The notes beneath the pieces were generated by a model. It did not search any database. It saw only the letters and a program-made list of their open reading frames with translations, and had not been told where the DNA came from. Positions 1 to 64,000 of a stretch of DNA of 64,000 nt are shown one piece after another. The stretch comes from Pseudovibrio axinellae (GTDB lineage Bacteria > Pseudomonadota > Alphaproteobacteria > Rhizobiales > Stappiaceae), in contig NZ_FOFM01000003.1 of NCBI RefSeq assembly GCF_900110875.1, positions 248,001 through 312,000 on the forward strand, written 5' to 3'. The translations under genes were made by a program, and so were the position numbers. The first letter of the stretch is position 1. Each line of letters starts with the position of its first letter.

Positions 1-298
1 CAACAATCACCGGAAGGATAAAAGGAGCGCCTAAGAGAGCGATTAACACACGCCGCCCTGCAAACCGTCTGCGTGATAACGCTCGGGCAACGGGAACAGC
101 AAGAACAACACTGATAATTGAAGAGAGAATGGCCTGCGTGAGCGTGAACCGAAGGGCGGCCCAATCCGCAAACAAAAAGCCATGCCCAGCCTCAGCTCGA
201 AATGCAACAGCAGCCAAAGTGCCTAAGATAAGTGCCGCGACAACGCATGCCGCGGCAAGGCCAGGAACAGTGCTTACTGGCTGAGTGCTTCTAGCCAT
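1..298 (-). CDS. thiP: Thiamine ABC transporter permease ThiP, N-terminal part (cut by window edge)
   Basis: About 99 codons are visible, starting at an ATG at 298 and reading off the left edge. The peptide begins MARSTQPVSTVPGL, then has a hydrophobic segment (residues about 13-33) and a second one after a FTLTQAILSSIISVVLAVPVA-like stretch, as in the duplicated inner-membrane permease ThiP. The start lies inside the last 25 bases of thiB, so the two are probably translationally coupled. In the family ThiP pairs with periplasmic ThiB and ATPase ThiQ to import thiamine or its phosphates. The call rests largely on synteny with thiB and the riboswitch; the binding-protein-dependent EAA loop is outside the window. 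Confidence 0.82.
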   Translation of the reverse strand, partial: MARSTQPVSTVPGLAAACVVAALILGTLAAVAFRAEAGHGFLFADWAALRFTLTQAILSSIISVVLAVPVARALSRRRFAGRRVLIALLGAPFILPVIV

Positions 299-1254
299 TC
301 TGGCAGAGCCTCACTTCTCGCAGATACGGCTTCTTCAGGCGAAAAGAACAATGCCTTGGCTGGAACCTTCAGTGAGTTAAAGCCTTCAGGCAGTCCACCT
401 ACTGGTGTTACGGAAGGGTACATCCAGTTGGTTGTTGGAATGATCGTTTGGAATGCATCGGACACCATGAAGTTCAGGAACTGGTCTGCAAGTTCAGATT
501 GGTTGGTTCCAGCGAGTTTGGCGGCCACCTCAATTTGCATATAGTGACCTTCGTCAAACGTTGCCGTCGTTTTGCTATCATCTTCCTCTGCAATCAGGTG
601 GTAGGCAGGGGAGGTGGTATAGCTAAGCACCATGTCTGCCTCGCCATCAAGGAACAGACCATAGGCCTCCGACCAGCCCTTCGTAACAGTTACAATATTG
701 TCTGAAAGGTCAGCCCAGATATCATTGGCCTCGTCGCCATAAGCAGACTTGATCCAGAGCAGAAGGCCAAGGCCTGGCGTTGAGGAGCGCGGATCTTGAA
801 TGAGAATTTTACGGTCACTGTCTGCAAGCTCACGGAAGCTGGATGGAGCATCAACACCAGCTTTGTGTACAAAAGCAAAGTAACCCCAGTCGTAAGGCAC
901 GAATGTATCGTCAGCCCATTCAATTGGCAGCGTGTAGTCGGCCTCTACTGCGTGCGGGGTGAACAAGCCCGTCTTCTTCGCCGTTTCAATAAGGTTGGTA
1001 TCCAGACCCAGAACGATATCTGCCTCTGAGTTTTCGCCTTCTAACCTAATTCTGGAAAGCAGCGCAGCGCCGTCTTCAACACCCACAAGCTTCAGATCAC
1101 AATTACATACAGCCTCAAACGCTTCTTCCGCCTTCGGGCCTGGGCCCCAGTCGGAAACGAAGCTGTCATAGGTGTAGACTGTCAGTTGAGGCTTTTCGGC
1201 AGCCATCGCCGATGTTGCAGTGAGTAGTCCCGCAGCAATTAACAGATGTTTCAT
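274..1254 (-). CDS. thiB: Thiamine-binding periplasmic protein ThiB
   Basis: Periplasmic binding component of the ThiBPQ importer. A signal peptide opens the protein (MKHLLIAAGLLTATSAMAAE) and the mature part begins KPQLTVYTYDSF, the usual ThiB opening. Other family stretches are the PGPKAEEAFEAVCNCDLKLV region, VLGLDTNLIETA, FVPYDWGYFAFV and SYTTSPAYHLIAEED. Length (about 326 aa) is normal. The ATG at 1254 is preferred over the one at 1266 because a GGAGG ribosome-binding site lies 5-9 bases upstream and the signal peptide begins there. It is preceded by a TPP riboswitch and followed by overlapping thiP, so repression by thiamine pyrophosphate is expected. Confidence 0.93.
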   Translation of the reverse strand: MKHLLIAAGLLTATSAMAAEKPQLTVYTYDSFVSDWGPGPKAEEAFEAVCNCDLKLVGVEDGAALLSRIRLEGENSEADIVLGLDTNLIETAKKTGLFTPHAVEADYTLPIEWADDTFVPYDWGYFAFVHKAGVDAPSSFRELADSDRKILIQDPRSSTPGLGLLLWIKSAYGDEANDIWADLSDNIVTVTKGWSEAYGLFLDGEADMVLSYTTSPAYHLIAEEDDSKTTATFDEGHYMQIEVAAKLAGTNQSELADQFLNFMVSDAFQTIIPTTNWMYPSVTPVGGLPEGFNSLKVPAKALFFSPEEAVSARSEALPEWLEALSQ

Positions 1255-1296
1255 GTCATCCTCCATTGCGGCGAGAGGGCAGGATGGACGAAACCG

Positions 1297-1385
1297 GTAC
1301 CCTTCCCTCCGCCGGTTTTAGCCGGTTCAGGTTCAACGAGTTCGCCATTTGGCATCTCAGCACGAAAAAATTGTGCACCCCGAGG
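1297..1385 (-). promoter_or_regulatory. TPP (THI-box) riboswitch
   Basis: Read on the minus strand, the region has the conserved THI-box elements in order: GGGGTGC (1381-1375), CTGAGA (about 1362-1357), the GAACCTGA core (about 1334-1327), and a GGCGGAGGGAAGGG 3' strand (about 1313-1300). It ends some 45 bases upstream of the thiB start, the usual place for control of translation initiation or termination. The downstream genes are a thiamine transporter, which agrees. What the sequence shows is the motif set; the mode of control is inferred. Confidence 0.93.
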
Positions 1386-1467
1386 TCATGCGGTTCTTAA
1401 CTGGAAAAGAAGGTCAGTGCAACTGTATACACCGAGGGTATATGCAGTACCCCTATGAAGTTGCGGG

Positions 1468-1497
1468 AAAAGCCCGGGCAGGAATACGCCCGGGCAA
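1468..1497 (-). terminator. Rho-independent-type terminator of katG
   Basis: Two GCCCGGGC arms (1472-1479 and 1488-1495) can pair around an 8-base loop. On the minus strand the hairpin is followed by TTTT. It begins 11 bases past the katG stop codon, and separates katG from the riboswitch of thiB. The U-run is short. Confidence 0.7.
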
Positions 1498-1507
1498 AAT
1501 GCTGTTT

Positions 1508-3733
<2,226 letters not shown>

Positions 3734-3962
3734 TTACCTTAAGCGGTGCCGCAATGAGATGCATCCAGCAAATCCTAGACTGACTGTAGAGAAAAGTTTG
3801 CATCAGGAAAAATTGTATATTTTTATCATTCGATAAGAATCTATTATTTTATGGAAGGAGGGTTTTCAACCAAACGATGTGAACGAACTCTTGTGAATGT
3901 TTCAAACGAAGGAGGGAGTTATCCGTAACTTGATTAGGCACCAAGCTAACCAATAGCTCCCT

Positions 3963-4338
3963 GGCCGTGTTGCGCAATTCGAACTTTGCTCATAATTTAC
4001 CCAACTCCATAAATTTGGGGGTCATGAAACCGTCTCGAACGCGGGGCGCTCGAAGGGTGTCATTTTGTTGAGAACTGTAACGCCAATTTCCGCTTCTGTC
4101 CTTTGATTTTTCAACGTTCGGGATCTGAGTTTGTTCCCGATCACCTGCTTGAACCGGCCCATCAGGGTTTCCCCTCGCGCCTTTGTAAATTTGTCCCGCC
4201 GGGCAGCGTTGTATTTGAATGGCATCCAAAAATGTCTTTGTTGAAAATGTTCCGCTTACATAAACGTCAAAGTGCGAATTGTGCAACAAGGCCAGTAAGG
4301 GCGAGCTGTAAGCTGAATTTGCTTTATGCAACACGGCC
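3963..4338 (-). mobile_element. Internally deleted IS5-family element (miniature derivative), possibly nested
   Basis: The ends at 3963 and 4293 are imperfect inverted repeats (GGCC[T/G]TGTTGC[A/G]CAATTCG, then ACTTTG). Between them is a remnant transposase frame whose first codons and last codons are joined directly. Just outside, at 4294-4338, is another end (finishing GCAACACGGCC) that matches the tail of the second IS5 copy near 10142, so an end of a related element lies directly outside this one. No clear target duplication is visible. Confidence 0.7.
4022..4225 (-). pseudogene. IS5-family transposase with its middle deleted
   Basis: A 67-codon frame starts MPFKYNAARRDKFTKAR, like the N terminus of IS5-family transposases. 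It runs straight into [20 protein letters not shown] and ends NKMTPFERPAFETVS, which is the family C terminus. The DDE catalytic core, roughly 250 residues, is absent, so the product cannot be an active transposase. The same C-terminal sequence type (RGETLMGR) occurs in the other IS5 fragment at 9905-10142. It could be mobilised only in trans by a full-length relative. Confidence 0.75.
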
Positions 4339-4726
4339 CCATTAATACGCAAAATGAGATACGTCTTGCTAAGGAATGCGGCAGGGGATGCGTTGTCTGT
4401 CAACGGCGGTAAGACCAACACTGAGTGAATGAGCGCCCGGTATCATTGTTATCAAACTACATTGTTTTGCCGGTTCAACTCTTACCTAAAGGAATTCATT
4501 TCGCGCAGACCTCACCGCCAGAACGAACCAAAATACGTGGACAGGATTGTCAAAATACCTCAGGAAACTGTAGTTCTTGCACTGAGGACGTGTCAATAAG
4601 ACTATCAATATGGTTCAATTTTAGAGACGAACTTTGTAAGTCCTATGACTGCGACTAACGTGTATTCTCGTAAGGCCACTCGCTCCGAGCCCAGAGAGTA
4701 TGACCTGAATGAAAGAGAACATCTGA
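4339..4726. other. Intergenic region between the IS5 remnant and the acid phosphatase gene
   Basis: No gene with coding character was found. Short open frames on both strands lack family resemblance and ribosome-binding sites. The last 100 bases presumably hold the promoter of the phosphatase gene, with GAAAGAGAA as a weak Shine-Dalgarno sequence at about 4711-4719. Confidence 0.4.
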
Positions 4727-5503
4727 ATGAAAAATCGTTTCCTCACGACCTCCGTATTGGCCTGTCTGGCATTGGGCACACTGGCTCAGGCGAGCTTTGC
4801 ACAAGAGACCACCTCAAAAGACTGTTCCGTTGCCGAATTCAAGATGGGCCTGCGTTTTCAGCAACAATCAGCTGAAATCCGTGCGCTGCAGAGACAAGCC
4901 TATAATATTGCGCGGCAAAAGCTTGCGGCAGCAGTTGAAAAAGCAGAGGATCCTTCCAAGCTGGCCATCGTTTCCGATCTTGATGAGACCGTGATCGATA
5001 ACACTGCTCTGCTGGCCCGTGATTTGGAGAACTGTCACACTTATGATGCCTGGGACACATGGCTTCCGTGGGAGCGTGACGGCAAACCGACCCTGATCCC
5101 GGGTGCAAAGGAATTCCTCAACTACGCAGATGAACTGGGTGTTGCTATTCGCTATATTTCTGACCGAGCGGACAAGCAGAAGGAGCATACTCTTGCAACG
5201 CTGGGTGAGCTTGGCCTGCCGCAGATCAGCCCCGAGACCGTTCTTTTGCTGGGCCCTCCAAAGGCAGAGCGACGCGAGATTGTGCGCGCTGACCATCAGA
5301 TCGTTCTGATGTTGGGTGATACGCTGCATGATTTCGATGGCGGCTTCCGCAAAACCCCGCTCGACGATCAGATATCGCTGGTCGACAAAAGCGCTGCAAA
5401 ATGGGGCACCGAATGGATCGTCTTCCCGAACACCGCCTATGGCACATGGTCTGAAGCACCACTGAGCACATGGGGCGATGAAACCATTATTGAAAAGTGG
5501 TAA
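4727..5503 (+). CDS. Secreted HAD-superfamily acid phosphatase (class B/C, lipoprotein e(P4)-like)
   Basis: A 258-aa protein with a cleavable signal peptide (MKNRFLTTSVLACLALGTLAQ, cut near ASFAQ), so it is periplasmic or secreted. The HAD motif I is IVSDLDETVIDN, with Asp84 as nucleophile and Asp86 as general acid. Motif II is probably IRYISDR, and the acidic motif near the C terminus is MLGDTLHDFDGG. This pattern fits subfamily IIIB acid phosphatases / 5'-nucleotidases, which remove phosphate from nucleotides and other monoesters outside the cytoplasm. There is no lipobox cysteine at the signal cleavage site, so it does not look like a lipoprotein. It stands alone, followed by a GC-rich hairpin. 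Confidence 0.88.
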   Translation: MKNRFLTTSVLACLALGTLAQASFAQETTSKDCSVAEFKMGLRFQQQSAEIRALQRQAYNIARQKLAAAVEKAEDPSKLAIVSDLDETVIDNTALLARDLENCHTYDAWDTWLPWERDGKPTLIPGAKEFLNYADELGVAIRYISDRADKQKEHTLATLGELGLPQISPETVLLLGPPKAERREIVRADHQIVLMLGDTLHDFDGGFRKTPLDDQISLVDKSAAKWGTEWIVFPNTAYGTWSEAPLSTWGDETIIEKW

Positions 5504-5528
5504 TCGGAGGGGCTTGACCGTGTATAAG

Positions 5529-5549
5529 GCCGCCGGACTTTCCGGCGGC
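5529..5549 (+). terminator. GC-rich hairpin after the acid phosphatase gene
   Basis: GCCGCCGG (5529-5536) pairs with CCGGCGGC (5542-5549) around a 5-base loop, 26 bases past the stop codon. There is no U-run, so it may stabilise the 3' end rather than terminate by itself. Confidence 0.5.
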
Positions 5550-5589
5550 TGAATGTTCGAAAAGCCCGACAAAACGTGTCAGAATTTGA

Positions 5590-5621
5590 GTTTGCATTGG
5601 TTAGTGAGTGCCAATGCAAAC
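5590..5621. repeat. Perfect inverted repeat (stem-loop)
   Basis: An 11-base arm beginning GTTTGCATTGG at 5590 is matched exactly by CCAATGCAAAC ending at 5621, with a 10-base spacer. It lies between two converging genes and could fold in either transcript. No U-run follows. Confidence 0.55.
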
Positions 5622-5732
5622 TACGCGAGAGAAGTGTGACATCACTTCTTCAGTCCAGCCCAACAATCTATCCTCAAGGACGCGAAAGCACTGCCAAAAG
5701 CGATGGCAGAGCCAACCAACGTTGTCCATGAC

Positions 5733-6614
5733 CTACAAAATCACAGTAACTTTGCCGTTTGCGCTGACTAAGACGTCACCCTGGGATTCAATTTGAGTTG
5801 GCGGATTAAGGTCGGCCTTCGCAACGTCTTTTGCCATAGGCCACCACAGCTGTTCATACCAAGATTCAACTTTCACTCGATCAGGAACCCCAAATCGTTC
5901 CTGTTCGTGGTGGGGGATTTTGGCGGTGCCGTGTATGATATCAAAGATGAACAGGAATGATCCAAAATTGCACATTCCATGACCGTATTTTCCGAGGCCG
6001 TGGTGGGCATGGTGTGTGTCCGGCAGCGTGATGAACTTCTCCAGAACGCGCATGATTGGTCTGGTTAGCGGGAGAGCATGAAGCTTTAGATCCCATCTGG
6101 TGTTTGTGTGAACCATGAACTCTGATGAGCCTTTCCAGGCCGCCGCGACGATTGCAGCTTCCGCCTGACCCGCCCAAACCATAAATGCCCCCATCAACGA
6201 ATATGGCAGAACAACGAACCAGAGCCAGTTTTCCCGGAATGCGATCGTCACATTCACATGTTCGGGCAGGTGGTGCGGTTTGTGAAGCCGCCATAACCAT
6301 GGAACTGAATGCGACAATCGGTGCATCCAGTAGTGAATGTACTCTTCAACCAAAACGTAAGTGATAAACGCCAGCCAAAAATTGACGCCCGACAAGAAGC
6401 CGCTGTGATGGGGAAACAACACCACCAACAACCAGCCATAGAACGCAACCAGTACTGCTCTGACGAAAATAAAATTGATAAAGCTAAGAATATTGACGCC
6501 TATCTCATGAAGACTAAAAGCAGCTCGCTTTCTAAGTGCGCCAAATAACACGTCCAACAGGATGAAAAATACCCCAAATCCAAGAATGATTTGGGCAGCA
6601 GTCGTCTGTACCAT
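5733..6614 (-). CDS. Membrane-bound fatty acid hydroxylase / sterol desaturase family protein
   Basis: A 293-aa integral membrane protein of the di-iron fatty acid hydroxylase superfamily. The histidine clusters that bind the two irons are visible: HYWMHRLSH, then LHKPHH, and TLPDTHHAHHG near residue 205. At least four hydrophobic segments surround them (residues 1-25, 40-65, 75-95, 150-170). The family hydroxylates or desaturates lipids using O2 and electrons from a redox partner. The next gene upstream in the same direction, 15 bases away, encodes a 2Fe-2S flavoprotein reductase, a plausible electron donor. Substrate is unknown: fatty acid, sterol, carotenoid and plasmalogen types share these motifs. 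The C-terminal 40 residues are less conserved. Confidence 0.88.
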   Translation of the reverse strand: MVQTTAAQIILGFGVFFILLDVLFGALRKRAAFSLHEIGVNILSFINFIFVRAVLVAFYGWLLVVLFPHHSGFLSGVNFWLAFITYVLVEEYIHYWMHRLSHSVPWLWRLHKPHHLPEHVNVTIAFRENWLWFVVLPYSLMGAFMVWAGQAEAAIVAAAWKGSSEFMVHTNTRWDLKLHALPLTRPIMRVLEKFITLPDTHHAHHGLGKYGHGMCNFGSFLFIFDIIHGTAKIPHHEQERFGVPDRVKVESWYEQLWWPMAKDVAKADLNPPTQIESQGDVLVSANGKVTVIL

Positions 6615-6629
6615 TTCACATGCCCCTTG

Positions 6630-7739
6630 TTAGTTTTGTATGTCTGCGTACTGATCCTGCGCCTGCTTTAAGGCTGAAACAGAACGTTGATCTAGAAACT
6701 TGTCACAATGAATACGCTCTGGCGGAATGTCGGCGCGAAGTGCGGTCTCAATCGCATCCACCATTTCAGGCGGCCCACACAGATAGGCATCACAATTACC
6801 AATGTGTTGTACCTCCTTGTGCAGATGTTCAGTTATATAGCCCCTGCGGCCTTGCCACCTTGAGTGTGTTGGCTCCTCGGAGAGAACCGGCAGGTAGCGG
6901 AAAGGTTCTGGCCAATCAGCCTGTATTTGCTGCAAACCTTCTTGCCAGAGCAGGTCCTCTTCCCGGCGCGCGCCAAAGAAGAAAGTTACAGGGCGAAACT
7001 GTTTTTGAATCTGCATGTGTTGCAGCAGAGCCTTAATTGGCGCAATGCCGCTTCCTCCCGCAAAACAAAGTACTGGCCGATCTGTAGTGTGGTAGTGAAA
7101 ATCGCCATATACCTTTTCCAGAACTATTGGTGCACCAGTGCGGTCCTGCGAAAATAACCAGTCAGTAAAGTCGCCGCCAGGAACGTGCCTGATGTAAAAA
7201 ACTGGTTTATCAGTGCCGCCTTCGGGTGCAGGAGCTGCAAAAGAGTAATTACGTGGTGTACGCGATAGCTTCTCAATACCAGGCACAGATAACCGTGCGT
7301 ATTGACCGGCAATATAACGGACAGGCTGGGCAAGCTTCAGTTTAACCTCAACAATGTCGTGGGTTAACGTTTTGATCTGAGCAATGGAACCGTTGATTGA
7401 TGCCTCGCTCATCTGGTTGCCAAACCCAGGAACGGTCACTTTTAGTTCACTAAGAGCAATGCTTTGGCAGGCAAGGACATGGCCTTCGCGAATTTCATCA
7501 ATTGGAATATGATGTGTAATGTCGCGCTTTAGCTTGACCTGACCTTCTGTGACCTGACAACGGCAGGTGCCGCACTCGCCGACGGTACACATATTCGGTA
7601 TTTGAATATCGCCAGCCCGTGCCGCTTCCAGAATAGTCTGGCCCCTGATGATGGGCGCGTCATGCTCCGTGTTATTGATGCTCAATCTATAACTGGGCGA
7701 AGATCCTTTAAATAAACGCAAATATTCCTCCCATAGCAT
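6630..7739 (-). CDS. 2Fe-2S ferredoxin / FAD-NAD(P)H oxidoreductase (reductase component)
   Basis: A 369-aa electron-transfer protein with three domains. Residues about 15-100 form a plant-type ferredoxin with CTVGECGTCRC plus a later cysteine (LACQS) as 2Fe-2S ligands. Residues about 110-215 are an FAD-binding barrel with RTPRNYSFA. The C-terminal NAD(P)-binding part has CFAGGSGIAPIKALL and ends with YLCGPPEMVDA. This architecture is that of reductases for multicomponent oxygenases. It lies directly upstream of the membrane hydroxylase gene and is probably co-transcribed with it. The start is uncertain by a few codons. A LysR gene is transcribed divergently from the other side of a 103-base spacer. 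Confidence 0.88.
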   Translation of the reverse strand: MLWEEYLRLFKGSSPSYRLSINNTEHDAPIIRGQTILEAARAGDIQIPNMCTVGECGTCRCQVTEGQVKLKRDITHHIPIDEIREGHVLACQSIALSELKVTVPGFGNQMSEASINGSIAQIKTLTHDIVEVKLKLAQPVRYIAGQYARLSVPGIEKLSRTPRNYSFAAPAPEGGTDKPVFYIRHVPGGDFTDWLFSQDRTGAPIVLEKVYGDFHYHTTDRPVLCFAGGSGIAPIKALLQHMQIQKQFRPVTFFFGARREEDLLWQEGLQQIQADWPEPFRYLPVLSEEPTHSRWQGRRGYITEHLHKEVQHIGNCDAYLCGPPEMVDAIETALRADIPPERIHCDKFLDQRSVSALKQAQDQYADIQN

Positions 7740-7842
7740 TCAGGAGTGACATGATTGCCACTGATATGAATGTTTAGAGTCAATCCAGATTGCGTGCTAA
7801 TGGATAATACGTATCCTAGATATTGAAAAAATATATATCTGA

Positions 7843-8778
7843 GTGAGCATGAATCTACGCAGGACAGACCTTAATTTGCTGACTGTTTTTGACGCTGTGA
7901 TGCGTGAAGCCAGCGTTACGAGAGCAGCTGAAAAACTGGGCATGAGCCAGCCTGCGGTCTCCAATGCCATTTCTCGCCTTCGCGTGCTGCTTAAGGATGA
8001 GTTGTTTATTCGCACTGCTCATGGCGTGCGACCAACGGTAAAAGCTCTGCACTATGCAGGGCAGATACAGCGAATTCTAGATCAGGTAACACTGATGCTT
8101 TCTGAGACCGAAGCTTTCGACGCCGCTCGCAGTGAACGTACCTTTAATTTGGTGCTTGGCGATTATGGAGAGATGGTCGTATTGCCTGCACTGATGCAAT
8201 ATTTGGACGAAATACAAGCGAAGATAACGATCAACGTTCTTTCTCCGCGACAGTTTATGAGAGCTGATGCTCTTCGCAAGGGTACTGTTGATTTCATCCT
8301 CGGATACGAACCTATGGCGGCCTCAGATATAAAAAACGAACTGGTCATTGAGGAGAGCCTGGTGTCCCTAGCCAGAATAGGGCATCCCATAGTCAAAGAG
8401 AGTTTAACTCTGGATCAATATGTTTCGGTGCCTCATGTCGTCATTGACTGGCCCAACTCGCGCGGATCCATGGTAGACCAACAATTAAGATCCCTGAGCC
8501 TTCAGCGCCAACATCGAATGCGCGTGCATAGTTTTTTTGACATGCCGCGTGTGGTTGCCACGACAAACATGGTTTGCACTGTACCGTCGCAGATGGCGCA
8601 TCAATTCGCTGTGTCCCACAACCTTGTTTCATTTCCCGTTCCAATTCCTGACACCAAGCAATCTTTCTACCTGATCTGGCACAGCAGCTTTGAAGGCGAT
8701 CCGGGACTTATCTGGTTAAAAAACGTCATTTCGGGCATGTTGGAAAACGCCTTTCCGCCAGAGAGTAGTCTCCCCTAA
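7843..8778 (+). CDS. LysR-family transcriptional regulator
   Basis: A 311-aa regulator with the N-terminal winged helix-turn-helix RRTDLNLLTVFDAVMREASV...MSQPAVSNAISRLR and the usual LysR continuation (LFIRTAHGVRPT). The rest forms the two-lobed effector-binding domain of the NodD/LinR-like group. Start is GTG at 7843 or ATG at 7849. It diverges from the reductase-hydroxylase pair across a short AT-rich spacer (7740-7842), the classical layout for a LysR activator controlling its neighbour and itself. The ligand cannot be read from sequence. Confidence 0.92.
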   Translation: MSMNLRRTDLNLLTVFDAVMREASVTRAAEKLGMSQPAVSNAISRLRVLLKDELFIRTAHGVRPTVKALHYAGQIQRILDQVTLMLSETEAFDAARSERTFNLVLGDYGEMVVLPALMQYLDEIQAKITINVLSPRQFMRADALRKGTVDFILGYEPMAASDIKNELVIEESLVSLARIGHPIVKESLTLDQYVSVPHVVIDWPNSRGSMVDQQLRSLSLQRQHRMRVHSFFDMPRVVATTNMVCTVPSQMAHQFAVSHNLVSFPVPIPDTKQSFYLIWHSSFEGDPGLIWLKNVISGMLENAFPPESSLP

Positions 8779-8830
8779 GCAGTCCAGACTGAAAGTTGCT
8801 GGACTTCATTACTTCGCCTTAGCTGCTGGC

Positions 8831-9904
8831 GGGTAATTCCCCCGGTATTTGATCGAGTTTAAAAGTAGAGATAGTGCTTCCTCCTATTGAGGACTAGTTT
8901 TATGAAGAAATCTCGTTTCAGCGATGCGCCGATGATCTCAACAATGAAGTCGACAGAAGATGAGCTGCGCCGTTTCAAGAAAATGCATGCCGAGCTGTCG
9001 CTACAAAATGAGCTTTTGAAGGAAGCCTTGGCAAAAAAGTAAGCAAGCCACCTCAGCGCAAGGAGATGGCTGTGTCTGCTGCGGAAGGTAAAGGGGTGTC
9101 CATCGCTCTGGCGTGCCGCACGTTTGGTGTCAGCGAGCGGTGTTATCGTTATGAACGACGTTTGAGTGATGAAAACGCTGTGATCGCTGATTGGTTGCTG
9201 CGCTTGACAACCACCCATAGGACTTGGGGGTTTGGGCTGTGTTTTTTGTACCTTAGCAATATCAAAGGCTTTGGCTGGAACCATAAGCGAGTTTACCGGA
9301 TTTATCGCGAGCTGGAGCTGAATCTGCGGATCAGACCGCGTAAGCGCCTGAAGCGAGCAATGCCAGATAAACTAACAGTGCCAGAAGCGCCAAATCAGGT
9401 TTGGTCGATGGACTTTATGGCCGATCGGCTGGAAAATGGCAGGCGGTTCAGAACGCTCAACATCCTTGATGACTTCAATCGGGAAGGGTTATGTATCGAG
9501 GTTGATTTATCCCTTCCGGCGCTGCGCGTGGTACGTACCCTTGAGCAAGTCATTGAATGGCGAGGCAAACCAGGCGTGATACGGATTGATAATGGCCCTG
9601 AAAATATCAGTGAAACCCTGTTAAACTGGGCTCGAATGCAAGGCATTAAGGTGCAGCATATTCAGCCTGGTAAGCCCGCTCAGAATGCCTATGTGGAGCG
9701 CTATAACAGAACAGTCAGGCAGGAATGCTGGATCAGAACTGCTTTCAATCCATCGAACAGGTACAAGAAGAAGCCACAAACTGGCTCTGGACATACAACA
9801 ACGAACGGCCCAACATGGTCATCGGCGACATCACACCCGCTACAAAACTTAAACTGGCAGCATAACTCTACTGCTAAACTCCTCCATAAATGGGGGGATT
9901 ACCC
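8831..9904 (+). mobile_element. Degenerate IS3-family insertion sequence
   Basis: Imperfect inverted terminal repeats are visible: GGGTAATTCCCCCGG at 8831 on the left, and the complement of GGGTAATCCCCCCAT ending at 9904 on the right. Similarity continues inward (GAGTTTA, AGTAGAG). About 1.07 kb long. Right of it the sequence is in the middle of an IS5 transposase frame (TGYGQRSR), so this element appears to have landed in that IS5 copy, whose left part is now missing. No target duplication remains. Confidence 0.8.
8902..9865 (+). pseudogene. IS3-family transposase OrfAB, broken
   Basis: OrfA (8902-9042) is only 46 codons. It keeps the start (MKKSRFSD) and the C-terminal coiled part ([19 protein letters not shown]) but lacks about 40 codons including most of the helix-turn-helix. 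It ends at an AAAAAAG slippery heptamer (9033-9039), the usual -1 frameshift site into OrfB. OrfB carries the DDE residues in [18 protein letters not shown] and AYVERYNR. A one-base deletion near 9727 shifts the frame; the original C terminus ([20 protein letters not shown] to TKLKLAA) is readable in another frame to 9865. Both lesions make it inactive. Confidence 0.85.
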
Positions 9905-10142
9905 AGACCGGATACGGGCAGCGCTCAAGAGGCGAGACCTTGATGGGGCGTTATAAACAGATCTTCGGCAACGCGTTGAAGTCCCGTGATTTTGAAAACC
10001 AGAAGACGAAAGCCAGCATCCATGTCTCCGTCCTCAATACAATGACCGCCCTCGAGCGTCCGGAGTTCGAGCGCGTCAACGCGGCCTGAGTTAAACGGGT
10101 AAGGGCGAGCTGTAAGCTGAATTTTCTTTACGCAACACGGCC
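9905..10142 (+). pseudogene. C-terminal tail of an IS5-family transposase plus element end
   Basis: In the frame ending at 10089 the sequence reads [20 protein letters not shown] and finishes ALERPEFERVNAA, the characteristic C terminus of this IS5 group. The 5' part is absent, cut off by the IS3-family element. After the stop, GCAACACGGCC at 10132-10142 is the outer end of the element; the 45 bases before it match 4294-4338 almost exactly. It is therefore a relative of the miniature element near 4 kb. Confidence 0.8.
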
Positions 10143-10169
10143 TCACGTGGTGACAGCGGTATTTTATAC

Positions 10170-10230
10170 AAAACCTAGGATCTCATTCTCGACCCGTTAT
10201 TGCTCGCTATTCATATGCCTAAAACCTAGG
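10170..10230. repeat. Direct repeat AAAACCTAGG upstream of the PhyH gene
   Basis: Two identical AAAACCTAGG copies at 10170-10179 and 10221-10230, 51 bases apart (about five helical turns), lie between the IS5 end and the PhyH start. CCTAGG is itself palindromic. They could be operators; this is inference only. Confidence 0.35.
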
Positions 10231-10267
10231 GTTGCTGCGGTCCAAGTGCGTCCGTTAGGATGCCACA

Positions 10268-11299
10268 ATGACACCTCTGAAGATACTCAAGAGCCCTCTA
10301 TGGATTGCTGATATCGCTCTGGGTGGGAAGTCATTTCGGGATAACCCGATTATCGGCAACCGCTCCCTCAATGAGCGAGGCTTTCATGTTCAGCGGATGG
10401 CGTTTGCGGAACATATGGCAGACATGCGCCGCCGGCAGATAGAACATTTTTTGCCAGCGGATGACCGAAAGTTCTTTCACGAAAATGGGTATGTCGTGCG
10501 CCACAACGCATTGCCTGACGATGTCTTTAGGGCTGTGCAAGAGGAGCTGGAAGATAACGAATTTGCGGCGCGTGAGTTGAAGCAGGGGCGAACAGTCACC
10601 CGTTTCATTGGTCTGACACCATCGATACTGGCGAAGCTACCTGGCTTGCGCGCTGCTGTCGGCACAACTTCTTTCCAGCAAGGCTTACGTTACGTTGCAT
10701 CCAACAATGCTGATCCACTCGTGTATCTGCATACTGTCCTTTGGGATATGGATGACAAACGTAAAGACCCGCAAACCAACTTTCATTCAGACACCTTTCA
10801 CTCCATCGCAAAAGCTTGGCTATTTCTGAAGGATGTTGAGCTTGCGGATGGGCCTTTTCAATATGTGCCTGGTTCTCACCGGCTAAATGCTGTCCGCAGA
10901 CGATGGGAGTATGAGCAAAGCCTCATAGCTGCATCCCACCGCGATGGTAATCACGCTGTTGGCTCATTCCGTATCACTGAAAATCAGTTGCAGCAGATGG
11001 GATACAGCAAACCTGTGTCCTTCGCAGTTCCCGCAAACACTCTCGTCATCGCAGATACGCATGGCTTCCACGCTCGGGGTATAGCAACTCGTCCGGGCCT
11101 GCGTATTGGGATGTATGGTTCCGTGCGCCGTTCCCCGTTCTTGCCTTGGGCAGGCGGCGACATGCGATCGCTTCCAGGTATCAAAGGGCACCAAACCGAA
11201 ATCTTTGGTGCTTATCTCGACTGGCGTAGGAGAAAAGGCAACCGCGTTTCCCATGTGGGTGTGGGAAAAGTCAAAGCGACACAACCCGCAGTGCGTTAG
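10268..11299 (+). CDS. Phytanoyl-CoA dioxygenase (PhyH) family protein
   Basis: A 343-aa Fe(II)/2-oxoglutarate-dependent dioxygenase-like protein. The metal-binding triad is visible as His-x-Asp in TNFHSDTFHSIAKAW and the distal His in ADTHGFHARG; RPGLRIGMYGSVRRS supplies the arginine expected to bind 2-oxoglutarate. The ADGPFQYVPGSHRLN stretch is typical of PhyH proteins. Family members hydroxylate lipids, halogenate or modify small molecules; the substrate here is unknown. It is a single gene with fragments of mobile elements on both sides (IS3/IS5 upstream, Tn3 transposase downstream), so it may be cargo of a former mobile element. Unlike its neighbours it has no visible lesion. Confidence 0.87.
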   Translation: MTPLKILKSPLWIADIALGGKSFRDNPIIGNRSLNERGFHVQRMAFAEHMADMRRRQIEHFLPADDRKFFHENGYVVRHNALPDDVFRAVQEELEDNEFAARELKQGRTVTRFIGLTPSILAKLPGLRAAVGTTSFQQGLRYVASNNADPLVYLHTVLWDMDDKRKDPQTNFHSDTFHSIAKAWLFLKDVELADGPFQYVPGSHRLNAVRRRWEYEQSLIAASHRDGNHAVGSFRITENQLQQMGYSKPVSFAVPANTLVIADTHGFHARGIATRPGLRIGMYGSVRRSPFLPWAGGDMRSLPGIKGHQTEIFGAYLDWRRRKGNRVSHVGVGKVKATQPAVR

Positions 11300-11553
11300 C
11301 TGGTTGTGTCGGGCTAGCGGTGCCACTGTTGTGAATTGTGGCGAGTTGGCCTCTTCACACGCCGAAAATGAGAGACACTTCCCGAATTGTCATCTCCCTC
11401 ACTACACAGGTGGCTCGGAAAATCTGGGCAGGTAGTGTAAGTGGAACTTTCTCCTGAAACGGGCAATTTGCTTGCAACACGAGAACTACGTGGCAAGAGG
11501 GCCTCACGACACGAAAGTGTTGAATTTGTCCGGGATTTGAGAACATAAAGTGA
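11300..11553. other. Unassigned stretch between the PhyH gene and the Tn3 fragment
   Basis: No coding frame of interest. Because the Tn3 TnpA stop is at 11554, a transposon end would be expected in this stretch; GGGCCTCACGACACGAAA at about 11499 is a weak candidate but does not show the usual GGGG...TAAG ends. Confidence 0.25.
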
Positions 11554-12150
11554 TCATGCTATCAGGAGTGAACTTTCTTTGCGCAGTGGACGCAGCGCGT
11601 GGTTTTTGATTAGCGTCCAGATGTAGTCGCCAGTGAGGCTAATGTGTTGCCGCCATAGAGGCGCAATATGTTTGATGACTTCTTCCGGAGTGGCGATACC
11701 GTTTTGATTGAGCTCTGCCTAAGCCTGCTGAAGATAAAGTGTGTTCCAGTAAGCAACTACATTGATGAGGATGTTCAGCCCAGATGCGCGGAAAAACTGG
11801 CTTTCCAATGTTCTGTCGCGAAGCTCTCCCAGACGATTAAAGAACAGTGCACGTGCCAGCGTGTTTTGTGCCTCACTTCTGTTGAGGCTGGCTGTTGCAT
11901 TGCGGCGCATCTGCGGGCTTTGCCACCATTGTGTTAAGAAGATTGAGCGGTTGATGCGTCCAATATCACGAAGGGCCAATGCTAGTCCATTTTGCCTCGG
12001 AAAAGCGGACAGTTTTGCCAGCAAGGTCGATGTCCGCGTTTGACCGGACCGTATTGTTGTCACCAGACGCAGGATATCGTTCCAGTTTGCTTTTATTCTA
12101 CCTATGTTGATGTGGGAGAGAATTAAAGTCTCATACTCAGTAATAAAGAT
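11554..12150 (-). pseudogene. C-terminal fragment of a Tn3-family transposase (TnpA)
   Basis: Read on the minus strand the fragment gives ETLILSHINIGRIKANWNDI, then LSAFPRQNGLALALRDIGRI, ASLNRSEAQNTLARALFFNR and VVAYWNTLYLQQA, the conserved C-terminal third of Tn3-family TnpA. An in-frame TAG near 11720 interrupts it; the frame then continues AELNQNGIATPEEVIKHIAP to a stop at 11554. Everything upstream of about 12150 is unrecognisable. No convincing 38-base Tn3 inverted repeat or resolvase was found beside it. Confidence 0.85.
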
Positions 12151-12318
12151 TCAAACTGAGGAATATAGTATCATACTGACGAGGGCTTAGCGGACAAAGC
12201 TGCCGTTCGCTGCACCGCAAGAACTCAGGCAAATGAGAGGCCGTTGCCTGCACGCAGGGCGAGAAGCGGGCCTCGGGGTATTTCTATCGAGGGTTTAGGT
12301 AGTACGTGAGCTCAGCGG

Positions 12319-12477
12319 TCATTCAATGGTGACAATGGGCGAGCCGGAACTAATGCTCCCACCACAGCCAATTGCGTCACCAACACGGGCAGCAGGTTTA
12401 CCGTCAATCGTCACAATAGAAGAACCTGCTGAGACTGAACGTGGATGCGGAGGAGCCGGGCACACAGCGCACCCACG
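12319..12477 (-). pseudogene. C-terminal fragment of a PAAR-domain protein (type VI secretion tip family)
   Basis: Fifty-two codons in a frame ending with TGA at 12319 read RGCAVCPAPPHPRSVSAGSS, then IVTIDGKPAARVGDAIGCGG and end SPIVTIE. The Gly-Lys-Pro-Ala-Ala-Arg-x-Gly-Asp motif is the PAAR repeat signature of the sharp cap proteins that sit on VgrG spikes. The 5' part is missing; at about 12478 the sequence changes into IS630 transposase. No other T6SS gene is present, so this is a remnant and not a working system. Confidence 0.75.
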
Positions 12478-13172
12478 GTGCAATCAAGGCATTTGCGCTT
12501 AGTCCTGCGATAAAGGTTTGCGTTCCCGAACTTCCAAAAGGGGCGTCCATCTCCAGCCGTTTGCCTCTCGTTGTCCAGCCACGCTGACGCGTAGGGTTTG
12601 TTTTGACAGCAGTTTCATCAATAAAGACCATGCGTTCAGGAGCACTCTTGATGGCTGGGGTACGGTGCTCGAACCATTCTGCCCGTCGCAGCTTTACCTT
12701 GAGCTTCTGACGTTCGCTGACAACCAACGACTTTTTTTATGCGTAAAGCCAAGGCGCTTCAACAGCTGAGCAATGGCAGAATGATGAACTTTGACACCTT
12801 GGCATCAAGGAACGCATCGCGCAGTTCGAACAACGTGATATCCGGGTCTTGCTTAACCAATTCTTTGAAAAAATCAACATAGGCCGCTAGCTTGCCAGTG
12901 CCAGTGCCAGTGCCAGTTGAGCGCCCCATTGGCGCGATCACAGCTCAGCCACAGTTGCGGATATTGCGAGCGCAACGCGATCCGGTTGCGGGTGATACCT
13001 GAAGGCATCGTGCAGCCTCTCTACCTGACACGCCCTCCATAATAAGACAAGCAAAGCGATCTCAAAGTTCAATTGGAAACGGTGCTGGCATGATGTAATC
13101 CTCCTAAACGCTGTGAATCACAAATCAAACACATCGGAATCCCATCGATTCAAAGTTTCTTCGAAACGCTTT
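12478..13172 (-). pseudogene. IS630-family transposase, degenerate
   Basis: From an ATG at 13091 the minus strand reads MPAPFPIEL, a TGA in place of an expected Arg codon, then DRFACLIMEGVSGREAARCL, the N-terminal helix-turn-helix part. After a garbled stretch it continues GKLAAYVDFFKELVKQDPDI, VHHSAIAQLLKRLGF and ERMVFIDETAVKTN, where the Asp of FIDET is the first catalytic residue. The C-terminal third, with the remaining DDE residues, is lost at about 12478 where the PAAR fragment begins. Several frameshifts separate the parts. The left end is probably at a TA near 13172. Confidence 0.82.
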
Positions 13173-13761
13173 AGAAACTTATTGTCGTAGTGAACGTGCC
13201 GCAGCGGCCACGTTGCTCATTTGATGTTAGCGGCTTGTATTTTTAATCGCTTGGTTAGCACATAGATGCGAAACCGAACGCCGAGTCACTCCCAGAAGTC
13301 TCTCTCGATATCGATTTTTTCTGCTGTTCGTTGATTAGTAAGTTCTTCAGCCGGTTTGACGCAAATGGCTTTATAGCTAAGTTGCCCATCCCTCTGGCAC
13401 GTCAGCAAAAAGTCAGTGGTTATAACATTTGGGTTCTTAGTCGAGATGACCAGTGGTACTTGATATTAAGAGAGCTTGCAATTCGGAGTGTCTGGTCTAG
13501 GGGAAGAAGCGGAAATTGCTCACGGATATCAATAACGCGTTCATTGTGCTCGCAGAGGTAGAAAAACGCACTTTCATTGTTTGAAAGTAAATGATGTTCG
13601 CGTTGTGTTTTCATTCCCCAAATCTTGGAACATGTTCCATGAGAGGGAATGTCCTGCACTCGTATCCAGGGCTTGTAAGAAGCTCCTTCTCCGAGACCAT
13701 ATTTGTTGCGAAGTGAACGCTGAAAATCTTTGATTTCATTCAGCTTTCGTCCTCTTGCCAT
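13173..13761 (-). pseudogene. tnsA: TnsA-type transposon endonuclease of a Tn7-like element, decayed
   Basis: The frame from ATG 13761 reads MARGRKLNEIKDFQ, YKPWIRVQDIPSHG, REHHLLSNNESAFFYLCEHN and VIDIREQFPLLPLDQTLRIA, which match Tn7 TnsA closely (VLDIREQFPLLPSDTRQIAI in Tn7). A one-base loss near 13456 shifts the frame; the other frame continues NVITTDFLLTCQRDGQLSYK, AICVKPAEELTNQRTAEKID and IERDFWE before a TGA at 13288. The restriction-fold catalytic residues, Glu of NNES, Asp of TTDF and Lys of VKP, are all still visible. TnsA cuts the 5' strands during cut-and-paste transposition. No tnsB, tnsC or tnsD/tniQ remains in the window. Confidence 0.87.
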
Positions 13762-13802
13762 GTTGTTTCTCTTTGTTCGGCTAAAGGGTGGAAAGATTTT
13801 AG

Positions 13803-13884
13803 TGTGCAGGAATTATTATTCCGTTAGGCGCTTGTGTGCAAAAATTATTAGCTATGTGCAGAAATTATTATACACACTCACACA
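13803..13884 (-). mobile_element. Putative Tn7-like transposon end with three TnsB-type binding sites
   Basis: Three 16-base repeats of consensus TGTGCA[G/A][G/A]AATTATTA start at 13803, 13835 and 13855. Read inward from the YhiN-like gene the sequence begins TGTGTGAG (complement of 13877-13884) and then meets these sites in order. This is the design of Tn7-family ends: 5'-TGT, about 8 terminal bases, then repeated TnsB sites. It lies just ahead of the tnsA start, as in Tn7-like elements. TnsB itself is absent, so the sites cannot be matched to a protein. Confidence 0.72.
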
Positions 13885-15056
13885 AACTGCCCGGCTGCGT
13901 GGCCGGAGGACCAGGCCCATTGGAAGTTGTAACCGCCCAGGTGGCCGGTGACATCAACGACTTCTCCAATAAAGTAGAGGCCAGCCACACTGGTTGCCTC
14001 CATTGTTTTGGAGGAAAGAGCCTTTGTGTTTACACCGCCAAGGGTGACTTCAGCAGTGCGGTAGCCTTCTGTCCCAACTGGTTTGATGGTCCACTCGTTA
14101 ACTGCTAGTGCAGCTTTGCGCAGCACTTTGTCTGAGGTGTCAGCCAGTCTTCCGCTGAGCTTTTGCTCTGCGGTGATATGGGCTGCAAGTTTCTTTGGAA
14201 GTAAGCCGGCGAGGGCCGTTTTCAGCTCTTGTTTTGGCTGGGCTTGTTTTGCAGACTTCAAAGCTTCAAACACATCGGTGCCCGGCAGCAAGTTAACGCG
14301 GATGTCTTTGCCTTCTTCCCAATAAGAGGAAATCTGTAAGATAGATGGGCCGGAAAGGCCGCGGTGTGTAAAGAGTAGGCCTTCGCGGAAGCTGGTCTTT
14401 TTATAGGAGACAACCGCATCAACACTGACACCTGCCATATGCTTTGAGCGCTCACGCATGACATCGTCAAAAACGAAGGGAACAAGGGCTGCATGTGGTT
14501 CGATGACTTGCAGGCCAAACCGTTTGGCGACCTCGTAACCAAAGCCGGTGGCGCCCATTTTCGGTATGGATGGGCCGCCGCAGGCAACAACAACAGAGTG
14601 TGCGCGCACAGTGCCTTGCGAGGTGCCGATGGTAAAACGGTCATCGGGTTTGCTTACAGACGTGATGCTTGTCTCAAGGCGCAACTGCACCCCATTGCGA
14701 TTACATTGGTCTAGCAACATGTCGATGATCTGTTGTGCGCTGTCATCGCAAAACAGCTGGCCCAGTGTCTTCTCATGCCAGCCGATGCCATAGTGATCGA
14801 CCAGCTTGATAAAGTCGTGCTGCGTATAGCGCTTTAAGGCCGAAACTGCAAACCGTGGGTTTTGAGAAAGGTAGTTGGCAGGAGACGCGTGCAGGTTCGT
14901 GAAATTACAACGCCCACCACCGGAAATGCGGATCTTCTCGGCCGCCTTTTTGGCATGGTCAATCACCAGCACAGTTCGTCCGCGTTTGCCAGCTTCGATG
15001 GCACACATCAGGCCAGCAGCGCCTGCACCAATAATTAAAACATCAACATTTTGCAT
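13878..15056 (-). CDS. YhiN/HI0933-family FAD-dependent oxidoreductase
   Basis: A 392-aa flavoprotein of the HI0933 / BaiN-like family. The N-terminal dinucleotide-binding fold is VDVLIIGAGAAGLMCAIEAG, followed by the family signatures KKAAEKIRISGGGRCNFTN and, at the C terminus, LYFIGEVVDVTGHLGGYNFQ with WAWSSGHAAGQ. The biological role of most family members is not settled. The gene's last codons coincide with the Tn7-like end: the final Val codon and TGA are formed by the transposon's terminal bases. yhiN is, as I recall, a known attachment gene for one branch of Tn7-like elements, which fits this position. Confidence 0.9.
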   Translation of the reverse strand: MQNVDVLIIGAGAAGLMCAIEAGKRGRTVLVIDHAKKAAEKIRISGGGRCNFTNLHASPANYLSQNPRFAVSALKRYTQHDFIKLVDHYGIGWHEKTLGQLFCDDSAQQIIDMLLDQCNRNGVQLRLETSITSVSKPDDRFTIGTSQGTVRAHSVVVACGGPSIPKMGATGFGYEVAKRFGLQVIEPHAALVPFVFDDVMRERSKHMAGVSVDAVVSYKKTSFREGLLFTHRGLSGPSILQISSYWEEGKDIRVNLLPGTDVFEALKSAKQAQPKQELKTALAGLLPKKLAAHITAEQKLSGRLADTSDKVLRKAALAVNEWTIKPVGTEGYRTAEVTLGGVNTKALSSKTMEATSVAGLYFIGEVVDVTGHLGGYNFQWAWSSGHAAGQFV

Positions 15057-15154
15057 TGCGCCCTTATATGGGCTTTGGAGCCAAGGTCAACTCGTGAACC
15101 AATAAAAGAGGAGGATCAAAGCCCTCCTCAATACAACCCAATCTAAGTCAGTGT

Positions 15155-17200
15155 TTAAGCGTCAACCACATCAGACAGGAACGTGGAGATTGTCTTACGC
15201 AGTTCACTTGCCTGTTTGGAAACAGAGGACGATGCCTCTAACACTTCATTTGCTGAACTGTTGGTCTCCTGAACAGAGCTTGTCACAGCTCCCATGCTGT
15301 CCGCGACATCCTGTGTTCCTTGTGCAGCCTGTTGGATGTTTTGGCTGATGGAAGAGGTTGCAGCATTTTGTTGCGCGATCGCAGTTGCGATGGAGCTGGT
15401 ATACTCATTCACCTGATGCATGGTGCCAGCAATCTGCTCAATTGCAGTTACAGCCTCCTTCGTGGAGCCCTGAATTCCTGAAATTTGGGAGGAAATCTCC
15501 TCAGTTGCCTTTGAGGTCTGGGTCGCCAGCTCCTTAACTTCGGAGGCAACCACCGCAAAGCCCTTACCCATTTCACCAGCACGTGCTGCCTCGATGGTCG
15601 CGTTCAGTGCCAAAAGGTTGGTCTGCTCAGCAATGTCACGAATAAGGTTGACCACCTCCCCAATCTTCTGGGCAGCGGCATCAAGGTCTGCAACATGATC
15701 GTTGGTGGCTGTTGCGACGGCAGTTGCATCATCAACAGTTTGCTTGGTCTGGGAGACCTGACGGCCGATCTCTTCAATGGAGGCAGAAAGTTCTTCAGCA
15801 GCAGAAGCCACAGTCTGTACGTTTTGAGAGGCCCTTTCAGATGATCCGGCAGCACCGCTCGCACGCTCAGAGGTAGTTGTTGCAACGTGGGTCAGTGTAT
15901 CAGCGGTCTGCTGCATCCTGTCGGTGTTATTATCGACCTTGTCGAGAACTTCCGACACCTGGTCATTAAACACGCTGATTAGTTGATCCACGTGCATTTG
16001 GCGATCACGCTCGTGTTCCGTTTCCTTCTCAGAAACGTTCTGCAGGCGCTTTTGCTCAGCAACGGTGTCGCGGAAGGACATAACCGCGGTTGCGACAAGT
16101 CCAATCTCGTCGTTACCAATCGCTTTGGAGAAGCTCACCGTGATGTCGCCGTCTGCCAGTCGACGAGAGTCTTTCAAGAGTGCAGCAACCGGAACAGACA
16201 CACTGCGGATGATCGCGAAGGCCATTGCAATACCCAGCAGCGCCACAATGCCGGCTATGACCAATGCATGGGTAAACTCCCACTGGGCCTTGGCAACCAG
16301 CTTTTGCGAATGGGCCACCAAGTCATTGGACAGGTGGTCTTCGAACTCCTTCAAGGCATCAATGCGCTGGGTGGCCAGATCAAACCATTCTGGGCCCGTC
16401 ATGGAGGAAATGTCTCCACCAAATGCAGCGGAATAGCCCAAATTTCTTGCCGCATCGACCTGACGCATAATCGGGCGCTTGGAAATTTCCTCAAGAACGC
16501 TGATCTGATACCTGCTCATGAGCGAACGGGCGGCCTTGAAGTATGTGTCCTGATTTGCGCGAAGACGGATAAAGAGGCGATAAAGATCAGGGGCAAACTC
16601 TTGAGCACTAAAGCCATTAGCGCCAATGGCACGTTCGATCCCTGCGTTCTCTTTACCAAGCAAAATTTCTTCATAAACACTTAGCTTAAGAGCCAGACTG
16701 GCGTCGCGGCTAACTGCAATGGTGCTTGGCAGAAACTTGAAGGCATCGTTGATGGTGCCGCTGTAGTAGCTCACGGTCTTGCCAACAGTGGTATCCAGCA
16801 TAATGACCTTGCTACGGACCTGGTCGATATCAGCAAGTTGCGCATTCACAAGCTCAACTTGCGCGGCAAGGTTTTGATCAATGGAACTCAGGTTGATATT
16901 GGACAGTGCAGCTTCGTAAATACGGATTTTACTGTCAGTCAGTTTGTGCTGTTCTTTAAGGCTCTGCCCAAAGCTCTTACCTTTAGCACCAAGATACCCG
17001 GCAGAACGCCCACGTTCTTTTTGCAGTTCGTGAACAACGGCACTTAATACAGGCACAAATTCTGCAATCTGTCCCGTGGAGGAGGCTTCTACCTTGTCAT
17101 TGTAGGCAGTATTAATGTGTGACCCAGCAAAATAAAGCATGGGCACAAACGCAAGCAAGAAGATCGCGATAATGCGATACTTTAAGAGAATACGACGCAT
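15155..17200 (-). CDS. Methyl-accepting chemotaxis protein with NIT sensor domain
   Basis: An inner-membrane chemoreceptor of about 681 aa. A first transmembrane helix ([17 protein letters not shown]) is followed by a large periplasmic all-helical domain of the nitrate/nitrite-sensing (NIT) type, with the hallmark [15 protein letters not shown] second helix ([20 protein letters not shown]) leads to HAMP ([13 protein letters not shown]) and then the signalling domain with the hairpin tip [20 protein letters not shown]. No C-terminal CheR-binding pentapeptide is evident. Start at 17200 is chosen because AGGAG lies 8 bases upstream; the upstream ATG at 17227 has none. No che genes are adjacent, so it is an orphan receptor. 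Confidence 0.93.
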
Positions 17201-17477
17201 GAGAGCTCCTGTCAGCGAAACCAGCATTTCAGTTTTGGGAGGGTAAACTGCAAACCGATTTCACAAACCTGTGATTACAATTTCTAATTGAACCGCGAAG
17301 TCTTTATAGAGTCTTTATCAGAGCGCGTAGATTTCCGTTTTAGCCTAATTATTTTTATCTAAGTAGATTTGTGTCAATCATTGGTATGATGTTTATTTAG
17401 TATAGTTGAAGTTTAAAGTAAATTTTGGATGGCTAAGAACAAAGCAGAGGTTGATTGAGTCGGTACCGGTGATCGAC

Positions 17478-17504
17478 AAAAAAAGGGAGCCGAAGCTCCC
17501 TTTT
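17478..17504 (-). terminator. Rho-independent terminator of the TRAP binding-protein gene
   Basis: GGGAGC (17485-17490) and GCTCCC (17495-17500) flank a CGAA/TTCG tetraloop. On the minus strand the hairpin is followed by a run of seven T (17484-17478). It lies about 25 bases past the stop codon at 17526. Confidence 0.9.
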
Positions 17505-17525
17505 AATAGGCGTTTACTGTCTATG

Positions 17526-18614
17526 TTATGTTGACCAGACTTGTGCGCGGTCCTGATAAAGCTGCCCTTCCATACGTGCACCGTATAAAGAGCATGCTTT
17601 TACATAGGCCATATAGGAACCATGGATCTTTTCGCTCATTGCATCACCCGATGGGTACGCAGCGACCACTTCTCGCGCCGCTGCACCAATGGCCTCAATC
17701 ACATCAGGTGGGAAAGAGGATAGGATTGCTCCACGCTCCACCAATGTAGACAGGGCGACTGTGTTGTTATAGCGAAACTCTGCTGTGGTCTCTTCTGACT
17801 GAGCCGTTGCAGCCTGGGCCAGGACCTCTTTCAACCAGGGGCTGAGATTCTCATAGATGTTCTGGTTTACAATCATTTCCAGCCCTGGGCCTGGCTCATG
17901 GAAGGCAGGCAAATGATAGTATGGCGCAATCTTATAAAGGCCGAGCGCAAGGTCATTCCAGGGACCAACAAATTCGGCGGCATCAACCACACCGGATTGC
18001 AGGGCAGGGTAGATCTCTGGCGGAGGTGTGACGACAGTTGTTGCGCCCACCTTGCGCAAGATATCACCACCAAGGCCAGCTATGCGCATCTTAAGGCCAA
18101 CAAGGTCATCGAGGGATTGGATTGGCTTTTTGAACCAGCCACCCGCCTGTGCACCGGAGCTACCCGCATAAAACGGTTTTACATTGTGTGGCGCATAAGC
18201 TTCGTCCCACAGCTGTTGCCCACCACCATGACGCAGCCAGCCAGATAGCTCGGTCGCATCCAGACCAAATGGCAGTGAGGTGAAATACATCGTCGAGCGA
18301 ACCTTGCCCACTTGATAGTACGGCGCGTTATGGCCGATATCAGCAGTACCGGAAGAGACGGCAGAAAAGGTCTCGAAAGGAGGAACCAGCTCGCCGCCGC
18401 CATAGTACTTGATGGAGATTTTCCCATCAGATAGCGCTTCAATGCGTCGGCCAAGCTGCTCAGCTGATGTGCCTACGCCCGGAAAGCCCTTTGGAAACGA
18501 GCCCACCAGCTTCAGGTTCAGTGTTGCGTTTGCAAGTGCTGGTGCAGCCAGAACAGATGCACCTCCCGTTGCACCGGTGGCAACGGCTGTTTTGAGAAAG
18601 TCACGCCGTTTCAT
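17526..18614 (-). CDS. TRAP transporter solute-binding protein (DctP family)
   Basis: A 362-aa periplasmic binding protein. The N terminus MKRRDFLKTAVATGATGG is a twin-arginine (Tat) signal with RRDFLK, ending near ALANA. The body has the DctP features: LKLVGSFPKGFPGVG opening, GTADIGHNAPYY, LVGLKMRIAGLGGDILRKVG with the conserved Arg that binds a carboxylate, and VDAAEFVGPWNDLALG. It belongs to the TAXI-unlike, YiaO/mannonate-type group that binds keto acids or other carboxylates. No DctQ or DctM membrane gene is near, so its partner is encoded elsewhere. It has its own terminator. Confidence 0.9.
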   Translation of the reverse strand: MKRRDFLKTAVATGATGGASVLAAPALANATLNLKLVGSFPKGFPGVGTSAEQLGRRIEALSDGKISIKYYGGGELVPPFETFSAVSSGTADIGHNAPYYQVGKVRSTMYFTSLPFGLDATELSGWLRHGGGQQLWDEAYAPHNVKPFYAGSSGAQAGGWFKKPIQSLDDLVGLKMRIAGLGGDILRKVGATTVVTPPPEIYPALQSGVVDAAEFVGPWNDLALGLYKIAPYYHLPAFHEPGPGLEMIVNQNIYENLSPWLKEVLAQAATAQSEETTAEFRYNNTVALSTLVERGAILSSFPPDVIEAIGAAAREVVAAYPSGDAMSEKIHGSYMAYVKACSLYGARMEGQLYQDRAQVWST

Positions 18615-18738
18615 CTGTACTCTCCATCAACGTTAAAAATACCTACGCATAAATGCTGGTGCAATGCTAGCAGAGGGCAAGCGTGCTGGCGATGGTTTTA
18701 GGGTGCCCAAAGACTGAACTTACCCAATCAAAATGTGC

Positions 18739-19290
18739 TTATTTGAGGATTTCGATCATACGCTCAAGCTGCTCTTCAATATCCAGTTGCTTCTCATCCA
18801 GAATTTGGAAGATGCCGTTGTGGTTTATGCCTTCAACAGCCAAATAGACCAGTTTTGCCAGTCCAGGGTCTTCGGATTCTGCCTGAATGCGCTCAAACAT
18901 TTCCTTATGGAATGTGCGCACAGGGTCGAGCATACTTGGATCATCAGCGATAGCAGCAAGCATGCCAGAAGCAGCGTTATTGTCGTTCTTAAACTTGCTG
19001 CACAGTCCCTTCAGGAAGGATCGCATGAGCTTATGCCGATAAGGGTCGCCGGCAATGGCCTGCTCAGCCTCGGCAATGTTGGCACGCGCATCATCAACAT
19101 GATGCTGCACCATGGCACGAATGAGCGCGTGTTTACTTGGAAAGTTGTAGAGCAGTCCGCCTTTGGAAACGCCTGCATGCTTGGCAACTGTGTCCAGTGA
19201 AAACTGGCCGCCACCTTGCGCCTGAACGATATCAATGGCCGCGTCAAGAATGCGTTGCTGTGTTCTGCTGGCTTTCGTAGTGCCCTTCAC
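18739..19290 (-). CDS. TetR-family transcriptional regulator
   Basis: A regulator of about 183 aa with the TetR helix-turn-helix: RTQQRILDAAIDIVQAQGGG, FSLDTVAKHAGVSKGGLLYN and FPSKHALIRAMV. The C-terminal helical domain (SGMLAAIADDPSMLDPV, LAVEGINHNGIFQIL) resembles the TetR_C_37-like group that controls efflux or dehydrogenase genes. GTG at 19290 is preferred as start since GGACG lies 6-10 bases upstream and the helix-turn-helix then begins near residue 10; a longer frame to 19371 is possible. The TRAP gene downstream could be co-regulated, but a target cannot be named. Confidence 0.85.
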   Translation of the reverse strand: MKGTTKASRTQQRILDAAIDIVQAQGGGQFSLDTVAKHAGVSKGGLLYNFPSKHALIRAMVQHHVDDARANIAEAEQAIAGDPYRHKLMRSFLKGLCSKFKNDNNAASGMLAAIADDPSMLDPVRTFHKEMFERIQAESEDPGLAKLVYLAVEGINHNGIFQILDEKQLDIEEQLERMIEILK

Positions 19291-19783
19291 ATTTCGTCCT
19301 TTGCCCAATTCTGCGAGCTCACGCAGAGAATGTACTAGTCTAAACCAAAGCTGATCTGAGACTTTAGTCACTATAAGCCATCAAAAGCAATATTGCGAGG
19401 CCATGTGCTCATTAGAACTAGGAAATTTACGATGTAAAAACAACGAAGTCAGGGAGCTTGGACAAAACAACCTGAAAGAAGGGCGCTAATCTTGCTTGAA
19501 TTTGGTGAGCAGAGCTTTAGGCAAGTTCGATGACAAGAGTGTATGCAGCTTAGTTTTAATAGTTCTCAAGCGAGTTGAACCCTTTGCTAAAGTATATGCT
19601 GCTGTGAGGGGGAGTCTGCGAAATATCTGGAGAACACTTTGAGTGTCATTATGGCATATGGAAAGCAAAAGGCCTGACGGCATCTGGCGAAAAGCCGACG
19701 CGCATCAGGCCAAATTGTCCGGCATTACAAAGTCTAATTAGCAGATGCCAAATTAAACTCTATAATCCCTCAGGCTTCTCAGA
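19291..19783. other. Intergenic region between the tetR-type gene and cspA
   Basis: No convincing gene. A 65-codon minus-strand frame (19486-19683) has no family resemblance. An inverted repeat with arms GGCCTGA/TCAGGCC at about 19672-19712 lies 70 bases past the cspA stop and could be its terminator, although no long U-run follows. Confidence 0.4.
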
Positions 19784-19809
19784 TTAAACGAGTTCAATCT
19801 GAGAAGCCT
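19772..19809 (-). repeat. 14-bp perfect stem-loop overlapping the cspA stop codon
   Basis: AGGCTTCTCAGATT (19772-19785) pairs exactly with its complement at 19796-19809 across a 10-base loop. One arm is the last coding triplets of cspA, and the stop codon TAA (19784-19786) falls at the base of the loop. Such a structure could protect the 3' end or slow the last ribosome. No U-run follows on either strand. Confidence 0.75.
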
Positions 19810-19996
19810 GGAGGCCGCGGCCACGACGATCATCTTCAGCAATGAAAGTAAGCGCAGCACCTTCAGCTGGAACAGCTACACCGGAGCGCTCAAAAGCAGT
19901 GATGTGTACGAAGAGGTCTTTAGATCCGTCACCTGGAGTGATGAAGCCGTAACCTTTGTCGTGGTTGAAGAATTTGAGTGTGCCGTCTTGTCGCAT
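19784..19996 (-). CDS. Cold-shock protein (CspA family)
   Basis: A 70-aa single-domain OB-fold protein that binds single-stranded RNA or DNA. RNP1 is KGYGFITP and RNP2 is LFVHITAF, with the usual GTLKFFNHDKGYGF start and a C terminus ending RGRGLQASQIELV. It has the slightly shorter, AAEGAALTF-type core common in alphaproteobacteria. It is monocistronic. The 5' leader contains a short hairpin with CGCCGT arms (20028-20042), which could act in temperature or translational control. The 3' end lies in a strong stem-loop. Confidence 0.95.
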   Translation of the reverse strand: MRQDGTLKFFNHDKGYGFITPGDGSKDLFVHITAFERSGVAVPAEGAALTFIAEDDRRGRGLQASQIELV

Positions 19997-20332
19997 CGAA
20001 ACGTCCTTTGTGCCATAAAATCCAACTCGCCGTAGTACGGCGGGCTATGTGTGACGAGCAATGTAATTAAAGGCAGTAAAAGGACATTGTCGCGATCGAT
20101 CAATCGTAACGCTGCCAACTGTGTCTCCAAAAACAGCCCGTAATCATCAAGTCTGAGCTCTGATCTCATTCAAAAGCAACAGTCTCAATTTTAATATAGG
20201 GGGACGGGTTATATGTCGCCCCTACAATTCTACGGGATAAGCAAATCTCTAAGCTCGCTCGTCCGTGCTAACCTAGGTTCTCTGGATGAAATCCACAAGA
20301 CATAAACCCTAAAAAATAGAAATGTTGGAGAA
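19997..20332. other. Leader and spacer upstream of cspA
   Basis: No gene seen. Holds the hairpin CGCCGT-AGT-ACGGCG at 20028-20042 in the likely cspA leader, and a palindrome AACCTAGGTT at 20270-20279. Cold-shock genes often have long structured leaders, so transcription of cspA may begin well inside this stretch. Confidence 0.4.
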
Positions 20333-21388
20333 TTATCCGCCCCTTATTCTGCCCACTACACCCTTGGGGAACCAATAAATGCTGCAGATAAATAAAATCC
20401 CAAGCCAGAGCAACCAGCGTTCGGGAGAGACCACTTCAGACACTATGGGTAAACTACCCAATGATTCCTGAAGGATACCCAAAAGGTTCTGCAAATAGGA
20501 TTGCGTGATAAGGAACAATACAACCCCGATAACAGCGCCATACATGCTGCCCATTCCGCCGATCACAATCATCAACAAAATGTCCACCATTATATCCATA
20601 GACAGCGTAGTTGCAGGGCCTGTGTAGCGCAGCCAGATGGCGATTAAGGACCCGGAAAGTGCGGCGATAACCGCTGAAAGAACGGTGGCGACGCTGCTGT
20701 AGTGCACGACTTTATAGCCGATTGCCTCTGCCCGAAAAGCATTCTCACGGATGGCCTGTAGCACGCGGCCAAAAGGAGAGTTTACGATGCGCAACAAGAT
20801 AAGAAACAAGCTCAGACTGCTGAAAAAAATCACATAATAAGTGATCAGTTTGCCATTGATCCGAACATTGAGAAATTTATCTTGAACCAGTTTATAGGCG
20901 GTGGTCATCTCCCTTGGAATTCGGTAGCTCAAGCCGTCTTCGCCACCTGTAATCCAGGATAGTTGCGAGACCAATACGAGAAATGCGCTGGCGACCGCCA
21001 GTGTCATCATAGCAAAAAAGATAGCCTTCACACGCAGAGAAAACAGGGCAATCATAAACGCAAATAGCCCTGCTGCAAGCGCGCCACATACGGTGCCCAA
21101 AGCAATCGCAGCATAGCTCGCGCCCATGTTTGTAAGGGCCAACGCTGTTCCGTAGGCGCCAATTCCAAAGAACATGGTATGCGCGAAAGAAACCACGCCG
21201 GTATAGCCCAGCAAAAGATCATAACTGGCAACAAGCACGATAAAGATGCAGATGCGCGCAGCGGTATCCAAAGAGCGGGTGCCAGGAAACAGGAAGGGCG
21301 CGAATAATAAGCCAAAAACGATGAGCAGAAGCACAATACTGAGCGTCTTGCTGCGCGGGTGGTCGCCGGAAAGGAGCTTCATAATCAT
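20333..21388 (-). CDS. livM: LIV-type ABC transporter permease (LivM family)
   Basis: A 351-aa polytopic inner-membrane protein, the LivM half of a branched-chain-amino-acid-type importer. The family block GYTGVVSFAHTMFFGIGAYG lies at residues about 60-80, and the cytoplasmic coupling region is SPFGRVLQAIRENAFRAEAIGY. Near the end MVDILLMIVIGGMGSMYGAV repeats the conserved glycine-rich loop. It is the last gene of a compact minus-strand operon, 11 bases after livH. The LIV family also takes urea, short amides and aromatic acids, so leucine is not assured as substrate. Confidence 0.92.
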   Translation of the reverse strand: MIMKLLSGDHPRSKTLSIVLLLIVFGLLFAPFLFPGTRSLDTAARICIFIVLVASYDLLLGYTGVVSFAHTMFFGIGAYGTALALTNMGASYAAIALGTVCGALAAGLFAFMIALFSLRVKAIFFAMMTLAVASAFLVLVSQLSWITGGEDGLSYRIPREMTTAYKLVQDKFLNVRINGKLITYYVIFFSSLSLFLILLRIVNSPFGRVLQAIRENAFRAEAIGYKVVHYSSVATVLSAVIAALSGSLIAIWLRYTGPATTLSMDIMVDILLMIVIGGMGSMYGAVIGVVLFLITQSYLQNLLGILQESLGSLPIVSEVVSPERWLLWLGILFICSIYWFPKGVVGRIRGG

Positions 21389-21399
21389 TTCAAATCTCC

Positions 21400-22428
21400 T
21401 CAGTGCGTTTTAACGACCGGGTAAAGCCCCTGTGGCCGCCACATCAGCACGATACCCATTAACAAGATTGTCGAAATCAACGACAGTTTGGGAACCAGAA
21501 AACCAGTGTAGTTGGTCAGGAGCCCCACCAGCATAGCGCCGATAAAGCACCCTTCTATCGAACCAAGACCGCCAATAATCACAACGATAAACACTGAGAT
21601 CATCACCTCCGCTCCCATATGGGCCGTAATTGTTTCTTGATAGATGCCCCACATCACACCGCCAAGGCCCGCAAGGGCGCACCCTGCCATGAAGACAACC
21701 AGAAACAGCTTTTGAATGGGGTAACCCAGCGCCTCCACCATCTCGCCGTTTTGAACGCCAGCGCGCACCAAAAGCCCGATACGCGTTTTACTAAGCACCA
21801 GCCGCATCGCGGCAAACAAAGCCAGCCCAATCGCAATGGCAAGCACACGATACTTCTCAATGGCAGCTTCAAAAATAACGAAGGAACCCTGGAGTGCTGT
21901 TGGGCGGGCCAGTACAATCTCATCAGGCCCCCAGATCACATAGATCAACTGTTGAGTGACAACCAACCCACCCATCGTAACGAGGATTTGCTTAAGGTGC
22001 TCGCCATAAACCGGCTTGACGATCAATCGTTCAAAACCATACCCCGCAAGGCCTGTAACCAGCATTGCAAAGGCTACAGCCAACAATATGGCCCCCAAAT
22101 TCAGCGCGATACTTGGGCTTTCGATCCATCCGCCCAGCAAACCCAAAATGGTGAAGCCAGCAAAGGCACCCAATGAGATAAAGGCGCCATGCCCGAAGTT
22201 GATCACATCCATCAGGCCAAAGATCACAGTGAGCCCCGAAGCCATGATGAAAATCATCATCCCCATCGCAAGCCCAGCCGCTGTCAGTGTCAGCCATGTT
22301 GATCCAGACCCAATTGCTAATAGGCCGATCAGCATCAAGAGAGGAACAAGAAACAGCGGTGTTTTTCCGATAAGAATTTGAGAGAGGGGCGGGCGTTCTA
22401 TGCGTGGTTTAATTAAACTATTGCTCAT
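21400..22428 (-). CDS. livH: LIV-type ABC transporter permease (LivH family)
   Basis: A 342-aa membrane permease, partner of LivM. Visible blocks are SGLTVIFGLMDVINFGHGAF (residues about 65-84), GLLVRAGVQNGEMVEALGY for contact with the ATPases, and VFIVVIIGGLGSIEGCFIGA. The N-terminal 30 residues are longer than usual. Its ATG at 22428 overlaps the stop of livF (ATGA), so translation is coupled. The C terminus GIVLMWRPQGLYP is standard. Confidence 0.92.
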   Translation of the reverse strand: MSNSLIKPRIERPPLSQILIGKTPLFLVPLLMLIGLLAIGSGSTWLTLTAAGLAMGMMIFIMASGLTVIFGLMDVINFGHGAFISLGAFAGFTILGLLGGWIESPSIALNLGAILLAVAFAMLVTGLAGYGFERLIVKPVYGEHLKQILVTMGGLVVTQQLIYVIWGPDEIVLARPTALQGSFVIFEAAIEKYRVLAIAIGLALFAAMRLVLSKTRIGLLVRAGVQNGEMVEALGYPIQKLFLVVFMAGCALAGLGGVMWGIYQETITAHMGAEVMISVFIVVIIGGLGSIEGCFIGAMLVGLLTNYTGFLVPKLSLISTILLMGIVLMWRPQGLYPVVKTH

Positions 22429-23150
22429 TGATGTGCCTCCAGTGAAAGTCCCATCAAGCGTTCTTGCAAAGCAGCATCAGCAGCGAGCTCACACATGTCA
22501 CCTTTGTAAACGATGCGGCCATCGTCCATCACAGCAACCGTGTCGCCAACAGCGCTCGCCATGGAGAAGTTCTGCTCAACCAACAAAATAGTGGTTTGCA
22601 TCTCCTTCAACTCTTTAAGAGCAACAACCATTGCATTGATGATGGCAGGGGCCAGACCCTTGGTCGGCTCGTCAATCAAGATCAGCTTGCGTGGTTCCAC
22701 AATGGCACGCGCCACAGCAAGCATTTGTTTCTGCCCACCAGAAAGCACGCCTGCAGCGCTGTGCCAGAATGTTTTAAGGGGAGGGAAGAGCCCGAAAATC
22801 CAAGATAGGCGTTCCTCCTCCAGTACGCCACTTCGTGCAGCCAGCAACATGTTTTCGTGTACGGTCAAATCCGTGAAGATGCCCATATCTTCAGGCACAA
22901 AGGCGATCTCGCGCTGGGCTATCACAGGCGTTGTTTCCTGGTGGATCTGTGCTCCATCAAACTGGATAAGGCCCTCACGTACCTGCCACAGGCCCATGAT
23001 GGTTCGCAGTGTGGTCGTCTTGCCTGCACCATTGCGCCCGAGCAAAACGGTGACGCCGCCCCGTGGCACCTCCAGATCGACCCCCTGCAAGATGTGATAG
23101 GGGCCAATATGAGTATGAACGCCCCTCAGCGTGAGAAGAGGATCAGACAT
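22425..23150 (-). CDS. livF: LIV-type ABC transporter ATP-binding protein (LivF family)
   Basis: A cytoplasmic ATPase of about 241 aa. Walker A is GRNGAGKTTTLRTIMG, the signature is VLSGGQKQMLAVARAI and Walker B is KLILIDEPTKGLAP; the H-loop position carries VEQNFS (Gln-Asn), typical of LivF. The start at 23150 (MSDPLLTLRGVHTHIG) is chosen since it matches the family N terminus and overlaps the livG stop by 8 bases; the frame extends 35 codons further up without homology. Confidence 0.93.
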   Translation of the reverse strand: MSDPLLTLRGVHTHIGPYHILQGVDLEVPRGGVTVLLGRNGAGKTTTLRTIMGLWQVREGLIQFDGAQIHQETTPVIAQREIAFVPEDMGIFTDLTVHENMLLAARSGVLEEERLSWIFGLFPPLKTFWHSAAGVLSGGQKQMLAVARAIVEPRKLILIDEPTKGLAPAIINAMVVALKELKEMQTTILLVEQNFSMASAVGDTVAVMDDGRIVYKGDMCELAADAALQERLMGLSLEAHQ

Positions 23151-23934
23151 GGGCGCTCTCCTGAGTGTCTTCCGGCGCGATACCAAGATAAGCTTGCTGC
23201 ACCATGGGTGAGGCGATGACCTCAGCTGGCGCGCCATCTGCAACAAGTTCACCATTGTGTAAAACGATGATCCGGTCAGCCAGTGAGCGGATCACATCCA
23301 TCTTGTGTTCCACCAGAAGGATCGTGCGGTCTTGATCCTGTTTCAGGCCAGAAATAAGGTCCAAAATGATAGGCACTTCGTCAACGCTCATACCCGCTGT
23401 CGGCTCGTCAAACATCAGCACCTGCGGGCCAATGGCAATCATTAACGCCACCTCAAGCTTACGTTGGTCTCCATGAGAAAGCTCTGAAACGATCTGTCCG
23501 GCTTTTTCAAGAAGGTGCACTTCTGACAAAATATGCTCAGCCCGCTCGATCAATTCGACATGATTGTCTGCCATCGAAAACAGATCCATGCCCATGCGCT
23601 GATGTGCCTGCACAGCCAACCGTGCATTTTCCCTGACACTCAGTCCGGGAAACAGGTTCGTCAGCTGGAAGGCGCGCCCAATCCCCCGCATGGTTCGTTG
23701 TGCAACGGACAGGCGGGTGATATCTTCTCCGTTAAACCAGACAGTGCCAGCACTGGCTGATAACTGCCCGGAAATCAGGTTGAAAAAGGTGGTTTTACCC
23801 GCCCCGTTCGGCCCTACAATCGCAGTCAGTGTCCCACGATGAAAATCGCAGGACACTGCATCAACAGCGATATGGCCACCGAAACGTACTGTCAGATCGT
23901 GGGTACTCAGAACCGGTTTTTCGTCTCTGCGCAT
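23143..23934 (-). CDS. livG: LIV-type ABC transporter ATP-binding protein (LivG family)
   Basis: A 263-aa ATPase. Walker A is VGPNGAGKTTFFNLISG, the signature motif is the LivG-type ELSHGDQRKLEVALMI and Walker B is VLMFDEPTAGMSVDE; the switch histidine is in LLVEHKMDV. The longer helical insert FQLTNLFPGLSVRENARLAV distinguishes it from LivF. It pairs with LivF under LivH/LivM. It follows a BASS symporter gene by 17 bases, so all are likely on one transcript. Confidence 0.93.
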   Translation of the reverse strand: MRRDEKPVLSTHDLTVRFGGHIAVDAVSCDFHRGTLTAIVGPNGAGKTTFFNLISGQLSASAGTVWFNGEDITRLSVAQRTMRGIGRAFQLTNLFPGLSVRENARLAVQAHQRMGMDLFSMADNHVELIERAEHILSEVHLLEKAGQIVSELSHGDQRKLEVALMIAIGPQVLMFDEPTAGMSVDEVPIILDLISGLKQDQDRTILLVEHKMDVIRSLADRIIVLHNGELVADGAPAEVIASPMVQQAYLGIAPEDTQESAHV

Positions 23935-23951
23935 CGCCAGCCGCCTGTTAT

Positions 23952-24848
23952 CTATGAGAGTTCATTTTGCACTTGCAAAGCAGGGTCCTTGCGCGCCTTG
24001 CGACGGGCCCAAAGGATGAACAGGAAGGCACAGCCATACATTGTGATCCCGTAGATCCCCGAGGCAAGACTATACGGCGGCAGCGCTTCGCCGTTCATGG
24101 CAATGAGCGCTCCCACGGTGATCCCCAGTGTTGCGTTTTGAATGCCGACCTCCATCGCAATTGCGACACTGTCGGCATGTGAAAGCTTCATTGACTTTGC
24201 CCCGGCATAGCCAATGAGCAGCATGATCATATTCAGCAGAATGAGGACGGGCCCCAGCTCCAATATATTGTCGGTCAGCAAGGACCAGTTGGTCGCAACT
24301 GCGCCAACGACGATCACCACAAACAATACTGTCGCCAGTGTTGAAACTGCCTTGGAAGTCTTTTGGATGAAGGTAGGCGCCAAATGATTGAGGAATACCC
24401 CGATAGCGACGGGCACAGCAGTGATAAGTGCCATGGCGATACCAATGGAGGTGACGTCAATCTCTGGCATTGCTGCCCCAAGGAAATAGGCAGCCGCAGC
24501 TGTTGCAAACAATGGAACGGTCAACACGCACAGTAAGCTTGTGACAGCGGTCAGTGAAACCGCCAGCGCAACTGAGCCTCCGCTGAAGCGTGTCAGCATA
24601 TTGGAGCTTACGCCACCTGGCGCAAAAGCAAGCAGCATGACACCAAATGCCATGGCTGGCTCCAGGTCAAACATCTGCAAAATAGTGAAAGCAATCACAG
24701 GCAACAAAAGTAATTGTCCAAGCATGCCAATGCTAAAGGCGCGTGGCATTTGTACAACGCGCTTAAAATCCTGCAAGGTCAACGTAATCCCGAGGGAGAA
24801 CATGATAAACGCAAGTGAAAGCGGCAAAAAAAGCTTAATGAGAATGTC
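23952..24848 (-). CDS. Bile acid:sodium symporter (BASS) family transporter
   Basis: A 298-aa membrane protein with nine or ten hydrophobic segments. The sodium-site motifs of the BASS family are present: LLAFAPGGVSSNMLTRFSGG in the first half and IAMEVGIQNATLGITVGALI in the second. Family members carry bile salts, keto acids, pantoate and other organic anions with Na+. It sits between the binding-protein gene and livG of an ABC operon, an unusual place. The two systems probably serve the same or related compounds. Start at 24848 (MDILIKLFLPLSLAF) fits the first helix; the frame runs 11 codons further. Confidence 0.9.
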   Translation of the reverse strand, partial: DILIKLFLPLSLAFIMFSLGITLTLQDFKRVVQMPRAFSIGMLGQLLLLPVIAFTILQMFDLEPAMAFGVMLLAFAPGGVSSNMLTRFSGGSVALAVSLTAVTSLLCVLTVPLFATAAAAYFLGAAMPEIDVTSIGIAMALITAVPVAIGVFLNHLAPTFIQKTSKAVSTLATVLFVVIVVGAVATNWSLLTDNILELGPVLILLNMIMLLIGYAGAKSMKLSHADSVAIAMEVGIQNATLGITVGALIAMNGEALPPYSLASGIYGITMYGCAFLFILWARRKARKDPALQVQNELS

Positions 24849-25027
24849 CATGGGCGTATGCTTAGCTCTTCGTTGCTCCAATGCTCTGCGAAATAACCTG
24901 CAATTAAAGGTCGAACATGTTTTATGCAGGAAAGCTTCGCAGCTTTAGAGCATTCTTTCTTGAGATTATGGGGAGGAAGCGGAACTGGCCCGCTTACCGT
25001 GTTGACGTCAGGAGGGAAGGGGCCCGA

Positions 25028-26227
25028 TCAGTTCTGAATCGGGATATCCATGTCCTCTATTGTGAGCTCGCGCACCAACTCTGGAATGCCCCATTCAACC
25101 TCAGGGTCCACGCGGATCTTAAAGTGATACATGGATTGCAGCGCTTGATGATCTTCAGCCCGAAACTTCATGAGTCCCTTGGGGCCTTCAAACTGCATCC
25201 CTTCCATGGCGGTGATCAACGCTTCAGTATCAGTTGAACCGGCTTTTCGGATTGCTTCGACAGCTGCAATGCCAGCGGCCATACCACCTGCGGTAAAGAA
25301 ATCTGGCGGAGAGTTGTAACGGGCCTGATGTTCCTTCACCAACCAGTCATTTACGGGATTCTGAGGGATCTCGTAGTAGTAATAGGTTGCACCTTCCATG
25401 CCAGGCATCGCCTTGTAGGCAGTAAGGGCTGCCAGAATATTACCACCAGTAGCGATCTCGATCCCGTAACGTTCAGGGTTCATGGCGTTGATCTTAGCAA
25501 GTGGATTTCCGCCGCCTGCCCACACGACAAACAGGAACTTTCGTCCTGGCTCATCCTTAAGGGCGTTAAAGATGCGTTGCGCGCTGGCGGTGAAGTCTTT
25601 GGTATCAGTAGGAGCGTACTCCTCAAACACCAGCTTGGCATTGGTTTTGGCCACTGCTGCTTTAAAGGCGGCCACCCCATCCCGCCCAAACGCATAGTCT
25701 TGTGCCAATGTTGCGATAGAGGCACCATCCTGCGCCAGTGCAACAGCATTGGCGATAGCGTCCTGCGATGAGTTGCGCGATGTGCGGAATATGTAGCGGT
25801 TGAAGTTGGCTCCGGTGATACTGTCTGCAACAGCCGGTTCCACAATGAGCAACTTCTCGTATTCCTCGGCAACTTGCAGCATGGCAAGTGCAACGCCGGA
25901 GGACACCGGCCCAACAGCCAGCTCGACCTCATCGTCCCCATAGGCTTCCGCCAGCATAGCGCGCCCGATATCCGGTTTGAGCTGCGTGTCTTTCTCAATA
26001 ACCTCGATCGTACGGCCATCAATTTCCATCGTACCGTCGGTGGCGTACTCCAGCCCCATCATCAGGCCCACATGAGATTGCTTGGCATACGCCTCAAACG
26101 GACCCGTCTTGCCGTAAACATGGGCAATTTTTATGGGTTCGGCTGCAAAGGAATTATTTGACGAAACAGAAAACGCGACTGAACAGACCGCAAGGCAAAC
26201 CGCCGCGGTCCTAAGAATTTTATTCAT
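25028..26227 (-). CDS. LIV-type ABC transporter substrate-binding protein
   Basis: A 399-aa periplasmic binding protein (type I fold, LivK/amide-binding group). It has a signal peptide ending near SFAAEP, then IKIAHVYGKTGPFEAYAKQ. Other features are GLMMGLEYATDGTMEIDGRT, LAVGPVSSGVALAMLQVAEE, the hinge FRTSRNSSQDAIANAVAL and YAPTDTKDFTASAQRI. It resembles the LIV-type proteins for aromatic acids, amides or short-chain compounds more than classical LivK. First gene of the operon; GGGAGGGG upstream is a strong ribosome-binding site. Confidence 0.9.
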   Translation of the reverse strand: MNKILRTAAVCLAVCSVAFSVSSNNSFAAEPIKIAHVYGKTGPFEAYAKQSHVGLMMGLEYATDGTMEIDGRTIEVIEKDTQLKPDIGRAMLAEAYGDDEVELAVGPVSSGVALAMLQVAEEYEKLLIVEPAVADSITGANFNRYIFRTSRNSSQDAIANAVALAQDGASIATLAQDYAFGRDGVAAFKAAVAKTNAKLVFEEYAPTDTKDFTASAQRIFNALKDEPGRKFLFVVWAGGGNPLAKINAMNPERYGIEIATGGNILAALTAYKAMPGMEGATYYYYEIPQNPVNDWLVKEHQARYNSPPDFFTAGGMAAGIAAVEAIRKAGSTDTEALITAMEGMQFEGPKGLMKFRAEDHQALQSMYHFKIRVDPEVEWGIPELVRELTIEDMDIPIQN

Positions 26228-26746
26228 AATGAAACCCCTCCCTTGCTATTTGGGGGCTTCCTTCGCTTAAAAGAACTCAGAAGCCCAACCTTTAGCAACG
26301 TGAAGATAGTTGACGCATGTATTCTGGAAGGAGTCAATGATTTTGTCGTGCTGCAAATAATCCCATAGCGTCTTCCGGACTTGTATTTGCCATCACTCCA
26401 AGAATTGGTTTTCTTCTCCAATTTTTTTAGGAAGAAAGCTACCTCTGTAGCCGGTATTTAAATCGATTATTTGCTGTTGCTTAAGGCGTGATAATACTCT
26501 TGATGCATGTTTTAAAATATATTGTAAGTACCTGCAAATATGAGCGGTTCCGCTGCGACAAGCTGGCAGATATTTGTCGCAAAATTGCCGCATTTCGCCC
26601 TGTTTACACCTTAATTAGCCGTTAGGTCGCAGCTCTCCGCAGGCCAGTCAGCTAAGTGTTTATTCACCATCTCTGACAACCTGATGATAACAAGATCCTG
26701 ATACCTTCAATCCTAAGAATATGTAGGTTTAACAGGGCGTAATATG
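26228..26746. other. Intergenic region upstream of the LIV operon
   Basis: No gene seen; the small open frames look random and the stretch is AT-rich. It should contain the promoter of the binding-protein gene. No clear regulator site was recognised apart from the palindrome just beyond at 26747-26769. Confidence 0.35.
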
Positions 26747-26769
26747 TACTGGCCACTTTGTGGTCAGTA
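26747..26769. promoter_or_regulatory. 23-bp palindrome, candidate operator
   Basis: TACTGGCCAC and GTGGTCAGTA face each other across TTT with one mismatched pair (19 of 20 arm bases symmetric). It lies about 35 bases before the small-RNA candidate. The TGGNCAC half-site recalls GntR/FadR-type operators, but no regulator of that kind is in the window. Confidence 0.45.
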
Positions 26770-26801
26770 TTAAAACAATAATAATAAGTCCTTTAATAGG
26801 A

Positions 26802-26986
26802 TGTCTGCATGTATTCATGCGGACAACTCGAAGATGATCTGTTTATATTATTTAGCAGCCCGTCTTTTGTTTCAGAGCAGGTAGTCTTGCCCGACGAATT
26901 TAAAGGCCGTACCTCCCCCTCCCTTTCGGCCTTTTATGTCTGCTTTGATGGGCACCGAGGTAACCTCCCACCTCGGTGCCTTTTTT
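26802..26986 (+). ncRNA. Candidate small RNA with two CCUCCC (anti-Shine-Dalgarno) loops
   Basis: Three hairpins follow each other. The first (26802-26825) has arms TGTCTGCATG/CATGCGGACA. The second, at about 26904-26931, has GGCCG/CGGCC arms, a loop containing CCTCCCCCTCCC and TTTTA behind. The third is a textbook terminator (26951-26986) whose loop contains CCTCCC. Loops rich in CCUCC that can pair with Shine-Dalgarno sequences are known in alphaproteobacterial small RNAs (the Rhodobacter CcsR and 'cuckoo' RNAs). The transcript start is unknown. An 83-codon open frame (26809-27060) runs through the terminator and is not believed. Confidence 0.5.
26951..26986 (+). terminator. Strong Rho-independent terminator
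   Basis: GGCACCGAGG (26951-26960) pairs perfectly with CCTCGGTGCC (26971-26980), and six T follow on the plus strand. No protein-coding gene precedes it on that strand, which is the main reason to suspect a small RNA. The 3' end of the rhodanese gene lies just beyond on the opposite strand, so the hairpin could also serve that gene in part. Confidence 0.9.
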
Positions 26987-26995
26987 ATGCGCAGC

Positions 26996-27412
26996 TTATG
27001 CAGCTGGTTCCACATCGGCAGATGAGACAAGCTCAAAGCCTTCTTCCAACCAGCCGGTAACGCCACCCAGCATTTGTTTCACATTCCGGCCAAGCATAGA
27101 GAGCTTGTAAGCGGCCTTATCTGCGCCGTTACAGTGCGGGCCTGCGCAATAAACAACAAACAAGGTATCCTTGGCCCACTTGGCAAGGGTCTCTTCGCAA
27201 AGGTCTCTGTGAGCAAGGCAAATAGCGCCCCGCACATGCCCCTTGGCAAACCTGATTGGTCCGCGCACATCCAGCAGTACAAAGTCAGGTGAACCAGCTT
27301 TCAAATCGGCTTCCACATCTGTGCAATCTGTTTCAAATCGCAATTTTCTGCCAAAATATTCTTTGGTCAGCTGGTGATCAGCACATGGGTATTCTGCAAC
27401 GCGAGAAGACAT
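26996..27412 (-). CDS. Rhodanese-like domain protein
   Basis: A 138-aa single-domain rhodanese (sulfurtransferase fold). The region DFVLLDVRGPIRFAKGHVRG is the CH2A motif and the loop VYCAGPHCNGADKAA holds the probable active Cys. The C terminus MLGGVTGWLEEGFEL is typical. The ATG at 27412 is supported by GGAG 7-10 bases upstream; the TTG at 27424 overlaps that site. The gene diverges from ftrA, and a rhodanese gene beside an FtrA regulator is a recurrent arrangement in Rhizobiales, so FtrA probably regulates it. Confidence 0.88.
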   Translation of the reverse strand: MSSRVAEYPCADHQLTKEYFGRKLRFETDCTDVEADLKAGSPDFVLLDVRGPIRFAKGHVRGAICLAHRDLCEETLAKWAKDTLFVVYCAGPHCNGADKAAYKLSMLGRNVKQMLGGVTGWLEEGFELVSSADVEPAA

Positions 27413-27586
27413 GAAACTCTCCAAATTCTATGAAGGCGCTTTCAGATAAGGGGGAAAGGCCAAAACTGTTTAGTGACAGCCAGTTACGGGTCTTGATCCG
27501 TACCAATAAGTGGTCCCTGGCGATGGCCGGAATGTTTCCTGTGTCTGTAATTTGATGAACTTTACCGTTGCCAACAACTGGCTCAA

Positions 27587-28627
27587 ATGACTAAATTCGT
27601 AAAAAACCTGCCAATATCTCAGTCAGCGGATTCTGTAATGATACAAGCCCAGCATCTGGCCCCAGAAGGTCCACTTGTCGTCACGCTCATCTATGATGGT
27701 TTGTGCACCTTTGAGTTTGGTCAGGCCTACGAGCTGTTTGGCCTGCCAAGGCCAGAGTTAGGGGCAAACTGGTACAGGTACCAAAGTGTCGCCATTGAGG
27801 ATGGCCCAATCCGCGCAGCAGGCGGGTTGGAGATCAAGGCTGAAAAACAGTTAGACGTGCTGGAGGAAGCAGACATCATCCTCATTCCAGGGTGGAGGGG
27901 GATCGACACCCCTGTGCCCGAAGATCTCATACAAGCGTTGTGTAACGCCCACCAGCGTGGTGCACGCGTTGCTTCTATCTGCTCAGGTGCTTTTGTGTTG
28001 GCCCAAGCTGGCCTTTTAAATGGGCGTACAGCAACGACCCACTGGCGCTATGCAAAAGCATTGAAAACCGGTTTTCCATCCATCAACGTGGAAGACGACA
28101 GGCTCTATTCTGAAACGGAAAGGGTGTTGACCTCTGCAGGCAGTGCAGCTGGTATCGATCTGGCGCTTCACATCATACGGCAGGACTACGGAGTGCAGGT
28201 TGCAAATAGCGTGGCCAAAAGGCTGGTTGCGCCGCCTTTCAGGGAAGGCACGCAAAGGCAGTTCGTAGAAGAGCCAGTACCAGAGCAAAGAGAAAGCAGG
28301 CGCTTTGCAGCTCTTTTTGAAGAGTTGGAAAAGAAAAGAGCCTACACAATGTCTGTTTGCGAGATGGCAGAGCTGATGGGGATGAGCCAGCGCACCTTTA
28401 TTCGCAAGTTCACAAAGGTGACAGGGCAGGCGCCCGCACAGTGGAGGCGGGCCAAGCAACTGGCAACCGCCAAACACCTGCTGGAAGCAGAAGACACGGT
28501 GGATATGGAGCGGCTCTCTCACACCTGTGGGTTCGGAACAGCTGCATCCTTACGCCATCACTTCAGAACCAAATATGGGACAACACCGACAGCCTACAGG
28601 CGCCAGTTTAAGGCCCGTCAATCCTGA
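27587..28627 (+). CDS. ftrA: FtrA-type transcriptional regulator (DJ-1/PfpI domain plus AraC helix-turn-helix)
   Basis: A 346-aa regulator. Residues about 30-200 form a DJ-1/PfpI-like domain (VVTLIYDGLCTFEFGQAYEL, then the nucleophile-elbow-like RVASICSGAFVLAQAGLL). Residues about 240-345 form two AraC helix-turn-helices (MSVCEMAELMGMSQRTFIRK and the C-terminal CGFGTAASLRHHFRTKYGT). This is the GlxA/FtrA family. The start may be 17 codons later (ATG at 27638). It diverges from the rhodanese gene and converges on the next gene with a 10-base overlap. Confidence 0.9.
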   Translation: MTKFVKNLPISQSADSVMIQAQHLAPEGPLVVTLIYDGLCTFEFGQAYELFGLPRPELGANWYRYQSVAIEDGPIRAAGGLEIKAEKQLDVLEEADIILIPGWRGIDTPVPEDLIQALCNAHQRGARVASICSGAFVLAQAGLLNGRTATTHWRYAKALKTGFPSINVEDDRLYSETERVLTSAGSAAGIDLALHIIRQDYGVQVANSVAKRLVAPPFREGTQRQFVEEPVPEQRESRRFAALFEELEKKRAYTMSVCEMAELMGMSQRTFIRKFTKVTGQAPAQWRRAKQLATAKHLLEAEDTVDMERLSHTCGFGTAASLRHHFRTKYGTTPTAYRRQFKARQS

Positions 28628-29823
28628 AGGTATGCTGCAATTCCCAAAGCGGCGGAGCGTCCGGTGGCAAAGACCCCCTGCAACAGGTAGCCCCCAGTAG
28701 GGGCTTCCCAATCCAGCATTTCACCGGCTACGAACACACCCGGCACGCTGGTCAGCATGTAGTGTTGGTCGATCGCGTCAAATGAAACCCCACCTGCGCT
28801 CGAGATCGCCCTGTCGATCGATCGTGGAGCTGTCAGCTTTAAAGGTAACGCCTTAATGTAAGCAGCAAGTTCACCAGCCTCTTTCGGCAGTGGGCCAGCC
28901 TCGCGCAAAAGAGCGATTGCAGCAGCTGGAAGACCGGTCGCCTTGCGCAGGAAATTGCTCATGGATTGCTTGCCACGTGGCCGTTCCAGCTTGGACGTCA
29001 ACTTCTCAACACTGACGTCTGGCTTCAGGTCCAGTTCGATTTGTGTCCCACCCTTTTCCGTGATTGCGTCCCGCACATCAGCACAGATTGCATATATAAC
29101 CCCGCCTTCAATACCGGATGCATCCAGCATCGCATCCCCGATGACACGCTGCCCTTCATGAGATACGCCAATCTTTTTGAGTGGAGTTCCTTTGTAACGC
29201 TCTTTGAAATGTTCAGAGAACGACACCTCGAACCCGCAATTGGCAGGGCGCAACTCTTTCACATCAACCCGTAGATCCTGGAGGACAGGCACCCAGGTCC
29301 CATCAGACCCGAGTTTTGCCCAGGACCCTCCACCAAGAGCAAGCAATACTGCATCAAATTGGTGGGCTTTGACTGCATCGGTGCCGTGCTGAAGCAGTAA
29401 AGAACCGGTTTTGTTGAAGCCCTGCCATCGAGTGCCGAAATGTAACGTGACGCGCAAACTGCCCAAAAGTTTCAACCAGGTGCGTAGCAAAGGTGAAGTC
29501 TTGAAACTCTTTGGAAACACCTTGCCACTAGAGCCGGCAAAGGTCGGTTCTCCTAAACTCGCACTCCATTCTTGAAGAGCTGCAGGTGGAAAATCTTGAA
29601 CAGATTGCAGCAGCTGCGCATGGGCTGGACGGTAGCGACCAAGAAATGTCTCCAAATCTTCGCTGTGGGTCAGGTTAAGGCCACCTAACCCAGCCATCAG
29701 AAGCTTGCGAGCCGGGGAGGGACGTTGGTCAAAAACGCTGACACACAATCCAGCTTCAGCAAGGGTTTGAGCCGCAAACAGCCCAGCGGGCCCTGCTCCG
29801 ATGATCGCAACACGCTTTTTCAA
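28618..29823 (-). CDS. HI0933-like NAD(P)/FAD-dependent oxidoreductase (TIGR03862 type)
   Basis: A flavoprotein of about 401 aa with the FAD-binding motif KKRVAIIGAGPAGLFAAQTL, the PARKLLMAGLGGLNLTHSED stretch and the C-terminal VFVAGEMLDWEAPTGGYLLQ. This pattern separates the TIGR03862 branch from YhiN proper; the window's other HI0933 relative is at 13878-15056. No function is firmly known. No ATG fits the family N terminus. TTG at 29823 (giving MKKRVAIIG) is the best guess; the frame is open to 29943, but that upstream part is an imperfect hairpin and has no homology. Confidence 0.82.
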   Translation of the reverse strand: MKKRVAIIGAGPAGLFAAQTLAEAGLCVSVFDQRPSPARKLLMAGLGGLNLTHSEDLETFLGRYRPAHAQLLQSVQDFPPAALQEWSASLGEPTFAGSSGKVFPKSFKTSPLLRTWLKLLGSLRVTLHFGTRWQGFNKTGSLLLQHGTDAVKAHQFDAVLLALGGGSWAKLGSDGTWVPVLQDLRVDVKELRPANCGFEVSFSEHFKERYKGTPLKKIGVSHEGQRVIGDAMLDASGIEGGVIYAICADVRDAITEKGGTQIELDLKPDVSVEKLTSKLERPRGKQSMSNFLRKATGLPAAAIALLREAGPLPKEAGELAAYIKALPLKLTAPRSIDRAISSAGGVSFDAIDQHYMLTSVPGVFVAGEMLDWEAPTGGYLLQGVFATGRSAALGIAAYLQD

Positions 29824-30066
29824 AGATCCATCCAATCTGCTGTGTGTCAGAATTGCCCAGTTTGTGGGCGTAGCCAATGACAATCGAAGCTCTAATGCCC
29901 TCGTTTTCTGCCAATTACAAGCGCAGTGCTTAACTCCTCCCACAGATGTGGGGGCGGAGCCTACCGGTAATTAGGCCCCTTTAAGAAGCACCCCTGAATT
30001 TAGAAGGAAGACTTCTAAGGAATGTACAGTCTCTGCACTTCCCGCTTTGCTGCATACAAACAGTAA

Positions 30067-31206
30067 GTGGGGGCTGCGTTGAGAACTGCAATCGTGATGC
30101 CGCGTAACATGCATTTTTGTAAGTCTCGTGCCACATCAATCGACCTGTGTGCTCATGATCTGGCGCTCCATAGCCAGAACAAAAGCAATTTGCGCGTATT
30201 TGCCGGAGGTGAGGCGGGCCTGTTTGATGATGTGGATGTTTGCGCAGTGACACCACCTGGCAAAAAACCGACTCCCGCCAAGTTTTATGACCCGCTTTCA
30301 GAGTTTGGCCCTCAACTCATCGTGGTGCATCAACATCTGGAGACAGCATTCCAGATTATCAATGACTTTCCAGGGACCCCAGTGATCCTCCATAGACATG
30401 GACGGTTTGAACGCAACAGCGGCTTTAAGCGTTGGAAATATACCCGTAAAATGAACCGGCTAGGCGGTATCATCTGGGTTGGTGAGGATGCACGCAATAA
30501 CTTCTGCGAAAACTTCACCGGGGTTAAAACCCGCAGCGTTGTCGTGCCAAACGGAATAGACTGTGAGCTCTGGTCCCCAGCTCCCAAGGCGAACACCGTG
30601 ATTTATGTTGGCAGAGCGCGCAAGGACAAAGGTATCTTTGATCTGGCTGCGGCATGGCTTGCTTGTGCCGACCGGATGAAAGCCTTGGGGTGGACCCTGG
30701 AATTTGTACTTGCTGTCACCGATGATGGTGAAGATGCAACAGCAAACGCACTCCGGCAAATGCTCTCAAACCATCAGACAAGCGTCTCAATTGAGACCAA
30801 CCTCATCGCGGCAGATGTGCAGCGCAGACTAGCCAAAGCCTCCATTGCGGTGGTTCCATCAATCGTGGCTGAGGGGTTTGGGCGCACAGCGATTGAAGCA
30901 ATGAGCTGCGGCGCAGCCGTTATCACCACCCATTCAGGCGGTTTGTGGGAGGCCGTCGGGGAGACGGGCAAGGTAATCAATCCAAGCGCCCCTAAAGAAA
31001 TAGCAACAGCATTGTTCGATCTTGCAGATAACAAACCTCTGCGAAATGCCATGGCAAAATCCGGACGTGAAAGAGTGCTCAGGCTCTTTGATATCCATCA
31101 GATTGCAGAGCTCTATGATGATATGCTGATGAGCCTGTGGGATGAGTTCGTCAGTGGCCCGCACACAACGCAGCGGCTCATTGATCATATGCTGGTTTCA
31201 GAATAG
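30067..31206 (+). CDS. Glycosyltransferase family 4 (GT-B fold)
   Basis: A 379-aa cytoplasmic or membrane-associated glycosyltransferase. After an N-terminal acceptor domain (VMPRNMHFCKSRATSIDLCA) the donor domain shows VVPNGIDCELWSP, VIYVGRARKDKGIFDLAAAW and VPSIVAEGFGRTAIEAMSCG, the E-x7-E region of GT4 enzymes. It probably adds a sugar to lipopolysaccharide or another surface glycan. Start is GTG at 30067 or TTG at 30079 (MRTAIVMPRN). Two GT2 genes follow nearby on the opposite strand, so this is a small glycan-assembly neighbourhood. Confidence 0.85.
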   Translation: MGAALRTAIVMPRNMHFCKSRATSIDLCAHDLALHSQNKSNLRVFAGGEAGLFDDVDVCAVTPPGKKPTPAKFYDPLSEFGPQLIVVHQHLETAFQIINDFPGTPVILHRHGRFERNSGFKRWKYTRKMNRLGGIIWVGEDARNNFCENFTGVKTRSVVVPNGIDCELWSPAPKANTVIYVGRARKDKGIFDLAAAWLACADRMKALGWTLEFVLAVTDDGEDATANALRQMLSNHQTSVSIETNLIAADVQRRLAKASIAVVPSIVAEGFGRTAIEAMSCGAAVITTHSGGLWEAVGETGKVINPSAPKEIATALFDLADNKPLRNAMAKSGRERVLRLFDIHQIAELYDDMLMSLWDEFVSGPHTTQRLIDHMLVSE

Positions 31207-31297
31207 CACGTGCTCCCCAATGTTTCGCAACGCCCTAATCAAACCGTAGTTGCATGCAGTAAATAGCCAGTCTTCCCCAACAAAAGGGCTTAGTCAG

Positions 31298-31735
31298 ATG
31301 CATCCAGACCACGTTACGATCGTCGTTCGAGAGCTGGAAGAGGCAAGCGCATTCTTCAAGCTACTGGATTTTGAAGTCGTAAAGTCAGTAGAAATTCGCG
31401 GGCCTGTCTTTTCGCAGTATATGGATGTTCCAGACTTAGAAGCCGATCACATTACGTTGGTATTGAAAGGGCACAGCCCAAGGTTCGAAATTCAGCTTTT
31501 ACACTACAAAAACCCAGCACCTCACGTTGACCCGCACGCTTATGACCTGTGCAAGACCGGTTATAACCATCTGTGCTTTGCTGTAACCAATCTGGACGAG
31601 AGAATAACGCACCTGAAAGCTGCTGGTGTTGAGCTGCGTTCGCAGGTTCTGGAGTTTCACGATCGCAAGCTTGTCTTTGTAAGAGGGCCCGAAGATATCA
31701 CCGTGGAGCTGGCCCAGTGGACAGACTCCTCGTAA
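31298..31735 (+). CDS. VOC-superfamily (glyoxalase/bleomycin-resistance-like) protein
   Basis: A 145-aa protein of two beta-alpha-beta-beta-beta modules. MHPDHVTIVVRELEEASAFF opens the first; its metal ligand is probably the His in HPDHVTIVV. The second is GYNHLCFAVTNLDERITHLK and ends EDITVELAQWTD, with the Glu ligand. Members are glyoxalases, dioxygenases or antibiotic-binding proteins; the particular activity cannot be told. The ATG at 31298 fits the domain start better than the upstream 16 codons. Confidence 0.85.
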   Translation: MHPDHVTIVVRELEEASAFFKLLDFEVVKSVEIRGPVFSQYMDVPDLEADHITLVLKGHSPRFEIQLLHYKNPAPHVDPHAYDLCKTGYNHLCFAVTNLDERITHLKAAGVELRSQVLEFHDRKLVFVRGPEDITVELAQWTDSS

Positions 31736-31806
31736 TTTCAGAAGAACAAGCTTGTTAAGAAGTGGCGCAAAAAGCCGCTTAACCTCCATTCTCACCGCAT
31801 ATGGCC

Positions 31807-32769
31807 TCATACAAGCAATACTTTTGCAGCTTCCTTGATGTTCCCGGCAGTTGCGTTTGTGTGAAACAGCAGGCCTTTGATTTTCTCAAGGCTGGCATTT
31901 GCCTTTTTAATCCGCTTTGCCATGTGCCGGGCGACTTTGGGGGAGAGCTGCGAAAACCCGTGCTCTTGCACCTCAGCACGCAGTGCCAGCGCTATATCAT
32001 CGGAGAGGGAAATGCTATCAAAGCATGGCTCTGCTATTCCATGCATCCGCGCCAAAGCACAAAGCAATGCCATATCAGCAACCATTCGGTAAGGGCGGTC
32101 CTTGTTTGCCGTCACCTGCCCTGGGTGTAAGCGGTAACGAACCAGCCGCTCATTCAAGGCGCCAATCTTTCCGTGTTCCAGCAAACGCAGGTAAAGGTCA
32201 TAATCTTCAGCGCCATCGAAATGAGAACGATATCCACCAACCCTTTCCACCTGATCTCGCCGGAACATAATAGTCGGGTGGTATAGGCAGCATTTCTCAT
32301 AGAGCCGTTTACGTGTCTCGACGGAAGTCCTGGGGCATTCCATATGGTCAATGACCTGCCCGTCCACATCAATGACGGAGACTTCAGTACCGCACAGTAG
32401 CCAGTCAGGGTTCCGGTCCATCATCCGAATCTGGCGCTCCAGCCGCAGCGGCTCAGCAAGATCATCAGCATCAAGCCGCGCCACCAGTGGGCTCTTGATG
32501 CTTGCAAGCCCAGTGTTGAGCGCAGCAGATATTCCGTTTCCCAGCCCGGATAAGACCTGCAAGCGGCCTTTGGGAAATCGGCGGATATAAGAAGCACAAA
32601 CTTGCTGGGTGTCATCAGTGGAGGCATCATTCACAAGAACAATACCAAAATCGCGATAGCTTTGCGCCAATAGGCTGTCGAGCGTTTCGCCAAGCGTGGC
32701 GGCGGCATTGCGCGCCGGGATTAAAACACTCACAAGTGGAGTGTTTTCTTGTGGTTGCGCATCTGGCAT
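31807..32769 (-). CDS. Glycosyltransferase family 2
   Basis: A 320-aa GT-A enzyme. The nucleotide-sugar-binding part is LVSVLIPARNAAATLGETLD and IVLVNDASTDDTQQVC. The metal-binding Asp-x-Asp is SPLVARLDADDLAEPLRLER, and GGYRSHFDGAEDYDLYLRLL is the acceptor-side ED motif. The C-terminal 70 residues are less conserved. Probably acts in surface polysaccharide assembly with the neighbouring GT2. It is 96 bases downstream of that gene on the same strand and may form an operon with it. Confidence 0.88.
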   Translation of the reverse strand: MPDAQPQENTPLVSVLIPARNAAATLGETLDSLLAQSYRDFGIVLVNDASTDDTQQVCASYIRRFPKGRLQVLSGLGNGISAALNTGLASIKSPLVARLDADDLAEPLRLERQIRMMDRNPDWLLCGTEVSVIDVDGQVIDHMECPRTSVETRKRLYEKCCLYHPTIMFRRDQVERVGGYRSHFDGAEDYDLYLRLLEHGKIGALNERLVRYRLHPGQVTANKDRPYRMVADMALLCALARMHGIAEPCFDSISLSDDIALALRAEVQEHGFSQLSPKVARHMAKRIKKANASLEKIKGLLFHTNATAGNIKEAAKVLLV

Positions 32770-32865
32770 TCAACACTCCACTTGTTAAACTCATCTGAAA
32801 TCCAAAACAGCGATACAAAGCAATGTCTTACATGTTATCGCGGTGACGTTAGTCAGCAGGCCACG

Positions 32866-33780
32866 TCAGGCATTCTCGCGCTGGGCGACAGTTGAATCGT
32901 GCCTTGATTTCTCAGTGTTCTCCAGCAAATCCGCCTCAATGGATTTTGCCAGCCGCATATAACGGCCCGTTGCGTAATTGGTGGAGGCGATCAATCCCCA
33001 CCAGCCATACTGGTAATATCTGCGGATCAAATACCCCTTGAGAAATGCCATAGGAAACTCATAGAGCAACCGTGATTTTGGCAAGTGTCGTCCACGCCCG
33101 TGCATCTCTTTGACCTGCATTGAGGAGTAACGATTCATTTTGTCATATTGGAATGCGAGGCTGCGTATGCTGCGGTGTTCCACACGCCCTTTGAGCACAC
33201 CCAACCTAGCATTTTGGGGGGGGCGCACTGTGTCGTGCACGGCGCTGGCAGAAAAGCGGCCAATGCTTTTGCGATAAAGGCGGATTTGTTTATACGCATA
33301 CGCATGCTTTACAGCGGTCTCCTCATGAGCCCACACATCATAAATATTGACAGTCCAGAAATCATGAGAAGCGATAACCGAAGTCTGGAACAGGTCGAGT
33401 ATCTCGTCTTTTAATTCGTCCGTCGCAACCTCGTCTGCATCAAGGTTCAAGATCCAGTCATGACGGCACTGGTCTTCGCCAAAGCGTTTTTGCAAGCCAT
33501 ACCCTGGCCAGTCATTGTGCAACACACGGGCACCAAGGCGCTGGGCAACGTTGACGGTCTGGTCCGTTGAGCCACTGTCGATCACGATGACTTCATCAGC
33601 CCAGTCAATACAGTTTGAGATCGTGCGCCCTATTCGGTCTTCCTCGTTCTTCGCAATTATGAAGACTGAAAGTGGAATGCGCTTGTGGTCAGAGCATTCA
33701 TCTGTGGTGCGCGCGCCATGGCGGGCACGCTTTTCTGCAATATCGATGATTTTGCTTTGGGTTGAGATATCGGGCCTCAA
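32866..33780 (-). CDS. Glycosyltransferase family 2, WaaE/KdtX (LgtF)-like
   Basis: A 304-aa GT-A enzyme with PLSVFIIAKNEEDRIGRTIS, ADEVIVIDSGSTDQTVNVAQ and the Asp-x-Asp in DWILNLDADEVATDELKDEI. These and the YGLQKRFGEDQ / HDTVRPP stretches are typical of the lipopolysaccharide-core beta-1,4-glucosyltransferase group. The first 35 residues are not conserved and a later start is possible. A basic, hydrophobic segment (LLYEFPMAFLKGYLIRRYYQ) probably holds it on the inner membrane. Confidence 0.88.
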   Translation of the reverse strand: MRPDISTQSKIIDIAEKRARHGARTTDECSDHKRIPLSVFIIAKNEEDRIGRTISNCIDWADEVIVIDSGSTDQTVNVAQRLGARVLHNDWPGYGLQKRFGEDQCRHDWILNLDADEVATDELKDEILDLFQTSVIASHDFWTVNIYDVWAHEETAVKHAYAYKQIRLYRKSIGRFSASAVHDTVRPPQNARLGVLKGRVEHRSIRSLAFQYDKMNRYSSMQVKEMHGRGRHLPKSRLLYEFPMAFLKGYLIRRYYQYGWWGLIASTNYATGRYMRLAKSIEADLLENTEKSRHDSTVAQRENA

Positions 33781-34139
33781 GCGTAAGAACTGTGCTTAGG
33801 TCTTGAGTGTACGCCCCCACTCACATTTCGAAATTCGCCCAATATAAAGGACGGTTTTTACCCAGTAGGAATCCGTCAATAACAACTAAGAGAAGGCAAA
33901 AGGCGCTCCGGCAAAGCCGTCAGCCAAACAGCTGGAAAAACTGAGAGCTTTCGCCTTGCGCGCCCGCAATGAGACGCCACGCCACAAAACCTACCATAAA
34001 GTACCTTTGATAGTTTTGCTCTTTACAACTTCCGTATGATTGCATCTGGCGTGAAGGGGTGAAACGATCTGCTCGCAATTTACAGCCGGGTTTGAGGCGA
34101 GGCTTTCGGCACCGACACGACACTCTTTGGGAGAAGAAA
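33781..34139. other. Intergenic region upstream of the thiolase gene
   Basis: No conserved gene. A 25-codon minus-strand frame (33997 to 33920), MVGFVAWRLIAGAQGESSQF plus LFG, has an AAGG-type ribosome-binding site and is slightly hydrophobic; it is too short to judge. The rest presumably holds the thiolase promoter. Confidence 0.3.
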
Positions 34140-35303
34140 ATGGCCGCAATTATTGGTTGGGCACACACTCCATTTGGCAAGTTGGCTGATGAAACCGTAG
34201 AGACTCTTGTCACGAAAGTCGCCAGACAGGCGATTGAAGACGCTGGCCTGAGTGCGCAAGATATTGACGAAATCGTACTTGGCCACTTCAATGCGGGTTT
34301 CTCCAAGCAAGATTTCACAGCAAGTCTTGTGCTTCAGGCAGATGACAAGCTCCGTTTCAAGCCAACCACACGCGTAGAAAACGCCTGTGCAACAGGGTCT
34401 GCTGCGGTGCATCAGGGCGTGAAGTCCATCAAAGCAGGCGATGCCAAGTTTGTTCTGGTTGTTGGTGTTGAGCAGATGACCACAACACCTGGCCCCGAAA
34501 TTGGCGCAAACCTGCTCAAAGCCTCTTACCTTCCAGAGGATGGTGACACACCAGCAGGTTTTGCAGGCGTCTTCGGCAAAATCGCAGGCATGTACTTCCA
34601 AAAGTACGGCGATCAAAGTGAGGCGCTGGCGCACATCGCCGCAAAGAACCACAAAAACGGTGTCGAAAACCCATACGCGCAGATGCGCAAAGACCTTGGC
34701 GTCGAGTTCTGCCTCAATGAGAGCGAGAAGAACCCGTTTGTCGCTGGCCCGCTAAAACGCACGGACTGTTCGCTTGTGTCTGACGGTGCCGCCGCAATCG
34801 TTCTGACAGATACAACAACTGCGCTGTCAGCCGACAAGGCTGTTGCCTTCCGCGGCATGGGCCATGCGCAAGATTTCCTGCCAATGTCCAAGCGCGACAT
34901 CCTCAAGTTTGAAGGCTGTACGCAAGCATGGAAACGCGCACTGTCTCAGGCCAACATCACCATCAACGATCTGTCCTTTGTAGAGACTCACGACTGCTTC
35001 ACCATTGCAGAGCTGATTGAATATGAAGCGATGGGTCTGGTGCCAGAAGGGCAGGGCGCAAAAGCAATTTTGGAAGGCTGGACACAAAAAGACGGCAAAC
35101 TGCCAGTCAACCCGTCCGGCGGCCTGAAAGCAAAAGGTCACCCAATCGGCGCAACCGGTGTTTCCATGCATGCCCTCACAGCCATGCAGCTCACAGGCAC
35201 CGCTGGCGGCATTCAGGTTGAAGGCGCAGAACTCGGCGGCATCTTCAACATGGGCGGCGCAGCCGTCGCCAACTACGTCTCCGTGCTTCAGCGCTTGAAG
35301 TAA
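34140..35303 (+). CDS. Thiolase family protein (acetyl-CoA acetyltransferase-like)
   Basis: A 387-aa cytoplasmic thiolase. The nucleophile is Cys83 in TRVENACATGSAAVHQG, and the C-terminal catalytic His lies in NPSGGLKAKGHPIGATGVSM. It is closer to the SCP-x/acetyl-CoA acetyltransferase side branch than to AtoB/PhaA. Thiolases join or split acyl-CoAs and could supply or use acetoacetyl-CoA handled by the CoA-transferase at 56-57.5 kb. The ATG at 34140 has GGGAG 7-11 bases upstream; the frame extends 27 codons further up without homology. Ends with a good terminator. Confidence 0.9.
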   Translation: MAAIIGWAHTPFGKLADETVETLVTKVARQAIEDAGLSAQDIDEIVLGHFNAGFSKQDFTASLVLQADDKLRFKPTTRVENACATGSAAVHQGVKSIKAGDAKFVLVVGVEQMTTTPGPEIGANLLKASYLPEDGDTPAGFAGVFGKIAGMYFQKYGDQSEALAHIAAKNHKNGVENPYAQMRKDLGVEFCLNESEKNPFVAGPLKRTDCSLVSDGAAAIVLTDTTTALSADKAVAFRGMGHAQDFLPMSKRDILKFEGCTQAWKRALSQANITINDLSFVETHDCFTIAELIEYEAMGLVPEGQGAKAILEGWTQKDGKLPVNPSGGLKAKGHPIGATGVSMHALTAMQLTGTAGGIQVEGAELGGIFNMGGAAVANYVSVLQRLK

Positions 35304-35332
35304 GCGGCACTAGAGATATCGATAAACGCATG

Positions 35333-35358
35333 AAAGCCCCGCTTGTTCGGGGCTTTTT
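35333..35358 (+). terminator. Rho-independent terminator of the thiolase gene
   Basis: AAAGCCCCG (35333-35341) and CGGGGCTTT (35348-35356) flank a 6-base loop, followed by more T. It sits 30 bases past the stop codon. Confidence 0.93.
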
Positions 35359-35766
35359 GTGTTTATGGAGAACAATTTTCCAAGCGTAGGAGAATAATAA
35401 TCTCTTAGGCCGAACGAGTGCTATAGCTGCGATCCGTCACACAAAGTGCCTTCTCCATTGCAGCATGTTGCTCGGTGACCATAGCTGACATGCGGCCTGC
35501 CACTGGGCAACCCAGCCGTTAAAAGGCTTCAACTCCAACGCGATCTCATTAAACTTGCTTTTAAAAACAGAAAATACAAGTTCGTTGAGCTCAGGACAAA
35601 CGCTCGACAATTCAAAAGACAACTCTGGCCAGTTTTATGTGAAGATGGGCAAGGTAATGAAGAAAGCACCATAAAAACTGCGCATATCCGGTAGGTATAC
35701 CTGTAATAATTGTATCATGTAATATTACAATCAATTTTTGGAGCATGGTTACTACAGGTATTTGCA
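35359..35766. other. Intergenic region between thiolase and the AT-rich gene
   Basis: No assured gene. A 61-codon minus-strand frame (35437-35622: FKSKFNEIALELKPFNGWVA in its middle) has faint protein-like character and could be the remnant of a small gene, but no family was recognised. The final 70 bases are AT-rich and likely promoter. Confidence 0.3.
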
Positions 35767-36807
35767 ATGATTTCGCGAAGCATCCGATTTTTAGTTTTGG
35801 CACTCTCCTTATCACTCATCCCTACAATCGCATTTTCACAATCGTCACAAGCTAAGGCATCCGATGTCTCCTACGAAGAGGCTGTGAGTTTGTTCGATGC
35901 TGAGCGCTATGAAGAAGCTCTTCCAGCTTTTGAGGCACTAGCCGAGGCGGGAAGTCCGCAAGCAGCACGGCAACTTTCCAAAATGTTTAAGCTGGGATTG
36001 GGAACTTCTGAAGATGTTAATTCTGCAATTGATTGGGGTATAAAAGCGCAGAAATTGGAGGGAAAAGGGATTATCGACGCCTACGCATCTCTTTTCGTTG
36101 AAAACGTTGGATTGGAAACCAAGTTTAACGAACATGTTCTTGCTATTCATTTGCAAGGTGTGTTCGCGCTACACCCATTGGCTGATAATTTTGATGAAAA
36201 AATACGGATCGAGATTAGATCCTACAAATATAATTTTGAGCATTTTCAAGGCCCTGCTCGTGACTTCTACACAGCGCTTGCCCTAAGTTTTGAATTCTTT
36301 TCAAGTGAGCAGAAGCTAGACATTGCTGAGTTGGCATATAACTTACGTATTCCTGATCATCAAAAAATATATGACCAATTTGCTTTCACTTTTAAGTTTT
36401 ATGAAGAAATAATAAGAAAAATGGAAGGCAAGCCAGAGAAATATTCTAGCAAATACGATAATGACTATCTGGATAAGTTAAAAAATCAATTTCAGGCTTA
36501 TATTACACGTCTAAATCAAGGTTTGCTAAAAGCGCTCCCCCGTGAAAGATTCTTGGAAACGTATGCGAGGAAAGGCACCCCAGCAGCGCAATGGGAGCTT
36601 GGGAGAGGCATATTTTTGGGCAACCCCTTCCCCAAAGATGAACTCTGCGGTTTATCATGGATGACAGCAGCATTATTGAACGGAGGTGGGAATTGGGCAG
36701 AATTTGAGGGATACGCGAAAACTACATCCCACCTCACGCAGCAAGTGATATTTGATAAAGTGCAAGCAAGTATTGCCTCAGACTATAGTGAATCGCCATG
36801 TTCATAG
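35767..36807 (+). CDS. Secreted SEL1/TPR-like repeat protein, function unknown
   Basis: A protein of about 346 aa. MISRSIRFLVLALSLSLIPT and TIAFSQSS form a signal peptide, so it is likely periplasmic. EEAVSLFDAERYEEALPAFE and LAEAGSPQAARQLSKMFKLG are SEL1-like helical repeats, and GTPAAQWELGRGIFLG near residue 285 is another. The middle (FNEHVLAIHLQGVFALHPLA and the following 120 residues) has no match I recognise. The gene is clearly richer in A and T than its neighbours, which suggests recent transfer. The start at 35767 is chosen for the signal peptide; the frame is open 19 codons further. Confidence 0.75.
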   Translation: MISRSIRFLVLALSLSLIPTIAFSQSSQAKASDVSYEEAVSLFDAERYEEALPAFEALAEAGSPQAARQLSKMFKLGLGTSEDVNSAIDWGIKAQKLEGKGIIDAYASLFVENVGLETKFNEHVLAIHLQGVFALHPLADNFDEKIRIEIRSYKYNFEHFQGPARDFYTALALSFEFFSSEQKLDIAELAYNLRIPDHQKIYDQFAFTFKFYEEIIRKMEGKPEKYSSKYDNDYLDKLKNQFQAYITRLNQGLLKALPRERFLETYARKGTPAAQWELGRGIFLGNPFPKDELCGLSWMTAALLNGGGNWAEFEGYAKTTSHLTQQVIFDKVQASIASDYSESPCS

Positions 36808-36999
36808 CATGGATACTCTAATCTTCCAGCTATGCAGTAAACACAAGATATAGCCGGGTCATGCGGTGGCCGCACAACCAAGAGTCACTCTATAACCGAC
36901 ATAGCCTGCCGTCCCGTTGACTCTCTGCTTATAGGCGGACAGATGGCGGGCTACTCCGCGGCAAAGTTTACCTTGCAAAATCTTGGAGGAACACCACCG

Positions 37000-37290
37000 A
37001 TGCCAGATACCATTCCACTCCCAGAGGGCCTTGAGCGCGAGCTGCTGATTGTTCTTATGGAGGAATGCGCCGAGGTGCAGCAGCAGGTCAGTAAGATATT
37101 GCGTTTTGGGGCGCATGTAACCGGTACAGATCAAGTACGACCCAACTCTGAACTTCTAGCAGCTGAGGTTGGGGACCTGACACATATGATTCAAAGATGC
37201 ATTGAGATTGGTCTGTTCTCTGCCAAAGACGTGGAAACGGCGGCAGAAGAAAAACGTACCAAACTAAACCGCTATCTGAGGTTCGGGTAA
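37000..37290 (+). CDS. MazG-like (all-alpha NTP pyrophosphatase superfamily) protein
   Basis: A 96-aa protein. MEECAEVQQQVSKILRFG supplies the Glu-Glu-x-x-Glu metal motif, and NSELLAAEVGDLTHMIQRCI the second Glu-x-x-Asp motif of the MazG/dUTPase-2 superfamily. Members hydrolyse nucleoside triphosphates to monophosphates, often for pool cleaning. A GGAGG lies about 10 bases before the ATG at 37000, so the 19 upstream codons are left out. It stands alone ahead of the cys operon. Confidence 0.75.
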   Translation: MPDTIPLPEGLERELLIVLMEECAEVQQQVSKILRFGAHVTGTDQVRPNSELLAAEVGDLTHMIQRCIEIGLFSAKDVETAAEEKRTKLNRYLRFG

Positions 37291-37503
37291 CGATGTTTTG
37301 CATGAAGTGACACGTGTATTGGAATATTTTTCTTGTATCGCCGTGATCTTCTCGTCTGTCGCGCATCACAGACTTGCTGCTTTTCGCATCCAGAAAAAAA
37401 TCTTTTCTACTTCCAGTCAAAGCTTTGGAACGCCATACCGGGCTAATAACGGCGCCAGCCACTAAACTCTCATCAAATGATCCCAGAACGCCCGGAGAGC
37501 GCA

Positions 37504-38973
37504 ATGGCCTTGGTAGAGAGCTTTGAAACACACCACGACGAAAGCAACAAGCTTGCTGTCTTCCCAACCTTTCATAAGGTGGAAGGCAAAATGGTTGTTG
37601 TCGTTGGCTGTGGTGATGAAGCTGCTGCAAAAGTAAGGCTGCTTGCGCAAACCAAAGCCCACATCCGGGTGGTCAGCCAAAACCGCCCTAGCGAGGAGCT
37701 GGCTGATGCCGTCGCCAAAGCTGATGGTGTCTTCATCTTAAGCAAGTTTAACCCAGCCTATCTGGGAGGTGCCGCTCTCGTTTTTGCTGCCACAGATGAA
37801 GAACAGCTGGACCGTGAGATTGTAGAGGCCGCTCGCGAGATGGGCATTCCGGTTAATGCAGTGGATCGCCCTGAGCTTTGTGATTTTTACACCGGCGCAA
37901 TGGTCAACCGCGCTCCTGTGGCGGTGGCCATCACCTCAACAGGTGTCGGCCCGGTTTATGCCCGCCACATCCGCGCACAGGTAGAAGCAATGCTACCACG
38001 CGAGGCCGGTCAGCTTGCGCGGCTGGCAGAAAGCTTCCGCAGCACCGTTGGCAAGCTGATGCCCGCTGCAATTGCGCGCCGTCGTTTTTGGGCTGAATTT
38101 TTTTCAGGCTCAGTTGCTGCAAACACATTTGCAGGTGAAACGCAAAAGGCACTCACCGAAGCGCATCGCTTGCTCAACAGCAAACAGGACAAGCGGGGAT
38201 ATGTCTGGCTCGTTGGTGCTGGCCCGGGAGCTGAAGATTTGCTGACCCTACGCGCACAACGCGTTTTGCAGGAAGCCGATGTGATTTTTTATGATGCACT
38301 GGTCCCTGATGAGGTTGTCTCCATGGGCCGCCGCGATGCAACACGCATCAACGTAGGAAAACGCAAAGGCGCGCACACTTCAACGCAAACGCAAATCAAC
38401 CAGTTATTAGTCGCCGCCGCAAAGTCCGGTAAGCGCGTTGTGCGCCTGAAAGCAGGCGACCCAATGGTGTTTGGCAGGGCTGGTGAAGAGATATTGGCCT
38501 TGCGTGAACATGGCGTTGATTTTGAGGTTGTCCCCGGTGTGACAGCAGCGTTCGCAGCTGCCGCAAGTGCTCAAATTCCGCTGACATTACGTGGTGTTGC
38601 CTCATCCTTGGTCTTCGCAACGGGACACGATCAGCACGGAGATACTCTCCCGGACTGGGCAGAAATGGCGCTCAATGGAGCGACAACTGCTGTTTACATG
38701 GGGCGGAGCGTTGCTGGCAAAGTAGCCGCCTTGCTGGTCAGTGCTGGAATGGATTTATCCACGCCGGTAATGGCGATTGAAAACGCTGCCCAAACAAAAG
38801 AACGCAACTTTGCAGGAACCCTGCAAGACCTCTGTGACTTTGAGCACCATGACAGTGTCAACGGACCCACACTTATCGTCATTGGTAAGGCTGTGGCCCA
38901 CGCAGACCAGTCGCGCTCACTACCTCTAAGCCCTTATAAAAATACAAGTTTACCGGCTGTTGTTGCAGCCTAG
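37504..38973 (+). CDS. cysG: Siroheme synthase (uroporphyrinogen-III C-methyltransferase / precorrin-2 dehydrogenase / ferrochelatase)
   Basis: A fused enzyme of about 489 aa that turns uroporphyrinogen III into siroheme, the cofactor of the sulfite reductase encoded three genes on. The N-terminal dehydrogenase/chelatase part has MVVVVGCGDEAAAKVRLLAQ and the VDRPELCDFYTGAMVNRAPV region. The C-terminal methyltransferase has GYVWLVGAGPGAEDLLTLRA, VVRLKAGDPMVFGRAGEEIL and VVPGVTAAFAAAASAQIPLT. The ATG at 37504 has GGAG 7-10 bases upstream; the one at 37477 lacks a site. First gene of the sulfur operon. Confidence 0.95.
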   Translation: MALVESFETHHDESNKLAVFPTFHKVEGKMVVVVGCGDEAAAKVRLLAQTKAHIRVVSQNRPSEELADAVAKADGVFILSKFNPAYLGGAALVFAATDEEQLDREIVEAAREMGIPVNAVDRPELCDFYTGAMVNRAPVAVAITSTGVGPVYARHIRAQVEAMLPREAGQLARLAESFRSTVGKLMPAAIARRRFWAEFFSGSVAANTFAGETQKALTEAHRLLNSKQDKRGYVWLVGAGPGAEDLLTLRAQRVLQEADVIFYDALVPDEVVSMGRRDATRINVGKRKGAHTSTQTQINQLLVAAAKSGKRVVRLKAGDPMVFGRAGEEILALREHGVDFEVVPGVTAAFAAAASAQIPLTLRGVASSLVFATGHDQHGDTLPDWAEMALNGATTAVYMGRSVAGKVAALLVSAGMDLSTPVMAIENAAQTKERNFAGTLQDLCDFEHHDSVNGPTLIVIGKAVAHADQSRSLPLSPYKNTSLPAVVAA

Positions 38974-38984
38974 GGAGACCCCTG

Positions 38985-39290
38985 ATGAAAACTATTACCG
39001 CCAATAGACTGGTCGATGGTGATGTCGTTTGGCTCGGACGCAACGGAGATTGGGTCGAGTTTGTTGAGGCTGCATGGATTCTTAATTCTGAGGAAGAAAT
39101 GCGCGCTGCAGAAGAATTCGCCAAAGCAGGTGAAGCAAGCCAATACGTTCTGGGGACCTATGCAATAGACCTGGAGCTGAAAGACGGCCACCTGCAGCCA
39201 ACGGCCTTAAAAGAACGCATTCGGGCAAAGGGCCCAACCACCCGTCTTGATCTTGGTAAACAGGCCCAACGACTTCTACGCTCTGCGTAA
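38985..39290 (+). CDS. DUF2849 domain protein
   Basis: A 101-aa protein without signal peptide. MKTITANRLVDGDVVWLGRN and YAIDLELKDGHLQPTALKER are typical of DUF2849, a short family found almost only between cysG and cysI in alphaproteobacteria. The biochemical role is not known; position suggests a part in sulfite reduction or siroheme handling. It lies 11 bases after cysG and 24 bases before cysI. Confidence 0.88.
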   Translation: MKTITANRLVDGDVVWLGRNGDWVEFVEAAWILNSEEEMRAAEEFAKAGEASQYVLGTYAIDLELKDGHLQPTALKERIRAKGPTTRLDLGKQAQRLLRSA

Positions 39291-39314
39291 GTCCCTTTAA
39301 ATTCAGGAGTTTTC

Positions 39315-40970
39315 ATGTATCGCTACGATGAATTTGATCAGGACTTTGTCGATCAACGCGTCACCCAGTTTGAGGATCAGGTCCGCCGCCGCATGACAGG
39401 TGAGCTGACCGAAGAAGAGTTTAAGCCTCTGCGCTTGATGAATGGTCTCTACCTCCAACTTCACGCCTACATGCTGCGCGTTGCAATTCCTTACGGCACC
39501 ATCAACGCCCGTCAAATGCGTAAACTTGCTGATATCGCAAGGACTTATGATAGAGGCTACGGCCATTTCACCACGCGTCAGAACATTCAGTTCAACTGGC
39601 CAAAGCTCTCCGATACGCCAAAAATCCTGCGCGAATTGGCCGATGTTGAAATGCACGCCATCCAAACATCCGGCAACTGTATTCGCAACGTAACGTCCGA
39701 CCAGTTTGCAGGCGCAGCAGCTGACGAATTCGCAGACCCGCGCGTTTATGCAGAGATTTTACGGCAATGGTCATCTCTGCACCCTGAGTTTCTCTTTCTG
39801 CCACGCAAATTCAAAATTGCGATCACGGGAGCGGAACAGGACCGTGCTGCTGTACAGGTGCACGATATTGGCCTGCAGTTGACCCAGAATGAAGACGGGG
39901 ACATCGGGTTTGTTGTCTTCGTTGGGGGGGGATTGGGACGTACGCCAATGGTTGGTCGTAAGGTACGGGATTTCCTACCGGAAAACGATTTGCTTGCTTA
40001 CAGCGAGGCGATCCTACGCGTTTATAACCGCTATGGTCGTCGCGATAATAAGTACAAGGCGCGCATCAAAATCCTGGTTCATGAAACCGGTCTTGAAGAG
40101 CTGAAGCAGGACATTGAAACTGAGTTCGAAGCCACTAAAAATGGCATTTTGGACCTACCTCATAATGAGATTGAGCGTATCAATGAGTACTTTGCTCCGC
40201 CCTCATTTGAGGTCCTTCCAAGCATAAGCACAGAGCTGGAATCAGCAAAACGTGATAACCGCGATCTGGCGTTGTTCGCCAGCCGCAATCTTCATGCTCA
40301 TAAAGCAGCAGGTTATACATCTGTTACCATTTCGCTGAAACCCATCGGCGGCGCGCCGGGGGATGCGACTGCAGAGCAGATGGACGTAATTGCTGATTTG
40401 GCAGAAAGATTTGGTCATGATGAGCTGCGCGTAACACACGAACAGAATCTGGTTCTGCCGCATGTAAAACTAAAAGATGTTCCCCTCATCTTTAAGGTGT
40501 TGAAAGCCAATGACCTGGCAGACGCAAATGCAGGCCTGATAACGGACATGATCGCATGTCCCGGTCTGGATTACTGTGCTCTTGCCAACGCTCGTTCTAT
40601 TCCTATTGCACAGGAAATATCGAAACGTTTTGAAGAAGTTAAGCGCAAAAATGAGATCGGCGATCTTAAGCTGAAAATCTCAGGCTGCATCAATGCATGT
40701 GGTCACCATCATGTAGGACACATTGGTATTTTGGGGGTCGACCGAAAAGGTGAAGAGCTCTATCAAATTACCCTAGGAGGGTCGGCAGACCAAAATACGT
40801 CGATCGGTAAGATTATTGGCCGCGGTTTTCCGGAGGCCGAAATCACTGATGCTGTTGAGATTGTTGTAGACACTTATCTGGTCAATCGTCTGGATTCAGA
40901 AGAAAGCTTCATTGAGGCTTACCGGCGATTGGGGGATCAACCGTTTAAGGATGCTCTATATGGAGCATAG
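39315..40970 (+). CDS. cysI: Sulfite reductase hemoprotein (nitrite/sulfite reductase family)
   Basis: A 551-aa siroheme/4Fe-4S enzyme that reduces sulfite to sulfide. The duplicated ferredoxin-reductase-like halves are visible (GYGHFTTRQNIQFNWPKLSD and RFGHDELRVTHEQNLVLPHV). The cluster and siroheme cysteines are in MIACPGLDYCALANARS and KLKISGCINACGHHHVGHIG, the Cys-x5-Cys plus Cys-x3-Cys arrangement. No CysJ flavoprotein is present, so the electron donor is probably ferredoxin or another reductase. It ends overlapping cysH by 11 bases, which indicates tight coupling. Confidence 0.95.
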   Translation: MYRYDEFDQDFVDQRVTQFEDQVRRRMTGELTEEEFKPLRLMNGLYLQLHAYMLRVAIPYGTINARQMRKLADIARTYDRGYGHFTTRQNIQFNWPKLSDTPKILRELADVEMHAIQTSGNCIRNVTSDQFAGAAADEFADPRVYAEILRQWSSLHPEFLFLPRKFKIAITGAEQDRAAVQVHDIGLQLTQNEDGDIGFVVFVGGGLGRTPMVGRKVRDFLPENDLLAYSEAILRVYNRYGRRDNKYKARIKILVHETGLEELKQDIETEFEATKNGILDLPHNEIERINEYFAPPSFEVLPSISTELESAKRDNRDLALFASRNLHAHKAAGYTSVTISLKPIGGAPGDATAEQMDVIADLAERFGHDELRVTHEQNLVLPHVKLKDVPLIFKVLKANDLADANAGLITDMIACPGLDYCALANARSIPIAQEISKRFEEVKRKNEIGDLKLKISGCINACGHHHVGHIGILGVDRKGEELYQITLGGSADQNTSIGKIIGRGFPEAEITDAVEIVVDTYLVNRLDSEESFIEAYRRLGDQPFKDALYGA

Positions 40971-41721
40971 TCAGATACATACAGAGACAAATGAACTTGA
41001 GCGACGGTGGGCATCACAAGCCAAACTTCTCAATCACATGTACGCTGGGCGCGACGCTCGCTCTGTTTTGGAACATGTTTTGAGCCAGCAGTTCGATGGT
41101 GAGGTGGCATTGGTGTCGTCCTTCGGCGCTGACAGTTCTGTGTTACTTCATATGGTCTCGCAAATAGACCCAAAGACACCTGTATTGTTCGTCGATACCG
41201 GAAAGCTCTTTGGCGAGACAAACCTGTACCGCACGCAACTTGTTGAACAACTTGGCCTTTTGGATGTCAGGGCGATCACGCCGAAAGTAGACGACCTGAC
41301 TGAAAAAGACCCTAAAGGTGCCCTTTGGGCAGAAAATACCGATGCGTGTTGTCATATCCGTAAAGTGGTTCCATTGGCCAATGCTTTGAGTGGGTTTTCT
41401 GCGTGGATTTCAGGGCGAAAACGCTTTCAGGCTGTGACACGTTCAGACCTTGACTTTTTTGAGGTTGAGGAAGGCCGCATCAAGGTCAATCCGCTGGCAA
41501 ACTGGACAGCGAGCCAAGTGCTTGCCTATGCGAAGGATAACGGCTTGCCTCCACATCCACTTGTCGCAGAAGGGTATCCCTCGGTTGGCTGCATGCCGTG
41601 CACGGATAAGGTAGCTTCTGGTGAAGATCCCCGCGCAGGTCGCTGGCGTGGTCAAGATAAAACAGAATGCGGCATACATTTCTCAAGTGCGTCCACGGGC
41701 GGCGCAGCCCACAGCATCTGA
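40960..41721 (+). CDS. cysH: Adenylyl-sulfate (APS) reductase, CysH family
   Basis: A 253-aa enzyme that reduces activated sulfate to sulfite. VSSFGADSSVLLHMVSQIDP is the PP-loop-like nucleotide site. The Cys pair in TDACCHIRKVVPL and the Cys-x2-Cys in SVGCMPCTDKVASGED are the four ligands of the 4Fe-4S cluster that marks APS reductases rather than PAPS reductases; the final catalytic Cys is in KTECGIH. The ATG at 40960 overlaps cysI and replaces the upstream part of the open frame, which is cysI coding sequence read in another frame. Confidence 0.94.
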   Translation: MEHSQIHTETNELERRWASQAKLLNHMYAGRDARSVLEHVLSQQFDGEVALVSSFGADSSVLLHMVSQIDPKTPVLFVDTGKLFGETNLYRTQLVEQLGLLDVRAITPKVDDLTEKDPKGALWAENTDACCHIRKVVPLANALSGFSAWISGRKRFQAVTRSDLDFFEVEEGRIKVNPLANWTASQVLAYAKDNGLPPHPLVAEGYPSVGCMPCTDKVASGEDPRAGRWRGQDKTECGIHFSSASTGGAAHSI

Positions 41722-41728
41722 GGCTCAA

Positions 41729-42259
41729 ATGACAACAGAACTTAATAAGACCGCAGAGGTTTTTAAAGACGGCAAGATCGAAACTGACGTCTGGCGCTAC
41801 ATCACCGATGATGAAGAACTTCCTGCAAACGGAAAGCTCATTTTCTCTCTGGAGCGTTTTCTGCAAAAAGAGCAGGAGCTGAAGAAAACCAATACTGTTT
41901 TGGGTGTTGTTTTGAGAGCAGGGGAGAAAGCCGAGGCCCTGAAGGATCACCTCGATACTCTTGAGTTAGTCGCAGTCGATTTTCCTAGTTTTGCAGATGG
42001 TCGCAGTTTTTCTGCTGCGCGGATACTACGCGATACCTTGGGGTATGCCGGAGAAATTCGGGCAGTTGGTCCATTCATTTTGGATCAGATTGGCTTTATG
42101 GCTCGCTGCGGGATCAACAGCTATGCACTTGATAACCCTAGATTAAAGGCAGATTTAGTAGCAGGAAACCTCAATGAGGTAACAGCCTATACTCAACCCG
42201 TTTTTGCACGAAAAGAAGCACCTGCTGGGACAAGACCATGGGCACGTCGCCCAGTTTAA
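41729..42259 (+). CDS. DUF934 domain protein of the sulfur-assimilation operon
   Basis: A 176-aa protein. FPSFADGRSFSAARILRDTL and GEIRAVGPFILDQIGFMARC with INSYALDN are the signatures of DUF934 (sometimes called CysX-like), which nearly always accompanies cysH/cysI in alpha- and betaproteobacteria. Its precise function is unknown. It starts 7 bases after cysH. The end is followed by a bidirectional terminator. Confidence 0.9.
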   Translation: MTTELNKTAEVFKDGKIETDVWRYITDDEELPANGKLIFSLERFLQKEQELKKTNTVLGVVLRAGEKAEALKDHLDTLELVAVDFPSFADGRSFSAARILRDTLGYAGEIRAVGPFILDQIGFMARCGINSYALDNPRLKADLVAGNLNEVTAYTQPVFARKEAPAGTRPWARRPV

Positions 42260-42265
42260 GAGTTG

Positions 42266-42293
42266 AAAAGGCGGACTAATGATCCGCCTTTTT
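42266..42293. terminator. Bidirectional terminator between the cys operon and the convergent membrane-protein gene
   Basis: AAAAGGCGGA (42266-42275) pairs with TCCGCCTTTT (42283-42292) around a 7-base loop, with A on the left and T on the right. It can therefore stop transcripts from both sides. On the minus strand it comes 5 bases after the second stop codon (42298) of the neighbouring frame but 130 bases after the amber codon at 42424. Confidence 0.92.
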
Positions 42294-42297
42294 CTTG

Positions 42298-43506
42298 CTA
42301 CTGAGCAGGTTGCATACGTTCGTTGCCAGGAACAGAAAGAAGTTTGCGGTTCAACTTAAAGAACAGCCAAACTGTTGCAATTTGAACCGCAATGAATGGC
42401 AGATACAACACGAAGTAACTGATCTACATTGAGCCAACTACACCGAGCTGTACGAGTCCTGCATTGATCACGAAATTTGCGAATACGACGAGAGCAACGC
42501 CAGGGCAAACAAGAGCGTAAGAGCCGGGAGATTTGTCTGGACCAGCAATCCAGCGGTCATAATACCCAACACGCTTCATAACGGACCAGCCAATCAGGGC
42601 AAACAGGATTTGGATTGCAAAAAGGCTGATCAAGAAAACGCAGATTCCACCCGCAGTTACAGGTGTATCTAAGTTATGGGCAAGGCTCATTTTGATGCGG
42701 AAGATTGCTATACCAACAACGGTTAGAAATGGAATGATGATCCAAAGTGTTGGCGTTGTTTCACCAGCTGCTTTGTGTTCCATCATGGAGCGAAAGCCCA
42801 GGATTAGTTTAACGGTTTCCAAAACGATTGCAGAACCAATAAACAAAGCGCTGGCAGCGGTTCCAATTGCCGCAATCACCTTGGTGTGGCTCATTGCAGC
42901 TGGGGCAGAAAACCCAACGCCGATCATCGCAAAAGCAAATACCGAGACCATCTGACCAAGGCTGTTGTTCTTCGCGCAGTCATAACCTCCCTGTGTCACC
43001 ACACGTGAGAAGAAATCCAAGTATATCCGAAACCCCAATACTCCAGCTGAAGCAAATGCGAGTAAGGTTAGAGGTAAGAGTAGTTCACAGACCTTGCAAA
43101 GGCCCGGCACAAGAACAGCGCCAGCGATAATTGCGACGTTAATACTCATCGCAAGCGCGAGAGGGATTGTCATTAACTGGCTTTCTGCATTGGAGTTCTT
43201 CAAATCTATGAAAGATTGAGTGTTTTTCCATCTGGCGAATTCAATGAAGTTCCAGAACAATAGGCGGAAACGCAGAACGGAGAATATAATGATGCCGACC
43301 ACAGCGCCGACGATCAGGGCCTTCATAGCTAACGCACCAGTGTTGAAAGTTTCTGTGACTAGGGCGAAGTTGGCTACCGGAGACCCTTTATGAGGGGGCA
43401 TCCACATAAGGTACATGAAAAAGCTGATTGTCAGCCCACCTGAACCGACTGCAGATAAAAAGTACAGAGGAGAATACCGCTCACCTAAATTGGAAAGATA
43501 ACGCAT
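42298..43506 (-). CDS. Polytopic membrane protein (TsoY/TDT-SLAC1-like), with an in-frame amber codon
   Basis: The frame from ATG 43506 gives 360 aa with nine or so hydrophobic helices (SPLYFLSAVGSGGLTISFFM, ALIVGAVVGIIIFSVLRF, ALAMSINVAIIAGAVLVPGL and others), then TAG at 42424-42426. Directly after, in frame, come 41 codons coding another helix (YFVLYLPFIAVQIATVWLFF) and a basic tail, ending TAG at 42298 right before the terminator. So the full gene is probably about 402 codons and the inner TAG a nonsense change, a programmed stop, or the border to a tiny partner protein. The family placement (tellurite-resistance/SLAC1-like, possibly TsoY) is tentative. Function unknown. Confidence 0.6.
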
Positions 43507-43787
43507 GGGTTATTCCCTAAATGATGGTGTATATTCGTATATTATGAAAATCTAATATTAAAAGAGCAAACTTGTCCGGTCAGTTTAATTTGGATAGGTC
43601 ATTGGAAACTATGAGTAATGTATTTCTGTAGAAAAGCGCTATGCCCCCTGCGACGATCTGTGCATAGGCCTGTGATGTATTTTTCGTTTGTCATGAGAGA
43701 ACAGTAGATGAACATAATTCCGTTTAAACAGAACTAGGTATCGCCTAGCATGGAAAGCTCTCCCGCGATTCTCTGGAGCTGCCCCGA

Positions 43788-45698
43788 ATGTCATCTATCT
43801 ACCGCTGGATTATGAACCTAGTCGACCCTTTTGGCCCCAGAAGGATTGATTGGGAAGGTAAAACTCACTTTCAGCATCTTTTAGGCCTGCTGTTTCTCTA
43901 CCCAAAGCAAACGGCTTACCTTTCCGTAGCTGTGTTTATAGAAAGTACTCTTACCGTCCTTCTCCTGTCCTTTGTGGGGTATCTGGTAGATGTATTGGAG
44001 GCGAGTGGAACTGAGAGCTTTTGGCAACAAAATCAGTGGTTTATTATTGGCGCTGGCCTTTGCTTTGTCGTGCTGCGACCCTTGTTTGGTTACCTGTATG
44101 CTGTTTTGTTGTCGGTTAACCTTCACACCAATATTCAAGCAGCAACGAGAATGGCTTTCTTTCGCAGGCTTATTGGGCAGGACATGACGTTTTTCCAAAA
44201 AGAGTTTGCTGGAAACCTCGCGAGCAAGACATGGATGGGCGGGCGTGAAGTTGCTGATGTTTATTCCATAATTGCAGTTGTCGTCTTTCCCAATATCATT
44301 TTTTCCGGAACGATCGTCTTTGCGCTGGGTTGGTTACACCCGCTTCTCGGCGGTCTGATGTTGCTGTGGCTGCTGCTGTTTGGACTTGTGGCGAGGCATC
44401 ATATTCCGCAGATCAAATCTACTGCAAAATCAGGCGCAGATAGTGCCCATATGGTGAGCGGGACCGTCGTCGATATCTACTCCAATATTCAAACAGTGAA
44501 GTTATTTCAGGGAGATAAGAGCGCGCTGAATTACTTCCAAAAGCAATTGGAGGAGTTTCGCGAAGCTATCTTCCACTTCAAGTGTGCGATAACTAACTCC
44601 AGATTATCGGTAGCTATACTTGGCGCAATCGCAATGGGAGTAATGGGGACTTCCAGTTTGTTTCTATGGCAATGGGGAACAATATCAACCGGTGACATTG
44701 CAATCATTCTTGGGTTTGTTATCCGCTTGGAAGGCAAGCTTTTTGAGGTACTTTCACAAGTGACTGGTTTGTTCCGTGGCTACGGTACATTCAAGTCCGC
44801 TATGGGTATCATGACACGACCTCAAGGGCTGACAGATACTCCTAATGCTAAGGTGTTTGCCTGTAATGGTGGGTTTATCCAGTTTAACAAAGTTACCTTT
44901 GCCTATGGTCAGCAACAAAATATTGTGAAGGATTTGGATTTCACAATTCAATCCGGCGAAAAGGTTGGAATTGTTGGTTATTCAGGGGCCGGTAAATCGA
45001 CAGTCGTGAACCTTCTTTTGCGCATGTATGATGTTGAAGATGGAAATATTACCATTGATAGTCAAGATGTTAGGTCGGTCACACAAGAGTCCCTGAGAGC
45101 ACAGATCGGACTTGTCACGCAGGATACATCCCTGTTTCACCGCTCAATCTTTGACAATATTTCTCTTGGTCGGGAGAACGCGACACTGGAAGAGGTACGC
45201 GAAGCTGCCAAGCGCGCTCATGCACTGGAGTTTATTGAGGGACTTGAAGACAACAAAGGTCGCAAGGGCTTTGAGGCGTTTGTCGGAGAACGTGGCGTAA
45301 AGTTGTCTGGTGGTCAACGGCAACGTATTGCATTGGCTCGTGTCTTCTTAAAGAATCCTCCTATTCTTGTTTTGGATGAAGCAACCTCTGCCCTTGATAC
45401 CAAGTTAGATGCAGACATTCAGGATATCCTGAATGATGTGATGAAGGACAAAACGACACTTGCCATCGCACACCGATTGACAACGGTTGCCAGAATGGAC
45501 CGGTTGATTGTGATGGACAAAGGCCAGATCGTAGAATCTGGCACGCACGCCGAGCTGTTAGCACAAGGGGGCCTTTACGCTGAGCTCTGGGAAAATCAGT
45601 TTTATGGTGTCAAAGAGGCTGTGAATGTGTCGCCACCATCTGAGACTGACGAGATGCCAGAACAAAAGAGAATTGCGCAGTCTTCTCACATGAACTAG
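43788..45698 (+). CDS. ABC transporter, fused permease and ATPase (MsbA-like exporter half)
   Basis: A 636-aa half-transporter. Six transmembrane helices occupy residues about 25-330 (YLSVAVFIESTLTVLLLSFV the first). The ATPase follows: Walker A in VGIVGYSGAGKSTVVNLLLR, signature GVKLSGGQRQRIALARVFL, Walker B ILVLDEATSALDT and the switch His in LAIAHRLTTVAR. It functions as a homodimer or with another half. The general shape fits lipid, peptide or drug export; no substrate can be named. It precedes an aldehyde dehydrogenase and an SDR on the same strand with a 45-base gap, so they may share a transcript. Confidence 0.93.
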   Translation: MSSIYRWIMNLVDPFGPRRIDWEGKTHFQHLLGLLFLYPKQTAYLSVAVFIESTLTVLLLSFVGYLVDVLEASGTESFWQQNQWFIIGAGLCFVVLRPLFGYLYAVLLSVNLHTNIQAATRMAFFRRLIGQDMTFFQKEFAGNLASKTWMGGREVADVYSIIAVVVFPNIIFSGTIVFALGWLHPLLGGLMLLWLLLFGLVARHHIPQIKSTAKSGADSAHMVSGTVVDIYSNIQTVKLFQGDKSALNYFQKQLEEFREAIFHFKCAITNSRLSVAILGAIAMGVMGTSSLFLWQWGTISTGDIAIILGFVIRLEGKLFEVLSQVTGLFRGYGTFKSAMGIMTRPQGLTDTPNAKVFACNGGFIQFNKVTFAYGQQQNIVKDLDFTIQSGEKVGIVGYSGAGKSTVVNLLLRMYDVEDGNITIDSQDVRSVTQESLRAQIGLVTQDTSLFHRSIFDNISLGRENATLEEVREAAKRAHALEFIEGLEDNKGRKGFEAFVGERGVKLSGGQRQRIALARVFLKNPPILVLDEATSALDTKLDADIQDILNDVMKDKTTLAIAHRLTTVARMDRLIVMDKGQIVESGTHAELLAQGGLYAELWENQFYGVKEAVNVSPPSETDEMPEQKRIAQSSHMN

Positions 45699-45743
45699 CG
45701 TTTGAGTGGAGAGCAATATGCTTATCATTCATGGGAGGACAGA

Positions 45744-47222
45744 ATGACAGGGTATGGCGCAGCACTCAGATCTCAGGACTTGAAGAAATACAAGGCCTTG
45801 ATAGCTGGTGAGCAATGTGACGCCTCGTCTGGCGAAACGATCGAGATGATCTGTCCCAGTACCGGTATGCCATTTGCAACGATTCCCCGATGTAGCGCTG
45901 CGGACGTTGGTAGAGCTGTCAGCAGTGCAGAGGCTGCATTGCATTCGCAAAGCTGGGTAGGCCTCTCTGCAGGTGAGCGTGGAAAATGCCTCTACCGTCT
46001 CTCAGAATTGCTGTTCGAGCATCGAGATGATCTGGCGCATCTGGAAGCGCGTGATACAGGCAAGCCCTTAAGCCAAGGCTATGGCGATATTGATGCCGCC
46101 ATTGCGTACTTTCGGTTTTACGCAGGTGCTGCTGATAAAATCACCGGTGAGACACTGCCCATCGACGTTGATTATCTTGCAATGACGGTTCGCGAACCGC
46201 ATGGTGTAGTCGCTTCTATTGTGCCGTGGAACTATCCAATGCAGATCTTTGCCCGTGTTGCAGGAGCAGCGCTCGCAATGGGTAACTCGTTGGTGGTAAA
46301 GCCTTCTGAAGATGCGTGCCTGTCCATTATTGAGACAGCCAATCTGGCATTAAAGGCTGGTTTTCCGGCAGGCATAATCAATGTTTTGACTGGTCTTGGT
46401 GAGGAGGCTGGGGCTGCCCTCTCGTATAACCCACAAATAGGTTTCATAACATTCACGGGCTCTCCGGATGTCGGCACTATGATCCAGTCGGCTGCCGCTC
46501 GCAATCATATCGGATGTACCTTGGAACTGGGAGGGAAGTCGCCCCAAATTGTTTTTGAGGACGCTGATTTAAACAAGGCACTGCCAGTTATTCAAGATTG
46601 CCTTCTAAAAAATGGTGGCCAGACATGCTCTGCCGGATCCCGCGTGCTTGTGCATGAAAGCCGGTGGGAAGAGGCAGTCGATATCCTAAGGTCGAGTTTC
46701 AGAAGTGTCGTTTCTGGACAATACCAAGACGATAGAGACCTTGGTCCTTTGATCAACGCCAGCCAGCTGCGCCGCGTCAACGCTTTTTGTGAACAGGCTG
46801 AAGCGGATGAGATTCCATTGATCGGCGAAGGTACAATCGCGCCCGATGCTGCGCGTGAGGGATACTACACCACGGCAAAAGTCTATGGTCCGGTGCCGAT
46901 CAATCACCCTCTTGCCCAGGACGAAGTCTTTGGCCCTGTATTGGCGGTTATCCCATTTCGAACCGAAGAAGAAGCGGTCAGCATTGCAAATGCTACGCCA
47001 TATGGGCTCGTGGCTGGGGTCTGGACCAAAGATATTGCAAGAGCAACACGAGTGGCTAAGGCAATCCGCTCCGGACAAGTCTTCATCAACACCTATGGCG
47101 CAGGTGGAGGGGTAGAATTGCCGTTTGGAGGCGTCAAAAAATCCGGTCATGGCAAGGAAAAGGGCTTTGAAGCGCTTAAGGAGTTTTCTGTTTTGAAAAC
47201 GATTGTGATCAGTCATGCTTAA
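45744..47222 (+). CDS. NAD(P)-dependent aldehyde dehydrogenase (amine-derived aldehydes, PuuC/BetB-like)
   Basis: A 492-aa aldehyde dehydrogenase. The nucleotide-site Asn is in ASIVPWNYPMQI, general base Glu in GCTLELGGKSPQIVF, and nucleophile Cys in KNGGQTCSAGSRVLV. Near the C terminus ELPFGGVKKSGHGKEKG is typical of betaine or gamma-aminobutyraldehyde dehydrogenases. The ATG at 45744 has GGAGG 7 bases upstream, so the earlier TTG at 45702 is rejected. With the glutamine-synthetase-like enzyme and potFGHI downstream, oxidation of an aldehyde from putrescine or a similar amine is a reasonable role, but substrate is inferred. Confidence 0.9.
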   Translation: MTGYGAALRSQDLKKYKALIAGEQCDASSGETIEMICPSTGMPFATIPRCSAADVGRAVSSAEAALHSQSWVGLSAGERGKCLYRLSELLFEHRDDLAHLEARDTGKPLSQGYGDIDAAIAYFRFYAGAADKITGETLPIDVDYLAMTVREPHGVVASIVPWNYPMQIFARVAGAALAMGNSLVVKPSEDACLSIIETANLALKAGFPAGIINVLTGLGEEAGAALSYNPQIGFITFTGSPDVGTMIQSAAARNHIGCTLELGGKSPQIVFEDADLNKALPVIQDCLLKNGGQTCSAGSRVLVHESRWEEAVDILRSSFRSVVSGQYQDDRDLGPLINASQLRRVNAFCEQAEADEIPLIGEGTIAPDAAREGYYTTAKVYGPVPINHPLAQDEVFGPVLAVIPFRTEEEAVSIANATPYGLVAGVWTKDIARATRVAKAIRSGQVFINTYGAGGGVELPFGGVKKSGHGKEKGFEALKEFSVLKTIVISHA

Positions 47223-47252
47223 GTCTGGTCATTACACGCGGGGAGGAAAAGC

Positions 47253-48005
47253 GTGTCAGGAAGATTGGAAGGAAAAACCGCAATAATCACAGGCGGGGCT
47301 GCTGGCTTCGGTGAAGGGATTGCACGCACGTATGCGCAGGAAGGCGCATCGGTCATTATTGCAGACATGAACGGTATTGCAGGCAAAGAACTCGCAGCTA
47401 AGCTCGGAGATAGGGTTTTCTCTGTTGAAACGGACGTAACTGTGCGCTCAGATGTTAAGGCAATGGTCGCTTTCGCAATTGAGGAGACTGGGCAGTTAGA
47501 TATCATCGTCAATAACGCTGGGTACACACATCGCAACTGTCCGTTGACACAGGTTGATGAAAATAACTTCGATCGTATCTTAGAAGTGAACGCCAAAGCG
47601 ATATATTTGACGACACTTGAAGTGCTACCTGAGATGGAAAAGCAAGGCGGCGGCGTCATAATCAATACAGCATCAACGGCTGGAATTCGTCCCCGTCCAG
47701 GCTTGACATGGTACAACGCCTCAAAAGGCTGGGTGATCACGGCTACCAAGTCAATGGCAGTTGAGCTAGCACCTAAGAATATTCGCGTTAACGCATTGTG
47801 CCCTGTTGCTGGCGAAACCGATATGTTGGAGCTGTTTATGGGTGCTGATACAACAGAAAACCGGCAGCAATTTCTCAATAGTATCCCGCTGGGGCGGTTC
47901 TCAAAGCCAGAAGATATAGCCAATGCAGCGCTTTGGCTTGCCTCAGATGAATCCCAATTTATCACTGGGGTCGCTTTGGAGGTAGATGGCGGAAGGACAA
48001 TCTAA
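47253..48005 (+). CDS. Short-chain dehydrogenase/reductase (SDR)
   Basis: A 250-aa classical SDR with GTG start. The NAD(P) site is TAIITGGAAGFGEGIARTYA (Gly-x3-Gly-x-Gly). NNAGYTHRNCPLTQ is the structural motif; the catalytic Ser is in NTASTAGIRPRPGL and the Tyr-x3-Lys in WYNASKGWV. An acidic Asp ends the second strand (IIADMNGIAG), which favours NAD over NADP. It follows the aldehyde dehydrogenase by 30 bases and has GGAGG before the start, so is probably co-transcribed. Substrate unknown. Confidence 0.93.
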   Translation: MSGRLEGKTAIITGGAAGFGEGIARTYAQEGASVIIADMNGIAGKELAAKLGDRVFSVETDVTVRSDVKAMVAFAIEETGQLDIIVNNAGYTHRNCPLTQVDENNFDRILEVNAKAIYLTTLEVLPEMEKQGGGVIINTASTAGIRPRPGLTWYNASKGWVITATKSMAVELAPKNIRVNALCPVAGETDMLELFMGADTTENRQQFLNSIPLGRFSKPEDIANAALWLASDESQFITGVALEVDGGRTI

Positions 48006-48023
48006 GATCACTGTGGGTCCAGT

Positions 48024-49310
48024 TTATTGGACCAGATCATGAACAAGGTCGGAGGAAACGACAATGCGATTCCGACCTGATTTCTTTGCACGGTAGAGGC
48101 AACGGTCCGCTACACGAAGAGCATCTGCAAGAGTGTTCTCAGTTCCCTCAGAAAGTCCTACACTAATCGTTGGAGCGAAAGTGTGCTGGTTGTTACCAGG
48201 GTCTGCAATAGGCATTGAACTTCGTAACTCAGACAAAAATTGCTTGGCAGTCGGCTCATCAATGTCTGGTAGGGCAACACAGAACTCGTCTCCACCTATG
48301 CGCACAGCAATGCTATTTGGCGGGAGGAGATCCAAAATTCGATGGGCGACGGAAATAATTAGATTATCTCCGGCTTCATGACCGAACCTGTCGTTGATCT
48401 GCTTAAAGCGATCAATGTCGATCATGGCATAGCGCATCTCCTTGCCTGCTTTTATCTGGTACTGGTGAAGCTGATCAACGTGATTGTAAAGGTGCCGTCT
48501 GTTGAACAACCCGGTCATCGGGTCACGGTGAGCCATTTCGGTCAGTTCAGTGATGCGGTCTAGTTGATTAAGGTTCTGAGATACTCGCAGCATCAACTCT
48601 TCTGGAGTGCAAGCCTTATTGAGAAAGTCATTTGCACCGGACTTTAAAAATTTTGCAGTTAACGCAGGGTCTTCAGTTGCGGAAATTCCGATAATCGCAA
48701 GCGTATTAAAGCTCCGCGTTCGCCGGATGCTCATCATAATATCAAAGCCGGTGGCACCAGGTAATAAATGGTCAATGATGAGGAGCTTAATATCCGGGTT
48801 TTGATGGAGTATTTCCAGCGCTTGCTCACCGGTAGTCGCTGTGACCACCTGCAAACAATATAGCCGCAAACGTTTCTTAAGCAGCGCCAGAGTATGGCAT
48901 GAATCGTCAACAATCAGGACCTTAGTGTTCAGGTTCCTGTCTACGCGTCGGACCAGCTCACTTAAATACGCAAGGCTTGCCGGAGAGTCTTTGAGAACGT
49001 AATCGACAATACCCTTTTTCAAAATTGAGCGACGTGTTGCTTGGTCAAAACGGCCAGAGAAAACAATTGTAGGAAGCTCTGCGTCAACGGTCAGGTCGAC
49101 AACCTCACCATCAGGTGCATCAGGGAGTGTCAGATCAACGAGAGCAAGAAACGGTTTGAATGTACCGTCATTCAATGTTTCCTTGGCCTGAGCATAAGTC
49201 TTCACTGTGGTCACATGATAGTTCCCGGCACGCTCAAGCTCGCTCTCAGTGATACGAGCAAAGAAATTGGCGTCCTCAACGAGAAGTATACTCTTTTTTT
49301 GATCTGGCAT
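48024..49310 (-). CDS. PleD-like response regulator: two receiver domains and a GGDEF diguanylate cyclase
   Basis: A 428-aa signalling protein. Receiver 1 (residues 1-125) has the acidic pair LLVEDANFF and phospho-acceptor LALVDLTLPD. Receiver 2 (about 130-250) has VLIVDDSCHT and LLIIDHLLPGATG. The GGDEF domain follows (DPMTGLFNRRHLYNHVDQL) with the active motif RIGGDEFCVALP intact, so c-di-GMP synthesis is likely. The RxxD inhibitory site five residues before GGDEF is missing, so product inhibition by that site is not expected. Start at 49310 suits the first receiver strand. It converges on the SDR gene. Confidence 0.93.
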   Translation of the reverse strand: MPDQKKSILLVEDANFFARITESELERAGNYHVTTVKTYAQAKETLNDGTFKPFLALVDLTLPDAPDGEVVDLTVDAELPTIVFSGRFDQATRRSILKKGIVDYVLKDSPASLAYLSELVRRVDRNLNTKVLIVDDSCHTLALLKKRLRLYCLQVVTATTGEQALEILHQNPDIKLLIIDHLLPGATGFDIMMSIRRTRSFNTLAIIGISATEDPALTAKFLKSGANDFLNKACTPEELMLRVSQNLNQLDRITELTEMAHRDPMTGLFNRRHLYNHVDQLHQYQIKAGKEMRYAMIDIDRFKQINDRFGHEAGDNLIISVAHRILDLLPPNSIAVRIGGDEFCVALPDIDEPTAKQFLSELRSSMPIADPGNNQHTFAPTISVGLSEGTENTLADALRVADRCLYRAKKSGRNRIVVSSDLVHDLVQ

Positions 49311-49760
49311 GTGATGTCCTAAAAACCAGCAAATACGATTCAAAATGCTTTTCTAATCTATGAGCCGCTACCAATAGCCTCATCTATGGCTTCTGATAAA
49401 CAATATTTGAAATTTATTTAAAAGTTTACACAAAGTTGTGCTAAAATTAAATTAAATTATAAATTGTATATACAGTCAGTATATGGAATTAGATGCGCAA
49501 CAAACACAAAAATATGTAGGTAAAATTCCTTAATATGTAACATTTATGTGAAGTTTTAACTGAAATAACTTAAATATATGTATTAATAATTATTTAGATT
49601 TAGTCGTGGTGACAGGTCATGTGGAGACCTATCCAAAGTAATGATAGGTAATATGATATTAAAAATATTATTTAGTTTTAGGTGTTCAGTGAAGTTTATT
49701 TGCGTGTGTGGTAAGGCTCTCTTAGCTTACGCCTAAAAGCCTCACCATGCCTTGCCAAGG
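49311..49760. other. AT-rich intergenic region
   Basis: No gene seen. It is the most A+T-rich stretch of the window, with many TATA-like words. An imperfect hairpin with arms GGCAAGGC/GCCTTACC at about 49711-49759 lies just past the stop of the glutamine-synthetase-like gene and may be its terminator. The promoter of the GGDEF protein should be near 49320-49400. Confidence 0.4.
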
Positions 49761-51161
49761 TCAAACATTCATAAGCAGATATTCGCGCTCCCAGGCACTT
49801 ATGACCGACATAAACGTTTCGTATTCCTGAAGCTTAATTGCGCGGTAGGTTGCGACGAATTGTTCTCCGAAAATATCAAGTAGATCCTCGCTACCCTCAA
49901 ACTCATCCACGGCATGCAGAAGCGTCCGCGGTAATTTGCTCATAACTTCGCTGTTGTCAGTTGCTCTGGGTTTGTCAGGCTCAATGCCGTTCTTGATCCC
50001 GAGATAACCGGCAGCAAGGCTCGCGGCGATGACGAGGTAGGGGTTTGCATCAGATCCGGGAACGCGGTTCTCCAGCCGTCGTGCTTCGGGGGAGGAACTA
50101 GGGACGCGTAGACCAACTGTGCGATTATCATACCCCCAGAAGAGGTTGGTTGGAGAGCCGCTATCACGAGCAAACCGGCGGTAAGAATTCACGTAGGGAG
50201 CCATGACCGGCATAAGCGCTGGCAGATAATGCTGGTGCCCGCCTATGAAATGATAAAAGGCTGGAGTGGCCTCATTTTCTGTATCGTTAAAGAGGCTTCG
50301 ACCTGTTGCACTGTCGATGATTGACTGGTGGATGTGCATGGATGAACCAGGTTGCGACGACATCGCTTTCGCCATAAAGGTCGCATATATGTTATGCCTA
50401 AGAGCAGCTTCACGGATCGTGCGTTTGAACATAAAGGCCTGATCTGCAAGCTCGAGTGGGTGACCGTGTCGCAGGTTGATTTCCATCTGCGCGGCACCTT
50501 CCTCATGAATGAGCGTGTCAATCTCTAACCCTTGTGCCTCCGACAAATCATAGATGTCATCGATCAAGTCATCAAACTCATTGAGAGCTGAGATTGAGTA
50601 GGATTGCCTCCCAACTTCCGGACGACCTGAGCGGCCAACAGGAGGCTCCAAAGGATAATCAGGATTTGTGTTTGGTTTTACAAGGTAGAACTCGACCTCT
50701 GGGGCAATAACAGGGTCCCAACCTTCCGCTTCGTAGAGCTTAAGGACCCGTTTGAGAACATTGCGAGGTGCAATGGGAACGGGATTTCCATCCTTGGTGA
50801 ACGCATCGTGAATGAGCTGGGCCGTCGGGTCTGTTTCCCAGGGCACAATTGTAAGGGTGGAGTAATCAGGTTTGAAGTAGAGATCGCCGTCTGTTGGGGT
50901 GTATGTATAGCGATCATCGTCTTTAGGATAATCGCCGGAAATGGTTTGCGCAAAGATTGAGGACGGCATCCTCAAGGTATCGCTGCTGAAGAACTTATTT
51001 GTCGGCATCATTTTGCCACGCGGTACACCGGCAACATCAGGCACAACACATTCAATATCTTCAATGTTTCGAACTTTTAGCCAGGCGCGCGCTTCTTCAA
51101 GACCGCTCACGCCGCGCGTATAGAGCGCTGCCTCATCATCCAGATTGTTTTTAGAACTCAT
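49761..51161 (-). CDS. Glutamine synthetase family protein, gamma-glutamylputrescine synthetase (PuuA)-like
   Basis: A 466-aa enzyme of the type III-like glutamine synthetase fold. The metal-binding Glu residues are in VIAPEVEFYLVKP and HEEGAAQMEINLRHG. ATFMAKAMSSQPGSSMHIHQ has the His of the ATP site, and VGLRVPSSSPEARRLENRVP with the Arg-x-Glu completes the active centre. Beside aldehyde dehydrogenase and putrescine transporter genes it is best read as a ligase that adds glutamate to a polyamine (PuuA). Start at 51161 (MSSKNNLDDE) has GGAAG upstream. Glutamate-ethanolamine or other amine ligases are possible alternatives. Confidence 0.87.
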   Translation of the reverse strand: MSSKNNLDDEAALYTRGVSGLEEARAWLKVRNIEDIECVVPDVAGVPRGKMMPTNKFFSSDTLRMPSSIFAQTISGDYPKDDDRYTYTPTDGDLYFKPDYSTLTIVPWETDPTAQLIHDAFTKDGNPVPIAPRNVLKRVLKLYEAEGWDPVIAPEVEFYLVKPNTNPDYPLEPPVGRSGRPEVGRQSYSISALNEFDDLIDDIYDLSEAQGLEIDTLIHEEGAAQMEINLRHGHPLELADQAFMFKRTIREAALRHNIYATFMAKAMSSQPGSSMHIHQSIIDSATGRSLFNDTENEATPAFYHFIGGHQHYLPALMPVMAPYVNSYRRFARDSGSPTNLFWGYDNRTVGLRVPSSSPEARRLENRVPGSDANPYLVIAASLAAGYLGIKNGIEPDKPRATDNSEVMSKLPRTLLHAVDEFEGSEDLLDIFGEQFVATYRAIKLQEYETFMSVISAWEREYLLMNV

Positions 51162-51713
51162 AGGACTTCCAATAGGTCTGTATTGCAAACAGCATTTGAG
51201 AGCAGCTCGCAAGAAAAAGAGTATTTTGCATCATCTGCGCGTCAAATATATCCAGTTACTTCACTGGATGAGTAATTAGCCTATCAGAGATGAACTGATC
51301 TCCAAAACACCCTTGTTTGAAGAATATAGTATTTAGCGGTAGTTCGCCGCCCGGAATGAAGTCATATCCTAGGATTTACCTAGGTTTCTTAATGGGTTCG
51401 TGCCAGTGCTTCACCTGTCATGAGTATATAACAAACTCCTTGTTGCAAGCATCATCCATAAGCCCTATAAATTTCTACTGACTTAAGATACCTGCACAAA
51501 CAGCCTACTATAAAACCCGAGGTCTCAGTAATGAGGAGGGGGCAAACTACCGAAGTTCTTAAATATGCCTGAGGCATTACTTTAAAACATTGAGTTGGAA
51601 TGTAGGCCGAAATTAATCCGTCACCAGAAGGATGTATTCTGTCGGGTATGTACACAGGCCAGACGCCAAAAACATGCGCTGATCCACTGCCTATGAGATC
51701 GGAGTAGATAAGA
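51162..51713. other. Divergent intergenic region between the PuuA-like gene and potF
   Basis: About 550 bases without a gene. It contains two CCTAGG palindromes at 51368-51373 and 51379-51384, 11 bases apart, that could be a shared operator for the divergent amine genes. A short hairpin with GCGG/CCGC arms lies near 51337. Small open frames in it look random. Confidence 0.4.
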
Positions 51714-52805
51714 ATGAAAAAGATAATTCTGTTGTCAGGGGCAGCGGCTTTTGCTCTTTCACTGTCTACCGCTCTCGCCGAGCAACGCTCGGTGAACGTT
51801 TACAATTGGTCTGACTATGTTGATGCGCAGGTGCTTGAAGACTTCGAGAATGAAACAGGCATTGAAGTCAACTATGACACGTTTGATTCCAATGAGCTCT
51901 TGGAGACGAAGCTGCTCACAGGAAACACCGGGTATGACGTGGTCGTCCCCAGTGCAACTTTCCTTCAGCGACAGATCCAGGCGGGTGTCTATCAAAGGCT
52001 CGACAAAAGCAAACTCCCAAACCTTAAACACATGGACCCGCTTTTGCAGGAGCGCACTGAACTGTTTGATCCGGGCAATGAGTTCTCCGTAAATTACATG
52101 TGGGGCACCTCAGGCTACGGCGTGAATGAAGACAAAGTGCTGGCACTCAACCCAAATGCTCCAATTGGCAGCTGGGACCTTTTGTTTAACGTTGATGAGC
52201 TCTCGAAAATTGCTAAGTGTGGCGTATACGTTATGGATGAGCCGGATGAGATGTTCCCGGCCGCAATGCACTATCTGGGCCTCGACCCTGACTCCAACAG
52301 ACCGCAGGATATTCAAAAAGCCAGTGAGCTGCTTGAATCCATTCGACCATACATCCGAAAATTCCATAATTCAGAATTTGTCACTGGTTTGGCGAACGGA
52401 GATATCTGTTTGGCCTTCGGCTGGTCTGGGGATGTATTGCAGGCAGCAGAGCGTGCAGATGAAGCCGATAAAGGAGTTCAGGTGACTTACACTCTGCCAA
52501 AGGAAGGGGCTCAGATGTGGTTTGATCAGCTCGCGATCCCGGCAGATGCAGAAAATGTTGAAGAGGCACATGAGTTCATCAACTATCTGATGAGGCCCGA
52601 AGTGATCGCGAAAATGTCGGATTATGTTTATTACGCGAACGGGAATAAAGACGCGACGGGGCTCATTGATGAAACAGTCGCCACAAATCCCAATATCTAT
52701 CCGACAGAGGAAGTGAAGCAGCGCCTTTACACCATTGGAGCGAAGCCCTTAAAGGCGCAGCGTCTTATGAACCGCGCTTTCACGCAGGTTAAGACAGGTC
52801 ACTAA
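51714..52805 (+). CDS. potF: Polyamine (putrescine) ABC transporter substrate-binding protein, PotF-like
   Basis: A 363-aa periplasmic binding protein. Signal peptide MKKIILLSGAAAFALSLSTA ends near ALAEQ; the mature part begins RSVNVYNWSDYVD, the hallmark of PotD/PotF. YDVVVPSATFLQRQIQAGVY, YMWGTSGYGVNEDKVL and LANGDICLAFGWSGDVLQA line the amine-binding cleft. Length and order fit PotF more than PotD. Opens the potFGHI operon and is separated from potG by a hairpin. Confidence 0.93.
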   Translation: MKKIILLSGAAAFALSLSTALAEQRSVNVYNWSDYVDAQVLEDFENETGIEVNYDTFDSNELLETKLLTGNTGYDVVVPSATFLQRQIQAGVYQRLDKSKLPNLKHMDPLLQERTELFDPGNEFSVNYMWGTSGYGVNEDKVLALNPNAPIGSWDLLFNVDELSKIAKCGVYVMDEPDEMFPAAMHYLGLDPDSNRPQDIQKASELLESIRPYIRKFHNSEFVTGLANGDICLAFGWSGDVLQAAERADEADKGVQVTYTLPKEGAQMWFDQLAIPADAENVEEAHEFINYLMRPEVIAKMSDYVYYANGNKDATGLIDETVATNPNIYPTEEVKQRLYTIGAKPLKAQRLMNRAFTQVKTGH

Positions 52806-52825
52806 AAGGCGATAGGCATGAAGAG

Positions 52826-52855
52826 ATGCGGCCACCAAAATCCGGTGCCGCCGCA
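52826..52855 (+). repeat. Stem-loop between potF and potG
   Basis: ATGCGGC (52826-52832) pairs with GCCGCAT (52849-52855), and inside it CACC pairs with GGTG. TTTTA follows. It may stop part of the transcription or protect the potF message, which would give more binding protein than membrane parts. This is a common arrangement in binding-protein operons. Confidence 0.65.
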
Positions 52856-52898
52856 TTTTAATTAGTGGGTCTAATCGGCCCCAGGAAGGATTGGAGTT

Positions 52899-54050
52899 TT
52901 GGTGAAGAGACCGCTTTGTCCTGTACGTCGTGCATTTTCACCTTGGGATGACCCGGGCGAGCAGCCTCTTATTGAATTTCGGAATATCTCTAAACGTTTC
53001 GGCAGTTTTATTGCTGTCGACAACCTTTCCCTCAAAATTTTCAAAAGAGAGTTTCACGCCCTGCTGGGCGCTTCAGGGTGTGGCAAAACCACTTTGATGC
53101 GGATGCTTGCCGGATTTGAGGAACCATCAGAAGGTCGTATTTTCTTGGAAGGTCAAGATCTTACTGGAACTCCCGCCCACAAGCGTCCCTTTAATATGAT
53201 GTTTCAATCTTATGCATTATTCCCTCACATGAGCGCTGCAAGAAACATCGCGTTCGGCTTGGAAATGGAGCGCTTACCTGCCCTTGAAATCAAAAAACGC
53301 GTTTGGGAGATGCTCAGTCTAGTCCGGTTGGAAGGCTTTGCTAAGCGCAAGCCGCACCAGTTGTCTGGTGGACAACGTCAGCGTGTTGCTTTGGCCCGTT
53401 CCCTTGTGAAGCGGCCGAAAGTCCTCCTTCTCGACGAGCCGCTTGCTGCATTGGACAAGAAACTGCGAGAAAACACTCAGCTTGAGTTGATGAACTTGCA
53501 AGAGCAAATGCGCATGACCTTTCTGATCGTGACGCATGACCAAGAAGAGGCAATGACGGTAGCAGACCGTATTTCCGTTATGGATAAAGGTAAGATCTTA
53601 CAAAATGCGACGCCGGGTGAAATTTACGAGCAGCCTGCGTCCCGCTTTGTGGCGGAATTCATCGGTGACATAAATGTTCTGGATGGACAGATCACCACAA
53701 AACAGCAACGCAACGTTCGCATTTTCTCTTCAGTTTTGGGCGCGCATTTGGATGTGCGCTATTCAACTCCAGCCAAAGTGGGGGATTCCGCAGCTCTTGC
53801 CGTTCGGCCCGAAAAAATGCGCCTTTCCTTGGAGAAGCCAGAAGAACCTGAGACCAATGCTATTCCAGGTGAAGTTTGGGATATCGCCTACATGGGGGAT
53901 GTTTCTATCTATCACATCAAAGTTGCGGAGACCCAAACACTTCGAGCAATTGTTGCCAACACATCAAGATTGGTTGAAAGACCAATCACATGGGATGATC
54001 AGGTCTGGCTGTCGTGGGACAGTGATGCAGGCGTGATCTTAACGCGATGA
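52899..54050 (+). CDS. potG: Polyamine ABC transporter ATP-binding protein, PotG-like
   Basis: A 383-aa ATPase. The catalytic domain has Walker A LLGASGCGKTTLMRMLAG, Q-loop FQSYALFPHMS, signature HQLSGGQRQRVALARSL, Walker B VLLLDEPLAALDK and switch His IVTHDQEEAM. The C-terminal 120 residues form the TOBE domain (ALAVRPEKMRLSLEKPEE). Start is TTG at 52899 or GTG at 52902, with GGAAGGA upstream. It powers uptake with PotH and PotI. Confidence 0.94.
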   Translation: MVKRPLCPVRRAFSPWDDPGEQPLIEFRNISKRFGSFIAVDNLSLKIFKREFHALLGASGCGKTTLMRMLAGFEEPSEGRIFLEGQDLTGTPAHKRPFNMMFQSYALFPHMSAARNIAFGLEMERLPALEIKKRVWEMLSLVRLEGFAKRKPHQLSGGQRQRVALARSLVKRPKVLLLDEPLAALDKKLRENTQLELMNLQEQMRMTFLIVTHDQEEAMTVADRISVMDKGKILQNATPGEIYEQPASRFVAEFIGDINVLDGQITTKQQRNVRIFSSVLGAHLDVRYSTPAKVGDSAALAVRPEKMRLSLEKPEEPETNAIPGEVWDIAYMGDVSIYHIKVAETQTLRAIVANTSRLVERPITWDDQVWLSWDSDAGVILTR

Positions 54051-54060
54051 GAGGCTCAAG

Positions 54061-55062
54061 ATGAATGATCCAAACCTCTCTCCCACAAGCCTCACAAGGT
54101 CAGAAACGGTACCGGCGCTGCGTCATGAACCGGAAGCGCCAGAAAATGCTCCTACTAACCCAAGGGGAACATGGGGACGCTTTGCTCTCATTTGCCTGCC
54201 GTATTTCTGGTTGTCGGTGTTTTTTTTAATTCCGTTTGTCATTGTCGCAAGGATCTCTTTATCAGAAGCTGCTGTTGCAATTCCTCCCTACTTGCCAGTG
54301 ATAGAGTGGGAGCAGGGTCTGATAGGACTTTGGGAGGCTGCTCAGCGTTGGTCGTTCGAGAATTATATTTGGCTTATTGAGGATGATCTTTACTGGAAAG
54401 CTTACATCTCAAGCCTGCAAATAGCGTTTATTTCTACATTTTTGACACTGCTGATTGGCTTCCCAATTGCTTACGGGATGGCCCGCGCCCCAAGAGTCTG
54501 GCAACCAACATTGATTATGATGGTTATCTTGCCGTTCTGGACCAGTTTTTTAATCCGAGTATATGCTTGGATTGGTATTTTAAAGATAGACGGACTTCTC
54601 AATCAGGCGCTGGCGTTCATCGGGATGATTGATGAGCCATTGGTCATACTCAACACCAGTATCGCCGTTTATATTGGCATCATCTATTCCTATCTGCCCT
54701 TCATGATATTGCCGCTCTATTCCTCATTGGAAAAGCTCGACACAACACTCATAGAAGCCGCGCAGGACCTAGGCTGTCCACCATTAAGAACTTTCTGGCG
54801 TGTTACTATACCGCTTGCACTGCCGGGGATGGTTGCAGGGTGTTTTCTTGTTTTTATTCCAGCTGTCGGTGAATTCATCATTCCTGATCTTTTAGGTGGT
54901 TCTTCAACTCTCATGATTGGGAAAACCCTCTGGGTCGAATTCTTCTCGAACCGAGACTGGCCGGTCTCCTCCGCCGTCGCGACTGTGCTTCTGGTTTTAC
55001 TGATAGTCCCGATTTTGATGTTCCAGAGGCATGAAACCCGTCGCAACGAAGGGGACACATGA
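54061..55062 (+). CDS. potH: Polyamine ABC transporter permease, PotH-like
   Basis: A 333-aa inner-membrane permease with about six helices after an extra, proline-rich N-terminal 35 residues. The EAA loop contacting PotG is TTLIEAAQDLGCPPLRTFWR-like (residues about 238-257), and FPIAYGMARAPRVWQPTLIM is typical. It overlaps potI by 4 bases (ATGA), so translation is coupled. Confidence 0.93.
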   Translation: MNDPNLSPTSLTRSETVPALRHEPEAPENAPTNPRGTWGRFALICLPYFWLSVFFLIPFVIVARISLSEAAVAIPPYLPVIEWEQGLIGLWEAAQRWSFENYIWLIEDDLYWKAYISSLQIAFISTFLTLLIGFPIAYGMARAPRVWQPTLIMMVILPFWTSFLIRVYAWIGILKIDGLLNQALAFIGMIDEPLVILNTSIAVYIGIIYSYLPFMILPLYSSLEKLDTTLIEAAQDLGCPPLRTFWRVTIPLALPGMVAGCFLVFIPAVGEFIIPDLLGGSSTLMIGKTLWVEFFSNRDWPVSSAVATVLLVLLIVPILMFQRHETRRNEGDT

Positions 55063-55883
55063 TGCCGTCGAAGCCGAGTTGGTTCAACCTGACATCTCTG
55101 GTTTTAGGGTTTGGTTTTCTCTACTTGCCCATCGTCATCATGATTGTATTTTCCTTCAATGAATCGAAGCTTGTTACGGTTTGGACGGGCTTTTCACTCA
55201 AATGGTATGCGGCTTTGCTGAGCAATGAGCAGCTTTTAGAAGCGGCTTGGGTTACGCTGCGCGTCGGGTTGATTTCAGCAACGCTCGCAACTGTTTTGGG
55301 AACTTTGGCTGCTCTGGTGTTGGTGCGGCAAGGGCGTTTTGTTGGGCGAACGCTCTTTTCAGGCATGATTTACGCTCCCCTTGTTCTACCAGAGGTCATA
55401 CTCGGCTTGTCATTGCTGCTGTTTTTTGTAGCCGTTGAACAAAGTCGTGGTTTCTGGACAATCACCATTGCTCATACAACAGTTTCAATGTGTTACGTTG
55501 CCATTGTCGTACAGTCGCGTTTGTCTGGATATGATCGCTCCTTAGAAGAAGCCGCAATGGATTTGGGGTGCCCCCCTGTCAGAATATTCTTTCGCATCAC
55601 GCTGCCACAGATCTTTCCCGGTATCCTTGCCGGGTGGATGTTGGCATTTACATTGTCGCTTGATGACTTGGTGATCGCGAGCTTCAATTCAGGCCCGGGC
55701 TCAACGACACTTCCTATGAAGATTTATTCTCAGGTTCGTTTAGGCGTTACCCCGGAAATCAACGCGATCTGTACGATGCTGGTTGTTTTCGTAACAATCG
55801 GTGTCATCCTCGCTTCTCTCCTAATAAAAAGGCAGAGGTTGAAACGGATGCAAGAAGAGCGACTCGCAGCAGCTCATCTGTAA
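55059..55883 (+). CDS. potI: Polyamine ABC transporter permease, PotI-like
   Basis: A 274-aa permease, the last gene of potFGHI. VLGFGFLYLPIVIMIVFSFN is the first helix; the EAA loop is SLEEAAMDLGCPPVRIFFRI, and FTLSLDDLVIASFNSGPGST the following conserved block. Its C terminus is charged (KRQRLKRMQEERLAAAHL). Works with PotH to form the channel. Confidence 0.93.
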   Translation: MMPSKPSWFNLTSLVLGFGFLYLPIVIMIVFSFNESKLVTVWTGFSLKWYAALLSNEQLLEAAWVTLRVGLISATLATVLGTLAALVLVRQGRFVGRTLFSGMIYAPLVLPEVILGLSLLLFFVAVEQSRGFWTITIAHTTVSMCYVAIVVQSRLSGYDRSLEEAAMDLGCPPVRIFFRITLPQIFPGILAGWMLAFTLSLDDLVIASFNSGPGSTTLPMKIYSQVRLGVTPEINAICTMLVVFVTIGVILASLLIKRQRLKRMQEERLAAAHL

Positions 55884-56193
55884 ACGCTCTATCGACTGCC
55901 CCGTGTTTTTAGGGGGTGCATTTGAGATGTTGTAGGCTGGAAATGCTCTTTCCTCGCCTCTCCCCCGCATGGCCTAACTAAATAGTCGCCTCCGCATAAT
56001 GAATACTTGGCGAGGACAAAAAACACGTCTATCAACAGTGCGAACGCTTTGCCTATCTTCTCCAAAAGGGAAAGGCTGGATGCTGGTCCGGGTGTAGGGT
56101 TAGGTCCTATTGCCAGCATGAAAAGGCGGTATTGCTTGCGTTTTGGGGAACGAGGAGCGTGAGTTTTACCAACTCATGTATTGGGAGTTTAAG
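55884..56193. other. Intergenic region between potI and the CoA-transferase genes
   Basis: No gene seen. The last 50 bases contain a GGGAG ribosome-binding site for the subunit-A gene. No clear terminator of the pot operon could be made out. Confidence 0.35.
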
Positions 56194-56889
56194 ATGAATA
56201 AAGTTTATCCAAGTGCGGCCGCAGCTCTGGAAGGACTTACCTTTGACGGTATGACGGTCATGGCAGGTGGGTTTGGTCTGTGTGGCATTCCTGAAAATCT
56301 GATCATTGCGTTGCGAGATTCCGGCGCAAAAGACCTCACTGCCATCTCAAACAACGCTGGTGTTGATGATTTTGGCTTGGGCCTGTTGCTTCAGACGCGC
56401 CAGATCAAAAAGATGGTTTCCTCTTATGTGGGCGAGAACGCTACGTTTGAGCGCCAGTATCTGGACGGTGATCTGGAGTTGGAGTTTAACCCTCAAGGCA
56501 CACTTGCTGAGCGTATCCGTGCAGGTGGGGCAGGCATCCCTGGGTTTTACACCAAGACTGGTGTTGGCACTTTGATTGCCGAAGGCAAAGAGCACAAAGT
56601 CTTTGCTGGCGAAACCTACATCATGGAAACAGGTCTCAAATCAGACCTATCGATCGTCAAAGCGTGGAAAGCCGACAAGGAAGGCAACTTGATCTTCCGC
56701 AAGACTGCTCGCAATTTCAACCCGATGATGGCAACTGCTGGTAAGATGACTGTGGTCGAAGTTGAAGAGCTGGTGGAGATTGGTCAATTGGATGCCGACC
56801 ATATTCATACGCCAGGAATTTTTGTCGATCGCATCGTGCAGGGTACTTTTGAAAAGCGCATTGAACAGCGCACCGTCCGTGAAGCTTAA
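56194..56889 (+). CDS. scoA: 3-oxoacid CoA-transferase subunit A
   Basis: A 231-aa subunit. [20 protein letters not shown] opens it, [20 protein letters not shown] is the CoA-binding family motif, and [20 protein letters not shown] is typical. With subunit B it moves CoA from succinyl-CoA to acetoacetate (ketone-body use), though the related acetate CoA-transferase AtoD/A cannot be excluded. The ATG at 56194 has GGGAG 7-11 bases upstream. It is 15 bases ahead of subunit B. Confidence 0.93.
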
Positions 56890-56904
56890 GGGAGGGCATT
56901 TATC

Positions 56905-57534
56905 ATGGCTTGGAATCGTGACGAAATGGCCGCCCACGCGGCAAAAGAACTAAAAGATGGTTTCTATGTGAACCTTGGTATCGGTATCCCGACACTGGTT
57001 GCAAACTATATCCCTGAAGGTATGGATGTCGCATTGCAGTCAGAGAACGGAATGCTGGGAATGGGCCCATTCCCCACCGAAGCCGAAGTGGATGCCGACC
57101 TGATCAATGCAGGCAAGCAGACAATCACCGAACTGGATCGCACCAGCTACTTTTCCTCAGCTGACAGCTTTGCAATGATCCGGGGTGGTCATATTGATCT
57201 GTCAATTCTGGGTGCTATGGAAGTGTCTGAAGATGGCGATCTTGCGAACTGGATGATCCCGGGCAAAATGGTCAAGGGTATGGGTGGTGCCATGGATCTG
57301 GTGGCAGGCGTTAAACGCGTTGTCGTCATCATGGATCACACCAATAAACGCGGCGATAAAAAGCTGCTGCACAAATGTGCTCTGCCTCTGACAGGCGTAA
57401 AGTGCGTGGACCGCATCATAACCAATCTTGGCGTGTTTGATGTCGTTGAGGGTGGACTGAAAGTGGTCGAACTGGCTGACGGCGTCTCCATGGACGAAAT
57501 CCGAGAGAAAACAGAAGCAAACTTGGTTGAATAA
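56905..57534 (+). CDS. scoB: 3-oxoacid CoA-transferase subunit B
   Basis: A 209-aa subunit. The catalytic glutamate is in [16 protein letters not shown], which forms the covalent CoA ester. [20 protein letters not shown] and [20 protein letters not shown] are family blocks. It shares an operon with scoA; GGGAGGG precedes the start, and a strong terminator follows. The thiolase at 34-35 kb may work on the same acetoacetyl-CoA. Confidence 0.94.
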
Positions 57535-57558
57535 ACCCAATTCGTTTGTTGACCTACA

Positions 57559-57587
57559 AGAGAGGGCAATTTGCCCTCTCTTTTTTT
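57559..57587 (+). terminator. Rho-independent terminator of the CoA-transferase operon
   Basis: AGAGAGGGCAA (57559-57569) pairs with TTGCCCTCTCT (57571-57581), followed by six more T. It lies 25 bases past the scoB stop. Confidence 0.95.
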
Positions 57588-57701
57588 ATAGGTCTTTTAG
57601 ACCTAAACTTGATTCAAGAAGCTTTGAGTCCCTGTATAGGTACGTGGCAATATTTGTGTTGTAAAGAAGTTGAGGTATTGGTCGCCTCAAATTGTCAATG
57701 A

Positions 57702-58340
57702 ATGGAATTCTACGTGATCCCGTTAGACGTGCTTGCTGGTTTTTTCGCAATAACTGTTTTGCTTGCTTTAGCTCCTGGTCCTGACAATATCTTTGTCCTT
57801 ACACAGTCTGCTATGTGTGGTCGTATGGCTGGGTTTGTTGTTACGCTTGGCCTGTGCTCAGGGCTGGTCTTCCATACAGCTGCTGTCGCACTTGGCGTGG
57901 CGGCAATCTTTCAAGCATCAGAAACGGCGTTTACATTGGTGAAAGTGTTGGGAGTGGGCTACTTGCTTTATCTCGCGTGTGGAGCTTTCACGGCAAAACC
58001 AAAGCGTCTGCAGCAGAATAAAGTTGATCACTCGACATTGATGCCGCTGTATCGCCGTGGTGTGATTATGAACATCACAAATCCAAAGGTCGCTATTTTC
58101 TTTTTATCGTTTTTTCCGCACTTTGTGGACCCGGCTTATGGCCCGGTGTTACCGCAGTTCTTGCAGTTGGGTGTGGTGTTCATTTTTTCTACAATCATGG
58201 TCTTCAGTGCCGTTGCAATTGCAGCAGGCGCGATTGGCGAACGGCTTAGCAAATCTGAGGGTGCCCAAAAAGCGATGAACCGCATTGCCTCTGTTATCTT
58301 TATTGGCATGGCGCTGAAACTTGCAGCTGCGACAAGATAA
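57702..58340 (+). CDS. LysE/RhtB-family amino acid exporter
   Basis: A 212-aa membrane protein with six predicted helices. The family motif LLALAPGPDNIFVLTQSAMCG follows the first helix (the stretch around residues 22-42), and GVIMNITNPKVAIFFLSFFP is the second signature. It exports amino acids or small amphipathic molecules such as homoserine lactones. Stands alone between the CoA-transferase operon and the iron transporter. The ATG is at 57702; no regulator of LysG type is adjacent. Confidence 0.92.
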   Translation: MEFYVIPLDVLAGFFAITVLLALAPGPDNIFVLTQSAMCGRMAGFVVTLGLCSGLVFHTAAVALGVAAIFQASETAFTLVKVLGVGYLLYLACGAFTAKPKRLQQNKVDHSTLMPLYRRGVIMNITNPKVAIFFLSFFPHFVDPAYGPVLPQFLQLGVVFIFSTIMVFSAVAIAAGAIGERLSKSEGAQKAMNRIASVIFIGMALKLAAATR

Positions 58341-58434
58341 CGATGACTACCTCAAGATCAGGTTGATCCGATAACAAAGCTGCGGTGGGGTAAACGGATT
58401 TCCGCTGCTTTTCCAATTACGCATTATGGGATGT

Positions 58435-60174
58435 TTATTCCGCTGGCACCATTCGAGTGGTTTTAGGAATGCGTTTGTTTCCGCGCTTTTCGCGGAAAGT
58501 ATCAGCGCTTGTTTTAGCCAGCATGATCACCGGAATAATACCCACCAGCACAATGCAGAGAGCAGGCAGTGCCGCATCTTCAAATGCTTCTCGGGAGGCA
58601 GCGTTGTAAACTGTGGTTGCAAGCGTCTCAAAGTTGAACGGGCGCAGCAACAGCGTCGCTGGCAGTTCCTTCATGCACTCGACGAACGATAACAGGGTGG
58701 CAGATAAGATCACCGGTTTCATCAACGGCATATGCACGCGCCCGAGTGTCCCCCATGCGGAGTGCCCCAAACTGCGGGAGGCCATATCGTAATGAGGGGT
58801 TATCTTGCCGAACCCTCCATCAATTTGACCGTATGACATGGCGAGGAAACGGACGACGTAGGCGTAGATAAGAGCTGTGCCAGAGCCGATCAGCAATAAA
58901 CCGGTCCCAAAGCCAAACAGCGCCTTAGCGCTTTCAGAGATGAGGTTATCCAGCGCAGCAACCGGAAACAGAATGCCAACAGCCAGGATGGTTCCTGGCA
59001 CTGCATAACCTATTGAAGCAACGCGGCCCAAAAATGTGGTGACGTTGCTTGGGAACAACCGGCGGCGATAAGCAAGTGTAAGGCTGATGGCAATGGACAC
59101 CGCCGCAGCAACACCAGCAAGCCAGAGTGTGTTACCGGCAGCAGCCCACAAAGCTGGCTCAAACAGGTCTTCAACCCGGCGACTTGCGCGACTGAGCAGC
59201 AGCAGTGCCGGAAGTACAAAGCCCAGGACGATCGGGAGCGCGCAAACCACAACAGCTGCCCACCCACGCATGCCTTTCAGCTCATAGCTTGGCAAGGCGC
59301 GATAGGTTCCGGTGGACTGGTGGAAGCGTTGTTTCCGGCGGCCATAATATTCGATGAACATCAAAACCAGCACGAACACGAGCATGATCGTCGCGATTTG
59401 AGCAGCGCCGGTGAGGTTGGAGCGGTTCAGCCAAGTGTCATAAACGGAGAACGTGAGCGTCTGAACCCCGAAGAAGGAGACAGCGCCGATATCGTTCAGG
59501 CACTCCATTAACGCAAGTGTGACACCAACAACGATTGCTGGGCGGGCTAAGGGCAGCGCGACTTTCCAAAATAAACGGAAAGGGCCAGCGCCTAACGTGC
59601 GAGAAACATCCAGCGCGCAAGCAGACTGAATAAGGAAGGATGCACGCGCACTCAGGTAAACGTAAGGGTACAGCACAAACCCCATAACAAACATTGCCCC
59701 GCCAAGAGAACGGATCTCAGGGAACCAGTAATCTCGGGAGGTTTTAAAGCCAAAAACATCGCGGATTAGGCTCTGAAACGGTCCGGTGTAGTCCAGCAGC
59801 TCAACATAGGAAAAGGCAATGATATAAGTTGGTACAGCAAACGGCAGCAGCAATGCCAAATCAAACCAGCGCCGTCCAGGAAACCGGCACATGGTAACCA
59901 GCCATGCTGTACTCACTCCAACAACAAAAACGATTAACCCGACGCCGACCATCAGTTGAAAAGTGGTCGCAATAGCACGTGGAAGAATTGTTGAGATCAG
60001 GTGTGGCCAAAGGTTTCCAGAGGACCCGATCGCCATAATCACAATTGCAAACACTGGCATGATCACAAGGCCAGTCAGGAAATAGGTTCCAAACGCAAGA
60101 AGCCGCTCCCCTCGCGAAGAGGGGCTAGCGGTTCCGTATCGTGGCGACCCACTATGTCCGTGTCTGGATGTCAT
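58435..60174 (-). CDS. Ferric iron ABC transporter permease (FbpB/AfuB family)
   Basis: A 579-aa permease made of two fused six-helix modules. Each has a coupling loop: the first CALDVSRTLGAGPFRLFWKV and the second SRSLGHSAWGTLGRVHMPLM. It works with the binding protein 32 bases upstream. No ATPase gene lies within reach in the window, so it must be shared or elsewhere. The thiamine permease ThiP has the same layout, but the neighbour's likeness to iron-binding proteins and the upstream iron-type boxes favour Fe(III). Confidence 0.9.
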   Translation of the reverse strand: MTSRHGHSGSPRYGTASPSSRGERLLAFGTYFLTGLVIMPVFAIVIMAIGSSGNLWPHLISTILPRAIATTFQLMVGVGLIVFVVGVSTAWLVTMCRFPGRRWFDLALLLPFAVPTYIIAFSYVELLDYTGPFQSLIRDVFGFKTSRDYWFPEIRSLGGAMFVMGFVLYPYVYLSARASFLIQSACALDVSRTLGAGPFRLFWKVALPLARPAIVVGVTLALMECLNDIGAVSFFGVQTLTFSVYDTWLNRSNLTGAAQIATIMLVFVLVLMFIEYYGRRKQRFHQSTGTYRALPSYELKGMRGWAAVVVCALPIVLGFVLPALLLLSRASRRVEDLFEPALWAAAGNTLWLAGVAAAVSIAISLTLAYRRRLFPSNVTTFLGRVASIGYAVPGTILAVGILFPVAALDNLISESAKALFGFGTGLLLIGSGTALIYAYVVRFLAMSYGQIDGGFGKITPHYDMASRSLGHSAWGTLGRVHMPLMKPVILSATLLSFVECMKELPATLLLRPFNFETLATTVYNAASREAFEDAALPALCIVLVGIIPVIMLAKTSADTFREKRGNKRIPKTTRMVPAE

Positions 60175-60206
60175 GGAATGGCTTTAACTCAATTTATCTT
60201 TCAAAT

Positions 60207-61256
60207 TCAGCTGGATGGACCATTATCGAAGCCGATTAGATCAACCATCTCACTTGCCTTAGTGCGGTTAGCGGCGATGTCGCTTAAAGAGATGCTGTCG
60301 GCTTTGAATGAACCCCAAGATGCAACCAGATCAGAAGTTTGGACGCCAGGTTTTACTGGGTATTCAAAGTTCTTCGCTGCGTAGATGGCTTGTGCCTCGT
60401 CAGATGCAAGGAACTCCATCAAAGTGAGCGCATTGTCTTTGTTGGGCGCATTCTTTGCCAGAACCATACCTGTGATGTTCACATGAGTGCCGCGATCTTC
60501 GGTGTTTGGGAAGAGAATCCGTACTGATGCAGCCCAATCCTTTTGTTCTGGATCTTTGGTGTTCGTCTGCATTTTACCCATGTAGTAGGTGTTGCCCAAG
60601 GAGATATCGCACTCGCCTGCGAAAATGGACTTCACCTGCGCACGGTCATTTCCGGTTGGTTTACGTGCAAGGTTATCACGGACAGCTTCCAGCCATTTTT
60701 GTGCTTCTGCTTCGCCTTTGTTGGCGATCATGGAAGCAAACAAACCGATGGAATAATCGTGTTGACCAGAGCGGGTGCAAATTCGGCCGCGCCATTTTGG
60801 GTCTGCCAGCTCTTCATAGGTAATGCTGTCTTGTGTAACGCGGTCTTTGGACGCGTAGATCACACGGGCACGAGTGGTCAGGCCAAACCAGTGATTGTCT
60901 GCATCACGCAGGTTCACAGGGATGTTGTTGTTGATCACATCGCTAATGACTGGTTGAGTAATGCCAAGGTCTTTTGCGCCCTGCAAACGACCAATGTCTA
61001 CTGACAAGAGTACGTCTGCTGGAGAGTTTTTGCCTTCAGCCTGAATACGCTCAGCAAGGCCTTTCTTTGCAAACACTACATTTGCTTTGACACCGGTTTT
61101 TTCGGTGAAAGCTTCCATAAGCGGCTGGATAAGTTCTGGCTGGCGGTAAGAATAGACATTCACTTCGCCTTCTGCCTGTGCCGAGGCAACCATTGCGCTG
61201 GTTCCAAGTGCACAACCAGCAGCAGCCAACCCGATTCCCTTGAGCAACGACTTCAT
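60207..61256 (-). CDS. Fe(III) ABC transporter substrate-binding protein (FutA/AfuA/FbpA family)
   Basis: A periplasmic protein of about 349 aa. MKSLLKGIGLAAAGCALGTS and MVASAQAE form the signal peptide. The mature part EVNVYSYRQPELIQPLMEAF holds the first Tyr ligand; GNTYYMGKMQ supplies the Tyr-Tyr pair that binds iron. LAERIQAEGKNSPADVLLSV and SGQHDYSIGLFASMIANKGE are typical of FutA-type proteins. The start at 61256 suits the signal peptide and has GGAGG upstream. Likely repressed by iron through boxes about 110-185 bases upstream. Confidence 0.92.
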   Translation of the reverse strand: MKSLLKGIGLAAAGCALGTSAMVASAQAEGEVNVYSYRQPELIQPLMEAFTEKTGVKANVVFAKKGLAERIQAEGKNSPADVLLSVDIGRLQGAKDLGITQPVISDVINNNIPVNLRDADNHWFGLTTRARVIYASKDRVTQDSITYEELADPKWRGRICTRSGQHDYSIGLFASMIANKGEAEAQKWLEAVRDNLARKPTGNDRAQVKSIFAGECDISLGNTYYMGKMQTNTKDPEQKDWAASVRILFPNTEDRGTHVNITGMVLAKNAPNKDNALTLMEFLASDEAQAIYAAKNFEYPVKPGVQTSDLVASWGSFKADSISLSDIAANRTKASEMVDLIGFDNGPSS

Positions 61257-61365
61257 CGGAAAACCTCCTGAGTGATCTTGTACGCGTCTGCAAACAAATA
61301 ACATTTCCCGTTATATCGGAAAGTTGACTTTTTTTGTCAACTAATAAACTTCGTAAAAACAATGA

Positions 61366-61382
61366 GATAGAACCATTCTAAA
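61366..61382. promoter_or_regulatory. Candidate Irr-type iron control element (ICE box)
   Basis: GATAGAACCATTCTAAA matches the ICE-box consensus TTTAGAA-N3-TTCTAAA at 12 of 14 defined bases. It lies 110 bases upstream of the iron-binding-protein start. Irr is the haem-dependent iron regulator of Rhizobiales and relatives. Not tested; a matching regulator is not in the window. Confidence 0.5.
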
Positions 61383-61422
61383 CTGGCAGATTCAGCTTTT
61401 ATGGGGCTATCCGTTTGCAATT

Positions 61423-61441
61423 GCGAATGATTTTCAATTGC
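61423..61441. promoter_or_regulatory. Candidate Fur-like box inside a longer palindrome
   Basis: GCGAATGATTTTCAATTGC agrees with the 19-base Fur box GATAATGATAATCATTATC at 12 positions. It overlaps a palindrome with arms GCAATTG (61417-61423) and CAATTGC (61435-61441). Upstream of the iron-transport genes, it may be read by Fur/Mur or RirA. Confidence 0.4.
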
Positions 61442-61556
61442 GCTTAAGATAAGCAGGAAATTTAACTTAACTAAAAAACTCAGCCTTGTTGAAAACATTG
61501 CGGGCTTTGTCGGGCTATACGGGTTGGAAACGAGGAAGTGGTGTCGCGCGTTTTGA

Positions 61557-62525
61557 TTACATGGTCGGCGTTTCTCCCTGCAGCACACGTGTCATCCAGG
61601 CCTGGTTTATGTTTTGGCCGCACAAAATAAAGGATGCTTTCTTTCCCTTTAAACGGGAGCGTTCGCTGCGAAGCCCGGCTAGGCCAGCCGCTGCAGCGCC
61701 CTCGCAGGTGTTGTGTGTGGTCCGGTAAAGCAGGCGAATAGCCTCGGCGATCTCATCATCGCTCACCCGAATGACGCGTTCAGCACCAGAACGGATCAAA
61801 GCGAAAGCGTCTCTGTCAGGTCCGCGCACACAAATTCCCTCTGCAAAAGTATTCGCAGAAGGGGTGAGCACATATTCTCCAGCTTCAATTGAACGCGCAC
61901 ATCCATCAGCGCCTTGTGCCACGACGCCAATAATCTTTGTCTTTAACCCAAACAGGTCACGAACTGAGATTAACCCGCAAATACCGGTGCCCAGACCAAC
62001 AGGCACGTAGACCGCATCGAGGTCTTTTATTGCCCGAAAAATCTCAAGTGCATAGGTGGCTGCACCGACGACGAGGTCATAGTCGAAGCCGGGGGATAAT
62101 ACCTGATTAGAATCCTCTGCCAATTGGCAAGCAAAGGCGTGGGCTTCTTCAAAGTCCGCACCATGCTCTATCATGAACGCACCATAGCTTTGGATTGCTG
62201 CAGCGGTTTCTTTGAAGGTCCCTTGAGGGACAATGATTGCGGAGCGAAGTTGCAATATACTTGCAGCCCACGCAATCCCAATCCCGAAATTTCCGCGGCT
62301 TGCAGTCACAAAGCTTGTTGAACTTATATGGCGTGCTGACTGCCGCAGAAGGTACAGGAGGGCGCAGCGTGCTTTAAACGAGCCTGTCGGTGCATGGTTC
62401 TCGTGCTTAACGAAGACCTCGCACCCCAATGCATCATTGAGCAGGGGCCAGCTGTAGAGAGCTGTTGGCGCAATAAAGGGCCGCAACTCTTGCGAGGCTT
62501 CTTCCAAAGCAGCTAGTGTGAGCAT
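61557..62525 (-). CDS. PLP-dependent threonine/serine dehydratase-like enzyme
   Basis: A 322-aa fold-type II pyridoxal-phosphate enzyme. The PLP lysine is in ENHAPTGSFKARCALLYLLR, and TASRGNFGIGIAWAAS is the phosphate-side loop (Ser-x-Gly-Asn in typical dehydratases). VYVPVGLGTGICGLISVRDL is the glycine-rich PLP-phosphate loop. There is no C-terminal ACT regulatory domain, so it would be a catabolic-type dehydratase. It may act on threonine, serine, hydroxyectoine breakdown products or related amino acids; the substrate is not certain. Its 3' side faces the iron-transport promoter region. Confidence 0.85.
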   Translation of the reverse strand: MLTLAALEEASQELRPFIAPTALYSWPLLNDALGCEVFVKHENHAPTGSFKARCALLYLLRQSARHISSTSFVTASRGNFGIGIAWAASILQLRSAIIVPQGTFKETAAAIQSYGAFMIEHGADFEEAHAFACQLAEDSNQVLSPGFDYDLVVGAATYALEIFRAIKDLDAVYVPVGLGTGICGLISVRDLFGLKTKIIGVVAQGADGCARSIEAGEYVLTPSANTFAEGICVRGPDRDAFALIRSGAERVIRVSDDEIAEAIRLLYRTTHNTCEGAAAAGLAGLRSERSRLKGKKASFILCGQNINQAWMTRVLQGETPTM

Positions 62526-62564
62526 TCCGATCTCCCGCGATGGTCAGGCCACCACAGGAGCGCA

Positions 62565-64000
62565 TTATTCGGCGAGAACCCGCTGAGGTGGGAAGGTGAC
62601 TTCAGCCAGCGTACCTTCATCCTCTTCAGAATTTATTGAAAACGAAGCGCGGTTCGCCTCCACAAGAGCTTTGGTTAATGGAAGACCAAGGCCAGACCCC
62701 TCAGTGGAAGCCGATGCGTTAAGGCGACGGAACGGTTGAAGTGCCGCCTCAAGGTCACTCTTGGACATTCCATGACCAGTATCTCTAATTCTCAAATGAA
62801 CTTCACCATTCGGATCAAGAACAACAGAGACAATCACCTGACCACCGGAGCGATTGAATTTAATCGCATTGGAAAGCAGGTTCAGTGTGATTTGGCGAAG
62901 AGTTTTCGGGTCAGCAACAATCTTTGGAACAGACAGAGGGGTACTTGCGCGTATAATGATCCGCTGCTCGTTCGCCTGCGGCTGCAAAAGAGCTACACAT
63001 TCATTAATTATGTCAGCAGCGGAGACAGCCTCAAATGTCAGCTCTACCTTACCAGCTTCAATCTTGGCTAGATCAAGCAGGTCATTGACCAGCATCAGCA
63101 TATGAGAGCAGGAGCGATGAATATCGCGCACATACTCTTTGTAGCGCATATTCCCCAATTCGCCGAAACGCTCTTCCTGCATCACCTCAGAAAAACCGAT
63201 GACTGCGTTAAGTGGTGTGCGAATTTCATGGCTGATCTTTGCCAAATACTCTGACTTGTGTGCATTGGCGTCTTCAGCCTTAGAACGCGCACTGACAAGC
63301 TCTTCTTCTGCTCGTTTAAACTGAGTAATATCGCGCAGAACGGCGCAGAACAGTTTTTCGTCAGAACGGTTCACGCGTCCCATGCTCAAGAAGGTCGGGA
63401 GGATATCGCCGTCCAGTGTTTTGCAAATGACTTCTCGGCCATCGTTAAGAACACTCGACACGCCGTTGGCAGTCAGCCCATCCAGATAATCCAACGCAGA
63501 AGCATGGCTCTCTTCTGCCAGGAAATCGGTAAACGGAGCACCGAGCAGATCGTCTTCGCCAGCGTTAAAGAGGGCCACGGCTGACCGGTTAGCGCTTCGG
63601 ATGATGCCTCTCCGGTCCACCACCAGCACGCCGTCTGTTGCTGTTGCCAGCATGGACTCCAGCTCATCAACACGGGTGCGCAACTGCTTCATCTGGGCAT
63701 CAGATACCACAGGTACGTCGCTTTGTAGTGTTTTCACAGGTGCTTTGGAAGCATCTGTATCCGGCTGACGATCGCCATTGTCGACCACGGAAATCATCAA
63801 GGCTTGCGTTCCGCTCCAAGGGACAGCATGCATACGGGCATCGACAGAAAGTACGCCGCCTTCAGCAAGTCGCACATGCACCACCCGGTCCACAGTCTGT
63901 GGGCTTGGTGTAGGGCATTCTTCTGGCTCTGCAAAAATCGCCTCAAGGCCGCCTGCTTCATTTAATGCTTCAAAGCGATCATACCCAAGCAGCTCAAGCA
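62565..64000 (-). CDS. PAS-domain sensor histidine kinase, PdhS/PleC-like, 5' end beyond the window
   Basis: The frame is open from the right window edge to 62565, about 478 codons, so the N terminus is missing. A PAS domain fragment (LELLGYDRFEALNEAGGLEA) starts at the edge and a second PAS follows (ESMLATATDGVLVVDRRGII). HisKA holds the phospho-acceptor in AKISHEIRTPLNAVIGFSEV, with the FGELGNMRYKEYVRDIHRSC helix typical of PdhS/PleC-type kinases. The ATPase has N box LRQITLNLLSNAIKFNRSGG, G1 IRDTGHGMSKSD and G2 EGSGLGLPLTKALV. These kinases act on DivK in polar cell-cycle control in alphaproteobacteria; the particular paralogue is inferred. Confidence 0.88.
   Translation of the reverse strand, partial: LELLGYDRFEALNEAGGLEAIFAEPEECPTPSPQTVDRVVHVRLAEGGVLSVDARMHAVPWSGTQALMISVVDNGDRQPDTDASKAPVKTLQSDVPVVSDAQMKQLRTRVDELESMLATATDGVLVVDRRGIIRSANRSAVALFNAGEDDLLGAPFTDFLAEESHASALDYLDGLTANGVSSVLNDGREVICKTLDGDILPTFLSMGRVNRSDEKLFCAVLRDITQFKRAEEELVSARSKAEDANAHKSEYLAKISHEIRTPLNAVIGFSEVMQEERFGELGNMRYKEYVRDIHRSCSHMLMLVNDLLDLAKIEAGKVELTFEAVSAADIINECVALLQPQANEQRIIIRASTPLSVPKIVADPKTLRQITLNLLSNAIKFNRSGGQVIVSVVLDPNGEVHLRIRDTGHGMSKSDLEAALQPFRRLNASASTEGSGLGLPLTKALVEANRASFSINSEEDEGTLAEVTFPPQRVLAE

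Follow-up and report, generated by a model that had tools for sequence, protein, structure and literature searches.

The 3′ end of a yhiN gene of Pseudovibrio axinellae, which encodes a HI0933-like flavoprotein, is adjoined by a repeat-bearing transposon end and by the decayed remains of a tnsA gene that reads away from yhiN on the same strand (Table 1). These features were found in a stretch of 64,000 nucleotides, hereafter referred to as the window, which corresponds to G000:C59:248001-312000 of the P. axinellae genome (G000; 5.13 Mb in 93 contigs). A second Tn7-like end and fragments of other genes are located on the far side of tnsA.

Table 1. Features identified at and near the yhiN locus in the window.
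Feature	Position	Strand	Evidence or remark
Second Tn7-like end	12111-12179	(+)	TGTGGGAGAG, followed by three repeats in 20-nt phase (12119, 12139 and 12159)
PAAR-motif gene fragment	12319-12483	(-)	PF05488, 36.6 bits; inside second end
IS630-type transposase-like fragments	12404-12941	(-)	DDE_3, 25.2 bits (cut-off 28.6) for 12404-12727
tnsA relic	13172-13761	(-)	Pfam match, tblastn alignment, in-frame stops
tnsA-proximal (right-type) transposon end	13803-13884	(-)	Exact motif matches, spacing, layout like that of relatives
yhiN (HI0933-like flavoprotein) gene, docking gene	13878-15056	(-)	PF03486, 313.5 bits

The tnsA relic

The tnsA relic starts with an ATG at 13761, and its first frame is open to 13420. 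The homology shifts to another frame near 13456, so that in a tblastn alignment residues 2-103 of a Shewanella TnsA (L018) matched one frame and residues 104-190 another. The second part contains two in-frame TGA codons (13286-13288 and 13217-13219), and the homology to the related element of P. japonicus described below stops at 13172 (i.e., within tnsA). The defects of the relic are one frame change, two in-frame stops and a truncation near residue 190 of ~274. An earlier examination of the letters of this DNA (the sequence-only reading) had given ~160 readable residues, which the alignment over two frames corrects to ~190.

In a genome-wide profile search, the Pfam family Tn7_TnsA-like_N (PF08722) matched 13262-13438 on the (-) strand above its cut-off (50.6 bits, E 1.2e-12). 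The matched region falls mostly beyond the frame change, and no Pfam family matched the first frame (113 aa) by itself at E 0.1. The real sequence of 13172-13761 scored 135 bits against TnsA. Of its 1000 dinucleotide shuffles, 190 matched at all, and the best of these reached 25.4 bits. The decayed tnsA frame proposed by the sequence-only reading is thus borne out, and its score is far above those of the shuffles against which that reading had asked for it to be judged. A chance open frame posing as tnsA was rejected on the HMM score, the shuffles and the synteny. The relic also keeps a Glu codon at 13573-13575, an Asp codon at 13412-13414 and a Lys codon at 13355-13357, which we take to be the TnsA catalytic triad, as had been proposed. 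These positions were located by motif via the alignment of the Shewanella TnsA to Tn7 TnsA (1f1z, 1t0f).

The transposon end and its border with yhiN

Three exact copies of AATAATTNNTGCACA on the (-) strand (13855-13869, 13835-13849 and 13803-13817), all within 67 nt and at spacings of 20 and 32, stand between the tnsA relic and the yhiN stop codon. They resemble TnsB sites, and we regard them as putative ones. With up to two mismatches, the motif was found 4 times in the window vs. 2.49 expected, and 25 of 100 shuffles reached 4, which is not above chance. The case for the repeats therefore consists of the three exact clustered copies, which agree with those claimed before, and of their match in the P. 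japonicus element, which has the same three. Compared with P. japonicus, the TG-rich stretch between the yhiN stop codon and the first repeat (~13870-13884) lacks 8 nt, and the transposon terminus is ambiguous within this stretch. The previously claimed TGT terminus is not fixed by such a TG-rich, shortened border; at the 11-nt spacing of the relatives the letters are TGA.

The element of P. japonicus KCTC 12861 (L012, G014) has the same end (~200 nt identical) and the same docking gene, and its tnsA is followed by tnsB, tnsC and tnsD, all three of which are open, whereas only the end and a broken tnsA are left in the window. L012 and G014 were taken to be the same strain on a 100% match across 10,953 bases. 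The P. japonicus TnsB (721 aa) gave 243 bits to Tn7 TnsB (7pik) and matched no Pfam family at E 0.01, and TnsC (472 aa) gave 151 bits to Tn7 TnsC. TnsD (527 aa), which is encoded on the strand opposite to tnsABC, matched the TniQ and TnsD families of Pfam above their cut-offs and gave 29.8 bits to Tn7 TnsD. The P. japonicus tnsA frame is also broken, at a place different from that in the window.

The comparison of the two species locates the border. The identity to P. japonicus jumps from 76% in 13865-13956 to 100% in 13765-13864. In yhiN it is 68-86% over 11 blocks of 100 alignment columns, while the first three blocks inside the element are 100, 100, and 98% identical and the rest of tnsA 79-95%. 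This step marks the border of the element, which is not simply descended with its host gene. The yhiN homologs of 14 other Pseudovibrio genomes are 64-88% identical to that of the window. The 3′ coding end of yhiN (LGGYNFQWAWSSGHAAGQFV) is presumed to be the attachment site.

Related elements docked at yhiN

A scan of genome contigs gave 140 TnsA relatives, the best 80 of which were kept. In 24 of these 80 loci, tnsA is preceded by a yhiN gene of the same strand; in L016 and L020, tnsA is further from yhiN, and a small, weakly TniQ-like frame separates the two. When the ends of the relatives were set 11 nt before the first repeat, the transposon end began 43-48 nt downstream of the NFQ[WY] W (or Y) codon, counted from its first base, in all 24 yhiN-docked loci. 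In 18 of the 24 this point is 4-9 nt beyond the start of the yhiN stop codon, and in the remaining loci, six from Yersinia, Escherichia, Enterobacter and Citrobacter, it falls inside the yhiN reading frame, which finishes within the element. The end of L014 reads TAT, not TGT.

A related element in Y. ruckeri ATCC 29473 has ends ~21.4 kb apart, each of them flanked by AACTT, which is likely a target duplication. A second element follows directly after the first. The duplication is not certain, because the T that adjoins this second element is shared, and the two loci were read up to a ~1.1-kb gap between them. An automatic search for left ends in the docked loci yielded one weak candidate (L029), which was not used. 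A second small protein is encoded near tnsD in several yhiN-docked elements (L014:15864-17009, L024:16142-17272, L034:16010-16936, and others). The TniQ family of Pfam matched above the cut-off in one of seven such proteins, below it in four and not at all in two; they have conserved Cys and His residues, and 11 columns are invariant in nine sequences. NCBIfam and PADLOC scans of the relatives' proteins gave only weak TniQ and regulator matches.

A TnsA tree of 81 rows and 102 columns was built with the best 80 of the 140 relatives, in which the P. japonicus row comes from the broken frame. All 25 yhiN-docked rows, window included, fall into one set of 32 rows (support 99/95), and the window TnsA pairs with that of P. 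japonicus (support 100/95). The yhiN label requires five gains or losses on this tree, compared to a mean of 21.4 after shuffling, and none of 500 shuffles was as low. The seven rows of the set that are not beside yhiN include L017 and L065 from two Photobacterium species, whose elements lie at the 3′ end of gcvP (~9857-10001; PF02347, 640 and 643 bits). The gene gcvP is the docking gene of two Photobacterium elements related to the yhiN branch; nothing on Tn7-like elements with gcvP was found in one open-licence library. Among the other rows, L040 is beside glmS, L031 represents the second copy of Y. ruckeri, tnsA is preceded by other frames in L036 and L037, and L013 has no frame of >80 aa ending upstream of tnsA. 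When 385 alphaproteobacterial genomes were searched with the Shewanella TnsA at E 1e-20, only P. axinellae and G361 matched, and the neighbor of the G361 match is glmS. The same open-licence library also gave nothing on yhiN and Tn7 in Alphaproteobacteria.

The yhiN sites of Pseudovibrio

The yhiN gene was found in 15 of 16 Pseudovibrio genomes, and a Tn7-like end stands directly behind it in eight of the 15. Only in P. axinellae and P. japonicus is this end accompanied by tnsA; G002, G003, G004, G005, G009, and G010 have AATAAAGTTTGTA-type ends there with no tnsA match. It should be noted that the AATAAAGTTTGTA motif was chosen after these yhiN places had been seen. Across the 16 genomes there are 11 exact copies of the 14-mer AATAAAGTTTGTAA, compared to one of the reversed pattern, and five of the 11 are beside yhiN (twice in G002, and in G003, G004, and G009); G005 and G010 carry one-base variants of it. 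A longer end pattern with up to three mismatches was found at 21 places, six of them beside yhiN, vs. four places for the reversed pattern. The remaining seven of the 15 genomes have no such end behind yhiN; five of them were scanned by motif, and the other two were inspected by eye and had no match to the longer end pattern. Because the motif is another one and seven of the 15 genomes have no end at all, we read the six tnsA-less ends as putative solo ends of other elements rather than host sequence. That the repeats of the window are sequence of the host locus was rejected on the same counts: none follows yhiN in seven of 15 genomes, and the motifs differ among the others. The sequence-only reading had named genomes that keep the same repeats beside yhiN without any element as evidence against it. 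Six genomes indeed have ends without tnsA, but their motif is different. It had also asked that the yhiN 3′ flanks of related genomes be searched for empty sites or intact elements with the same end repeats. P. japonicus has an element with the same end, although with a broken tnsA, and G015 is an empty site, in which a gene for a LytS-type kinase begins ~250 nt past yhiN.

This kinase gene was considered as a constant neighbor of yhiN for sizing inserts and rejected. It was found in eight of the 16 genomes and is near yhiN only in G015 (~0.25 kb) and G006 (~18.5 kb); in G009 it is ~87 kb away, and in the remaining five it is on other contigs. No insert sizes are therefore given. KatG was likewise discarded as a second anchor, being near yhiN in G015 and the window only. 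Two near-identical places with double end repeats were observed on smaller contigs of G009 (G009:C4:52796-52854 and G009:C5:42913-42971), a genome without a TnsB match. At two places in P. japonicus, L150 6546-6627 (G014:C8) and L151 1856-1944 (G014:C16), ends with different Tn7-like repeat types are arranged back to back, separated by a few bases at most.

The second Tn7-like end and the neighboring DNA

The three repeats of the second end match AGTAATAAAGNNNCATACTGA with 3, 1, and 2 mismatches, respectively. This motif was derived from a glmS place and not from the window, in which it has three matches vs. 0.02 expected by chance. At that place (G000:C67; L008, 1-2488), two copies of AGTAATAAAGNNNCATACTGA with 0 mismatches lie directly behind glmS, which is the classic attTn7 position, and are followed by a broken tnsA that is 41-43% identical to the tnsA of the window. 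Facing glmS-type ends ~9.2 kb apart were also observed in P. japonicus (G014:C9 ~8512-17700; L127 and L110). The only frame with a Pfam match in this unit is autotransporter-like, and no match to the tns queries was found in L127; the unit is possibly a non-autonomous one.

The PAAR fragment starts 140 nt beyond the last repeat of the second end. Similar PAAR pieces are found in the same genome at G000:C34:26160-26314, inside a Tn7-like end, and at G000:C69:3536-3631, where no Tn7-like end was found in the 1.8 kb examined. Between the tnsA break and the PAAR piece sit the DDE_3-like fragments, which resemble an IS630-type transposase and whose 12759-12941 part matched no Pfam family. The DNA beside the relic thus belongs, at least in part, to another element. 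The sequence-only reading had allowed that the element carried part of 8.8-13.9 kb as cargo, a region that includes a transposase gene with an integrase core (9066-9956), presumably IS3-like, and a PhyH gene (10268-11299). This cargo is unsupported, because no partner end was found and 12111-12483 holds a PAAR fragment and a Tn7-like end of another family. Elsewhere in the window, a TPP riboswitch was observed at 1287-1392 (-), just upstream of a frame at 274-1266 (-).

Lost genes and the missing partner end

With the P. japonicus proteins as queries, nothing was found in the P. axinellae genome for TnsB at E 1e-5 or for TnsD at E 1e-3; each matched two of the 16 Pseudovibrio genomes, P. japonicus itself and, distantly, G015. 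In the window, no match to TnsB, TnsC or TnsD was found near the site, and the best one elsewhere was a 25-residue TnsC match at 23 kb (E 0.01). Of the previously claimed loss of tnsB, tnsC, and tniQ, the parts on tnsB and tniQ therefore stand for the whole genome, while the absence of tnsC applies to the window. The element lacks the tnsB and TnsD/TniQ genes that a living member needs and was filed as remains.

No partner end of the yhiN element was found in positions 1-20000 of the window at up to three mismatches, and no target duplication was found for it, so that we infer the insertion itself. Elsewhere in the genome, AATAATTNNTGCACA occurs at eight further places (one exact, seven with one mismatch), and a TGT placed 11 nt ahead of the motif is absent from the matched strand at all eight. 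On the opposite strand, the exact copy (G000:C34:29932-29946; L130) is overlapped by two weak end-like repeats with 2 and 3 mismatches, one of which has TGT at the right distance, and a resolvase-like frame is nearby. This exact copy is an uncertain candidate for the lost left end of the yhiN element.

Interpretation and relation to known elements

We are confident that the feature is what is left of a dead yhiN-docking Tn7-like transposon of the Tn6230 kind, namely its tnsA-proximal end and the first two thirds of its tnsA. That such an element once docked here, as the sequence-only reading had suggested, is supported by the arrangement of the relatives, the TnsA tree and the published yhiN site. 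In a living element of this kind, TnsB would bind the end repeats and, together with TnsA, cut the element out. TnsC would link TnsA and TnsB to a TnsD-type protein with a TniQ domain and a DNA-binding C-terminus. TnsD would recognize the 3′ coding end of yhiN and send the insertion there in one orientation with a 5-bp target duplication, and the predicted insertion point, counted from the first base of the NFQWAW W codon, is ~45 nt downstream, at the stop codon. We infer that TnsD chose the site, and likewise the manner and timing of the remaining gene loss. Today, the tnsA relic and its end are an inert scar.

The role of yhiN as a docking site of Tn7-like elements, which the sequence-only reading had put forward, is in print (PMC11406308; PMC3401170). 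A 2024 review states that Tn6230 "targets yhiN att site" and gives the molecular details as unknown (PMC11406308). Another report describes, for Salmonella, E. albertii and Enterobacter cloacae, Tn7-like elements located at a "NAD-utilizing dehydrogenase" gene, at its 3′ end, and suggests that one of two TnsD proteins recognizes this gene (PMC3401170). A third places Tn6230 between yhiN and yhiM in E. coli (PMC10121019).

An alternative history, in which P. axinellae and P. japonicus inherited the element from their common ancestor, as opposed to separate arrivals or a transfer between the two, and it then decayed in each by descent, would account for the same element at the same gene in the two species and for tnsA frames broken at different places. 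We consider it rather unlikely, given that over ~200-270 nt the end and early tnsA differ little or not at all between the species and are too alike for descent at the rate of a host gene that is itself 68-86% identical; with 79-95% identity in the rest of tnsA, a mosaic with recombination is possible. The layout could also be taken to mean that 12111-13884 is one collapsed element, its repeats and tnsA lying in an island bounded by the second end. The second end and the yhiN-docked end do face each other, 1.7 kb apart, and a homolog of the second end lies in the same orientation in P. japonicus, at ~23.5 kb from yhiN. Nevertheless, the repeat motifs of the two ends differ (AGTAATAAAGNNNCATACTGA vs. 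AATAATTNNTGCACA), that of the second end matches the glmS-docked relic of the same genome, and the second-type end of P. japonicus faces another of its own type ~9.2 kb away, all of which makes a single element very improbable. Finally, a chance likeness of a non-transposon frame and AT-rich repeats would be in line with the unremarkable number of AATAATTNNTGCACA matches at two mismatches, but it is hardly credible in view of the HMM score, the TnsA shuffle control, the tree and the synteny in 24 loci.

The dead yhiN-docking transposon thus preferred shares its TnsA type, its end repeats, its docking at the 3′ end of yhiN and the position of tnsA at the yhiN-side end with Tn6230 and other gammaproteobacterial elements. 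It differs from them in that its host is an alphaproteobacterium, only an end and a broken tnsA are left, and the core of its repeats is AATAATTNNTGCACA, whereas most relatives read AATAAAG... The sister element of P. japonicus also differs in the orientation of tnsD, whereas the TnsD-type frame listed after tnsC in 15 other yhiN-docked loci is on the strand of tnsABC in all 15. The general anatomy is common to Tn7, whose TnsA, TnsB, TnsC, and TnsD are the closest matches of known structure to the proteins of the relatives. In contrast to Tn7, the docking gene is yhiN, not glmS, and the end motif is different; the glmS-type relic of this genome is a separate one, on C67. With yhiN instead of glmS as its neighbor, the element of the window was rejected as Tn7 proper. 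That the window holds the remains of a known kind of element in an alphaproteobacterium is well supported.

More speculatively, and with low confidence, yhiN and glmS of Pseudovibrio might be seen as graveyards at which Tn7-like families land repeatedly, lose their tns genes and leave solo ends; some of the ends without tns genes, such as those of the ~9.2-kb unit on G014:C9, might then belong to non-autonomous units that a related element can move in trans.

The scar in the window is of low to moderate interest in itself and the comparative set of more. The relic extends the habit of landing at yhiN to another bacterial class, the Alphaproteobacteria. The comparative set offers a near-fixed distance from codon to end (43-48 nt, 24/24), a two-ended reference element that has a likely target duplication, a candidate selector in TnsD, and a gcvP-docking sister pair, and the choice of yhiN by these elements is therefore testable.
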